A DNA stretch of 64,000 nt from Metridium senile. Taxonomy: Eukaryota > Cnidaria > Anthozoa > Actiniaria > Metridiidae. Under the pieces are notes generated by a model. The model was not told where the DNA came from, did not search any database, and saw only the letters and a list, made by a program, of their open reading frames with translations. Location of the stretch: contig OX459095.1 in assembly GCA_949775045.1 (NCBI GenBank), positions 27,264,978 through 27,328,977 of the forward strand, given 5' to 3'. Below, in pieces: positions 1 to 64,000 of this stretch (its first letter is position 1; each line of letters starts with the position of its first letter). The translations under genes were made by a program, and so were the position numbers.

Positions 1-88
1 GAGAAAAGTAAAAGGGCATATATTTGTCCCGTTTCCACTCCCTTACATCCCCACTCAGTAGCTCCTGGGTTCCGAGGATGTGACCTAC

Positions 89-1118
89 CATGATCAGAAG
101 GCAGATGTATATACATAAACGTCTACCAAACATATCCGACAAGATACCAGATACAAATGAACCAGTCAGCATTCCTACCAGGAAGACAGATTGTGATGCT
201 GCAGCCAAGTTAGCACGATCACATATGAGATCCCACTGGAAAGCCGTAACAAAGCAAGAGTCAGCGAAATAAATTTTTGAAATACGGTAGAAGGGCATTT
301 TTATTTGATAATGTGAGTAGGTAGTCTATTTCGATCATCATCATCATCATTATCGTCATTATCATCACTATCATCATTATTATAATAATCATTATTATAA
401 GCATCATCATCATTATCATCATCATCATCGTCGTCGTATCATTATCACCATCATCATTATTACTCATTGTCATCGCCAATATCATCATTATCATCATCAC
501 CATCACCGACATTATCATCATCATTAATTGACGTCACCATCATCGCTATCACCATCATCATCACTATCATCATCATCATCATCCTAGCATTATCACCATT
601 ATTATTACTCATTGTCATAGCAAATATCATCATCATCATCTTCATCACCGTCAGCATCATCATCACCGTCATCACTATCATCACTATCATCATTATCATC
701 ATCATCACCATTATCATCTTGGTACTGTGGTAACCAAAACTGGCAAAAGGCTATTAAACTATTGAGAGTTGCCCTCGTTAAATAATGTTAGGTTACATTA
801 TGTTTTCATTCAGTCATTCAATATATGTACCTCTGAAACAATACTTGAAAATACCCCTTTAAATTCATACTGAGTGCACCCTTCGCAACACTTATTCAAT
901 TCACATGTAGAGTTAACATCAGAGCATTGAAAGGGAGGCGTGCCGGTAACAAAAACCATCAATCCAAACTGTAGTCCTATTGGTATCAACAGGTAATAGG
1001 TCGTCCAGTACAGACACATCTGATACCGTCCAAACTCATGAATATGGCTCTTAAAAACATCGTCAAATCCTGGTGCATCCTGTTCTTTTGATTCGGGGTT
1101 TTCATTTTCTGCACTCAT
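89..1118 (-). CDS. SLC22-type organic ion transporter, N-terminal exons (partial)
   Basis: Two coding exons of a major-facilitator solute carrier resembling SLC22 organic cation/anion transporters, which move organic ions across the plasma membrane. Exon 1 is 831-1118. The start ATG at 1118 is preceded by a plausible acceptor (TTTCCAG), so a 5'-UTR exon may lie further right. It encodes the family N-terminus: FDDVFKSHIHEFGRYQ, the first membrane segment, and a Cys-rich first extracellular loop (five Cys in CSDVNSTCELNKCCEGC). Exon 2 is 89-235 and encodes WDLICDR, then a membrane segment and the SGILSDMFGRR loop, which corresponds to the MFS loop signature. The join reads SIVSE/WDLICDR in frame, as in the family. 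The donors are GTACAT (after 831) and GTAGGT (below 89). The remaining exons lie beyond the left edge. The substrate cannot be told from this part. The family call is firm; the exon 2 donor is moderately sure. Confidence 0.8.
335..717. repeat. ATC/ATT microsatellite in transporter intron 1
   Basis: Imperfect trinucleotide array (CATCAT/TATCAT with interruptions) filling most of the intron between the two transporter exons. Open frames across it on both strands are Met/Ile/Asp low-complexity artefacts. Confidence 0.9.
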
Positions 1119-1450
1119 GCTGGAAAGTACAAACAAATAATTTGTTAAAGTCAGTTGCACCAAATTGTCGAACGCATGTATTACAATATGACGATGATAG
1201 AATGATGACAATGTGATGATGGTTAAAAACTAATTAAAAAAGTAGAAAATATACTAAATAAACTTACTGAACGTAGAAGGAAAACGATAACGGAAAACTT
1301 ACATTTTGGTGCTTAGATGGATCTTGACTATTGACTAACTGAATTTACATACAATCTACGCTAAATACTCAAAATACTTAAATACTCAAGGGGACGTTAC
1401 AAAAACAAAGGCCAAAAAGTGAGCGAAAACTAAGAATAACTATAGACAAG

Positions 1451-1458
1451 TATACATA

Positions 1459-1490
<32 letters not shown>

Positions 1491-1665
1491 CATACATACA
1501 TACATACATACATACATACATACATACATACATACATACATACATACATACATACATACATACATACATACATACATACATACATACATACATACATACA
1601 TACATACATACATACATACATACATACATACATACATACATACATACATACATACATACATACAT
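1451..1665. repeat. TACA tetranucleotide microsatellite
   Basis: About 53 nearly uninterrupted TACA units. Three reading frames appear open on the minus strand (MYVC repeats) only because of the repeat. It lies upstream of the transporter start, possibly in a 5' intron. Confidence 0.95.
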
Positions 1666-1858
1666 GTGCTTTAACTCTTCTTCTTTACAGCAGATGAAAT
1701 GACTTAATACACGTCTATCTTAAAGTTCCTATTTACAACAGCTTTCAATAACTGGCCCTTAGTAAAATTTGATTCATTTTCAACAACCTGTTCATACTGA
1801 CGAATAAAGATTTGAACGTAACACTATTCATTAGCTGTTCTGGTAGCCTGAAAAGAGG

Positions 1859-1900
1859 GTAGGTAGGTAGGTAGGTAGGTAGGTAGGTAGGTAGGCAGGC
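1859..1900. repeat. TAGG tetranucleotide microsatellite
   Basis: About ten GTAG units followed by two GCAG-type variants. Confidence 0.9.
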
Positions 1901-2314
1901 AAGTAACTGTTGATACAACGGGAACCTATAACATTTGTTATTAGCGTAATGCAGAACAAGAGAAAAAGAAAAGAAAAGACACAAAGCCAAGTTTCCTGTG
2001 GTATAACATGTGGTCACGACAGGGGTTTCGGTTACATAATCATAGCAGGGACGAACAAAATCAGGCTCCATGACATGCATGCATGATTCACAAAACAACG
2101 TCCGGCTGGTCCGTCCAAGAGAAAAAAAATACCCAAACTAGATTTTCAGTTTAATCAACGTCCGATTTTACTCTATCGATACTCTGGTACCCAATGCACA
2201 GAAAACACCGTATAGCATTTATTTCTTCTGAGTAGCCGGATCAAATTCCATAGCAATAAGGTTACAATGTGAAAGACACATACTGTTGTATATTTTGAAA
2301 ACTGAAACTTTGAA

Positions 2315-2822
2315 AGTTTGGAGTCACTGGGTGCATTTCCACTAGGACATTTATACTAGTTCAAAATTCCTTTGGCACTTTGTTTGTATACCAACTTAAA
2401 AAATGGTGGGAGACATTTCTTATAAAAATATTGAAATATTTTTGCGAAAGCGACATCAATTTCTTAAAAATCTTAAGAAAAAGAAGACCTTTACTTGCCT
2501 TATTATTCGGAAATCAACGCAAAAAGAGTTCATATACAAGGGAAAAATATTATTATGTAATATTATGTAATAATTATGTAATGACGTGCTGCGGGGAGTT
2601 TGGAGTCACTGGGTGCATTTCCACTAGGACATTTATACTAGTTCAAAATTCCTTTGGCACTTTGTTTGTATACCAACTTCTTATACTTCTTATAAAAATT
2701 GAAATATTTTTGCGAAAGCGAAATCGATTTATTAAAAATCTTAGGTTTTTAGCTGTTTAGCAAGGAAAAAGAAGACCTTTGCTTGCCGTATTATTCGGAC
2801 ATCAACGCAAAAGAGTTCATAG
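2315..2822. repeat. Tandem duplication, about 282-bp unit, two copies
   Basis: The block starting at 2315 (GGAGTCACTGGGTGCATTTC) recurs at 2597 in the same order, including GCGAAAGCGA and the AAGAAGACCTTT..ATCAACGCAAAAAGAGTT part. The copies differ by small indels and substitutions, so the duplication is not very recent. Open frames here belong to the duplication and are not genes. Confidence 0.85.
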
Positions 2823-3464
2823 AACAGGTACAACGAATATTGCAAAGTATGTACATATGGTGACCCTTGATAGCAAAGCAAACAATTTGACAGCAAACTG
2901 TGAACTACCGGGCTCTGATTGGCCATTTGTCCTATGGTTAAGCCATCTGTTTAGGTATCAAAGTGTCTCATTTCTGGTGATTTGGTGTTTATCTACAAAC
3001 TGTTTATAGCCGTGTAAATAATCGATTTTCTTTTAAACTAGCTTATATTAAGCTGTTCTGCGCTGTTTCCATTCATATTCCCGGAGTGTTTTCACTGACT
3101 AAACTCGGTGAAAACGCACCCACTAGCTCGTGATGTTTTGAAAACACTTGAATAGCTCAACTTCCAAGTGCGGGTTTACCTATCATGCCTATCATGGGCT
3201 CCTGATCATGCTTGATTTGCATTAACAAGCATTTCATACCTATACAATCTACTGAACATCTGACAACCGTTAAATGAAGCAAAGAGTTATACTCACCTTA
3301 TAATGCGGTTGCAAGGACTCTTTACTTGGAAAACGCCACTGGTTGAATAAGGAATTGAAAATCAAGTCCTTACAAGCACGCAACGTGAATGGTAATATTA
3401 TCTTTGAATGCATACGTAAAAGGCAGAGGTCAATTGTGTTGAATTACTGACACTCCAACTTCAT

Positions 3465-3560
3465 TAACTATTCTTCTTGACTGGCTAGCCTCGCATACAT
3501 GTGAAAACTCTATTGTGTTCCAATGTGAACACGAGGCTAGCCAGTCAAGAACAATAGTTA
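3465..3560. repeat. Short hairpin (MITE-like) element
   Basis: A 20-bp perfect inverted repeat (TTCTTGACTGGCTAGCCTCG at 3474-3493; complement at 3532-3551) around a 38-bp loop, with weaker extension on both sides. A related, more degenerate hairpin lies at 9545-9660 inside the transposon. Confidence 0.7.
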
Positions 3561-3665
3561 TTAAAATTGGACGCAATATTTTGATTCGACATCAGTAACA
3601 ATCACCACAGGAAGCCAGTCAACGTGTCGCCGCTGCACGTATCCAGAGGATAGCCAAGGGGTAAC

Positions 3666-3742
3666 TAGGCTCAGATTTCAGCCGTTGGGGTTTCGTGCGC
3701 CCGCGATACTCTCCCCACTAACGGCTGGGCGCATCGGCTTAG
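3666..3742. repeat. Left terminal inverted repeat of the AcademH-like element
   Basis: 77 bp, perfect inverted match to 14645-14721. Flanked on the left by the 9-bp target duplication AGGGGTAAC. The helicase start codon follows 85 bp inside. Confidence 0.95.
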
Positions 3743-3827
3743 CATTGTTTTTCTCAGCCAATCAGCGATTTGCCCCTCGAAAATCGAGGGGCATAACATT
3801 AATAAATTAAAATTCAATGTGAACAAA

Positions 3828-5639
3828 ATGGCGGACATATCAACTTTCGATAGTGCTTGTATCAATGCTTTAAAGTCTTTTTCTTTCAATGAATTCAAGG
3901 ATATCCAGCGTAAGGCGTTAAAGGAGATCGTTCTTGGAAATGATGTGTTCGTTAATCTACCGACTGGCTCTGGGAAATCACTGATTTTCCAAACAGCGCC
4001 GCTTGTCTTCGATCACATGGAAGGATGTAGCGGATCTATTGTTCTTGTTATCTCACCTCTGGTCTCTCTCATGAAAGACCAAGTGAATTTCTTAACTTCC
4101 AAGGGAGTAAAGGCTGCATTCATCGGCCAAGAGCAGGATGACGAAGCCGTGAAAGCCGGGGTCGAACAAGGGAAGTACCAAGTTGTTTATGGTTCGCCCG
4201 AGACTTTTCTCGCAAACAAACGCTGGCGCTCCATGCTTAACAACGAAGTGTACAGAGATAAACTACGTTTATTATGTGTCGACGAGGCCCACTGTATAGC
4301 CCACTGGGGTTTCTCAGCTAAAAAGGGGGAGAAGGCTTTCAGAATTTGGTTCAGTCGAATCAACGAGCTTCGTTCGGTCATGAACAAGGTACCAGTGGCA
4401 GCTCTCACAGCCACGGCAAGCAAAAAAACACGCGATAAAATATGCACTTCGTTAGAAATGGAGAGTGCTGTGGTCTTCACAGAAACCCCAAACAGAGCCA
4501 ATATTGGTTATTGTGTAAAACTTGCATCCACTGATGTGAACAAAACATTTGGTGGTCTTATCGATGAATTAAGATCTAAGAAGAAAGACTGTGAAAGAGT
4601 GATTATTTATTGTCCAAGGATAAGCATAGTTTCAAACCTTTACGGAATTTTCAAAGCGGGGCTTGGAGATGCAATCTATGCACATGGAGATACTCACAAC
4701 CTGAGAGAAAGAACTGTTGAAATGTACCATGCAAGAATAGATGATGAAAACAAAGATGAGATCCTTAAATCTTTTGCTAAAGAAGATGGGGTTATAAGGG
4801 TTCTCATAGCCACAATAGCATATGGTATGGGTATAGACTGTAAGAATGTCAAGACAGTCATTCACTATGGTTCTCCAAGAAACTTAGAATGTTATTTGCA
4901 AGAAAGTGGCAGAGCTGGACGAAGTGGAGAAAGAGGTTGCAAGTCTGTCATTTTGTATTCAAATGTTATGCTGCAGCATTGTGATGACGACATTGTGGGT
5001 TACATAAGAAATGACACACAGTGTAGAAGAAAAGCACTTCTAGCACATTTTGACTGTGAATCAGTTAATTGCAGCTATGAAAATCCACATGAGTGCTGTG
5101 ACATTTGTCAAGAAAAATGTAAGTGCACCCAGGGACAGTGTGTCTATCAGTACTTCAACACAACAATTCCTACATCCTTCTCACAAGACATCCAAGTAAG
5201 CAAGAGGACTGTAACAACTACTGATGTTAAACAACTCACCTCAAAGCTGGAGTATCTTCAAAAGTCACTCAATAACAGTTTTAAAGAGCAAGCAGCAAGT
5301 GCCACAAGCCCTCTTTTTACCCCTGTCAGTCTGGTTTCTGGTTTTGGTGAATGCCAAATCATACAAGTCATTGACAATGCCAGCAGAATAATGTCAATGC
5401 AAGATGTTTATAAATTTGTGGATATCTGGCACAAAGATGTTGCCATTGAAATTCTATTTGTCATCAACACTGTCTTTGGAGACATTATGTTTGACTTTGA
5501 TGATGATGCTGAAGATGAGGACACGCAACCTGTACAAGATATTGAATTCTGGGACTTTGAGGATGATGACAGTGTTATCTTAGCTGCCTTGGCTGGATTT
5601 ACTATATCTGAAGATTTGCTTGGGGGGTTTGATGATTGA
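3828..5639 (+). CDS. RecQ-like SF2 DNA helicase of the transposon
   Basis: Intronless 603-residue protein. I chose the ATG at 3828 (AAAATGGCGGAC, good context); the frame is open for three more codons upstream but without an ATG. Counting from the upstream frame start, it has the SF2/RecQ motifs in order: Gln of motif 0 (about 30), Walker A TGSGKS (49-54), motif Ia ISPLVSLMKDQ (79-88), DEAH box (155-158), LTATA motif III (196-200), motif V ATIAYGMGID and motif VI QESGRAGRSG (361-370). A Cys-rich zinc-binding segment (CCDIC, CKC) follows at about 413-436. The stretch after DEAH reads AHWGFSAKKGEKAFRIWF instead of the usual RecQ WGHDFRP loop, so the single-strand sensing loop is divergent. The acidic C-terminal 70 residues resemble nothing I know. 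It probably unwinds DNA during transposition (inference from linkage). It faces the transposase gene convergently. Confidence 0.9.
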   Translation: MADISTFDSACINALKSFSFNEFKDIQRKALKEIVLGNDVFVNLPTGSGKSLIFQTAPLVFDHMEGCSGSIVLVISPLVSLMKDQVNFLTSKGVKAAFIGQEQDDEAVKAGVEQGKYQVVYGSPETFLANKRWRSMLNNEVYRDKLRLLCVDEAHCIAHWGFSAKKGEKAFRIWFSRINELRSVMNKVPVAALTATASKKTRDKICTSLEMESAVVFTETPNRANIGYCVKLASTDVNKTFGGLIDELRSKKKDCERVIIYCPRISIVSNLYGIFKAGLGDAIYAHGDTHNLRERTVEMYHARIDDENKDEILKSFAKEDGVIRVLIATIAYGMGIDCKNVKTVIHYGSPRNLECYLQESGRAGRSGERGCKSVILYSNVMLQHCDDDIVGYIRNDTQCRRKALLAHFDCESVNCSYENPHECCDICQEKCKCTQGQCVYQYFNTTIPTSFSQDIQVSKRTVTTTDVKQLTSKLEYLQKSLNNSFKEQAASATSPLFTPVSLVSGFGECQIIQVIDNASRIMSMQDVYKFVDIWHKDVAIEILFVINTVFGDIMFDFDDDAEDEDTQPVQDIEFWDFEDDDSVILAALAGFTISEDLLGGFDD

Positions 5640-7172
5640 CTTTCTGTCAGCCATTGACAGTTTACTAATGAACAGATGTTAACGATGCCGGTATGTGTGC
5701 TATTTTATGAGGCCTTTTTTCATAAACTATAATTTACAAAGAAACAAATTTCAAATTATACATACACATATTGTTCATGTATACATTTATTTTATATACA
5801 CTTTATATATTTGTAGTGGTTTTGATAGCCCTGTTGTATGTAGTATGTGTTGCTGTGTAATAGAAAACAGCAGATATGGAGTGTAGAGGACATGCCATAT
5901 ATCTGTGAAATAATTGCTGTTTAATGTTTATTCTTAATTTGATCGATTAGTTTGTTTATACCAAAACAATGAGACCTCTTGGCCTCGTGGACTACCTGGC
6001 AGTAGATAGCCCATTCGGCTGAGTACAGCATGGGCTAGCTTGTAGTCACATAGTATTTAGTTATCAACAAACTAACATGTCACTGAGGCATGAAATCATA
6101 AAAGAAAACAAAGGTAGCTAATTATGTGTCATTGTCCTTTGCACTATTCCATGAAAGTGCTATCCACTACTTTGTGTAAAATGTATATAAATTTAAACTT
6201 TTATTATGGTTCAATAACATAACTATTATTATCTATTACACTTCCATGAGAACAGTTATAATAAATAAGCAAATTGTACACCTTACATTAAACAGTTTAC
6301 AGTTTACTTTTTTATCATAACTGTTTCTTTAGAAACACAAATGCAGCTAGTTTACCACTAGTTATTAGGGAACTTTAGATTTGACAACAAGTATGAATGA
6401 GATTTAGTGTGAGTTTTAAAATTGTCCTTCTGTGTTTTGTTGATACTGAATTACATTCCACTTCTTGTTTTTATACATTTGGTGTCTAAATCTATACACA
6501 AGACTACAATAGACCCTTTTAGTTATATATGCCTATTGCACATTTCAGACCACATGACATTCCCTTGAGATTTGTTCTTTTATGTCAAGTATGAAAATAT
6601 TTATGCATAACAAATTATTAAATCCAAAGGGAATGAACATGTGGTTTGAAGTGGGTAAATAAACATTGAAGCTGAATGGGTCTATTCGTCATCAACAACA
6701 CACAGAAGGCCAATTTCAAACTCATACTCAATGTCATACTTGTTGTCAAATCTAAAGTTCCATATTACATTTGTATCTTTTCATTAGAACACATTGGTTA
6801 GTACACATTAGTAACAGGTTAGTGAACATCGTCCTATATACAATTAATATTACAGTATGTACACTTTTATATCAATACCTGTACATAATATCTGTAGACA
6901 ATAACACTCAAATTATCTTTGAAACAAAATCTTGTTGACTAATAGTTTCAATTTAATGACTTTTAGTCACTATCACAGACAAGTAAAGGTATAACAAAGT
7001 ATTGCTTATGTGTATACCTATACTGTTCTAGTTGAGTTGTAGTGACTAAATATCCATTAATTAAAAAAACTATTAGGTAGTAACAATATTGATTTTATTT
7101 CATTGTTTAATTTATTACTCTAACAAATGAAAGTTTGTTCATGTGAATGTCAAATAGGTGTGTTCACCAGCT
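5640..7172. other. Intergenic region between convergent transposon genes
   Basis: AT-rich and without a convincing ORF; it holds the 3' ends of the helicase and transposase transcripts. A nested hairpin element lies at 6508-6686 (AATAGACCC at one end, GGGTCTATT at the other, plus an inner inverted pair TTCAGACCACATG / CATGTGGTTTGAA). Confidence 0.6.
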
Positions 7173-9415
7173 TCATCTTGGCCTCTTTGATAGTGTAATG
7201 TTTTTCTTATGGTTATTGATCCATGTGAACATTGATGCAGTATCAATAAATTGAAGGTAGTCACGTGGACAGTTAGCAAAATATGTCATTTTGTGTTCTC
7301 TTTTAACTGTAAATACTTCTTCGTCAACCAAAACTTTCACAACTTTCATTAAATCTGTATCCATATCTTTCTTTGTATGAGTGCTAGAATTAACACGGAC
7401 ACCAATGTCTTTATCTAGTGTTTCCAGCAAACATTTTATCGGGAAAAAGGCTTTGCATATTCTGCTTACACTCTTTTCGGTAACATTTGCACCTAGACCT
7501 CTCAAAAGTTCCTTAAATAGGTGATTGTCATGTTCTAAGTCTATATCCATAAAAACATTATTACCAAGCCCACTCTTGTTGTTGACCGTTCGGTTCCATT
7601 TCATTCGCTCAGCCTCGCGTGGTGTTAAGAGAGCAGACAATTGAAATATATGGTATAGGGACTCAAGTGCATATTTTCTGCTTCCTTCTCCATCTTGACG
7701 GAAATGCAACAGAAAAATCTTTATACATCGCACCAGACGATCCCCATCACCTTCCCTGCCAGCATCAATGAAGTTGCGTAAAAGTAATGCCATGTTCATA
7801 AGACTGCAATGATAATCAAAAACATCATCCTTGAATGGTTTTTCATCACTGGATGGCTTCATGTCATTAGATGGCTGTTTATCACTGTCTTCTGTTACTT
7901 GGTTTGTGATCTTTGGTGCCTCTCTGATCTCTGGAGGTGGGTTGTGAGTCAATTCATGGCGGCGTCTACATTTACCATCCTGTTTAAATGAAGCATGGCA
8001 ACCTACAAATCTACAAGGATATTTTCCATCAGGATTTACTGGTTGGTTGGCTAGGTAGTCCTCCCATTCTTGAAGTTTATCAACATCAGCAATATGCTTA
8101 AGCAATAGTTCACTATCAACAATATAGGTACATATGAATTGCTTAACAGTAGAGAAAAGATACTTCTGTTTCACTGCATTCAAACTGTCACTCATGCTCT
8201 CATTGAAACCATTTTTAGTTGGTCTACTTTTCACATCATGCATGCCAAAGAAATCCAAACCAGCAGCAATTAATTGAGCATCCAGAACTAAATTTAAAAA
8301 TCTTTTACAAGGAGCAGGCTTTTTCTCTGCTTCTGTGACAACATCTCTCCAGTTTATCAGATTTCGCAAAGCAAAGAGGGAAGTCTTGTCGCAGGCAGAT
8401 GATCCACTGTAAAATCTATCAAATATCAGCTGTAAATGAAAATAGACAAACAATTTATCAGTCAGCACAACAACACATATAATATTCAGATTTTTTTGGG
8501 AGCTATTTTATCTAATACACAAGATGGCTATATCTACTTTATATAATATATTCCATATAAATAAAACATATTTAAGTGTTGCATCATGGTTTATAATAAG
8601 CTAGTATGGCAATTTTATAGCAATGTGCAACTGTATTGTATTGTATAATGTCATTAATTGATCTTGCACTAATAAATGTTATGTATTTCATACTACCCCT
8701 AAAAACTTGTTCTCATGATGCCAGTCTGCAAGCTGGAAGAATAAGCCATCTAGTCTTCGTCTTCTAGAAAAAGAATTGCTGACAGAAAACTTGGCCTCAA
8801 CACCTCTTTCCATGGTTTTTTGGTCACCCACAACTGGTACACGGTCAAATGTCTCATCTTCTTCTTCGCCTGTACTTGGTACCCATTTGTGGAGGTCACG
8901 GACAATGTCAATCATGTCTTCCCCAAGATTTTCATCTTTAAAGATGATCCCCAAATTTACCTTAAGAAATAACATATAACACAAGAGTCAATGATTTTGA
9001 AGTATGTGTGCTTTGATCTATCACTCTACTCAATGAATATTCCTAGAAAACAATAGTTTAGCTTGTCAGTATTTATACTGCACACTTTTAGTAAGTAAGT
9101 AAATAAGTAAACTCTTTATTTCACGTTGGTGACACTAAATAGTCAATGACTAACAAAGCTGTGACCCTTAATACATTAACAAAAATATATATTAAAAGCT
9201 ATAAAATACAAATTATTAGATTATGAAAAAAAAAGATTAAAAGATTATATATAAAAACTATAGAAAAATTTACATGTAAAATCTACTAATATTAATAAAG
9301 TTATATCATAAAATGATATATATTATTTAGATTTTCTAAAAAATATGTATATAAAGAAGATTAATGTTGGTAAAATGGCAGATTATTCCAATTAACTTAG
9401 TTGTAATAACACTCC

Positions 9416-9463
9416 TAGGCTCAGATTTCAGCCTTTAGGGTTTCGTGCGCCCGCGATACACCC
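9416..9463. repeat. Internal degenerate copy of the terminal inverted repeat
   Basis: Within intron 3 of the transposase, TAGGCTCAGATTTCAGCC recurs and continues for about 45 bp with about three mismatches to the left terminus, then diverges. I found no matching inverted end to its right. Confidence 0.85.
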
Positions 9464-9544
9464 GCCCTCTAATTAAACTTAGCACATACGATTGTATTTA
9501 CAATACTGTATCTTGTATTTCTTGAGTGTATATAGACTGAATCG

Positions 9545-9660
9545 AAATGTGGCGACCTGCTATTGTTCTTGACTAACTAGCCTCGTGTTCATGATAGAAT
9601 ACAATGGAATTTTCACATGAAAGTGAGTCAAGAACAATTGTTATTCAAATTGGTTGCCAT
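9545..9660. repeat. Degenerate hairpin related to the one at 3465-3560
   Basis: ATTGTTCTTGACTAACTAGC ... GAGTCAAGAACAATTGTTAT, an inverted pair with the same core words as the hairpin outside the left end of the transposon. Confidence 0.6.
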
Positions 9661-10617
9661 ATTTAGATTCTGTGTATAGCTCGCTATTTGGTTTTAGTGA
9701 ATCATTATTAATAAATAAGAAGGGACATTGCTGTTTAGTCTTTTAAAAACTAGTAGTAACTTATTATTGTTGGCCTCTTCTTAACAAGAAAACCACCCTA
9801 ACCTATTAAACAGGTCTACTGATGAAGACTGTTGATTGCATGGCTTCAATAATTATTCTAGCAGTTTCTGCAACTTAATAACTTTAGCTAATGATTTTTT
9901 ATCACAATTTGTCAACATATGACTGATTGATCTTATTTACATTTATCATACTATTATAGTATAACAACAGCTGCTTCATTAAGGGCAAATGGAGTTTGAC
10001 TTTTTTTCAAAACACCAATATTTTTAGTTAGCTTAATACACCCTTTTTTTTATATGAGAGCCAATTGAAAAGATATATAGTCCATTAATTGTCAATTTCT
10101 AATTCTAAAACTGTAGTGTTTGTACTCTAATATATTTGATGGGATTATAAATTGTGTAAAAACACTTTGGACTAGCTGTGTGCAAAAGTTGATAAACTAA
10201 TTGAGAATTTCCTATTGCAGAGTGCAAAAAAAAATATAAATAACCTAGATTACAACCACTATAAATTTAGTTAAGTCAGTGTGAACAACACTTAATACTG
10301 CTAGATTATGCTTATTCTACAATTACACAATTTAGTAATAAATTAAAAAGTGTTGTTTTTAGTGTTTAAACTCTATTACTAAATTTTCAAAATTGCTAGT
10401 TCAACAATTTAGAAAACAACATATATGTTATGTAAAATAATGCAATTTATTATTACTATTTTTTATGGATATATTGTTTGCTCTAATATGTTCTTTATAC
10501 TTTAAATACACAAGCAAACAAACACAGTCAAAAAGTATTTAAATCAAAAATTAACTCAGTTATAAATACCACTTATTATCTTACTCAGCTCTACCATTGA
10601 GTTTTGGAATTAACTTT

Positions 10618-10856
10618 GTGTATACACCTACTTGCAGTAAGGTTGTCATACAAAATAGAACATTTGCCACAGAAAATAGAACATTTGTGATTTAGTGCGA
10701 AATGAATTAATTGAAAGACAAAAGAGAGAGTTCAGCTTGAGTGATCTTCCTTTGTCTTTCAATCAATTCCTATCATACTAAATCACAAATGTTCTATTTT
10801 CTTTATAACAAATGTATATTTTTTGTATGACAACCTTACTGCAAGTAGGTGTATAC
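10618..10856. mobile_element. MITE nested in transposase intron 3
   Basis: Long inverted repeat: GTGTATACACCTACTTGCAG at the left, complementary CTGCAAGTAGGTGTATAC at the right, with further pairing inside (AGAACATTTGTGATTTAGTG and its complement). The AAAGAC..GTCTTT core resembles a second hairpin at about 49225-49345. Confidence 0.75.
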
Positions 10857-12950
10857 TAAACACTGTCTGTGAGCAAAAAAATAATTTGGCACTTTTCAAT
10901 AATACATGCATTATTTATAGTTATCAAACAATAAAATTAATTATTTAGGTATTTAAAGTAGAACTTATGTAGCTTATTATTGTTTGTAAATTGTTTTAAA
11001 TTAAATTAAAATAAAAAAAAGAACTTACGTTTATGTTTTGTTGCACATGCACATGCACTATTTAGTATGTATGCCCTACTCAAACAAGACATTTTGTTAC
11101 CTTGCTTGATTTCTTTTTAAGTTCTTCAGAGTGCTTGTGTTGAATATGGGATGGTACAATGTCCTTGAATATTCCAAAACTCTTGAAGTGCTCAACAAAT
11201 ATTCTTGAAACAATGACTACAAAGTCCTTCATTAGTCCTTTTTGTTCTGCAGGGCTGGGTAAAATAGCTGCATTTGGAAGGTCCAAGATATCAGCAATTG
11301 GTTTATCATCACAATATTCCAATGGGTTTACCCTGTCAGTCACTGCATTGTGGTTACACCAGTGATTATCTCTATTTTGGTTATCTGATGTCATGTCAGA
11401 CACTGTTATCATGATGTCAAGATTATCCAAGACAAGGCTGTAGCTAGGAGGTCTCTCAATCTTTGCTATTTCTTCTTTCACATTATGTAGTTTTTGCTTT
11501 GTTGATTCTAACATGTCTTGGCTATCACCGGATTCGATCACTTGCTTTTGTAACTCATTCAGTTGATCATTTAGACTGGCCTTTTTCACTGTAAGTTCCC
11601 TGTCTTCCTTCAAGTATCTTGAAATGTCTTCTCGCTGTTGCACAAGTGATATGCAATAATCTGCACCAACATCTTCTAGAACTTTATTCAAACTTTTTGG
11701 GGACATACACAAGCCAAGATGGTTTAGACGTACAATACCCTTTAATGAAAAGTACAGTAATTATATTAATCAGTCATTACATCAGGGCAGGCCTGGAAAT
11801 ATAGCCTGGGAAGTGACCTAACACTCAACATCCAGCAGTTTCATGCTCTTTCAACAGTATTAATTCTGGGGGTACTGATTGTAACAGGGTCTTAACAATA
11901 AGTCATTCAGCATTTTTTTAACTTGAGGGCTGGGGAAAACCCATCATATACTCTGTGGTTTAATTCAATAAAAATTGATACATTTGATACATTTGAGTAA
12001 ATATGCATATAATCACTTTGTCAACTCTTAAAACAAACTTAAACAACATAATTTACCTTCTTAGATGTTCCAGCAGCTCTTAAAGTAAGACTTATCAAGT
12101 AGGGAATCAAACTCATTGCAGGATCTCTCACTTTCAAAAGCACACCAGCAGCAAGAAGTATTCCTGGGACTTTTGTCTTTGACTCTACACCTTTCTTTTT
12201 TGAAAGCTTTGGGACTGCCACTGACATAAGAACATCATTTATAAGAGGTGCTTTCTCCATTATTTCCTTGCCAACCAGTTCCCACGAGAAAGTAGTGAGA
12301 GTTTCCTTAGTTGGTGTTTTTAAGAGGGATGGGGATTTAGTTGAACACAATTGCTTTGCTTCTCCTTCAATCTCAGCACATATCAGCTCCATTATGTTAT
12401 CCTTAAGCTTCTTATTTGAAAGAACAGCAGTTGCAATTGACTTTAAGCTTGCGTTTCTTGCTAAGGCCTTGCCTACTTTGTGGAGATCTACAGGTAAATG
12501 GCTGGACTTTTTGCCACTTGAATACTGGATTGTTATCTAAAAAAAATGTTGTCAAATTAGGACAAACTACAATGTACAGGAACAGTACAAACATCAAACA
12601 TGACTGTTTTGTCCGTTAACATTTTCCTTTATTCGTTTTATTTTATTTTTATATATATTGTAAAACATAACTATGATTTACCTCAATAGCTTGACATTCT
12701 TGCTGCAATACAATTTCTTTCGCAGTCTCAGTCTGAATGTTGATATCGACGGTGCCTTCATAACAGCATGTTTCCCGCTGTTGTTGGAAAGCAGGGGCCG
12801 GTAACAAAGGCTCAAAAATCGCTCTTGGTTCTTCTTCCAGATCAAATGCCTGCTCATGTTGTGGCTTTGCTACTGAGAATGCCAGACTCTTCGCTGAGCG
12901 ACTTCTGATCGAGTTTTCTGGTTCGATGTCTGACGGCAGTCCACGTTTCG

Positions 12951-14138
12951 CACAGGTAGCCCAAGCTCACTGTTAGTGTTGATTTACTAAGGGATATATG
13001 GGTACTTTTGAACTTTCGATTTTTTGCCTTAAAATTTAATAAAATTCAATAAAACTCTTACCGTGTCTTCTTGTTGATCTCTTTAATCCTCTGAGTTAAT
13101 TTCAGCCGATTTCGTTCAGGAAAAATTACCTTCTCCCTGCCTTACATAAGAGGAGGAAAGGTAGGAAGCGAGCGCCTCCGAACCGCCTCCAAACTGCTCA
13201 ACTCGATCCCAAATATTTCGCCAAAAAAGCTTTCCAATCCAAATATTTTCTCCCAGGGATTCCAATGGATAGATAAGCCATCCATTTATGCCAACGGATT
13301 TCAAAGTAAAGCTTTTTAGCAGCCACTAGCCTCCATTAAGTTCGACGAAACGCTTTCAAAATTCGCTTCAAACACCGTGACCCCATTATCTATGGGCACC
13401 CAAAGCCGTTAAATCTCAGAGAGAGACTGGGAACTAACAAATAACTGACCTTTCCACGGGGACACGGGATTCAAAGAATGTCAATATTATATTTAATTCA
13501 GAACTTACTAGATTTGAAGAGAAATATACGAGCTCGTTTTCATTACTTTTCTTTACAAAATCTCTATTTTCGTTACGGTTTTCCTTTTAAATTTTGTATT
13601 TGTAACGACATTCTTTGAATCCCGTGTCCCCGTGGAAAGGTCAGTTATTTGTTAGTTCCCAGTCTCTCTCTGAGATTTAACGGCTTTGGGTGCCCATAGA
13701 TAATGGGGTCACGGTGTTTGAAGCGAATTTTGAAAGCGTTTCGTCGAACTTAATGGAGGCTAGTGGCTGCTAAAAAGCTTTACTTTGAAATCCGTTGGCA
13801 TAAATGGATGGCTTATCTATCCATTGGAATCCCTGGGAGAAAATATTTGGATTGGAAAGCTTTTTTGGCGAAATATTTGGGATCGAGTTGAGCAGTTTGG
13901 AGGCGGTTCGGAGGCGCTCGCTTCCTACCTTTCCTCCTCTTATGTAAGGCAGGGAGAAGGTAATTTTTCCTGAACGAAATCGGCTGAAATTAACTCAGAG
14001 GATTAAAGAGATCAACAAGAAGACACGGTAAGAGTTTTATTGAATTTTATTAAATTTTAAGGCAAAAAATCGAAAGTTCAAAAGTACCCATATATCCCTT
14101 ACTAAATCAACACTAACAGTGAGCTTGGGCTACCTGTG
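12951..14138. mobile_element. Foldback (long-arm palindrome) element inserted in the transposase exon
   Basis: Two 532-bp arms (12951-13482 and 13607-14138) in inverted orientation surround a 124-bp spacer. Their encoded 62-residue frames (13116-13304 minus, 13785-13973 plus) are identical, so the arms are nearly or fully identical. The termini read CACAGGTAGCCCAAGCTCAC. GTTTCG flanks both sides (12945-12950 and 14139-14144), a 6-bp target duplication. Removing the element and one GTTTCG restores the transposase frame exactly, which supports these ends. No transposase is encoded; the 62-residue frames resemble nothing I know. The family is probably non-autonomous. Confidence 0.9.
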
Positions 14139-14644
14139 GTTTCGTCCGTCGTTCAAAGTTGGAATTGAAGCGCTGTAGTAAGTCATTCTTTAATTCATCG
14201 GACTTTTCTTTGTACTTTAAATGATTATCCAGGTCCCTCGAACAGGGAGATTCACAAATATAACGATGTGCACTAGCACTACTGTTCAGAAGTTCTTGCG
14301 GCACTTCTAAAACTTCAACAAGTTTAAGTAATAGCGCGGACGACGTCTTCCCGCCAAGCGATTTTCGTTTACGCTGATTTTTCTCTTCCTTCTGACAAAT
14401 AATACATCCGATGGGGTTGTTTAAAGATACACACGTTTTACTAGGGGTTGTTTCGATGGACATTCTTCATCTTGTAAGTCATCAGGTAGTTTATTCGAGC
14501 TTTCGAGCTTGCAAAATACGACTTTGACAATCAGATGTTTTGGAAAGTTTGTTTATTTTAGCTTACATTACAACAAATTTCACTTCCGTTTCCGTTTTTT
14601 TATGCTAATAGCATAATTACGTCACGGACATGCGCGACACGTTT

Positions 14645-14721
14645 CTAAGCCGATGCGCCCAGCCGTTAGTGGGGAGAGTATCGCGGGCGCACGAAACCCC
14701 AACGGCTGAAATCTGAGCCTA
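14645..14721. repeat. Right terminal inverted repeat of the AcademH-like element
   Basis: 77 bp, perfect inverted match to 3666-3742. Followed by AGGGGTAAC at 14722-14730. The transposase start codon (14463) lies 182 bp inside. Confidence 0.95.
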
Positions 14722-16282
14722 AGGGGTAACGCGTGACGCGTGATTTAGGCTTAAATAAGTGCGTGATTCGTGACAAATAACGGACGATTTAGTTATTATT
14801 CGTGAATACTATGTTGAACGTGACTTAAATTTGTATGTGATGCGTGAATATCATAAATATCGATTCGTGAAACGTGATGACAAATCCCCCCCCTGTGAGC
14901 TGCTACAGGGAGTAGCCTGAGTATCAGGCCCTCTGGGGAGGGGAAGATGGACTGATACTCAGGCTATACAGGGTGGGGAACCGAGGGTTAAGGGTTCTCC
15001 TGTTCCCTGACATGGTCCTCGTCTACTCCTTTTGAAAATTATCTTGAATCTTATCACTATATCAAAAATAAAAATAATTATAGTAAAGATGAGATCAAAC
15101 CAATAACCTGAAAAAAGAACAAGAGAGAGATAGAGAGAGAAAGAGAGTACATAATACAGTGGAACCCCACAATACGGCCACCCGCTAATTAATACGGCCA
15201 CCCCGTTATTATTATTCAGTTATTATTAAAGGGGGAGGGTCTACTCGTTGTCCCTTTTAGGGTTTGAAATCAGTGTTTTGGTCCCGCTTAGGGTGATAAT
15301 GACGAGAATGCCCACCTGCTAAGTTTTGTGGCCCCATTTAGGGTATTTTAAATAAAGATCACGGCTTCTTTTCAAAGATTGATTTCAATTTTAAACCCCT
15401 TTCCGGTCCCCCGTATGCGTGAAATTGCATCACTGCATGCAATTTGCTGTGTCGGTACAGTTCCGCCTTATTAGGCTCCGACCTCGTTCCCAGAGCCGGC
15501 TTTTTCCATGAGGAGAAGAGACCCTGGGTGTTTTGGGGTATACCGCTGATATGTAAAATTTACTGGCGCTGTTTTTTTTTTTTTTTTTCTCGATCAAGTC
15601 GATCACAACAAGATAGAACATATTTGTTTTTTTCCCCCGATATTACCCCTCATCATCCTCGGGAACCTAGGGGTTAGTATTCTTTCACTCGTTCCTCCTT
15701 TCCTTTTTTAATCTCTTGGGGTTTTTTATTTTTATTTTTTATTTGAATTGTAAGTAAGTATTATTTTTATTTTTATTTGTGTTTGTATTTTAAATATATT
15801 TGCATTTTTATTTGTAATTGTAAATCAGCACTGCTTATTCCCAACCAACATGAATCTTTTAGTTTTGAGTAAAAAAAACATTCAAACAATAAAACATCTA
15901 AAGGAAAGGAAAAAACAAGGAATATAAAACATTGCGTAACAGAAAACCCGCGAAAATTGTGTAAATGGCGGGCTTTTGCCTTTTATGTCACGTGACCTCT
16001 ATTGCATTGCGCATGACAACAGGAAATGACATGGCGTCGTAGGCCTGTGATCTTTGTAGAATTTTGATAATTTTTATAACCTAAACGTACAGAATTACTT
16101 CATCTTATTCATCTAAACCACAAATACAAATTTGGAAAAGCATTCTTCTATCCTTCTCACTAGAAAAACTCCCATAAACTTTAGAATTCCTTGAAATATT
16201 TCACAATTTGTGGGATTAACCTCTGTTCAGCGTGAAACTGATTTTTCATTCATCTATCGAAGTTTTAAAGTAATATATCTTC
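14722..16282. other. Intergenic region with the presumed PP4C promoter
   Basis: It starts with the right target duplication and a GCGTGA-rich stretch. A short hairpin lies at 14911-14968 (AGTAGCCTGAGTATCAG and complement), and CAGTGGAACCCCACAATACG at 15159 resembles a pogo-like transposon end with no partner seen. A T-run (15572-15588) and AT-rich sequence precede the PP4C start. No TATA box or other promoter element stands out. Confidence 0.5.
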
Positions 16283-19200
16283 ATGGCAGATTGCAGCGAC
16301 TTAGACAGGTAATACTCTGATTAATATTGATATTTATTTGCTCTTCAATACTTTAATATTGTGTATTTATAAAGAGAAAACGATACTGAACTTGGACGTC
16401 CTATTATTCATTAACCTTGTTTAAATCTTCTTTTACATTTTGAAGATTTTTATACAACATGTTTGTCGTGCTTGGCGGATCTTTTCCTGTTTCTCTTTTA
16501 TAACAGGAAACCACTACCGAGCAAAACTAATATCAAGCGTTATTAGTATTCATTGAGTCACAAGAAAGCTTAAAACTAACCTCAGTTTACTAAATAACCT
16601 TCAAAATTTGAAATATTTTTATATGTCATGTTATTGCAATTATTTTTATGTTCTAAGAGTTTCGTATAAAAGTTTTATAAATTGGTTAGCTAGTATTTGT
16701 GTCGATTGGATTTCCTGGTTAAAATCAAAGATTGGTGATCCAATATCAAAGTATATGGTCCATTGATTTATTGATATTTATTGCTATTGGTTTATAGTTC
16801 AATGAATGAAGATTGGAAAACCATTAGTTAACAATTATTAGCTGAAGGCGAAGTGATTATCAATGAATATTTACCAAGCGGCGAGTCTTCGAGCTGCGAG
16901 GTATATATTCACCAATAATCACTCCGCCTGAGGTAAATAAGCATTTTAGTATAAATACAAAGGTGATTATTTCAAAAATGAAAGCAGGAAACAGCATTGA
17001 AGGTAAAAATATTTGATTTTTTAAAAGCGTGACCATCACTCAGAAGTAAAAATTACCTTGAAATAGCTTGACACCAAACTTTAGTAGCTTCTTTAGTCGA
17101 TTTTGGGATAGCATTTTCTTTAAAGTTTTCAATTTAATCTTCGTTAACAGTGACAAAACGACTACTGGCAGCCATTTTGTCCGAAAAGGTGATTATCGGC
17201 TGATAATCCGAGATAGCAAACCAATCAGTGTGCATGATTTTGTATAGTCACCTTGGTATTTATACTAACAAAGTTTAGCATAAATACATAAGTGATTATA
17301 GAAAAACGTGTGTTGTGATTGGTAGAGAAATTCATACTATTGTCAATCACATACAGCATTTCGCATGCTTTTAGAAATAAGAAATGAACAGTTTGTCTTC
17401 TAAAAAGGCTGGATATTTTTACTTTTTGAAATAATCAGTTTTGCATTTATACTAAAACAATTATTCACCTCAGGTTCAGTGAATATCGGTGAATAACAAC
17501 CTGGACTCCATCTTGGTTATTGTTCAATTTACTTCACTTTCAGTGAAAATATATATCTTATTAGACAGTTTGATGTGTAATATGGCTGGATATTTTACGA
17601 GTGAAATGCTGTATTTTGATGAGCCTCTGGGCGAGTGAAAATGCAAGTGAACGAGTAAAATATCCAGCCATATTACACATCAAACTGTCTATAAGTTATT
17701 TATTATCCAACCATCAGAAAAAAGATTTTTGTACCTTTATAAAGCCAAATATTTTTTTACTTTAAAGCTAGCCATAGCGAGTACAAATATTGCTGGATAT
17801 TGTTACTCAATCCAGTCCTACTCCTACAATATTTTTACTCGTCTATGACTAGTTGGATAATAATTGTTAAATATGATCCATTGATTGATTTATATTTATT
17901 TCTAATGGCCAGTTCAATCAATCAATTTATTAAAGTCAGAATGTGCATTAGGGTTGATGTAAAAAGTGTATGACAGTTGATTGTCAATTTGTTATGTACA
18001 GGCATTTGATTGCTAATGCATTGATATAATTATAATGATATCATAATTATTACTTTCTTTACAGTCCTGATTTTCTCAATATCTGTTAAAGTATCAGAAT
18101 TCCATGCATGAGGCCATGGCTCTAATCCTGGCCAGTACATCTGGAGGAGAATGTACTGCATATGACTTTGCAATTTCCATCTGCAAGCTGTCAAATTATG
18201 CATCTTCTCAGATATAGATATTCCACTGCAGGTGTGCACATACCCCTTCTATAGATCTCTTGTTTTTTTATTCTTCAGACAAATTGAGAAGCTTCGGCGG
18301 TGCGAGCTGATCACAGAAAAAGAAGTAAAACAATTATGTGCCAAAGCAAGGTAATGTGTAGTTTTGAATCAAGCTTTAGTCTTCAAATGTTTCTAAGTAA
18401 TAATAATAATAATCTTTAATAGTTTCTCCTCAAAACGGCTATTATGGAACTATGTACAATAAAATATTATGATAATATAAAGAAGTATATATATTAAACA
18501 AATAGGAAATAGGTTATAATAAGATACAAATAATTATAATAAGATAACAATTGGTCTCTTTTGAAGCCAACCCAGACAATAACCAAATTATGGTTAACAA
18601 GTCAACTTTTTATCTCAGGAATATGGAAGGAACTATTTGAGTGTAAAAAAAAAAAAAAAAAATTCATGGACACTGATATTTTAATGGTCTCCTAGACACC
18701 TACAGGTTGTTTGTGTCCTCACACAATGTTCCCTCTCCATACTGCATGTGGACGCCAACTGCAGCTGCATAGGAGAGTGATTTTATGGCTTTAGTGATTT
18801 TGGTTTTTAAACTTGACATTTCCTTCAATTTGACACAAACTAGTTTAGAATAGTTTAAACTCTTGCGAAACCTTACAAGAAAGTACATTATTTTTACCAT
18901 TTATTTATTTCACACTCAATGTCCAAAACACAGTACTTTTAGTGATTTTATGATAGACATACATGTATGATATAGTGATATTGCTACGCATTACTACTTT
19001 TTTCCTTTGAGAGCTTCAAAAAGGTCTGTCTAACGGGGTTGTCAGAAGTTTACACATATGAGGGCCAACTTTAGGGCAGCCGAGTCTGTAGATGAGATCA
19101 AGGCTTCTGTCTGTGCTGACAATCCTGGTGGGCAATCACCTCTTATATTTCTGTTTTTCCTTTCTTTCAGGGAAATATTAGTAGAAGAAAGTAATGTTCA

Positions 19201-22200
19201 AAGTGTAGATTCACCTGTAACTGTAAGTATTGGATGTGCATTTAATAATAATTTGAAACACAAATGCAAGGTTTTATTGGATTTTCAAACACTAGAAAAC
19301 ATGTGAAAGCACAAGGCTGTAGTTTGTGTGCTTTTATTGTAAAGTGTTGGAATCTTGATGAAACACAGCACACAGTTTCAAATAACTTTTTAAACTCTTG
19401 TGTTTAACTGGGGCTCTTGTGTTTCAGTCTTTATTTGAAGTCAGTTAATTGACAAATAGAAATGAAACTTGATTTATGTTTTAATGTATGTTGTTATCTC
19501 ATTTACAGGTGTGTGGTGATATACATGGGCAATTCTATGATCTTAAAGAACTATTCAAGGTATTACTAGGTTATTTAACAGTTATTGTTGAAGGCAAAGT
19601 GCATATCAACGAATAAGATATTCACTGAGCCTGGGGTGGCTAATTGTTTTAATATAAATACAAAATTGATTATGTCATAAAGTAAAAATAACCAGCCTGT
19701 TTTGAAGATAAACTGTTCATTTCCTATTTCTAATAGCGTGTGGAACGCTGTAGGTGATTATTGAGAAATGTTGTAAATTTGTGATATACTAATTAACAAT
19801 TATTCGCCAAAGGCGAAGTGATTATCGGTGAATATTTACCGAGCGGTGAGTCTTCGAGCTGCGAGGTAAATATTCACCGATAATCACTTCGCCTGAGGTG
19901 AATAATTGTTAATTAGTATAAATACAAAGGTGATTATTTCAAAAAAGAAAGAAGGAAACAGCATTGAAAATGAAAATATTTTATTTTTTAAAAGCGCGCG
20001 ATTTTGTATAATCACCTTTGTATTTATACTAATGTGTTATTATTCAATTAGTTTCTGCTCACTTCTAATTAATGATACTTTGGTAATAGGTTGGAGGTGA
20101 TGTACCTGATACGAACTATCTATTCATGGGAGACTTTGTAGACAGAGGGTTTTACAGTGTAGAGACATTTTTATTATTGCTAGCACTCAAGGTTAGTAAT
20201 TGATAATCATAGTGTTTAAGATATTATACATATAATAACACACATATAATGCAGTCTCGGGAAAAACGGCTCTTGGTCGAATCGATGATTTAAACTGAGT
20301 TAAAAGACCTTCAAAAGATGCTAAATGTTTTATAATGTATGTATTTATGCATTCAAATTTAGTTTCAAATGTCTTTGATAGTTTGTTAACCATTTGAGAA
20401 AGAATTATTTGTGATAAAGCGTTTGAATATACGTACGGTCAAAGTTTGACTACACAGTTCGTTTGTTGCGTTTTCAATAAATTCTCGAAGCCACACCCCC
20501 CTCTCTTCTTGGAATTCCGAAATAAAGGACCCCCCTCCTCCCAGGAATTCCGAAATCAAAGACCCCCCCTCCCCAAAGGAATTCCAAAATGCCAACCGTC
20601 GTAGGGCAGGGTATGGTTATTTTCTGGAACAACCCATTGTTAAAACTGGAATTGTATTCCATCTTAAAAATAATTATAAAATAACTACTATAAAACATGC
20701 ATTCTGGATGTTGATAGAGTGTATTTTCTAAAAGAAATAGAAAACATGCTTGCTGTGTTGTGTGCCATTGTATACAGTCAATTCAAAAAACATTGTAGTC
20801 AATAGGCTTCAAGTCTATGTGACTAGACAGAACTATAGCATGGGTAGAAATCACCAAAGCATATAAATGCACACAGTATCTAATGCAATACCACGTGCAC
20901 TCAATCAACTTATTATGAATAATTCGCTTCTTCAGTGATTTCTACCCATGCTACCTTTCGGTCTTGTCACGTAGACTTAAAGCCTATTGACGACAATGTT
21001 TTTTGAATTAACTGAAAAGCTTCATCATTTTCAGCCAATCCTTGAGGAGGTTATTGCTGCAAACAGCATGTCATGCAATTTTGTTTATTATTTCTCACTG
21101 ATATTTGTTTTCATAGTATTATAATATTAAACTGACAACTGATTGACTGATACTGCAAAACCATGCATAAAAGAACCAGACAGTGATTTTCCTGTAAGGC
21201 TGATGTTGTATTATATCAAATGTATTTGAGGTTCTTATACAGCATATCAAATGCCACATTTTCAGACTGAAGGTTATTAATCCACTGTTTTTTTTGGGGG
21301 GGGAGGGGGGGGGTAAATGATTAATACACAGTTTAATCCCACATCATATGAAATACAGCCAATCAGAATGCTTGAAAGCTGTTGTATATTTGGCGGTATT
21401 CAACTGCCTCTTCCCATGAGACATAGCAGGTTCTCTTTAATTTATATGATGTGGGCATACCGTGGAATATCCCAATTAGTCAATTGTATTTTCTAGTATA
21501 GGAAGAGTGGGATATTCCCAATAAGTCATGAGAAAACAAATATGGGTCATTCCACATGAGACATTGAAATAATGAAAATTTGACATTAAAAAGCGTGCTC
21601 CAAAAAGAGAGTTAACTGACTAAGGTTCTCAATGTGATTTTACTGTTAAAATATTATCTATTCTATGTGATATTTACTAAGCAAATTAGGCAATTTTCTT
21701 TTATTTGACTTACTGAATTTGCCATTTGTAATGTCCATCACGTTTCTTGTAATGTCCGTCACACTAAATATTCCCTTTTTTAAAAAAATAGAAAAAACAA
21801 CTAAAAAATGTAGGTCTTCAGTAAGAAAACTTAACCTATAAACAAATGCTAAAAAGCATTTATTTGCTATAAACTTCTCACAATTCACAGGAATTTCACT
21901 TCTAATTTACCCAACTGGAATTAGTGGTAGTTTTAGCTGTAATGTCCGTCACAGTCCTTTTGGACAAAAAACTGACAAGTGGAAAATTATTTCTGAAAAC
22001 GTTTTTCATGCAAATTGTAGACAAGGTTCTAAGACAGTTGTGTGAAAAAATAAATTGTAAGATAATGCAACTGTGTATGAAACACAAGCTTATTTAGGTC
22101 TATGAATGTAATGTCTGTCACGGTGGAATGGCCCATATTCAGTTGACATTTTGACTGACTGTTAGTTACTTGTTTGATTTGATTTATTGGTTTGTTGATT

Positions 22201-25200
22201 GTTTAACTGATCAATTATGATTCATCAGACTATGTACATTACTTTTAAAGCAAATGTTCTTTTTGTTTTAGGTGCGATATCCTGATAGAATAACCCTTAT
22301 ACGAGGAAATCATGAAAGTAGGCAAATTACACAGGTAAGTTATATTTTGGTGCATTTATTTTAATAATTATTTTTATTTTATTAAAATAACTTCATACCA
22401 ATACTATCATTGTACTTAATGTGAATTCTGTTTTATTCCAGGTTTATGGATTTTATGATGAATGTCTGAAAAAGTATGGCTCAATAACCGTCTGGAGATA
22501 TTGCACCGAAATATTTGATTATTTGAGTCTGTCTGCTATTATTGATAAAAAGGTAAAACACACTTTACTCATTAAAATGTCTGTCTGTCTGTCTGTTTGT
22601 TTGTTTGTTTGTAGCAATATACTCAAAACAAGGGAAACTATTCTTATTGTATAAATTTCAGTATTTATAGCAACAAATGATCTTCATGATCTTTATTGAA
22701 CCCATAGAATTACAGCAAGAAACAAATCTGTTTAATATAACATTGAAATTGAAATGCATGCTGGTTTTCAGGAATAACTGAATAGCTCAAAATTCTTAAA
22801 AGCTAATAAAGGATGCCCTTATTCTGAGTATAGGCTGTCTATTGCATAGACACTGTCTATGTAAATATTGACATCAAATGTACATCACCCAATGGAACAT
22901 GCTAGGGCCATGGGTGTAAAACATGTCAAGACACATATTTTTTCGTCTGTGTCCATTGATTTATGGAAAGGGCTATTTAGTTATTTATCTGGGGACAGTT
23001 GTACGAAGCCTGGATAAAGTTATCCACTGGATAAGAGTTATCCAGTGTATAGAATTTGTACAAGTTGTATCCGTAGGATAGGGATTTATCTGGTAGATAG
23101 CACTATTCAGTCTTTGTACAACTGGTCCCTGTACTACACCATATCAATAATATCATTGATATAAATACTAAGAATGTATTCACAGTGTTCTAACTATTGT
23201 TTTTGTTTACTGTTAGATATTTTGTATTCACAGTGTTCTAACTATTATTTTTGTTTACTGTTAGATATTAAGCACTTAATGACTGGTCCCGAGGGAAACA
23301 GTTAGTTTTGTTTCCCGAGAATCTCAATGTTTGAGATTCGAGGGAAACAAAACTAACTGATTTCCCGAGGGATCAGTCATTAAGTGTTTTATTATATTAC
23401 CCTATTCAAACGAAGAAACATTTTCTCTCCATTTTGAATTTTTTTTATTTACGTGGATTTATTCACCTCTCACGAGGGGAATAGATTTATTTATTTCCCT
23501 CCGCGTGACGTGCTGTCGACCAATAAGAAAACGAGTTTGAATAGGATATATAATAATTTGTATTCACAGTGTTCTAACTATTGTTTTTGTTTACTGTTAG
23601 ATATTTTGTATTCACAGTGTTCTAACTATTGTTTTTGTTTACTGTTAGATATTTTGTATTCACAGTGTTCTAACTATTGTTTTTGTTTACTGTTAGATAT
23701 TTTATATTCACAGTGTTCTAACTATTGTTTTTGTTTACTGTTAGATATTTTGTATTCACAGTGTTCTAACTATTGTTTTTGTTTACTGTTAGATATTTTG
23801 TATTCACAGTGTTCTAACTATTGTTTTTGTTTACTGTTAGATATTTTGTATTCACAGTGTTCTAACTATTGTTTTTGTTTACTGTTAGATATTTTGTGTT
23901 CACAGTGTTCTAACTATTGTTTTTGTTTACTGATAGATATTTTGTGTTCACAGTGTTCTAACTATTGTTTTTGTTTACTGTTAGATATTTTGTATTCACA
24001 GTGTTCTAACTATTGTTTTTGTTTACTGTTAGATATTTTGTATTCACAGTGTTCTAACTATTGTTTTTGTTTACTGTTAGATATTTTGTATTCACAGTGT
24101 TCTAACTATTGTTTTTGTTTACTGTTAGATATTTTGTGTTCACAGTGTTCTAACTATTGTTTTTGTTTACTGTTAGATATTTTGTATTCACAGTGTTCTA
24201 ACTATTGTTTTTGTTTACTGTTAGATATTTTGTATTCACAGTGTTCTAACTATTGTTTTTGTTTACTGTTAGATATTTTGTACTCACAGTGTTCTAACTA
24301 TTGTTTTTGTTTACTGTTAGATATTTTGTATTCACAGTGTTCTAACTATTGTTTTTGTTTACTGTTAGATATTTTATATTCACAGTGTTCTAACTATTGT
24401 TTTTGTTTACTGTTAGATATTTTGTATTCACAGTGTTCTAACTATTGTTTTTGTTTACTGTTAGATATTTTGTATTCACAGTGTTCTAACTATTGTTTTT
24501 GTTTACTGTTAGATATTTTGTATTCACAGTGTTCTAACTATTGTTTTTGTTTACTGATAGATATTTTGTGTTCATGGTGGGCTTTCTCCATCAATAAGTA
24601 CATTAGATCAAGTAAGTACATTGCCATTATTGGTTCTATTGTTAAATATTGTTGTCATTGATATTGTTGTCATTGTTGTATTGCTATTTTTGATGTTATT
24701 GTTACAATCATTGCTCTTGGAATTGTTTTAAACATTGTGAATATTATATTATTGTAATTATTGTTATTGTAATTACTGTTGTCATTGTTGTTGTTAGTGT
24801 TGTCATTGTTAGTATTGTTGTTGTATTGCCATTGCTGTTGTCGTTGTTGCCATTGTTGTTGTCATTGTTATTGTTGTATAATTGTTGTTGTCATTGTTAT
24901 CGCTATCATCATTATTGTTATGGTTTTGCATTTCACTAAGTCTAATCCATGTACTTTGTTACAGATAAGATCCATTGACAGAAAACAGGAAGTACCTCAT
25001 GATGGTCCAATGTGTGATCTACTTTGGTCTGATCCAGAAGGTATGCAATGATATTAAGGTGTTTGCTGTTATAATTTCTTTCTAATATCACATGACTGTA
25101 TAAAAAATACTTGATTCTGATTGGCTGACGAACTGTGTTTTTTTCTTAATACCGTGCAATTAATTAATTGCACACATCCGGGAACTTTGCTTTTGGATGC

Positions 25201-26964
25201 CACTTTTATTCTCAGAAACTCATATTTTTTATAGATGTGATATTAACAGGAAATTACACCAATGTTCTCAAAGAATTAATGAAAAATATGGTGCATATGC
25301 AATGAAAGTGAATTAATACCACGAGTGGGTGGTAATTTCCTATACAAATGCAGCTGCAGCTGCACCTCTAGTAGCATGAAGATGAACACGATAGGATTTT
25401 CTTGGTGTGTTACCCTTGGACTATATTCATGACTTGAATTATAATATTTCTGAACCAATTCAAGCAAATACCATTGATCAAATGATCTTACAATAAATGT
25501 TAGTTTTCTATTTATTTGTATTCCAGCTGTAGTATTTTCCAACATGCTTTGCAAAGTAATAAAGAAGATTGCACCTTCCTCGATAATTTCTATGTACAAC
25601 GTTTTTGTTTTGTCATGTGGTTTTTATTATTATATTTAACCAGTAACACACTGTTCACTTTGTAGATATTCATGGATGGGGAGTAAGTCCCAGAGGAGCT
25701 GGCTACCTGTTTGGCAGTGATGTAGTTACTCAGGTAAAACAACATTCAGTGATATATTTAATTTGCTACAATGAACATTATTCTACAATTCTTTCTAAGT
25801 TTTAGGTTTCCCTAAAAAGTTAAAACTTATATATTTTTCTTTGAAATTATGCCTGCTTTTGAATGCTCTATTTATTCTACATATTATTATGATAGGTAAT
25901 ATAATGAAATTTGTAACACCGTAAAAAATGTTGACTTAACTTACTGACTTTTCGAGCTTTAGCCCTTTGTTGGAGTAAAAGAAAATGAGTAAAAGAGTCC
26001 CTCTTTTACTCCGACAAAGGGCTAAAGCTCGAAACGTCAGTAAAGTTAAGTCAACATTTTTTACGGTGTTACAAATTTCATTATATTACCTATCGTTTAT
26101 ATCAAACACCGATGCAGCCTATACTAGTTTACTCGCTAGTTTCCATCTACATATTGTTAGTCTTATTCCTATATTATTCTTATATTCCCAGTTTACTGTT
26201 AATAATGACATTGATCTTATATGCCGAGCACATCAACTTGTAATGGAAGGATATAAATGGCACTTCAATGAGACTGTACTTACTGTTTGGTCTGCTCCTA
26301 ACTACTGCTACAGGTACAGCTAGTCTAGTTTATCTTGTACTGTCTTGGACCTTAGCTCCATCCAACACCCTTAAATTGTACAATTATCTAAAAACAGATA
26401 ATTCCGCTAAACATCTTGGAAATGTTCAGGAGAAATTCATAATTGGGGGCTTGATTTATGATGTTGCCCTTAACAAATGCACTGACATTTTAAAACAACA
26501 TTGTGGAGAAAATGGGGAACTTTTTACATTATTTAAAAAAAAAAATGGTTACTATTTTATAATTAACAAGTGACATGTTTTTTAATTTGCTTTCAGCAGT
26601 TTAATTTTTAACTGTATGATATGCAACGGAATATACAAATAATTTATGAAATCTTTGTTCTTGGTATCAAGCATTTTAGAGTGAACTTATGTGGTCTTTG
26701 TGATGGACAATGTTAATGACATGACTGTGCATATAAAATCCTGGCAGCATGATTATAGCCATAATATTGATCTTATCTTCAATAATGTACTTGTTTTTAG
26801 TAATGTATGGGTGTGTGTTTTTTCATAGATGCGGGAACGTGGCTGCAATACTTGAACTTGATGAGCACCTAAAGAGAGAATTCACTATATTTGAAGCAGC
26901 CCCACAAGATGTCCGAGGCATGCCGACCATAACTAAGAAACCTCCTGCCGATTACTTCCTCTGA
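16283..26964 (+). CDS. PPP4C: Serine/threonine-protein phosphatase 4 catalytic subunit
   Basis: Twelve exons, all with GT-AG junctions: 16283-16308, 18279-18350, 19171-19222, 19509-19559, 20090-20191, 22272-22334, 22442-22552, 24561-24611, 24965-25040, 25666-25733, 26192-26313, 26829-26964. The coding length is 930 bp, 309 residues; the human protein is 307. PPP-family metal and phosphate residues fall at the usual positions: GDIHG (Asp54, His56), GDFVDRG (Asp82), GNHE (Asn114), HGG (His164). The start [19 protein letters not shown] and end ADYFL mark it as PP4 and not PP2A or PP6. The terminal Leu is the residue carboxymethylated in this family. PP4 acts with R2/R3 subunits in DNA-damage, centrosome and splicing-related dephosphorylation. 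Introns hold many hairpin elements, and intron 7 holds a 48-bp minisatellite built from its own acceptor. Confidence 0.96.
16825..17280. mobile_element. MITE copy A in PP4C intron 1
   Basis: Starts AGTTAACAATTATTAGC, contains the palindromic core GGCGAAGTGATTATC ... GATAATCACTCCGCC around AGTCTTCGAGCTGCGAGG, and ends with AATCACCTT-type words and TATTTATACTAA. The closest relative is at 19788-20030. Confidence 0.7.
17559..17697. repeat. Hairpin element in PP4C intron 1
   Basis: Inverted repeat with arms of about 45 bp: TTAGACAGTTTGATGTG ... CACATCAAACTGTCTATAA, also pairing GGCTGGATATTTTAC with GTAAAATATCCAGCC. Confidence 0.75.
18399..18560. repeat. Probable 3' end of a minus-oriented LINE in PP4C intron 2
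   Basis: (AATAAT)n followed by CTTTAATAGTTTCTCCTC, the layout expected of an antisense retrotransposon 3' end with a microsatellite tail. A similar (TAA)n + GTTTAATAG junction ends the LINE fragment at 62721. No coding part is visible. Confidence 0.35.
19788..20030. mobile_element. MITE copy B in PP4C intron 4
   Basis: Two adjoining hairpins: 19788-19918 (ACTAATTAACAATTATTCGCC and complement, core AAGTGATTATCGGTGAATAT) and 19915-20030 (AGTATAAATACAAAGGTGAT and complement). The second resembles the end of copy A. A fragment of the same family is at about 45845-45895. Confidence 0.75.
20480..20592. repeat. Short tandem repeat, GGAATTCCGAAAT-type, three copies
   Basis: Three units of GGAATTCC + GAAATAAAG + C-rich tail (CCCCCCTCCTCC) in PP4C intron 5. 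Open minus-strand frames here are repeat artefacts. Confidence 0.65.
20775..21014. mobile_element. MITE in PP4C intron 5
   Basis: Terminal inverted repeat beginning CAGTCAATTCAAAAAACATT and ending with its near-complement TTTTTTGAATTAACTG; inner arms AGCATGGGTAGAAATCAC and GTGATTTCTACCCATGCT pair perfectly. Confidence 0.8.
21540..22139. mobile_element. MITE-like element with TGTCCGTCAC motifs, PP4C intron 5
   Basis: Ends ATATGGGTCATTCCAC ... GTGGAATGGCCCATAT. Inside, TAATGTCCGTCAC-type words recur at about 21728, 21749, 21940 and 22108, the last next to the right end. No complete ORF. Confidence 0.6.
22991..23131. repeat. MITE, GGTTGTACAAAGCC family, copy 1
   Basis: GGGGACAGTTGTACGAAGCC and CTTTGTACAACTGGTCCCT at the two ends; inside, TATCCACTGGATA-type words. 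A related copy is at 53344-53446. Confidence 0.65.
23175..24560. repeat. 48-bp minisatellite derived from the PP4C intron 7/exon 8 junction
   Basis: Unit of 48 bp: TTTTTGTTTACTGTTAG followed by ATATTTTGTATTCA and CAGTGTTCTAACTATTG. There are two copies at 23175-23268, an inserted palindromic element, then 21 copies from 23558 to the true exon 8 acceptor at 24560. The last 34 bases of intron 7 and the first 14 of exon 8 (ATATTTTGTGTTCA) match the unit, so the array carries repeated copies of a 3' splice site. Variation is low: a few units have GATAG or GTGTTCA, as at the true junction. The 402-residue open frame over the array is a by-product, because 48 is a multiple of three. Confidence 0.95.
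23269..23552. mobile_element. Palindromic insertion inside the minisatellite
   Basis: Splits the 48-bp array after its second unit. Nested inverted pairs: AGCACTTAATGACTG / CAGTCATTAAGTG, AGTTAGTTTTGTTTCCC / GGGAAACAAAACTAACT, and TATTACCCTATTCAAACG / CGAGTTTGAATAGGATATA. No ORF of its own. Confidence 0.7.
25891..26145. mobile_element. MITE, GTAACACCGTAAAAAATG family, PP4C intron 10
   Basis: GATAGGTAATATAATGAAAT ... ATTTCATTATATTACCTATC arms with AGCCCTTTGTTGGAGTAAAA / complement in the middle. It is followed by TATCAAACACCGATGCAGCC, a block also seen at 31995-32044 and (inverted) at 49365-49415. Confidence 0.8.
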
Positions 26965-28360
26965 TATTATTACCATCATATTTTGTACATAGACATTTCT
27001 TAAGGATTTTGTAAACTAATGAGACTTGTAATATTGTTGTCTTTGGGAAACATTAATGTACTTTATATGGCGATTATTCAGTGTAAAAACCTTACATTAC
27101 AACTATTTAATGCTATTTTCTACCAACCAAACATTTGACAGTTATTTGAAATCATTGATGAAAGCATTGTTCTCATGTGGTGAAAAATGCATTACATGGA
27201 ATATAAAATACATTGACTGACCAGTGCATACAGTCAACCACAAGTCTTTATTTGAACTCAGTTGATAATATACAGAGTGCTAGTTAAATTAAAGATTGTT
27301 TTTTTTTTCACTGATGTAAGCCACTTTGTATATAACCAATATCAGAACATTGTTTTGTCACCATTTATCATACAGTAATCTTCATTTCCATGTTATTTCC
27401 TCGCAATGTACTTAGACAGCCTACAAATAGTGTTAGCCTCCTCCACTCACATCTCTTTCATTATTATTTTTTTCTGCCCTGTTTATTATTTTTGGGCTTC
27501 CTGTTTAGGATTACAAAGGGTTAAGGCTTATAATGAAATGAATGGCAGTTGAGGAGGCTACCGTTGAATAATTTAATTTAATCATGTGGTATTACTTTAG
27601 AAATTTTTAATTTATCTTCTGATAAAGTATATGACTACTTCCAAAACCTGTTTCCTGTGTGATTATTATTTTGTTATATGTTTGTCAATTATCTGAAATG
27701 TGATGCATTGTTTGTGACATGGATATTTTGTTTAATGAAGAGCCACTAAATATGTGGATATGCTGCTGTAAAACAATTATTATTATTGTTATTAATAGCT
27801 GTTATTACAGGTATAGGCGAATAATTTTGAACAATTGATTCAAGTACAGCCTTTGGGCAAACATTTTGTTTTTACCCGATACCGTGACTTGAATGTATTT
27901 AGCCTGTGTGGTGGCTCTTGGGGATTGGGGAGGAGGCATTTTTGGGGAGAAGATTGGGAATAGGGGGGGGGAGGGGGTGGGTGCCACCCTCTTCCCCAAT
28001 CCCCTCCCAAAAAATCCCTAATCCCCAAGAGCTGCCAAGCAGGGTAGAATGTATTGCTTGTTTGAAATTATTTACATATAACTTTAATAATGCATGTTAT
28101 TGCAATTTTCTAGCTAGCACCAATATGTTGTCTGGTCACAAACAAGCCTGCCTGGAAATTCATGTTTACTACCAACAGGTTTATTTTATTAAACCAACCA
28201 TGGCCTCACTGGACAAACATTAATGTTCAGCTAGTCTGGCTAGTCAAGGATTTCACCAGACAAAATAAATTAATGAACAGACTGTCAGTTGGCTGGCTGT
28301 CACGCCAAGTAAACTGTCAAAAATTATTTTGGAACTGTGACGCCATACTGAAGCTGCATC

Positions 28361-28411
28361 ATAGAATAGAATAGAATAGAATAGAATAGAATAGAATAGA
28401 ATAGAATAGAA
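28361..28411. repeat. ATAGA pentanucleotide microsatellite
   Basis: About ten ATAGA units followed by ATCTTTATTTGCTC, again resembling the antisense 3' end of a retroelement. Confidence 0.9.
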
Positions 28412-28925
28412 TCTTTATTTGCTCTTATATACTAATTACAATATATTGTACATTATATTATACATTTTACATTTTTTCTTTCTATATTCGTTTGTATATG
28501 TTTGTATGAGTGTTTCTATTATGTATGTTTTATAGAATATAGAAATTGAGCATGGAGGCTAAGTAAACTGGGAAGTTATCGAGTTAGCCTCCATCAGATT
28601 GCAGGGGCAGCAGATCTAGGGGAGTTGTGCACCCCCTCTTGAGATGCCTTTAAGCCCCTCGTCAGTAATTTTCCAATTTATAACTGGCCAGCTTCTGTAT
28701 GATGGTGCATCCCTCCCTGAATGTTCTACACATTCTCATGAAGATGGATCTTGAAATATTGGGGATTGACACCCAGTGACTACATTATATTTATTTAACT
28801 TTGTTAGCTTTTTCTCCATATGAACTCAGGGACAATGCAGCACAGCTTTAACAATTAAAGTGGGTCCTGTAGTAGTTGGACAACACACATTGGTAGGGAG
28901 GTTCTGGTTAAAATGAGGTTTTATA

Positions 28926-29012
28926 GACTGCAAAACAGTCCCTACTTTTACACAAAAACACTGAGGAAACGAGTGGAAGTTCAATCATAAAAGTAGGGAC
29001 TGTTTTGCAGTC
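28926..29012. repeat. Hairpin element
   Basis: GACTGCAAAACAGTCCCTAC and its complement GTAGGGACTGTTTTGCAGTC around a short loop. Confidence 0.85.
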
Positions 29013-30066
29013 GACAGGCTTCATTACAAAGCATGTATGTAAAAAAAATGGTATCAAAAGATATGTCAGGTTTAGAGAAAAATCAGGTTAATGGTGGGTA
29101 TGGTGTTGAGGGGTTCCACTCGATTTGGTTACAGTTGCTTCTAGATTATTCTGACAATCTCCAAGTGCTTTATGACCGCACACAACTATAAACAAGTAAT
29201 TTTTCTATTTCTTTTCTAAAATACAAATTGACATATTTGATCAAATATGCAAACGTGCTGTGTGCACTGATAAAGCATGTGTCACAACAAAAGAATATTA
29301 AGCAATATTCTCTTGGGCGTAACCAATCAGAAAGTGTGATTTCTAAAAGTTATTTTATATTATGTTGGTTTATGAAAAGTTGCGAAACAAAATGTCAGTC
29401 AGAATAGAGTGCAAACAATATAACCATGAAACAAGTAGTACTAATTAATACTAAATAGTGCTAATTAAACAATAGAATTAGCATAAAATATCACTATTTA
29501 GTACTAATTATGTTGCATTCTTTTAATGTTTGTACTCTATAAAAGTACAGTTTTGTTTGAATAAGTAGTTTTGTAGTGAATCAAATTTCCTTCATTTTAA
29601 TTAGAAATAATAATTGCATACAGAAGTTAACATTTTCATTTGGTTGAAACAATGGGGTTGTTTTTGGGTAATAAATTCTTGTACAGTGCAAAGTAAAACA
29701 CACTGGATTAGCCTAAATTACAAGTAAAATGTTACCTAATGTAATCTAAAGTTGCATGGAATACTACTATTATTATTACCATGTCAGAAAAAGGATATAT
29801 AAGTGCATGGTACAAACTAATTATTGAAAACCATTCTACAAAAATGACCAGTATCTTGTTAACATGACTAGACGAGAGGGTGATTTTACACACAAGTAAA
29901 AACACTTTAAAGATGGCAAATAGTTCCGATAAAGATTATCATATATATCGCCTTAATGAACATCATATTTGATGCAAGAATGGAATTATTAAGAATATCA
30001 TGTCAAAAAATAATACAATAGTTGCAGAGTTATACACTTGATAAATTAATGCTTGTTCCAACAGGT

Positions 30067-32569
30067 TCAGCAGCCTTCGCTGTTGGAGGCACTTTCTTGA
30101 GGTTTCATTACGTCAGGAAGTTCAGGAGGGCTGGACAATGGGTCCATAACCATTTGCTCAAATTCTCCATCTGAAATACAAATTCATAAGGCTATTTAAA
30201 AGGTCTGGAAATGACATAGGCCATTACTAGACAAATACCGTAATTGCCGGTGTATAAGTCGACCTTTTAACACAAAAAATTGACCTTCAAAAATCGACCT
30301 CTCACCGAAAAAAAAAAAATTATTATTAATTTTAACCAATTATCAAATATCTTCATCCCATATTTGTTTTTCACACCACTAACATGCACATTTCTGATAT
30401 ATCTATCCCAACTACCAAATCTGTCCACAAGTATAGTGTAATGGCAGCTAAGGTGACTCAATGTTTTTGATAAGCATTTTCCTTCTAACTTATCCAATTT
30501 TTCTAGTTGTGTTTTTACATATTTGTTAAAAGTTTTCATTCTGGTAGTCATGACACTCTTATGTGTTTGTAAACAAAAGTTGCACATGCTCAAAAGGAAA
30601 CAAGGTGATATTAACTGTCTACTTTCAATCTTCTAGTCATGGAGGAGGTAAAATGAGACTTGCTTGTAGTGTATACAACAAAGAAACCTACCCTTGATTG
30701 CAGAAGGGTTGCAGTGTATATTTATACAAATATGTTATGAGATTCAAACTCAAAACCTCGGGGGGGGACTCCCTTAAAAATGGATAGGGTGCTCGATGGA
30801 CAGTTTTGAAAATGACCCTAAAAGATACGCATAAATTAACTCAGATACTGATTTCAGATGCTAAAAGGTAAAGCCACATTTAAAATTTTTTCAATATACA
30901 TGTATAATCTTATATTAAGTTGGAAAACTGACCCTAACAGGTACCATGCCAATTCAAGACCCTAAAAGGTATGCGAGGGTCTTATTTTCGACACTAAAAG
31001 GTCTGTCGAGCACCCCTATCCATTTTCTAAAGGACCTCCCCCCCCCTCCCCGCTCAAAATACTGTTTTATCCCAGTGAAATACTCATGTGACTTTTTGGG
31101 ACGTTGGAAATGATCACGTAACATGTAGGATATGCAGCATTGTTCAGCATACGCAAATAAGCAATAAGTTTTTTTTAAAGACTGAACAATGCTGCATGTC
31201 ACATGATAATTTTGGTCACTCAAAAAAGTCATGTGAGTAGTTTGAATAACAAAGTTGAGTTGACCGTGAACTGTTCAGTGAATTTGGTACTATGTACCCT
31301 TCTGGCAGAGATTTCTTTATTTCACACCTAATAGAAGGATAAAAAAACCTTTGGACGAATCTGCTCTATATTCTATTGAGCATGTGGGAATATATAGACT
31401 AATTGTAACATCACCTCTGCTTACATCCACCATAATGGTTGCCGTTGAATTTTCTTTGTATATTCTATTTGAAATACCTTTTTATCAATATTTGAAAGTG
31501 AAATATCTTTGTTTAGATTAGTTAAGTGATTCTCCTGAGCATCGTTCTGTCGATTCTACCTGGAAAGCCTAATACAGATGGAATCAAAGTCCGAGTATGG
31601 GAGTCTTTGAAACGCTTTGCCGTACTTCATTGAAATGATAAATAAATAATAAACAGGTTCCCATTTAAATCTGTACTTTCCCATTTAAATCTGTACTTAT
31701 GCAAATTGTGTTGATGTGTGCTAAACACACAGATCAACCAATCAGAGTATATTATTTCTGAAGTGAAGTTCTCTGATTGGTTGATCTGTGTGAAAGTACA
31801 GATTTAAATGGGAACCTGTTAATAGTTCTTCAAACTCAGTTTGAAGCAAATTACTCTTTTTTTACGTTTAATTGTATACAATACTATAAAATGTAATTAA
31901 TGTCATTGAAGTCCTAATATTAAGTGTGTGTCATTTACAGTTGTAAAAAGTCCGCGTACGGGTGACCTACGAATAGCCATTGCGTTACATTGTATATCAA
32001 ACACCGGCACAGCCTATACTAGTTTACTCACTAGTTTCCTTCTATAAATTTTATGCTTGATCAAGTATAAAAGTAAGAAAATATGAATGTTGCATTGATC
32101 TGGGTTTATGCTAAATATTTTGTTTATCAGATGTTTCCAAAACATTTATAAAGACCTGACAGTAACCTGAAGTTTACTATGATTATCTTACCATCCTGTC
32201 GAAGTGAAAGACCAAGAACAGCCGGTGTTTGCGCCTTTGAAGTCTGATTTGTAAAACCACAGTCACCAAGAGTCTTGCTATCGTCGAGAATTTGTTCGTC
32301 TTTAAAAAGCCTCTGGTCTTCAGGAGGTCGTTTGATAATTCCTTCGATCATTTTTTTGACATCAATCACTGTGGTGGCCTCCCTACAGTCAAGAAACATG
32401 CTCGTCTTTGTACGACGTACCATCAGAAATACTTCCTGTATAAATAATATTGCCCATCAAAATCTTTGAATAACGATACAATAGACACTAAAGAAAATAA
32501 TTAGATATAAAATTTGAGACTAGAGTGAGAATAACGAGCAAAAAATTGTCAAAACATACTAACCATCAT
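30067..32569 (-). CDS. ELOB: Elongin B
   Basis: Three exons: 32564-32569 (ATGATG only), 32192-32435 and 30067-30170; 354 bp, 117 residues (human 118). Donors GTTAGT and GTAAGA; acceptors TATACAG and TATTTCAG. The ubiquitin-like fold is read from VFLMVRRTKTSMFLDC to CGFTNQTSKAQTPAVLGL, and the tail has PLSSPPELPDVMKPQ, the family's C-terminal signature. Elongin B pairs with elongin C and acts in the transcription elongation factor SIII and as an adaptor in cullin-2/5 ubiquitin ligases. The tiny first exon is supported by frame and by the family's short exon 1; the second Met could also serve as start. The large intron 2 carries four hairpin elements. The gene is head-to-head with the RNF185-like gene, 483 bp between start codons. 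Confidence 0.95.
30760..31044. mobile_element. MITE in elongin B intron 2
   Basis: Inverted ends of about 40 bp: GGGGGGGACTCCCTTAAAAA ... TCTAAAGGACCTCCCCCCCC, with ATGGATAGGGTGCTCGA / TCGAGCACCCCTATCCAT inside. The internal word CCCTAAAAGGTA recurs several times. Confidence 0.75.
31081..31239. repeat. Hairpin element in elongin B intron 2
   Basis: TACTCATGTGACTTTTTGGG ... AAAAAAGTCATGTGAGTA, with TGCAGCATTGTTCAG and complement near the middle. Confidence 0.7.
31652..31820. mobile_element. MITE, AACAGGTTCCCATTTAAATC family, copy 1
   Basis: Inverted termini AACAGGTTCCCATTTAAATC / complement, with an inner pair ACACAGATCAACCAATCAGA / complement. The 4-bp AATA flanks both ends (31648-31651 and 31821-31824). 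Copy 2 is at 54819-55012. Confidence 0.88.
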
Positions 32570-32589
32570 TGCTCTGATGGCCGTCAAAC

Positions 32590-32602
32590 CAAGATGGCGG
32601 CT
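32590..32602 (+). promoter_or_regulatory. YY1-like motif in the divergent elongin B/RNF185 promoter
   Basis: CCAAGATGGCGGC, a match to the known YY1 consensus (AAGATGGCGGC), about 20 bp upstream of the elongin B start. A second, weaker AAAATGGCGAC coincides with the RNF185 start codon at 33053. Function here is inferred from the motif only. Confidence 0.5.
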
Positions 32603-33052
32603 ATAACTATTCCCAGGACCTCCCGTTCATATTTTGGCATTTGCCTCCAAACTCTTCAATCCAGCGAATTCGAAGAAATAAAAGAAGTGTTATCAAAGGA
32701 AACTAAAACACTTTGTTTTTTGTATTTCTTCTAATAATTTATTATTATTTAATATTATTAAAAACTAACCTGGAAGATGCCAAATAGTTTTTTTTTGGCG
32801 CTTTTTGCGCTTTTTGCTTTAGAAATATAAATCCTTATATAATTTAGATTTTTCACACATATAAGTTTAAATAAAAACTTGTAGAACTATTTCTTTATAT
32901 TTGCTAAAAAAACACAATCACAATCAAGGAAAAATAACTGATAAAGTCCGATTTTCTCGGATTTTCTCAGCTTTATGTACTATCACGTCGGAGACCTGGA
33001 GATGACGTCTTTCTCCCGATCATCAAAACGAGGCTGTGTGTAAAGAAGCAAA

Positions 33053-36000
33053 ATGGCGACTCGTACTCAAAGTGGACCCTCATCAAATGATGACAGTCCT
33101 TCTTCAACAGGAGATCCAAACCAAGAAGAAAACCCGACTAACGCTAATTTCGAGTGTAATATCTGTCTCGATACAGCGAAAGATGCGGTAATAAGTCAAT
33201 GTGGACATTTATTTTGGTAAGAGATCTATAGTCAACAAAACTAACAGTAGCACTGATTTCCTTCCTTGCTTTAATATTTCTTTGTCTTTCATGTTTATAT
33301 AAAGATACAATTTATTTATCCTAACAAGGTGAATTCTGTTTCTTTTTTAGTTGGCCTTGTTTGCATAGGGTAAGTAGATAAATTTTTCCTTATTTTTGAG
33401 GCATTGTAAACGAGTCTAAAATTGCATCACTCAAATATATTGTAAGGTCTCTCTCTTTCTCTTTGTTACGAAACCTCTTACATAACTATTTGCTAAAAGA
33501 GCAATTTTGATTAATTTCTCAAGCACATAGCAATAGTACAGATAATAATGCATAAGTTGTCTTTTAATATCGTTTGTATTGTGTTAATTTTGACGCTCAA
33601 TACAGTGCTATAACTTCATAATAAATATACATTTTGGTATACAAAATCAGATACAGATTGTGACAACTCGCCTCAGTGTTTTCAGTGTTTATTTACAATT
33701 ACTTTTTATTAGGAATTATCGGACTGCTGTTAACCAGCAATCAGTGTTTGATTATATTGTATATTATATATATGTATATTTATTGTATTTTAATTATACG
33801 CTTCATTTATCATATAAATGTTATATAATAAATTATCATATAATAAAGTGTCACTCTCGTTAAATAAAGATATTATTATTATTATAATAAATAAATAAAG
33901 ATATTATTATTATTATCATACTGTACCAAAATATTCCAATCAAAATAGAAAAACTGGCATGTTAGACCATGTCAAATCAATCAATTAAATATATCCTGTG
34001 AGAAGAGGTTTTTTTCTCTCATACCCATAGAGCGACAAGAAAAGAAACCTCTGCTGGCTCCCGCGACTTAATATTAATTATTTTGAGCATGCACAGAAAT
34101 AGGATTTAGCATATCTTTCATTGATATTACATTACTGCTTTTTTTAGGTTATATATATGTTGATGTATATAAATTATCTACATTTTTAGCTCTCATAAGT
34201 ATATTTACAGTCGAAGCTCCATTAAGCGGACACCCTTGGGAAACGAAAAAAGTGTCCGTAAGTAGAGCTGTCCGCCTAATAGGAAGGGTTCTTAAAACGG
34301 GTAAACAACGTAAAATAGTCTCGTTTTGTGCTTACAAAAGCATTTCTAAAGATCAATAATAGCAATTAAAGACATAGAATAGTCTGGCTCAATGATTAAG
34401 CGAGTTATTCAAATAATCAACATTTTAACAACTGTTCTATTAGATAATTATGGTCTGGTGTAACACAAGTCTAACACGAGATAAGAAATCATACTCAATG
34501 GAAACCATAACGTCTTTTTGCATCAATAAGAAAATTCATATCGTTTTCAGCTTTAGAACGACTATGTGAAGCATTATTTGAAAACTTAAAAATATTTCGT
34601 TGTTGAATTAACTTTATTCGATATTTCTATTTCGAGTGTTCGCTTAAAGGAGCTTGAAAACAATAGAAAAGGTCAATTGGGATTCGCTTAAGGTGTCCAC
34701 GTCTGCTTAAGAGAATGTCCGCTAAATGGAACGTGTGTATACAGTGTTTGTATGGAAGAAAAAACGGGGTTTTGGAAAGCTGTCCGTAACTAGAACTGTC
34801 CGCTTAGTGGAGCGTCTGCTAATGGAGCTTCGACTGTATGTATATATATTTGCTTTCGTTTATGATTATTTCATCTACATCAATTACACCTGGGATCAGA
34901 CCATTCACTCTTATTTTAGACAATTCATTTCATCACTTATACATTTGATTCTTAGCATTGTAAACTATTGATAATTGTATTTTATAATATCTGTTAAGTG
35001 TCTAAAACAATTAGCAGTAAAGAGCAGGTTTTGTATGACTGAAATATTCACAGCACAAACACTGTCAAGGCAAGGCATGCTAAAAATTCTAGAAACATCA
35101 CGGTCGCATGCACACAGCACTGAAATTTTCACACTCATACAAAATCTGCACTAGACGCTATAGAAACAAACTTTATTAATATTATTTTTATTATTATTTG
35201 TTGACTGTGTGTATTGAATCTCATCAGTGGCTAGAAACAAGACCCAACAAATCAGTATGTCCAGTATGTAAAGCTGGCATTACTAAAGATAATGTGATTC
35301 CATTATTTGGAAGAGGAAGTACATCAAATGAGGATCCTAGGTAATGCATTTTGAGTAGCAGCTATCTTTGATAGTGAGCACCAAGCTGTTCTTCATGTAT
35401 CTAGCTGCAAAGGTTACAAATGAGCCATATGTTGGCATTTTATCCCACATTGTATAAAATACAGCCAATCAGAGTGCTTGAAAGCTGTTGTTTATTCGTG
35501 TATGATGGTGATGATGAAAAGAATGGAAATGTTAGTGAATGATGATGACAATGATAGGAATGTTAGTGGATGATGATGATGGTGATGATGACAATGAAAA
35601 AGATGGGGATTTAGTGGTTGATGATGATGAAAAGAATGGAAATGTTAGTGAATGATGATGATGGTGACAATGATGGGAATGTTAGTGGGTGATGGTGATG
35701 ATAGTGTCAATACAATGATGTATCATGTAGTGTACTGTGTATTGTGGTTACCATAGTAACATTTTGATAACTTCACAATAACTTGATGTCATTGAGGTAT
35801 ATTTATAATTGTGCTGTTGTTCTCAGAGAGAAAATGCCACCCAGACCCCAAGCAAGAAGACCTGAACCAGAAAACAATGGAGTAAGTATCTCTTGGAAGC
35901 ATGCAGTTTGTGATTTGAATGATAATGCTTGTGATAATGTGAACACAGGGCCAAACAACACAATTGATTTAACTTTATAATTATTGTTACTACTAATAAG

Positions 36001-37446
36001 ATTAACTAATGACTTGGGTCCTAATAACCTTTTAAAATAGCTTGCAGTCAGGTTCATGTTTGTTCAATTACACAATAGATTGTTTGTTTACTTTAATTTT
36101 TAATTAATTGGTCACAGATGGCAGGGTCTCCTTTAGATTTGGATTTGCTTGTAATATCCTTGTATTTATAGTTATAAACAGTAAGTTATTACTTTTAAGG
36201 TTCACCTTAAGTAATATATATGTACTGTAGCTCCTATTTCAGTATTGTAATATTCTAGTATTAAGAAGCGATCATACATATATATGCACTCAGAATTGGT
36301 AACTTCTTTAAAGGCCCACAAAGGAAGAAAAGATACCAGGGTATGAAGCAAGTCAAGATATTTTTGGTTTGCATGTGACGTCATCAAAACGCTAAAATCT
36401 AAACTATATATCACAGAAGGCTGGTCCTCTAATATTTTGTAGATGAGTTTGAAAGATATTATTCCTGAAAGTTTGGTTGATTTTTGTTGTTTCGCTCTTG
36501 AGATATTGTAATCGAAATTCATGTCACACAACATTGTCACACGTTTTCTAGAGCTGTAAAGAGATGTAAAATAGCCACAAATGTCACCTTTTTTGGCTGG
36601 TACATAAATGAAAATGTTTGTTGTTTAAACTTTTTACCTCTAAAGCGTTTTTGGTTTGAGTTAAATTGTAATTTCGACGCCTGCACTTTTGTCCGCCATT
36701 TTGGTGTACACAAGCTGTATACAGACATGGCGGCTCCATACATTCTTACCAAAAAAATAGCATATGAAATTGTTCATATCTTGGCAGCAAAACTTGGTTT
36801 GACTTGAATTTTTGCAAAATTACATGGTTTTACCGACTCTTTCAAGTGAAAGTACTTTTATTATGTTGAGGTTTCTGAAAATGCCTGAAATATTTTTGAT
36901 GAAGTAAATGCAAACCAAGAATACCAGTCTTGATTTGATATCCAACACCAACAAAACATCCCTTCTACTCCTTCAGACTGTTTATTGGTTTTTAAATGAA
37001 CAAACATTTTGGGTGGTGTTGGATATCTGTCAATGTTGTCACAATAATCACACCCTTTGATTCTCAATAACAATTGTTTCTCTTTATTGAACTGTGATTT
37101 TTTATATAATTGCAGCACTTCCAAGGATTTGGTCCATTTGGAGATGGCTTTCAGCTTTCCTTTGGAATTGGTGCATTTCCATTTGCTTTATTTAGTTCAG
37201 TAAGTATTAAATCAAAAAGGTTTACAAGTACAATGACTATTCAGTTAATAAATAAAATAATGAAACTGGTACTAAAGGAAGGACTACATCTGACATATCT
37301 GTCGTTGTTGTTCACAGACATTTGGTGGCAATGCACCTCAAACACCTCAAGCTGCTGGAACACCACAAGCACAAGATGAACAGTTTCTTTCTAAGCTATT
37401 CCTTTGGGTTGCATTCCTCTTTATTTTCTGGCTATTCATAGCGTAG
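33053..37446 (+). CDS. RNF185: RNF185-type RING-finger, membrane-anchored E3 ubiquitin ligase
   Basis: Six exons: 33053-33216, 33351-33369 (19 bp), 35228-35340, 35827-35881, 37116-37199, 37318-37446; 564 bp, 187 residues (human RNF185 192). A C3HC4 RING lies at about 36-77: CNICLD, CGHLFCWPCLHRW and CPVCKAG. A Gly/Phe-rich linker ([22 protein letters not shown]) follows, and the hydrophobic C-terminal anchor is [19 protein letters not shown]185/RNF5 proteins sit in the ER membrane and ubiquitinate ERAD substrates. The [20 protein letters not shown] stretch is very close to vertebrate RNF185, which is why I chose that name over RNF5. The 19-bp second exon supplies most of the RING centre. Introns 2 and 3 hold a pogo-like MITE and a GATG-rich minisatellite. 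Confidence 0.94.
34208..34836. mobile_element. Pogo/Tigger-like MITE in RNF185 intron 2
   Basis: Termini CAGTCGAAGCTCCATTAAGC ... GCTAATGGAGCTTCGACTG, flanked by TA on both sides (34206-34207, 34837-34838). CAGT..ACTG ends with TA duplication are typical of pogo-related elements. Subterminal words CTGTCCGCCTAAT and CTGTCCGCTTAGTGG repeat the terminal motif. 629 bp, no transposase. Confidence 0.85.
35505..35705. repeat. GATGATG/AATGTTAGTG minisatellite in RNF185 intron 3
   Basis: Irregular array of GATGATGATG with AATGTTAGTGAATGATG-type units. Confidence 0.75.
36938..37030. repeat. Hairpin element in RNF185 intron 4
   Basis: GATATCCAACACCA and its complement TGGTGTTGGATATC about 60 bp apart, inside a wider imperfect inverted region of the intron. 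Chance frames at 36202-37124 are not genes. Confidence 0.5.
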
Positions 37447-37708
37447 ACCATAATCCAATCGACAATAATTATACAATAGAAAACGTGGCTTGATTATTAC
37501 AATGGTAAATATAATCAACCAGCTTCAATTCTGCCCAAACAAAAAGGACGGTAGACAATCAAGATATCTTAGTTTTCACTCTTAGTTAGTGAGCATTGAC
37601 CAGTCAAGCAAAAGAAAAGGGCAAAGACAGAGCACAAACTGTGTAAAGATCTTATATCATAGACAATCAGTACATGTAGGAATATTTAGCACTGTGACAG
37701 TGTTAAGG

Positions 37709-38113
37709 TTAAAGTGCATACGACATGACATTTTTTGTGGTCGTTTCTAGAAGAAGGATAGGTGCTAATTAAAAGAACCAAGAACCATTTTATATGGTGG
37801 TATAGGGCAAGTGTTGCAAACAAAATGACGCCACAAGGCCTAGTCACATGTTTATTTCGTCGCGCACTGAAGGCATTTTTCAAAGCATATAGCATGATTA
37901 ATGAAAGCATAATTGTAAGCGCTATTTTCGTTTTGAAATTGTGCTATATGCCTTGAAAAATGACCGTTGGCTAGGCTTTGTGACGTCATTTTGTTTGCAA
38001 CGCTAACCCTATACCACCGTACAAAAATGGTGCTTGGTTCTTTTAATCGTGATTTCGATATCGGAATTGTACTAGAAACGACCACAAAAAAATTCATGTC
38101 ATAAGCACTTTAA
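37709..38113. mobile_element. MITE with about 190-bp arms, just 3' of RNF185
   Basis: TTAAAGTGCATACGACATGA ... TCATGTCATAAGCACTTTAA, with imperfect pairing continuing almost to the centre (GGTTCTTTTAAT, AAAATGACG..CGTCATTTTG). The opposed ORFs at 37762 and 37852 are its two arms. Confidence 0.85.
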
Positions 38114-38298
38114 CTATTTTGTACTCAAGATAAAAGGAAAGAAAAAAAAGACAGAGATGGAGATGTATTTGTGTACATGAGTGTAGATCTTCCATACAAT
38201 GACAATAGGGATGTATCTTTAAGTCAAGCAGCAAATGGCAATAAATAGCTACCGTGTGACTTTCATGAGGAAAGTTGACAGAATAAGCAACATTATCA

Positions 38299-38383
38299 TA
38301 GCCTGAGAAAACAGACGTTCTTTCGCTCCTCTTCCCCCGCGAAACTGGAAGAGGAGCGAAAGAACTTTTGTTTTCTCAGGCTA
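38299..38383. repeat. Hairpin element, TAGCCTGAGAAAAC type
   Basis: TAGCCTGAGAAAACAGACGT ... GTTTTCTCAGGCTA; inner arms TTCTTTCGCTCCTCTTCC and complement. Confidence 0.8.
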
Positions 38384-38521
38384 CATTCTCATTATTATTA
38401 GCAATGCTAGATATATGCTGTCTGCATGGAAGTTGCACAGAAGTACAAGCCTGACTAGTTATCTGAAGTCAAAGTTCATACCCAGGCTACAAACCAAAGC
38501 CAACCGTTAACGTGAAACTAA

Positions 38522-38822
38522 GGGCCTTTTTAAACGGGCCCAACATATAGATATAGGACCAACATTGCTGGTTAAACATGTTGGGCCCGTTAGAACACAA
38601 TGTTGGATGATATTGGATGAAACATCATCTAACATTTCTTTTGTTCTCGTGTTCACCAAACCGTATCGCAACAACATCCAACAATGTTGGTCTAACATGT
38701 TGGGCCCGTTTAAACACCATGTTGGATGATATTGGATGAAACCTTATCCAACATTTCTTTTGTTCTCGTGTTCAACAAACCGTATCGCAACATCATCCAA
38801 CAATGTTGGGCCCGTTTAAAAC
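38522..38822. repeat. Tandem repeat of about 125 bp within a GGGCCCGTTTAAAC-ended element
   Basis: Two units sharing CCATGTTGGATGATATTGG, TTCTTTTGTTCTCGTGTTCA and AAACCGTATCGCAACA, bounded by TTTTTAAACGGGCCCAACAT and TGTTGGGCCCGTTTAAA, which are inverted to each other. Confidence 0.75.
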
Positions 38823-39166
38823 TTCCAAATGAAAACTAAGCAACAAAATAATAATAATGATAATGTTGAGCTTGAACGAACCAGAAAATAGATTAGACTC
38901 GTTCCATAGTCCTATATTCTCTCAGTTTGAAAATAGAGATAATAATTAAAAATATGTTTAATTTTTGGCTTTCCTATTCTCGCCTCATACTCCATCGTGT
39001 CGCTACAGTGTTTAGACTGCTTAGCATTGAAAACAGACAAACATGCATTGTGTAAACAAAAGAATTTGTAATTAGTTTGGGATGTGAATGGGATCGATGT
39101 AAATATATCATAAAAATATCCAATAAAATTAATGTACTTTATCGAAACTGATTGTCGTACTACCTT

Positions 39167-39378
39167 ATAAATCACTAGCCTGCCCGTAGGGGGAGGGGTG
39201 GGGGCGGCTGTACACAGGCTGTAAATCACTAGCCTGCCCGTAGGGGGAGGGGTGGGGCGGCCGTACACAGGCTGTAAATCACTAGCCTGCCCGTAGGGGG
39301 CGGCTGTACACAGGCTGTAAATCACTAGCCTGCCCGTAGGGGGAGGGGTGGGGGCGGCTGTACACATGCTATAAATCA
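39167..39378. repeat. Tandem repeat, about 54-bp unit, four copies
   Basis: Units of ATAAATCACTAGCCTGCCCG TAGGGGGAGGGGTGGGGGCG GCTGTACACAGGCT; the third lacks the middle. The proline-rich minus-strand ORF at 38912-39388 is generated by it. Confidence 0.9.
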
Positions 39379-40444
39379 CAAGCAACAAATAAATATCACT
39401 ACGATTCGAACATAAAATAAATTATACTTCTTTTATACGATGTATATGTTAGGCCAAATTCGAACGTCGCACCTCGCATGTGCCGAATCTAATGCAACTA
39501 GACGCACTTAGTGCGTTTACTCAGGCCACCTCGTGGAGTAGTAATTGTTTTTGATAGGTGGTTTTACCTGTGGCATTACGTCACGTGTAATCTTGACACA
39601 ACGATAGACCCATAGATTGAAAAGGTAAACCTAGACTCAGGCTCCCCTGCGGGGTAGCCTGAGTAATGAGCAAAACCTATTGTTTGAATTAATTTGCATT
39701 ATGTAATGTGGTGCTTATATAGCGCGTTTCACATACGTCTCAATGCGCTGTACATTAGATTGGGCACACGTGACATGCGACGTTTTAATGACGCTTTACA
39801 GTAATGTAGGCTTTTCAAAGACACTATTGATATACATTTTTAACCTGTTTAATTTAGAAATTAATAAATTTTATTTTGATATGTAAAAAATGTAATAAAT
39901 ATAAAACACGCAACGTCAACGGTATTCATAGTGATTTAATGATTTCTGTAACTACTACAAATATCACCAAAGGGAAAGTTTTATTCGAGCATTTGGGAGT
40001 AAAAGTGATCAGTAAAAAAAGTGAGTACTTAAAATTCAGTTACTTGTACACGTCAATTTGTACTGGCATAGTTGAAAAAGAAACTCGGCAAAGACGACTG
40101 CATGGCTTCGTGACGTGCATTTCATTTCGGGGGGAGGGGTGGGATGGGTGAGCAACCTCATTCCCATGGCCCTCTTCCTTCGCTTTTGAGAGAGCCCTGG
40201 AAACGAGGTTTTTTTTTCATTTTGCTAAACTGCAAAATCTTGCGACGCCGACTACCATGTGAAACGCATTATCGTCCCCAAAAAAAAAAAACATGTTATT
40301 TTTGTTATTCTAAGGTTTGAAATACCCTGGTAGATACGTATGTGGGTCTGATCCGCGGTTATATGATGTGTGTATGATTATGATCGTCGCGGAGAAATAA
40401 GCAATTTATGCAATTGCAATTATAGAAGCCCGAAAAAAATTCGG

Positions 40445-40516
40445 GACTTCAAGGGGATTTGAACCCATGACCTTTGCAGTACCGGTGCAATGCTCTACCA
40501 ACTGAGCTATGAAGCC
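40445..40516 (-). repeat. tRNA-Thr-like (GGT) unit, probably SINE-related
   Basis: 72-nt cloverleaf: acceptor GGCTTCA/TGAAGTC, D-arm GCTCAGTTGGTAGAGC, anticodon loop CCGGTAC (anticodon GGT, unusual C at position 33), T-loop TTCAAAT. The T-stem has one mismatch. It is embedded in repeated flanking sequence (ATAATTGCAATTGCATAAAT), so I read it as a dispersed tRNA-like element, not a working tRNA gene. Confidence 0.7.
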
Positions 40517-40797
40517 ACATATGTTGGTAGGAGGTCATTTTTGCCGAGTTCAATAAACCACAGAATGAGATATGTAATTATAGAAGCCAGAAAAAAAATT
40601 CGGGACTTCAACGGGATTTGAAGTCCCGAATTTGTTTCGGGCTTCTATAATTGCAATTGCATAAATTGCTTATTTCTCCGCGACGATCATAATCATACAC
40701 ACATCATATAACCGCGGATCAGACCCACATACGTATCTACATATCTCACTCTGTGGTTTATTGAACTCAGCAAAAATGACCTCCTACCAACATATGT

Positions 40798-40869
40798 GGC
40801 TTCATAACTCAGTTGGTAGAGCATTACACCGGTACTGCAAAGGTCATGGGTTCAAATCCCGTTGAAGTC
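40798..40869 (+). repeat. Second tRNA-Thr-like (GGT) unit, opposite orientation
   Basis: Nearly identical to the unit at 40445-40516 but on the other strand and with mismatches in the D-stem (ACTC) and anticodon stem (TTACA/TGCAA); its T-stem pairs. A third, partial 3' end is at about 40605-40640. Confidence 0.7.
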
Positions 40870-43823
40870 CCGAATTTTTTTTTCGGGCTTCTATAATTGC
40901 AATTGCATAAATTGCTTATTTCTCCGCGACGATCATAATCATTCACACATACCCTGGTAACAACTGAATTTCATGATCAGCTGGTATATGGTGAATCATC
41001 AAATATCTAATAGCTAGATATACGTCAAATGTGAACTAAGAATGTCGGTGAAACCATAGTTTATAGAGGTGAAACTAGTATAATCAAGTGAAGTATTTAT
41101 TGTTATTATTACATGATCACATCGGTTTTCATTGTTATTTGTAGGGCTTTATATCGCGTATTACCCCCATTTGAGGGCAATATCTATATATTGCCCTTGA
41201 ATACTAATTTGAGGGCAATTTTTAATCTATATATTGCCCTTGAATACTAATGTATATTGCCCTTGAATACCAATGACCTAATCCCTATATTATCCTTTTC
41301 CGTTCTTTTTCAACTTTATATGTAACGTTAAACTTTTATATGTAACGTTAAATTTTCTAGTTGCGAACATTTGACGGATAAAAAATCATCTGATAGAGTG
41401 ACCGGCTTTTCGAGGATCGAACCCTTTGCTTACAAATCCTGACCCTAACACTTTATCCTAACTGTCCGATCGATGTCAGTTGGTGAGAGGAAAACGTATT
41501 CATTTGTTCGTTAAAGTTCATTAGTATTGTAGTCAGGGGCGGATTTAGGGGTGGGCCGAAGGGGCCGCAGCCCCCCCCTTTTGTTGAATAAATGATCACT
41601 CAAAATGCTGGAAATCGCATCTCTGACGGTCTCAATTTCAAAATTTTCTGGGGGGCATGCCCCACACCCCCCTAGATACTCCCGCCTTCGGCGGTCGATG
41701 GGACATGGGGTAAAATGGGAGCTTGGGTTGGTCTTATTTTTGACTGGGAAAATCGATTGGATGCAAAACTGCAAAACTGATGGGATTATGGGATTTTTTT
41801 ACTGGGATTTGGTCCTAATATTAACTGGGAAATGGGATTCGGACCCCCCCTTCAGGACCCTCATCCAAAACAGGAAGGGTTAGGAAAGGTTTTTTTTTAC
41901 CATATTAAAGCTAATTTTTATTACATCCGCATTGTTAACGTAAGATTAAGACCAGGAAGGCGGATTTAGATCGAAAGTGGCCAAATTCCGCTTAAACAGG
42001 ACAGGAAAATGCTAATTTCCTTACTATTACCACTTGAAGCAGCTGCAGTGTAAAACGAGTCAAAGGTTACAGTGATTAGCAAGTATTTGGTATAGCTTTT
42101 TTATTTGAATAAAACAGTATTATTCGTATATTTTGTGACAAATTAAAGTCAAAGAGTAACGTGGTATTGTTTTCTTTGATGTTTCTGGTCGAGGGAAAGT
42201 AGCTGAAAGCCGGAACAAATAGCACCAAATACAAACTAACAAACAATTCTTTTCTCATCATAAATTTAGATGTTTTTACTCCGCCCAAGCGAATCAAATA
42301 CGTTCAAACTTGTGCATTATGTTTTGAGTAAAACGAAAAACCCCTCAGCCGAGAACTGAAGTATAAATAAAAATGAATAGGTTTATACATTTTAGAATTC
42401 AGTTGTGATGCTAATCTGCCAACCATTTTAACAATAGATTTTTTAATTTCCTTTATTTTAATAGCAATGGTTGGTTGGCAAAATTTCATAATAAAATACT
42501 TCACTGTACGTCCACCTATATGCTTGACGAAGTCCCGTGGGTTTGTTTTCTTCACCTATAGCATGTACGTGATCAAACCGCTAGTTTATCCCGCAGAACG
42601 TCACAGGCGTTTTAGATTGTTTACAGCCCAAGTATCATTGGTGATGAACTCTGAAAGGTTGAACGCGTATAAACGTGATATAAACCAGTACAAACAAGAA
42701 AGAAACTTTACCTAATAGATAGGGTGTTATATTTGCTGTGAACGATGTGTGAATTTGTTTTGAATATAGAAGTTTATTGAATGATCAAATATACTTGAAA
42801 GATTTACGGTTAGAAACGTCGCTCGGTGCACGACAAACGACTATAATATTTAGTCTCACGTCGTGTTAAATATTATCGATGGATATATTCATTTATACTT
42901 TTTTGAAAGGAATAAATTAAGGCATATTTTATATTTGATTTGCGTTCAATATAGACGTTATAAGCGTTTGCTATAAGCGGTTTTTTTCCCTTATCAGCTG
43001 TATTTAGAATAACCACGTACAGTTGACGTTTTTTAAATTGATAATTGCATTAGACAGCAATACGTTGTTGAATTAAACACGGCTGCTGTCAAAATGACAT
43101 TCATTAAATCATCGTTATATTTTAATTACCTGTTAACTTCATGCTGAGTAGATTATCTAAATAGATTATTTTATAACAAGAAAAGAAAAATCGGGGTTAA
43201 AATCCCTTTCAGATTTTTCAGATTTTCTTCAGCTTGTAAAACATGGTATAAAATATAAAACAAACATGGAATTGACGGGGAAAAGAATCCACAGTTATTC
43301 AGTTATGCAATGCAGCGATTTACACACTTTTCTGAGTAACTTAGGTTTCCTTTATATATACGTGAGTATAAGTGAGCTTAGTGTTTACAAGTGCTATTGT
43401 GTAATGCTTATTTGCCAACCATTTTCAAAATATATTTTTTAATTTTCTTTGTTAATGTCAATGGTTGGTTGGCAAAACCATAACAAATTACGTCACTGTA
43501 CGTCCACCTATAGAAGTCACACATGTATAGTTCTGTTTGCACTGAATATATATAAGTAGCATGCAGAATACCATGCATGCATAGTTGACCGTGTTAACAG
43601 TGTATGGCGTGGTGGTCTATATGGTATATGGTAATCACATCTAGTACGGTCTATTGCCATTCTACTTCACGTGCTCTTTGTCATTTCCTGTCACGCCTCG
43701 CTTGTTCCCGACATATCAGTTTGCATGGCCGCATATTTTAAAAGCAAGATGACTCAGAGTTGAAACGCTATCAAAGATACACCCTGGACGTCTGTAACGA
43801 CTTAGTGGGTCAGTTCAAGCAAT

Positions 43824-44951
43824 ATGTCGAACAACACATCTATGGACGTAGTGCAAGATGGTTTCCCTCCTATCGTACGACATATCTACGTTGGGTATTA
43901 CGTGATCATATTCTCAATGGCCGTAGTCGGAAACTTATTCGCTATTTTAACTTGTTATAAGAACTTTAAGCAAAGTTCTGCGATACTATTAACTTACGTT
44001 GCCAGTCTAGCTGCAGCCGACTTGTTGTTCACTCTGCTCACTCCTTTTGATCTCGCTGCGTTTTTGGCCGGTTCTTGGGTATCTGGCTCATTCATTTGCC
44101 GTTTTCAAAGTTTCCTGATCGAAACTAGTTACACTACTTCGATTATTACACTAGCTGCGATCAGCCACGAACGTCTGATGGCTGTCTCAACGCCGCTATT
44201 GGCTCGATCACAAAGAATCTTTCAAAGAAAACTTATCCCTGTTATTATTTGGTTGTTCTCGCTCGTTGCATGTGCTCCTCTTCTGTATGCGTATGTGATA
44301 GTGAAAGATGAGAAGAGAATTGAGCAATGTGTCAATATAGGATGGGGAAGTCAAGCAAGACAGATATATTACTCCATCCAAGGGATAGGATTTTTTATAT
44401 TTCCAATGCTATACATGGTCTATGCTCATTTTAGGATCTTCAGGATTCTCAAAAAGCATTCAATCACAAGAGAACGACTCGCGTCAAGACAAACTGAAAC
44501 AGCAAGTCAGCGTAAAATTGGCAAAATGCTTGCAATAGTGACATGCATTTTTGTCACATGCTATTTTCCTTTTGTTGTAATTCGCTCTTTGAAATACTCC
44601 AACTTATTCAACCACAATATGATCTGGCGACTCGTGCAGTTAATGATATTCACCCAAGCTGCGGTCAATCCTGTGATTTATTGCTTCTACAACAAACAAT
44701 TCCGGGCCGTCTTTAAAGACCTGTTAAAGTGTCATTGGTATACGATTCGTGACAGACCTGAGATGTCGGGTGGAAAGACAAGGTCGTCTTCTTGTATCAC
44801 GCCATGTGGGACGGTGAAACTAAATGTTGTACATGGCAGCAGCGGGCAGAGTACACCGGTGCTGAGACTGAAAGATGGCACGAAAGATAACGCAGAACTA
44901 ATAATGACATTGAATGAGAAAATGGATGGGAATGGGATAAGTTATGTCTGA
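43824..44951 (+). CDS. Class A (rhodopsin-like) G-protein-coupled receptor
   Basis: Intronless, 375 residues, seven hydrophobic segments. Conserved positions: Asn37 in VVGNL (TM1), Asp66 in LAAADLL (TM2), Trp85 before TM3, Cys92 at the top of TM3 with partner Cys169 in the second extracellular loop, HERL at 115-118 in place of DRY, Trp143 (TM4), Pro194 (TM5), CYFP at 246-249 in place of CWxP (TM6), and NPVIY at 282-286 (TM7). The N-terminus has overlapping N-glycosylation sequons (NNTS, residues 3-6) and no signal peptide. The Ser/Thr-rich tail ends GISYV. The pattern is that of peptide-type class A receptors, as in large cnidarian orphan sets; the ligand is unknown. The start ATG has a short overlapping upstream frame (43760). 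The last codons and 3' flank are repeated in tandem downstream. Confidence 0.93.
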   Translation: MSNNTSMDVVQDGFPPIVRHIYVGYYVIIFSMAVVGNLFAILTCYKNFKQSSAILLTYVASLAAADLLFTLLTPFDLAAFLAGSWVSGSFICRFQSFLIETSYTTSIITLAAISHERLMAVSTPLLARSQRIFQRKLIPVIIWLFSLVACAPLLYAYVIVKDEKRIEQCVNIGWGSQARQIYYSIQGIGFFIFPMLYMVYAHFRIFRILKKHSITRERLASRQTETASQRKIGKMLAIVTCIFVTCYFPFVVIRSLKYSNLFNHNMIWRLVQLMIFTQAAVNPVIYCFYNKQFRAVFKDLLKCHWYTIRDRPEMSGGKTRSSSCITPCGTVKLNVVHGSSGQSTPVLRLKDGTKDNAELIMTLNEKMDGNGISYV

Positions 44952-45270
44952 ATAGATGAAAAATAGTGAACTATAAATCCCCAAAAGGATGAAAAAATAG
45001 AACTTGACAATGTCCGAATTATCTTTATTTAAAGTAAAAAAAGAAGATGTAATTAATATATAGTGAACTTATTAGGAGAAAAAACTCATGTCTGAATAGA
45101 TGTGATGAAAAATAGTGAACTAATCCAAAAAAGGATGAGAAAATAGAACTCGACAATGCATGTCCGTATTATCTTTATTTAAAGTAAATAAGAAGATGTA
45201 ATTAATATATAGTGAACCAATAGGAGAAAAAACTTGTGTATGAATAGATGTGATAAGAAATGGTAAACTA
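44940..45270. repeat. Tandem repeat, about 142 bp, starting at the GPCR stop codon
   Basis: ATGTCTGAATAGATG-GAAAAATAGTGAACT recurs at about 45088 and, weaker, at 45238, with TTATCTTTATTTAAAGTAAA and AAGAAGATGTAATTAATATA in each of the first two units. The second unit contains a copy of the last GPCR codon and stop. Confidence 0.85.
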
Positions 45271-46294
45271 ATGAAAAGAACGAAAGAAAAATGGGAAGAG
45301 AATGGAATTAGCTATTTATAAACGGTTAAACTTTCAAAATGACTACTGGTTCTCAGTTGTCAAAATAAAATTAAAATAGTCGCGAACGTTCTCAATTGTT
45401 ACTGTGTGCTGGCCGGATCGGATAAATTAGCATAGTTCTGGTAAAATAGAGTGACCCTTATAAATTATAACATTGAAATTACGAGTGCGTGACCTAAACT
45501 CTAGTTGCACGAAGCTAATTATAAAATGAACTAGCTTTCCACATATAAGTATCAAATAGCATTCTACCCTGACGGGGTACGTACCAGAGGCTGTGTTCTA
45601 CTTGCTTTAGCGTTTGTATATTTGACGGAAGCAACGAGAATAACGAAAACAGACCTACAAATGATAAATACAATTAGTATATTCACAATTCACAACCTCA
45701 TATCATAAGAACGCGCTCTCTCATTGGTTCGCTATCTCGGGATTTATCTACCGATATATGAAGCTCATACGTCTTGCCACGCTTTGTAATATTACTCAAT
45801 AATTTTTTATTTTCATTTCTTTATTTTTTGTTCGGTTGTGAATTGTGTATATACTAAAACAATTATTTACCTCAGGCTAAGTGATTATCAGACGAACCGT
45901 CTAGTTTCTAGGGTAATATAGCATTCTCATTTGCAAACTTGCATATAAGCTCCGAAACTTTTAAACATATGTCAGCCAAAACTAGGATTAAAAGATGAAC
46001 TATTAATTAACATTTGTACTGGGAAGAGGAAGCTCAGTTTTGAGTAGGAAATAAACAGCTCTATGGGGTCAATGATGGTGGTGATCTGTCAAGATTGCAC
46101 GCGTGAGTCATCTTTACTTTGACAAACAATTGAAAACATCGAAAAACCTAAATAAATATTTGTTTTCTTGATTGCAAAAAATAATTACTGTAACGCGCCA
46201 AAAATATTTTTTCTTTCTTTTTAAAATATTTTGTTTTCATAACTTTTATATTAACCGGCTTTTGACTGACAGCCTTTCATTTGATTGTGATCTG

Positions 46295-46470
46295 TTACAG
46301 CGCAACGCGTAAAAGTATGGTCACTGATAATGTATTCGCATACTTCTGTCTCGCCATCGATCCAATCAGCGTTGTAGGATTGTGTTATCTTGTCGCTGAT
46401 TGGATCGATTGCGAGACAGAAGTATGCGAATACATTATCAGTGGCCATACTTTTACGCGTTGCGCTGTAA
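46295..46470. mobile_element. MITE with about 80-bp arms
   Basis: TTACAGCGCAACGCGTAAAA ... TTTTACGCGTTGCGCTGTAA; arms are almost perfectly paired through GATCCAATCAGCG / CGCTGATTGGATC. Confidence 0.9.
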
Positions 46471-47563
46471 TTATTCATACCTGATCGATGAAGACTTTGA
46501 AATAGATTTATGATTTATTGATCTTTTTATGTTATTTATGTTTGTTTTTTTTCACTTCTCATTTTTCTCACAATTCTAATCATAGACATATCACTCATTT
46601 TGAGACGGTGTTAAAAATTTTATTATATTACCTATCATTTCGAGATATCTCATTTATCACCGATAGTAACGAATCAGACGACATGGTTCACACAAAAAAA
46701 TGAGCATGTGAGCCGATTTGTGTGCAATATATTAATTAACGTATGAGGTAGCGAGCTATAGTGTACGTGTGTCTGAGTCTACCAAAATAGTATACTATAG
46801 GGCATACGTGTCCAGCTAGAAATATTAAAAGCAACAAATATTTTATTTACTTATTTTACACTAGCGACATATTAATGGACGGACCATTAGTACTTGACTG
46901 GGGGGGAGGGGGTGGGTATTTTGAATAGGTGTGAGAAAAGTCAAGTGCATGCATGCAGCTAATAACATGTAATAATGAGCAAAGCCAACTGAGTCCGTGT
47001 GTGTTGCTTATCAGTAGAGCAACATCAGTTACTGAACCGGCTACCAACGGTTTAGACCGAAAGATTTGGAAAATCAACATCGGGAAAAAACAGATGTTCT
47101 CAAAAACGTTTTTTTAACTGACAAATAAAACACAAAAAAAAAATTCACAAAAAAAATTAGATAGATAGAGAGTAGACTAAAAAAAATGAAGATGGTTGAC
47201 TAATGAAAAAGGAGTTAGTGAGAAAGACAGAGATATATTAGGTATACATGTACACGACCACATCAGCTAATAATTTTATCAACAAGACAAGGGGTTTTTT
47301 TACCTGAAAGGTTTATTTTTTTCCCGCGGCCATGTTTTGGCGAACTTATGCCATCATCAGTGTTTAAACTACGAGTAAATTACAGAATCTTAAATAGTAC
47401 AAAGTGCACTTATAAATGTGTTATAGAGTAAACATCAGCGCTATGCTGTAAATATTTTATCGTGTTTAAACAAATATTATCATTAATTCCACACGTTCGT
47501 GGTTTCTTTATTATCATGATGATGTCACTGATCATAGTGAAAACTAATTTCCTTCCGTCAGCC

Positions 47564-47715
47564 TATAGAGTGCATTCACTAATAGCGTGAAACATTTGTA
47601 ATACTATTTTGTACTATTTTATGCTAATTCTATTGTTTTCTATTGTTCAACTAGCACTATTTTGCACAATTTAGTAATAATTAGTGTTTCACGCTTTTAC
47701 TGAATGCACTCTATA
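47564..47715. mobile_element. MITE, TATAGAGTGCATTCA type
   Basis: TATAGAGTGCATTCACTAAT ... TACTGAATGCACTCTATA, with GCGTGAAAC / GTTTCACGC next inward. Confidence 0.8.
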
Positions 47716-47922
47716 CTAATTATTATGTGATATATATGTTGGAGGGCCGGAAGAAACAGGCAATTCACAAAACTAAAAACATATTTATCGCTTGTTCTAA
47801 TTCTCATTTAATAACATATATCCGCCATGTAGTTTTTTCAATTATAAAAATCATGTTAATCGTTATCGCATTTCCGCTCAATTTTGTACATTTTATTGAT
47901 AGGTTTTTTCATGTATAAGGTA

Positions 47923-48834
47923 CAAAAAAACCCGCGTATAAGAACCTAGCCTTGTCCAAGTCTGCCTGAACAGGTTCTTTTAAAAATGGTGCTTAACTTG
48001 AAACTAGTGTTACGGAGGTATTTACTGCTCTTAGGTAGGCTGGTATCGGATCTTTATTGTTGCTCTTGAACTCACTTATCTAGTAGTCGGTGCTACTAGT
48101 TCCTAAACGATTTTAATACATGCTCAGGCTTACTCATATTTATATCGAATACAAGGTAATATAAGCCTTTCGCTCTGACAATTTGAACTAAAGTTCTGAT
48201 TGGCCAACTGCAATGACATGACTTTAATAAGGGACAGGTGCCCAGTAATGTGAAATTGTCTTTAAAGCTATATTTAACTTCTAGGGGTATACTGAATTAT
48301 CGCAGTGAGAGAAGTCATGCAATTGTGGGCAGCCAATCCTCATATTTTTCTAAACTATAATTAATCAATAACATGAAAGTTTCTTTAATTGACCAGAAGA
48401 TCGACTATGAATCATAAGAATAAACATGACTACAAGTTTGTCTAGAAACCAGAGTCCTGCATGGAGATAGAACGATTAATAAAACCATCCTGTCTTCCTA
48501 AATGGTAGTGTGACATTTATGACAACTATGGTCAGACCTCTAGCTAGTCTCCGACTTGACATTAATTTCCTCAGTAAAACTTTAATTTTCTAGTCTTTTA
48601 AAATGTTTATCGCTTTAGTTGAAAATATACTGATCTAATTTCTTTCCTTTACACTAGGCTATCTACTAGGTTCTATTAGCATCACTCACTTCATCATTAC
48701 AACACCTTTCTTCTTATTTTATTTACATATACTTTTGCACATGGCTCTTTTTTAACAAACAAAAAAAAAAAAAAATGAAAATTTCAGCCTGACAGGTTCT
48801 AAAATTTTAGGTTCTTATACGCGGGGTTTTAGTG
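47923..48834. mobile_element. Mariner-like non-autonomous element
   Basis: Inverted ends CAAAAAAACCCGCGTATAAG ... CTTATACGCGGGGTTTTAGTG, flanked by TA on both sides (47921-47922, 48835-48836); 912 bp without a coding frame. A related single end, GCCGGTGTATAAGTCGACC, is at 30247. Confidence 0.7.
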
Positions 48835-49364
48835 TAATTAGATTTCAGACCAGGGGTTTGGGTTTAATGTAGTTGCACAACGTCGAATGAAGCTGTGAAG
48901 GCAGGTTGGGTGAGTTTCATAACAATAAAACTTCGCCGAATAGACTAGAACTTTCACTGTACACTTTATTTACAAGACGTTCAAGAGGTTGGCCTAAGGG
49001 GGATTGGAAACCGCAAAACCGCACAAGAAATTGCTAGAAAAACGCAACCGCGATCAATCAATCAAAATTTGACTAAAACAAAACAAACGTGAGTGAAGTA
49101 ATTTGAATTATAATTTTTCTTCGTAGAAAAACGTTTCTCGCCGTTCACCGAGTCCGAAAATGACAAAGAAACCTCAAACCGCTCATTTTGCAAAACGAGG
49201 TTGTCCTGACTTTTTCAATTTAATTAGTGGGAAAGAAAAAGACAAAAGAAGATCACTCAAGCTCAAGGAATAACAAAAGAAAGAGTTCAGTTTGAATGAT
49301 TTTCTTTTGACTTTTAATTAATTCTTTTCCCACTAAATTACAACGTTCTTGCAATTAAAATGCA

Positions 49365-49735
49365 TGGAAACTAGCGAGTAAACTAGTATAAGCTGCGTCG
49401 GTGTTTGATATAAACGATAATGAAATTTGTAACACCATAAAAAATGTTGACTTAACTTTACTGACTTTTCGAGCTTTAGCCCTTCGTCGGAGTAAAAGAG
49501 TCAACCTGTTTTTACGGTGTTACATATTTCATTATATAAATGGAAACTAGCGAGTAAACTAGTATAGGCTGCGTCGGTGTTTGATATAAATGATAAGTAA
49601 TATAATGAAATTTGTAACACCATAAAAAATGTTGACTTCACTTTACTGACTTTTCGAGCTTTAGCCCTTCGTCGGAGTAAAAGAGTTAAGTCAACCTTTT
49701 TTTACGGTGTTACATATTTCATTATATTATCGTTC
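49365..49735. mobile_element. Two tandem MITE copies, GTAACACCGTAAAAAATG family
   Basis: Each unit has GGAAACTAGCGAGTAAACTA, GTCGGTGTTTGATATAAA, TAATGAAATTTGTAACACC and CTTTTCGAGCTTTAGCCC; they start at about 49368 and 49542. Same family as 25891-26145. Confidence 0.8.
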
Positions 49736-50608
49736 TTGTAATTAGGTGTATACATAATGAATGTTTGCTAATGTGTTGCTAGTATAAGGCTGTGTTAACC
49801 GTTTATAGTCTAGGGGCTGGTCCTCTGGTTTTGTCGGGAAAGCGCGCCGAGATCTTCATCCCGTATACGCAAGCCGATTCGATGCTCTAACTCCATAGAA
49901 TGCTTCGGAGGATGCGTCCAGATTTATTTTATATGTAGTCAATTTTGATTAAGATATATAAGTAGGATGCATGCATTGGAACGTTTGATGTTACCCTCCA
50001 TTGTTAGAGCCCCTTGAGTGCCGGATTTTTCAATTTTTTTCGTTTTTTTTTATATCAGTTTTTCTTTTATTCAGTTATCTCAGTTTTTATGTTTCTGGTT
50101 TTCGCAGTAGCTCTTTAACTTACTCTCTAGGTTTTATTATTTTAATGCATGCAACGAAACCTTTAGAATAAGAGTTCACTACAAATAAATATTCCTCTTC
50201 CTTTTACGCAAGAACGGTCTCTACTAGCCTCCTCCGCAGGCAAACCAACCGGAATTCGAACTTCCTTTCTATATTGGGCTTCCTTTGTCGAGAAAAAGAA
50301 GATTAGGACTAGGGACGAAAAGCTGGAGAAAAAAATTTTCTTCCCCTCCCCTCAATTCGTCACAAGTCCTTTCTCGACCACAGGAACCTCCAAAAAGCAA
50401 AGAAGCATTAAAAGGCGAGAAGTTGCCCGCGGAGAAGGCTAGGTCTCTACTGCCTTTCGCAAAACCAGCGTGTCTCCCTTCTCGCCCCAGTATCACGCTC
50501 TTCCTTCTCTCCTTGGCCTCTTCATTCTTTCTATTTCACTAACAACCCAACAGTTATCCTTGCAATAGTTATCCTTGGCTTTGATAATGTTCGTTGATAT
50601 ATTCTTGG

Positions 50609-53600
50609 TTATAAATATAGCTTGATAAGTTCATCACTAACAGCAGACGGTGTCAGTACACCCAAATCAGTGAATAACAACGTGATGTATGACGGTGGTG
50701 TGTAATCCACTAATGGATGGCCAGTCATTGGGTGACTTGTTGTATACTGAAAAAGAGAATTGAAATAAGAAGGGGAAAAGAGAAAAGAAATGGACGGGAC
50801 AAAACAAAATGAGAATAGAAATAAAAAATAGAATGGGAATGAAAAAAGAGAAACGAAATGGACACGACAAAACAGAATAATACTAGAAATATGAGAAATA
50901 GAATGGGAATAAAAAAAAACAGAAAAAAAGAATAGAAATGACTAGAAATAAGAGTAATGAGAAATGGAATGGGAAAATAATGGAAACACGAAAAAGGTTG
51001 ACAATAGTAAAAAGAACTGAAAAAAATGAATTTGAAACTGAGGAAGAGAATGAGGAAATGCGAGAAAATGATTAACGGAACGAGAAAAAGCTCAATCATA
51101 ACTTAGGGAACTTAGAATAAAAAAGGATCATGAAACAATGGAACAAAAGTGACAGAAAAAAAGAAAGAATTGGAAAAAAGAATTTGAAATGGATGGGTAT
51201 AACAAATAATTATAACTAGAGGTGAGAAAAATGAGAAGTAATGACAAATGAAACAAAATACTAATACTAATAATAGAATAAACTAATAACGAGATTGACA
51301 GAAAATAAAACTGGACGGAATATGAAAGAAGGGATGGCGAATGGTCCCTCGAAAAGTCGAAAATCTCGCAAAAACTTGGCTCAAATCTCGGAATCTCGGC
51401 GAATTTAATGCGAATCTCGGAATCTCGTTTTTAGGTAAAACCAAGGTGTCTCGGAATTTCACAATATTCATTAAATTTCATGACAACAAAATCTCGGGCT
51501 AGCATTTCAAAATAATGGTAGAGTCTCGGGCTCAATTTTAAAAAGCCCATTCTCGCCGTCTCGGACAGTCTCGCCAAACCATTCGCCACCCCTGAAAGAG
51601 AATCAGTGTAAAGAAAAGAATCCACATGCGAAAAATCTACAATGATAAAGAGTTAGGAAAAGGAATATTTTCTGCTTGTCCTATTCATGTAGAAAGTGTA
51701 TTCTTCTAACCTTGTTAACATTAGGAACATCCTGTTGGTTTAGAGGATACAGTCTCACAAATTTGAAGCTTTCTGCTACAACATAGAAAGGCTTGTTGGC
51801 TGCTTTCGTCATTACAGCCATCTGATATGTACCAATCTGAAGAAATATTGCACAATAATAAGCCTAAAGTCTAATCTTGAGACAGGAAATGGTAATGGAG
51901 GGTTCAAGATCAATAAGCTGTTTCAAGTGTACACATGTATATTTCTGTATCCCTTGAGCAACACTCTCTAACGCATTTTGAATGTCTCACTTCCTTTATA
52001 GACTTTGGTGCAATATATTCCAAGAACCCTTTCAGTATTTAAATTAGGCATTAGGATTTACTCAATGAATACCTTAATTGAACAGACCTTATTGGCTAAC
52101 GCGTTGCTATGTCCGTTTCCACCCAATTCAAAACCTCTGGAAATAAAAACTTTTGTTCTAAATATTTTCCACGTGACATTGAAATACATAAGACAAAGAA
52201 TCTTATTCCAAAAAGATTTGAATTGGGTGGAAATATACATAGCAACGCGTTAGCCGATTAGGTCTATTGCCTATATGAAACACAAAATAACACAAAACAC
52301 AGTAAAATGTAAGAAATACAAAATAAAGTAACATCAAACAAAACAAAACACAACAACAAAACATTGAACAAAAGAGGCAAACCAAAACAAATTGTATGAA
52401 ATTTAACAAAACTAAACATAAACAAAATGGGTTGTTAATTTCACTAAGGTTATGTCTTTTTTACTTTATTTATGATTCCTCCACTTTCCACGACTCCTTC
52501 AGCACCAACAAGTACTAGATCGACTTTCTCAATGATAAATCTACAAAAAATAGCAACAAGTTATCAAGCGAACGCCAGTTGTAACAATTGTTACTTCACA
52601 GCGACATACCCAACTGCACAGTCCAAGATAATAGTAGATGGAATACCACACTCTTTGAGCTGATCATGCATCAGGTATCTGAGATATAAACAATACAACT
52701 ATCATTTTACTATATATATGATTAACAAATAGACACCAAGGGACAAGATCTTCACAGGGTTCGTGCTGATGTCAGTAAACAAAATCTAAGGAGTTTTCAA
52801 GGACCAAAAAGTATTTTTTAAGCACTTTTTGCAACAACTTTGATATACGAAAATTTACGAATTTACGAAAATGATGTACAATACTAGAATTTTTACTTAA
52901 CTTTAATTTGCAATACTAGAATTTTTACCCTACTTTAGCTAGAATTAAGGAGTTTTTAAGGAGTTTTTGCTGGTTTTCTGAAATTCAAGGGCTTTTCAAG
53001 TGCCCTCAAAAAATCAAATCTAATGAGTTTTTAAGGAGTTTAAGGAGTAGCACGAACCCTGTCTTCATCAAATCATCACAGTTCCCTGCACCATATTGAA
53101 AATGAGATTAACCTAAGTTGCAGTGATAGAGTCCTTTTAACACCTTGCCAGGCAGTTATTCAGTCACGTGTCTCTATCATTGCAATCTCAGCGTTCATCT
53201 TGCTTTGATGCAAAGGCCTGGTAACCTTTAAGAATGGGGCAGGGAACTGTGAAGGGGACTAGTATCTCATTAAAGGACTTCCTCTAGTTTCTACCCCTGT
53301 AACAAGTATAAACTGTAACAAATATGCAATGAAAAAGGGACCAGGGGCCGGTTGTACAAAGCCTGAATCCTTATCCAGCGGATAAAATCTCCAAAAAACC
53401 TATGCAGTGGATAAACTTTATCCATCCTTCATACAACGGGCCCCAGATAAATTGATATCAGCTAAACTAGAATGCTGAACATACCCTGATCTATCTGGTG
53501 CAGACTCTGTAATAAAAACATTGAACCTTTTCTTCTGTTTCGCAGCTGATTTTAGGATTTCTATGACAACCCTTGAACGTGAATGAGTAAGAATTGTCTA

Positions 53601-56394
53601 CAACAAAATAAGAGAATGACAAAATGAATGAATGAAAGAATAAATCAAATATAAAAGATAATAACCAAACAAAACAAAACAGAAACACATAGACCAGCTA
53701 ACTAGCAATAATGAAGATTGTAAAACAAAACCTACACAACATTGGGAAAGCAAGGGGATAACAAGCAAAAATGTGTACATTAGGCAGAAAGTCATAACTA
53801 ATGGGACAGTCAGCAAGAAAGAAACTGACTATCAAACTAAATAACAAATGAGCACAAATTATCTACAACTACAGTATCTTAAGTACAAGCAAGCATGATG
53901 CACATAAACCTATCAAACAAACACAATGGGCAAAAAAGACAACAAATAGACAAACAAACAAAAACAGACAAATAAACAAAACAAACATTCAAATCACAGC
54001 TTCTGGTCACAAATAATAACTTGGCCAAAAAGCCTGAAATTTGTTCAAAATCATTTGCATATAACTGTTACATACCAACAGCTATTGGTTGACTGATTCT
54101 ATCATAGCTTAGTACATTAATAGTTATAATTAATGGAAGTACATATATTTCACCAAAGAAACACTACTTCGTACAAGAAAGTGTAATACTCACAGCTCCA
54201 TCTTTAATAAATGAATCACTGAGTTTTGCTATCTTTGCTCTGTTAGCTGCTGCTCTTTTCAAAAACAACTGTCCTGAGAGATAAAAATACAAATAAAATA
54301 AGTAATTTAATCAATAATGATGAAATTCATGTTATGTTTACAGCCGTTCTCAGTCATGATCACACGCACATGTTCAATGTAAACCACTGTTGTCTAAACT
54401 TGATTTTGGTGGAGTCGTACATCAATCAAATGTAAGCAAAAAACTAGTTATGCAGAGGTTTTGTAAAAAACAAGTATATTTGATGTAGATGAGGCATGAT
54501 CGTCCGGGGTGGTGTAGTCTTGAGAAAGACTGATGGTGTTGATGTCTGACGTTTCGACAACCTGAGCATATTTGAGACAAAAAAATCATGCAAATCTGAC
54601 AATTTTGGCTGAGTTTCCTTAGAAATATCATTGATTAATGTCCACCAAAATCAAGTCTAGGAGACAATGTTTTACTGCGAACAGGCATGCGTGACTGAGA
54701 ACAGCTGTAAATTCATACTAATAATGGTATCATTTTATAAAATTAATCAATTACTAAATGACATTACAATTTATGGTAGATAGACCACAATCAAACCTAA
54801 CAACTCAACAGTATTTCTAACAGGTTCCCATTTAAATCTGTACTTTCCCATTTAAATCTGTACTTCTGCAAATTTTGTTGATGTGTGCTAAACACACAGA
54901 TCAACCAATCAGAGAAGTTCACTTAGAAATAATATACTCTGATTGGTTGATCTGTGTGTTTAGCACACATCAACACAAGTTGCATAAGTACAGATTTAAA
55001 TGGGAACCTGTTTTCTACTTCTTAAATATTTAACAATTATAACAAGTACCTCTTTCAATAAGAACTCTTTTACATTCTTTGAAATCCTACAAATAATAAA
55101 TGAATAAAGTAAATAATAATCAATAATTCCTCCCCCTATACCCCCAAGTTACTAAGCATTGTATATAACTTTTTCATGATCATGTCAATTTTACAGAAGA
55201 TAGTTTTGGCAACCCAGGTTGAATATCATACCCTCATTCTGCAAGAACTTGCATGAACTTTCAAGTTTCTGCCAAGATTTAATTAAGATCTTCCCAAGAT
55301 CCTTCCAAGAAATACACTTGCCAAGGTTTTAGTAAGATAAAATCACTTTTTTTTAGCATCTCAATCGTCTAGCTGGATATGTGTGTCCTACTAATTGGGG
55401 AGACACACACTCACTACCTCTGCCTTAATTGTTTTGCACACATCTTGGCTCACATGTTCATTTTTGCAAAAGGAGGAAAACCGGATAACCCTGAGAAAAA
55501 CCCTTGTGGCATAGGAGAGAAGAGCACATCAAACAAACTCAGCTCACATATAATCCATGCCCGAGCCGGGACTCGAACCTGGACCACAGCGGTTAGAAGC
55601 CAGCACTCTCACCACTAGGCCACCCATGCCACCCATGACACCCTAAGATCTTGGATGATCTTATCAGATCTTAACAAGGATACATTAACAAGATGATTAA
55701 CCTGGGAATACTCACAGGGTTATCCAGAGCAGCAAGAGTGATGAATCTAAGGAACAGTTCACACCCTGATGATACTGACGTCACAGCAACATTAGCTTTA
55801 GTCATTACTTGGATCACTTGTTGAAGAACATCTCTCAGTTCTGACAGGGTTTCAGCTAAAGTCAAGAATTGAACAAAGGCAGGTCACAATGTTAGTATCT
55901 AATCTCATGGTACTACTTCTTTTAAGTAAAAAAGATGTTTTAAGAAATAAAATGACAACTTTTAGTTTAGACATGTTTCAGAGATATCACTCGCCATCAT
56001 CAGTGTGTTTATTGAAGATGTGGATTGCACTTTATATATACAATCCACATCTTCAATAAACACACTGACAATGGTGAGCGATGTTGCCGAAACATGTCTA
56101 AACTAAAAGTTGTTGTTTAATTTCTCAAAATTATATTTCAATTGCTGCTACAACGATCATTTAAAAAAAAGATGTTACTGTGAAATGATAGTGCATTGAT
56201 AAGTCATGCTCAACTTTCATGCTCATGTCAACACTTTTGTCAATAGGCTATTTATATTATAGCATCATATACTACTTAATACTTTGCCTACTTCATTTTG
56301 TTAAATAATTAGTGTCAATTGTTCTAGTATTCTCAAGAGGGAATACAAATCTGAATAAGAAAAAAAAAGATTGCAAATAACTCTGTGGGTTAAA

Positions 56395-56427
<33 letters not shown>

Positions 56428-57341
56428 TGGTTGGTTAAGGGTTGGCAAAACCATAAACAAAAAAAACAAAAAAACAAAAAACTGTGGGTTATGTTTGTTG
56501 TACTGTATTGAATAAATCCCTGGGATAGAATAGCCTTCTCCGCAGGCAACTCTTAGGCAGAAGAAACAAAGAAAAAGAAAAAACCTGACACAGGCTTCCT
56601 AAGGGGGCTCGTCTCCAGGTTTCGTTGTCTTCCAATTTTCAACACAGGAACCCCAAACTCACGAAACTCACTCTCGGACTCAGGAGTTGCTTGTGGAGGA
56701 GGCTAGGAAAAGATTTACATTTGTATATTTACAAAGAATACAACATTTACCAGAGAATAGTTTCAAATCATAGTTTGTTTTACATGAATGTAAAAGAGTA
56801 CTGGTAATTGCATGGATTAAGTGTACAAATAACGATGATGAGCTATGATCGTCAACTTGATGTTGTAATGATTAATTTTGTAATATAGTACAACACGAGC
56901 ACATCAGCAATATTGTGAATATTTTAGGTATAAATCAATAAATGTTATTTTTCGAACAAATATAAACTTTCACCATCATTCACTTACCAGGCGTTTTGCT
57001 GATGAACTCAATCAACGTATGAATAGCAGCTATGGCCACTGACATCCCGGGATCTTTCTCCATACATTTCGCAAAGAATGTCACAGTTTCTAGAAAAGCA
57101 GTAAGCACCAATGGACAAGATTAAAGCAAAAATTATGCAAGTGAATGAATAAGTTCTTACATATATAGAACAGTATACTTGATTTAGGAACACTTCTTAT
57201 GACCTTGTAAGAATTACCCAAAATATCATTATAACTATACAGAATATAAATATATATAATGGTATCTAGAGTACATTATTCGTGCGATGACAAGAATTAA
57301 TACACGAAATTGAGAGAATATAATTTACCTTCGACCTCCAT
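50609..57341 (-). CDS. EIF2B1: Translation initiation factor eIF2B subunit alpha
   Basis: Ten exons (minus strand): 57329-57341, 56988-57089, 55716-55855, 55050-55086, 54194-54273, 53485-53597, 52610-52678, 52465-52540, 51711-51836, 50609-50746; all GT-AG; 894 bp, 297 residues (human 305). The N-terminal helical part reads [20 protein letters not shown]. It is followed by the Rossmann-like C-terminal domain shared by eIF2B alpha/beta/delta: [63 protein letters not shown] and [20 protein letters not shown]. The protein is a regulatory subunit of the eIF2 guanine exchange factor and senses phosphorylated eIF2. The first exon encodes only four residues and a base of the fifth; its frame continues exactly into exon 2. 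Introns are filled with hairpin elements. Confidence 0.96.
50755..51705. repeat. Purine-rich low-complexity intron 9 of eIF2B alpha, with a nested element
   Basis: 50755-51320 is a degenerate array of GAAAAGAGAAACGAAATGGA-like words on the plus strand. 51328-51595 is an element with ends GGGATGGCGAATGGTC / AAACCATTCGCCACCC and internal repeats of AATCTCGG. Phe/Ser-rich minus-strand frames here are low-complexity artefacts. Confidence 0.7.
52084..52265. mobile_element. MITE in eIF2B alpha intron 8
   Basis: AGACCTTATTGGCTAACGCG ... CGCGTTAGCCGATTAGGTCT, then TTGCTATG and CCACCCAATTCAAA with complements. Confidence 0.85.
53079..53249. repeat. Hairpin element in eIF2B alpha intron 6
   Basis: CAGTTCCCTGC ... 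GCAGGGAACTG at the ends, with TGCAGTGATAGAG / CTCTATCATTGCA inside. Confidence 0.7.
53344..53446. repeat. MITE, GGTTGTACAAAGCC family, copy 2
   Basis: GGGGCCGGTTGTACAAAGCC ... ATACAACGGGCCCC with TATCCAGCGGATAAA inside; relative of 22991-23131. Confidence 0.7.
54337..54711. mobile_element. MITE in eIF2B alpha intron 4
   Basis: TTTACAGCCGTTCTCAGTCA ... TGACTGAGAACAGCTGTAAA; next inward AGACTTGATTTTGGTGGA-type arms pair at 54395-54412 and 54639-54660. The minus-strand ORF at 54422 lies in its loop. Confidence 0.85.
54819..55012. mobile_element. MITE, AACAGGTTCCCATTTAAATC family, copy 2
   Basis: Same termini and inner arms as 31652-31820. The 4-bp TTCT flanks both sides (54815-54818, 55013-55016), a different sequence from the AATA of copy 1, which supports a 4-bp target duplication. 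Confidence 0.9.
55385..55635 (-). repeat. tRNA-derived SINE in eIF2B alpha intron 3
   Basis: Minus strand begins GGCATGGGTGGCCTAGTGGT and includes an A-box (TGGCCTAGTGG) and a perfect B-box (GGTTCGAGTCC), followed by a non-tRNA body (CTTCTCTCCTATGCCACAAG, GGGTTATCCGGTTTTCCTCC). The 3' limit is not clear. Confidence 0.75.
55942..56125. mobile_element. MITE in eIF2B alpha intron 2
   Basis: AGAAATAAAATGACAACTTT ... AAAGTTGTTGTTTAATTTCT, with long perfect inner arms (CATCTTCAATAAACACACTG and complement). Confidence 0.85.
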
Positions 57342-58984
57342 TTTGTATTTTTATAAGAAACCGCTGGCCTGAAACTGCGCATGTCTTGGGCTACCTATGT
57401 GCACAGGGATCCCAAGTCGTTTTAGCGCAAGCAACAAATAGTGTAACATTCTATTCAAAAAACGTGGCATTTCTTTCTAGTTGATTTTTTTTATAATAAT
57501 ATTTTCTACAGTGATGGCACATTCATTCCACCTTGGTTAACCTATACATTTTTATTGTGAGTTCCGGTGACGAGGTCTTTCCCCGACGAATCTCCGACAC
57601 AAAAAAACGGCTGCGAGGGAGACTGCAATCATTGTCAAAAGTAGTTGGCACGATTTTAGTATTTTATCTCATAGTCACTACTTCATTTAAGTATAAAAAA
57701 TTCCCCCTTCCCCCACATCAATGTTGATGTAAAATAATAGCGCATGGTCAGGTCAAAACACCAAACAATGACTCCCTCCTAAACATTGCGAAGGGGGGTA
57801 GGGCGAGTAGTAAATTTTCATCAGTGCTATTTTAAAATGACTTTATCACATTCGTGCCAACATCTGTTTGTCAATGATTGAAGCTACTGCTAGATGACAA
57901 ACATAAAGTATCCCTGCTGACCGAGAAACTCTTCGTCCCTGGACGTCATGTCAACGGTCTGCAGTGTTTGACACTAGATATGCCTGAAAAGTTATCCCGT
58001 CCTGAATAACTCCTGGGAAATATGAGTTGGAACACAGGCACCCCAGGATCTAGAAACAGGCGATTTTTTAATCGATTAGAACGCGCGCTTATATATCGAA
58101 CAAGCGAAATTAGCGATCGAAAACTGAATTTGGGCTTCCTGTGGTGAGTCGGCAGTTTTTTTTTTAAGGACCATGGGGATAAAAAATTTTTAAGGACCAT
58201 TGGGGGAAAACGAAAAGTCGAAAAAAGTGAAATAAAATCGCTAAGTCTTGAAAAATGACTATCAAATTAATTAACAATCTAAGTTAATGAACATTTTGAG
58301 CCGGTTTCCAGCCTTCTAGGTGCCTTAAATCGCGCGTTTTTCGCTTTTCTTTTTTCAACGAGTTAAAAAAAGGTCGCATCCAGTTCAAGACGAAGTCAAG
58401 GCTGGAGACTTCACAAACCACCACTTTCACTTGGACCACAAAAACTTACACTTATACTACACTTATCAACAAAACATTAACACCACTGCACTCAGCGAGA
58501 ACCACTCTACAAATTACTACAAATAGCCCCACCAATTTGTCCGATATCCCAAAAGATAACGCACGTTTTTATTGAAATTTTTCAATTTTTTCTTTCGTTT
58601 GATGCGCGGCCAGGGTTGCCGGTGAGTGATACGCCACCGATACGTTAAACTTCGCTCTGATTGGTCAGTTTTGGTCAGGTGACGGTAAAAAAAGTCTACT
58701 GACCCTCTCGTGGGTAAGTGCGAACTTTTGTCAACAACGAACGACTTACCGGGGGTATTTTCGTCAAAATCGCTCTAATTGAGCTAAAACTCGGTCACAG
58801 ACTAGAAAACAGTTATACACAACTATCTACGTAAAACAAAGTTTTTATTATTGTATATTTGAGGCACAGCGAAAGGCATCTCTCGACTCCATACATTTAC
58901 TGTAAAAGATCACAAGTGATGAGCTTGGGCTCCCTGTGATTAATTGTGCACTTCGGGATAAAAACACCAAATTTGGCACATTTA

Positions 58985-59440
58985 TATAGTATTTGACATG
59001 ATGATTAATTTACGCTATGGAACCCACCCAGACTCGTCCAGGGGGTGGAGGGGGTCATTTTTTTGCATTTAGGGGTTGGGTGGGGATAATAATATCTAGA
59101 CAACTCCAAATCTACCTCAATTATAGTGTTCCACATGCTGATTAACTTTTTTTTCAAATAAGGGGGTGGGTTGGTTCAAATTAGACAAAAAATGATAATT
59201 TGCAGATAATAATACCTGGACAACTCCAAATTTACCTCAATTATAGTATTCCACATGCTGATTAATTTGATTATAGACCTTGTCCAGGGGGGTTCGATTT
59301 TTATACTTATGGGGGTGGGTTGGTTCAAATTAGACAAAAAATGATAATTTGAAGATAATAATACCTAGACAGCACCACATTTACCTCAATTATAGTATTC
59401 CACATGCTGATTAATTTAATTACCCCCCCTTGTTCAGGGG
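58985..59440. repeat. Direct repeats of about 130 bp, three copies
   Basis: Repeated blocks ACAACTCCAAATTTACCTCA, ATTATAGTATTCCACATGCT, GGGGGTGGGTTGGTTCAAAT and AGACAAAAAATGATAATTTG in the same order. Confidence 0.85.
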
Positions 59441-59495
59441 GGTTCATCATGGTTTATCATGATATTCAGTATATATTTTGTTTTTCGATTCATAG

Positions 59496-59596
59496 ATTTG
59501 AAGAGTTTTCTCAGCATTATGCTCAAGAAACGGCCAAATCAACGAGCACTGATTGCTGACGTGAAGAACCACCCATGGCTCAGTACAACTTCTTGA
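59496..59596 (+). pseudogene. Orphan C-terminal exon of a serine/threonine protein kinase
   Basis: After an acceptor-like TTCATAG, the frame (phase 1) reads DLKSFLSIMLKKRPNQRALI, then ADVKNHPWLSTTS and a stop: the last helices of a kinase C-lobe (subdomain XI Arg; HPWL). No other kinase exon was found in the 2.1 kb upstream, which lies between repeats and the divergent eIF2B alpha gene. It is either the last exon of a gene whose other exons I failed to see, or a duplicated fragment. It cannot be assigned to a kinase family from 33 residues. Confidence 0.5.
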
Positions 59597-60542
59597 GCTT
59601 GCTTCTTATCCGTCTAGTCTAGATAAGCTAGATACCAACACTTTTAAGAAAATGCATTAGCGATATTGTTACTCTCACAAACAATGATAAATAAACAAAT
59701 CACTAACCAGAGTCGTAAAGAAACAACCATTCAAACTTACCTAAAAAAACCTTTCATGCGCCATCTTGAATCGAAATAGTACTATATTATTCTTGCTGTC
59801 ATTGTTATTGATTAAGTTATGGAGCACAACCCTCCGCTGGAGCCAGATGGCGACGCGGAGAGTCGTCGTCTTGTGTTGAATTGTTGGCGGTAACACAGAT
59901 CGTGAGGCTAGGGAGGGTGGGTGGGTTAGGGAGCTTTGGTCCCGCTTTGCTTCTTTCCGCCAAGTGATAGAAATTATGCAAGGAGTGGTAAATATACTAG
60001 ACTTAATTCCCATGGGACATGTTAATGACTTGCATGCATAATTAAGTATATTCAAATGACTTTGAATAGTACTATATTATTCTTGCTGTCATTGTTATTG
60101 ATTAAGTTATGGAGTACAACCCTCCGCTTCCCCCAGACCACTATCCTTTGCTTCTCAGCCTTTGTCACCCAAAGCCCTTTGGTAAACTATCCTCCCATCT
60201 CTCCAAACCTTATCCCTACCAAGCTCAAACCCCTACTCCTCCACAAACTCTTGCGAGCTATTACTATTATTCCAACAGAATTGTTTATTGACAAAAATGT
60301 TTGCTTTATAGTAAGGTACATACATATATTTACCAAAATGTGTTATCCTTCTAATTATGGGGCTAACAATAACCCCCTTGACAAGACCTTACAGTAGCAC
60401 TGTGATAATTACAAATACTATATAATACTATATATGGTGTGTCAAAGTAAAGCTTTTGAATTATAATGTCTTTCTCTAATCGAGTTATTGCCAAATTATT
60501 AATTAATTACTTGCGGGGAACTCAGGCTCAAAACCCTCTAAG

Positions 60543-61319
60543 TTATTCCACTGCGAAAATTGCACAGAAGGCTTGATTTCTTGCAAAAACAAAAATCTGT
60601 TGTGGAGATGTCCCGGACTCAGACAAACGCGAATGCAATAAAATAATCAAACCCTCAAGGTGAGGGAGTAAGAAAGGTTTTGCCTGTGAGGGGGTAGACC
60701 TAGCTTGCAATTGTTCTGCTTTAATGCTGCTTAAATATCGCTTAACAATTATGCTATTCGCTGGGTTACCGATGCTTAATAAAGTATCCCACTCTCCTAC
60801 TCTATCGTGCTGTGCAAAAATTGTCCTTAATTTTCCTATCATGGAGTCTACAGTTCCAAACGCCAAACGAGTTTGATACATGCAATTTTGCTGCCCTTTT
60901 CGGCCAATCATGGTACATTGTGCGTCGTGCACTTTTGTTCTTCCTGCTTTATCTTTCCAAACCAGGCATTTGACGATATCTGCTGGCCTAGTGGAAGCAA
61001 CGTTCTTAGGCCTGCTCAGGCTCATCAAGAATCCGTTGAGTTCTAATTCCATAGCTGAAATTTGCTTGTTGTACTGTGTGCATTCTCTAGCACCTTGAAG
61101 TGTGACTAGTCGTTGTTCAATTTCATCCTCTTTAACAGGGAATCTTAGTTTCTTCTGACGAGGAGGTTGCTCTCCGATACGCTTTCTTTTGTACCCACAA
61201 CTTTGACAGAAATTAAATGTTTCGTCGTTTGCATGACAGCACACCGGGCACGCTACTGATGGTTGAAAAAACTTTGGCACATACGGTAACGGCTGAATAG
61301 TTAAGAAAAGTGTGTTAAT
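60543..61319 (-). pseudogene. DIRS tyrosine recombinase, N-terminal part only
   Basis: The frame reads through a C2-type zinc ribbon (CPVCC..CQSCGY), a basic stretch, and the SAM-like core-binding domain typical of cnidarian DIRS recombinases (KNVASTRPADIVKCLVWKDK, RLAFGTVDSMIGKLRTIF, SIGNPANSIIVKRYL). It ends at FARNQAFCAIFAVE, where the catalytic Arg/His/Arg/Tyr domain should begin; the sequence beyond is unrelated. TTAACTATTCAG/CCG at about 61301 looks like a possible splice acceptor for this ORF; no in-frame ATG is obvious near the start. Confidence 0.7.
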
Positions 61320-61341
61320 AAGTACGCCAAATTAGGTTCAC

Positions 61342-62718
61342 TTAAATTCTTGGACTGACTCTGAATGCCCAGATATCCGCAGGGCATGGGGATGGTCCCC
61401 AGCCATGCTTTGCCGGGGACAAAATCGTATCATAGTCGTTCTTTAGACCCAGGCAGAACGACTCGACAGACACTGATCTCAACGTCGGCCACCACACTGG
61501 TTTTGGAGAGGTTTTGGGAATGATTATTGTGAATGGAATATTGAAAGCCAGCAAAAAACGTAGGACCGGAGCTATCAGGTTGAAAGGCGGGAAAACATAT
61601 GGGTTTGCCCATAGCATCGGAGCTGCCTCTGGAGATTGTGCAAATATATTTACCCCTGCTGATTTTGGAGTTGGAAACGGTGTAAAGTGAGGTAAAAGCC
61701 GACCCGAAAGGTCACACTGTGTATTGCTATCGAGTGCCATAAGATCGACGGAGTGACCCTGAACTCCCCCAAATGCGGTCTGAACTCGCGACCAGGCCTT
61801 GGGTGATAACGTGGAGTCCAGCTTAGACACATGTCGCGATGGCTCATCCGCTTCGTTCAAATGTGTAGGGGTGTGCCGCAGTTCTAATTGCGCGTTTCTC
61901 CGTGAGATCACTTGGAAGAGTTCTTTGGTGGCTTCTGTGAGCTCCTGGCTTCTACTACCCTTTCTGTTCCATGTGTCAATGAGCACCTGGCTGTCAGTTA
62001 AAGCGTCCACTCTGCAGTCTCGAACGTATTCAGGTGCTGCTTTTAGGACATTGACCAACGCTAACGTTTCTCTGGTGGTGATGTGAAATAACCTTTCCTT
62101 TGGACTCCAGTAATCTCGTAGCTGTATGTTAGTCTTGGGGAGTCGAATGGAACCGCCCCATCCAGAACCAGAGGCATCGCTGACTACTGAGATGTGCCAA
62201 TGTTTTTCGCTCCTCCAAGGTACGTGCCCCGTCCATGTGTCAAGAAATCTCCAATGTAAAATTTCTTCCCTTAAAGGGCCGGATATCTTGACGTCTAAGT
62301 TATGTACTGCTGACCCTATGGCTGCCGCAATGTTCCTGATGTATAACTTGGCCGCCGGTACCGCCGCGGAAAAGGAAACACATTTTCCTTGGAAACGCTG
62401 TAGTATTTTAACAGGAACTGTTTTTTGCCTACGCAAAATCTCCTCCCTTAACTGAATAAACTTTTCCAGCTTTTGCGGCAGAATTTTGAATGCTTGCAAT
62501 TCGGAATCCACTAAAAATCCTAAATACTCCATCTGCTTTGCGGGTGTTAGGGCACATTTGGATAAACCTAGGAAATATCCTAGAATGACTAGGACTGCGC
62601 AGACTACGTAAGTTGCTGTGGACGAAGCAAGTTGACTTATTTGAGGCGTGCGCTTCTCTTTTGGAATAGCCCACGGGCCTGACGAGGTAATGATCCCTCC
62701 TGTTAACCTGTCGTCAAT
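61342..62718 (-). pseudogene. DIRS reverse transcriptase C-terminal part plus RNase H
   Basis: Open from IDDRLTGG (62718), the second half of the RT catalytic box, through the RT thumb (MEYLGFLVDSELQAFKI) and RNase H. RNase H catalytic candidates are Asp in VVSDASGSGWGG, Glu in TTRETLALVN and Asp in ALTDSQVLIDTW. Then comes HLNEADEPSR and a C-terminal stretch (DLMALDSNTQCD, FPTPKSAGVNIFA) common to DIRS/Ngaro-type polyproteins. There is no internal stop or frameshift; the only visible damage is the LINE. Confidence 0.8.
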
Positions 62719-62720
62719 GT

Positions 62721-63340
62721 AATAATAATATTAATAATAATGTTTAATAGAAAACAAATCTCGCAGCCCAAAGGCTGAATTACATTTGTAAGATTCAAAA
62801 TTAAAATTATGTACATTTGTATCAATAGATAATATAATATAAATATAATATATATAAGAAGTCATACAAAAATATAAAAAGCTATACATTATAAGCATAT
62901 AATCTATACATTATATAGAACATTGTCCGATAAAGACGCTTAGGCTAACTTAGATGATTTAATTACAAAAGAGTTCTCATAGCGATTTGTCTTACAGATA
63001 GTTCGGTATTTAACAGGGTTCCTTAGGTTGTAATTAGAAGTGTTTAACGGTGGTAATAAATCTCGAAGCTTGTGGTTTGAGTCTTTTTCGATAGATGTAA
63101 ATAACTTTTTACACAACTTCTCTCTTCTTTCATAGAGGGACTCCAAGCCGGTTTCCATCAGGGCTTCACGGTATTTGCGTTCTGGTAGAATTATACGTAA
63201 GGCACGCTTTTGTATGTGTTCAATGTCGTCAGACAAATAACGTGGCATACTATGGTGGAAAACTTGGCAGGCGTACTCCAGGATAGATCTTATGCAGCTA
63301 CAATAAAACTGGATTAGTGATTTAATGTCTACATCCGCAC
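62721..63340 (-). mobile_element. 5'-truncated LINE inserted in the DIRS RT
   Basis: About 620 bp. The frame encodes the C-terminal end of a non-LTR retrotransposon polyprotein: DIKSLIQFYCSCIRSILEYA, CQVFHHSMPRYLSDDIEHIQ, KRALRIILPERKYREA, and NYNLRN near the end. An AT-rich 3' UTR and an (ATT)n tail (62721-62745) follow. It begins abruptly at about 63340, the usual 5' truncation of LINEs. The target duplication is short or unclear (TAC at most). Confidence 0.85.
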
Positions 63341-64000
63341 GTAGATGGAACAGGGGATACCTTTGTCACTCATAGCTGCTGCGCCTATGGACTGGTATAT
63401 GAAAGCGGATTCCTTCCAGCCGAAGGGGAGTGTTCTGGATACTAGCCACCAACCAGCCCATTCGAATGATTGGCTCAGCAACACATGATCATACCCAGAT
63501 TTATCATCGCATTTGGTCATAAAAGATCCCTTGTATACGTAGGTTTTGACATCAGAAAGACGGTCCAAGCTGAAGGGGCATTCTTTCATCCAGAGGTTTA
63601 AGAAACGCGCATCCAAACAAAGCCTGGGTTTTGTGGGTTCTACGGTCAGGGGGAGGACCAAGTACGGAGGTTCTGCCTCGCCGACCTTTCCCCAGACAAT
63701 GATGGCACGAGATCGTATTCTCTCCAGTAAAGTGTTCGTGATAAAAGTAGTGAAATTTTTACAGTTTTTGAGGTTTTGAAGCACCGCTTTCGGTGGAAAA
63801 TTACTATCATAGTTCACACCTCTGAAACTTCCCTTGAAGCGAGATGCAAAATCTTTGACCTCTACACCGTCTCGTAGCCAACTTAGAATTGTATGTTCTG
63901 CATGGTGCCCTTGCAGGATTTTTGACCATACCCCGAGATGCTTGTGTATTTCCCCTGCCATAAAGTTATCTGGGTCCCTAAAGGAAAGATTCTCAAGTGT
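63341..64000 (-). pseudogene. DIRS reverse transcriptase N-terminal part (runs off the right edge)
   Basis: Open from the window edge. It contains PLTVEPTKPRLCLDARFLNL (fingers), DDKSGYDHVLL with the first catalytic Asp region, and LPFGWKESAFIYQSIG (palm). It ends at CSIY, directly before the LINE. A Met lies at 63961, but the frame is open beyond it. Confidence 0.8.

Follow-up and report, generated by a model that had tools for sequence, protein, structure and literature searches.

Transposons of the AcademH kind, for which the original paper is reportedly that of Kojima in 2020, are expected to carry matching terminal inverted repeats. In the available text of one later description, AcademH elements encode a helicase and make target duplications of 9-10 bp, whereas AcademX elements encode a nuclease and make duplications of 3-4 bp, and it is suggested there that this difference in length is linked to the encoded helicase or nuclease (PMC10045372). 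The AcademH elements of Basidiomycota, Ascomycota and Mucoromycota are described, in the available part of a second source, as low in copy number (PMC10799480). Excerpts of two further papers report that Academ has been amplified in bivalves (PMC10294476) and that Academ-1 repeats are present in three coral genomes (PMC12005156). In this study, we have analysed a window of a cnidarian genome (the whole stretch of DNA examined, 64 kb) which holds a transposon of 11,056 bp at positions 3666-14721. Based on our results, we hold it very likely that this is a DNA transposon of the AcademH kind which moves by cut-and-paste. Its transposase gene is interrupted, and the copy in the window is probably now non-autonomous.

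The limits of the transposon are set by the following features.

3666 to 3742, plus strand: left terminal inverted repeat, 77 bp, matching the right end at 77/77 positions
14645 to 14721, minus strand: right terminal inverted repeat, 77 bp, matching the left end at 77/77 positions
3657 to 3665, no strand: target-site duplication, left copy, AGGGGTAAC
14722 to 14730, no strand: target-site duplication, right copy, AGGGGTAAC
9416 to 9472, plus strand: third, partial copy of the end sequence, with about 89% identity to the terminal repeat over 57 bp, in the intron between segments D and E of the transposase gene

A preliminary description of this DNA had proposed 77-bp inverted repeats without a mismatch and a 9-bp duplication outside both ends, and the two proposals were confirmed. 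Beyond the 77 identical bp, the left and right end sequences diverge immediately. In the whole 64 kb, with both strands counted, the 9-mer AGGGGTAAC is present only at the two flanks of the transposon. The identical ends, together with the duplication, make a recent insertion plausible. When the terminal A/T is included, the flank match extends to 10 bp; since the internal end-like copy also starts with TAGGCTCAG, a duplication of 9 bp is favoured over one of 10, and the same shared start supports the boundary that had been drawn in the preliminary description. We found no partner end for this internal copy within the 64-kb window, and it may be what is left of a nested element derived from AcademH. 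A shorter unit of 5.3 kb, running from 9416 to 14721, was considered and dropped because the bases 5' of 9416 do not match AGGGGTAAC. Separately, a short repeat that has inverted arms is present in diverged form just outside the left end (3454-3587) and again in the D-E intron (9560-9670).

The first of the two genes of the transposon encodes a helicase.

3828 to 5639, plus strand: RecQ-type helicase, single intact ORF of 603 aa, with its ATG at 3828 and its stop at 5639

This open frame, already recognized as RecQ-like from the sequence, was borne out by Pfam matches to DEAD (8.3e-23) and Helicase_C (4.7e-19), accompanied by ResIII (6.8e-6) and by a RecQ zinc-binding match that is under its cut-off (0.0015). 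Against solved structures, BLM, WRN and RecQ lead, with human BLM at the top (2.5e-47). When proteins were searched with the helicase, 7,998 candidates were scored, and 7,625 of them matched at E 0.001. Among the best 120 of these 7,625, the closest is the protein P0003 (70% identity); the same 120 include the uncharacterised P0005 of Oculina patagonica (59% identity over 99%) and a match from Montipora capricornis (51%) and, further down, molluscs (Pecten, Magallana, Mytilus) and the crinoid Antedon. We built a tree of 34 rows, consisting of the window and 33 sequences picked from the 120 listed matches, with a midpoint root that serves the drawing only. The window helicase groups with P0003 and P0004 (100/99) within a clade of 11 rows (100/98), in which every row with an organism name comes from an anthozoan (Oculina twice, Montipora and Paramuricea). 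Six rows, four of them named prokaryotes and one an alga by its label, are separate from the other 28.

The transposase gene (14463-7173, minus strand) lies tail-to-tail with the helicase gene and was modelled from six segments.

14139 to 14463, minus strand: segment A, part of the first coding exon that runs from the ATG up to the insertion, aligned to P0001 residues 11-110 with 39% identity
12682 to 12945, minus strand: segment B, remainder of the first coding exon past the fold-back, with a 12-residue P0001 match (67%, E 2.3 alone)
12057 to 12536, minus strand: segment C, exon, 59% identity to P0001 residues 214-371
11101 to 11739, minus strand: segment D, exon, 54% identity to P0001 residues 372-592
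8697 to 8960, minus strand: segment E, exon, 70% identity to P0001 residues 593-680
7173 to 8429, minus strand: segment F, last exon, 418 aa and stop, with a C2H2-like motif within the DUF6589 region

A fold-back separates segments A and B, which together make up a single exon, so that the model has five exons and four introns, and all four introns are GT-AG and of phase 0. Segment A has Cys/His pairs which look zinc-binding by eye. The spliced product of segments B-F, of 967 aa, matches DUF6589 (PF20231) with an E of 5.2e-36, in agreement with the DUF6589-type transposase of the preliminary description. When residues 90-930 of this product were used as the query, only two relatives were found among 7,988 scored candidates, the uncharacterised P0001 of Oculina patagonica (1088 aa) and P0002 (658 aa); P0001 is the best full-length match, with 62% identity and with 99% of the searched region covered. 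With the frame of exon F, 77 of 3,797 candidates matched. The five that are named with an organism are all anthozoan (Exaiptasia, Actinostola, Desmophyllum, Paramuricea and Montipora), and the host of the transposon is therefore probably an anthozoan too. One match, P0123, is 100% identical to the exon F frame over 97% of the query, the next best being at 86% and 80%; it is found on 14 contigs, which could be copies or one locus sequenced repeatedly. We note, and have no explanation for, the contrast between this identity of P0123 with exon F and the best helicase match of 70% among the best 120.

A C-x4-C ... H-x3-H motif, which in the window is CRFVGCHASFKQDGKCRRRHELTH, is kept in the exon F alignment inside the DUF6589 region. 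In P0001 numbering, and counting the rows with a letter, its residues are conserved in 56/57 (C819), 55/56 (C824), 56/58 (H838) and 56/57 (H842), and we read the motif from its sequence as a putative C2H2-like zinc finger. The C/DxxH signature was also considered; on visual comparison, DWHH in the window stands opposite DWHL in P0001, so that a strict DxxH is not conserved, and the signature was not used as evidence. In an AlphaFold model of the transposase, the presumed catalytic core was poorly modelled, and fold searches gave no convincing match.

The insertion that splits the first coding exon is delimited as follows.

12951 to 14138, no strand: fold-back element of 1,188 bp, splitting the first coding exon of the transposase
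12945 to 12950: duplication GTTTCG, low-coordinate side of the fold-back
14139 to 14144: duplication GTTTCG, high-coordinate side of the fold-back

The arms of the fold-back, of 532 bp, are complementary at 531/532 positions, with the single mismatch at 12987, and enclose a loop of 124 bp. A conceptual read-through from segment A into the fold-back meets a stop at codon 117. In P0001, residues 11-110 correspond to segment A and segment B starts at 111 (a weak match of 12 residues, E 2.3), which indicates that the Oculina protein has no insertion at this place. The transposon had been called complete, with both genes readable; this stands for the ends and the helicase, but the frame of the transposase is broken by the 1,188-bp fold-back. 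Judging from the sequence, a full transposase is most likely not made from the window copy, which probably, with its ends complete, is yet non-autonomous. The exact 6-bp duplication GTTTCG on both sides of the fold-back argues against two other accounts, that it is an assembly artefact or an intron that is spliced out, with a functional transposase as the result, and we consider these accounts very improbable. In their favour, chimeric reads are a possible source of long near-perfect inverted repeats, and a CAG/GTAG donor-like site was seen by eye at the high-coordinate junction. Against them stand the early stop in the read-through and the frequency of hairpins in this window (26 pairs in 64 kb). 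A rescue by splicing was rejected after two acceptor candidates, picked by eye and not exhaustively, gave a stop or a frame shift.

Having found the transposase gene to be interrupted, we return to the kind of transposon that carries it. The preliminary description had called it AcademH-like, and in three respects the element fits: the 9- or 10-bp target duplication is present as AGGGGTAAC (in one copy), the helicase gene as a 603-aa RecQ-type ORF, and the matching terminal inverted repeats at 77/77 bp. In a fourth respect, that of an Academ-type DDD/E transposase, the element has a candidate in its transposase, which was matched to DUF6589. AcademH is the best-fitting label, in that the two genes agree with it together with the 9-bp duplication and the inverted ends. 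The interpretation in the preliminary description is partly supported. In common with AcademH, as set out in the available text of two sources, the element has a helicase gene, a 9-bp target duplication and a transposase (PMC10045372, PMC10799480). It differs in the fold-back within the transposase gene of the window copy, and a comparison by description showed no difference in kind. The element does not agree with AcademX, its duplication being of 9 bp and that of AcademX of 3-4 bp. The element contains nine ORFs of 100 aa or more; a Pfam scan of six of these found no nuclease domain besides the minor ResIII match within the helicase, and the remaining three ORFs are antisense to scanned ones.

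A separate DUF6589 superfamily, which would be similar to AcademH in its genes and in the length of its duplication and have a transposase unrelated to Academ, would agree with the Pfam entry, in which the function of DUF6589 is given as unknown, with our literature search for DUF6589, which found no paper in the collection searched, and with the source of the link between DUF6589 and Academ transposases, a link presumed from general background and from the preliminary description. We nevertheless regard it as very improbable: the helicase and the 9-bp duplication jointly match the AcademH description in the available text of PMC10045372, and Academ-1 repeats are known in three coral genomes according to the excerpt of PMC12005156. 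It is highly doubtful that a distinct anthozoan lineage would be formed by DUF6589 elements in which the RecQ helicase lies tail-to-tail and the transposase, with its internal C2H2-like finger and its Cys/His motif near the N-terminus, belongs to a superfamily not yet split from Academ. Kolobok elements have TTAA as their target duplication, and the element, with its 9-bp AGGGGTAAC, lacks this mark of KolobokH. Very improbable, too, is the reading as a Kolobok-type element with an acquired RecQ helicase (KolobokH-like) in place of an Academ, KolobokH being likewise a DDD/E transposon that carries a RecQ helicase but reported, in the available text, from fungi only (PMC9587614).

Relatives of the helicase and of the transposase are both present in cnidarians, and the P0001 transposase of Oculina patagonica is uninterrupted where the window copy holds the fold-back. 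We compared the two match lists by eye, and four contig sizes coincide. The helicase match P0004 and the transposase match P0126 each have a longest contig of 8,017 b, and P0011 and P0158 one of 67,382 b; by these two coincidences the gene pair may recur, the location of both partners on the same contig being deduced from equal sizes alone. The size of 3,216 shared by P0042 and P0130 is weak evidence of linkage. That of 1,519 (P0089, P0133) was discarded as chance, because the helicase match P0089 is a generic RecQ from a different source than P0133. Among viral contigs, no relatives of P0126 and P0004 were confirmed.

Two other hairpins of the transposon lie outside its coding segments.

6368 to 6762, no strand: small hairpin element, MITE-like, perhaps flanked by a 5-bp duplication (TATTA), in the spacer that separates the helicase and transposase genes
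10620 to 10856, no strand: hairpin element within the D-E intron

We considered whether hairpins are a special feature of the transposon. The 64-kb window has 26 hairpin pairs whose arms measure 34 bp or more, and four of the 25 shown fall in the transposon, that is in about 11 of 64 kb, approximately the density found elsewhere; as hairpins are frequent throughout the window, those inside the transposon are not special, and the idea was dropped. At 40330-40950 there is a cluster of overlapping inverted repeats (arms of 74-144 nt, 97-99%). Other features of the window include an open frame of the rhodopsin GPCR family at 43806-44948 (7tm_1, 4e-38) and a long ORF at 23438-24661, in which a 16-residue unit, repeated in tandem, makes up most of the length, with no Pfam match at E 0.01. 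On the minus strand, at 60546-62730, an ORF with an ALOG domain (2e-20) adjoins an ORF with a weak RT RNase H match below the cut-off (8e-4), a pair that presumably resembles a DIRS-type tyrosine-recombinase retrotransposon.

By analogy with DDE cut-and-paste transposons in general, the transposase of an intact relative would bind the ends and excise the element, which would then be inserted at staggered cuts 9 bp apart. The helicase could open DNA, either at the ends or in the course of repair. The window copy would be mobile only with a transposase supplied by another copy. The distance from the left repeat to the helicase ATG is 85 bp and that from the right repeat to the transposase ATG 181 bp; since both genes start just inside an end, the terminal repeats may double as promoters.

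In conclusion, the element leaves the knowledge of the AcademH lineage unchanged. The most useful correction to the earlier reading is that perfect ends are no guarantee of autonomy, as a fold-back here splits the transposase gene. With its exact ends, target duplication, gene structure and nested insertion, the element, from a probably anthozoan host, represents an aid for the curation of AcademH in cnidarians.
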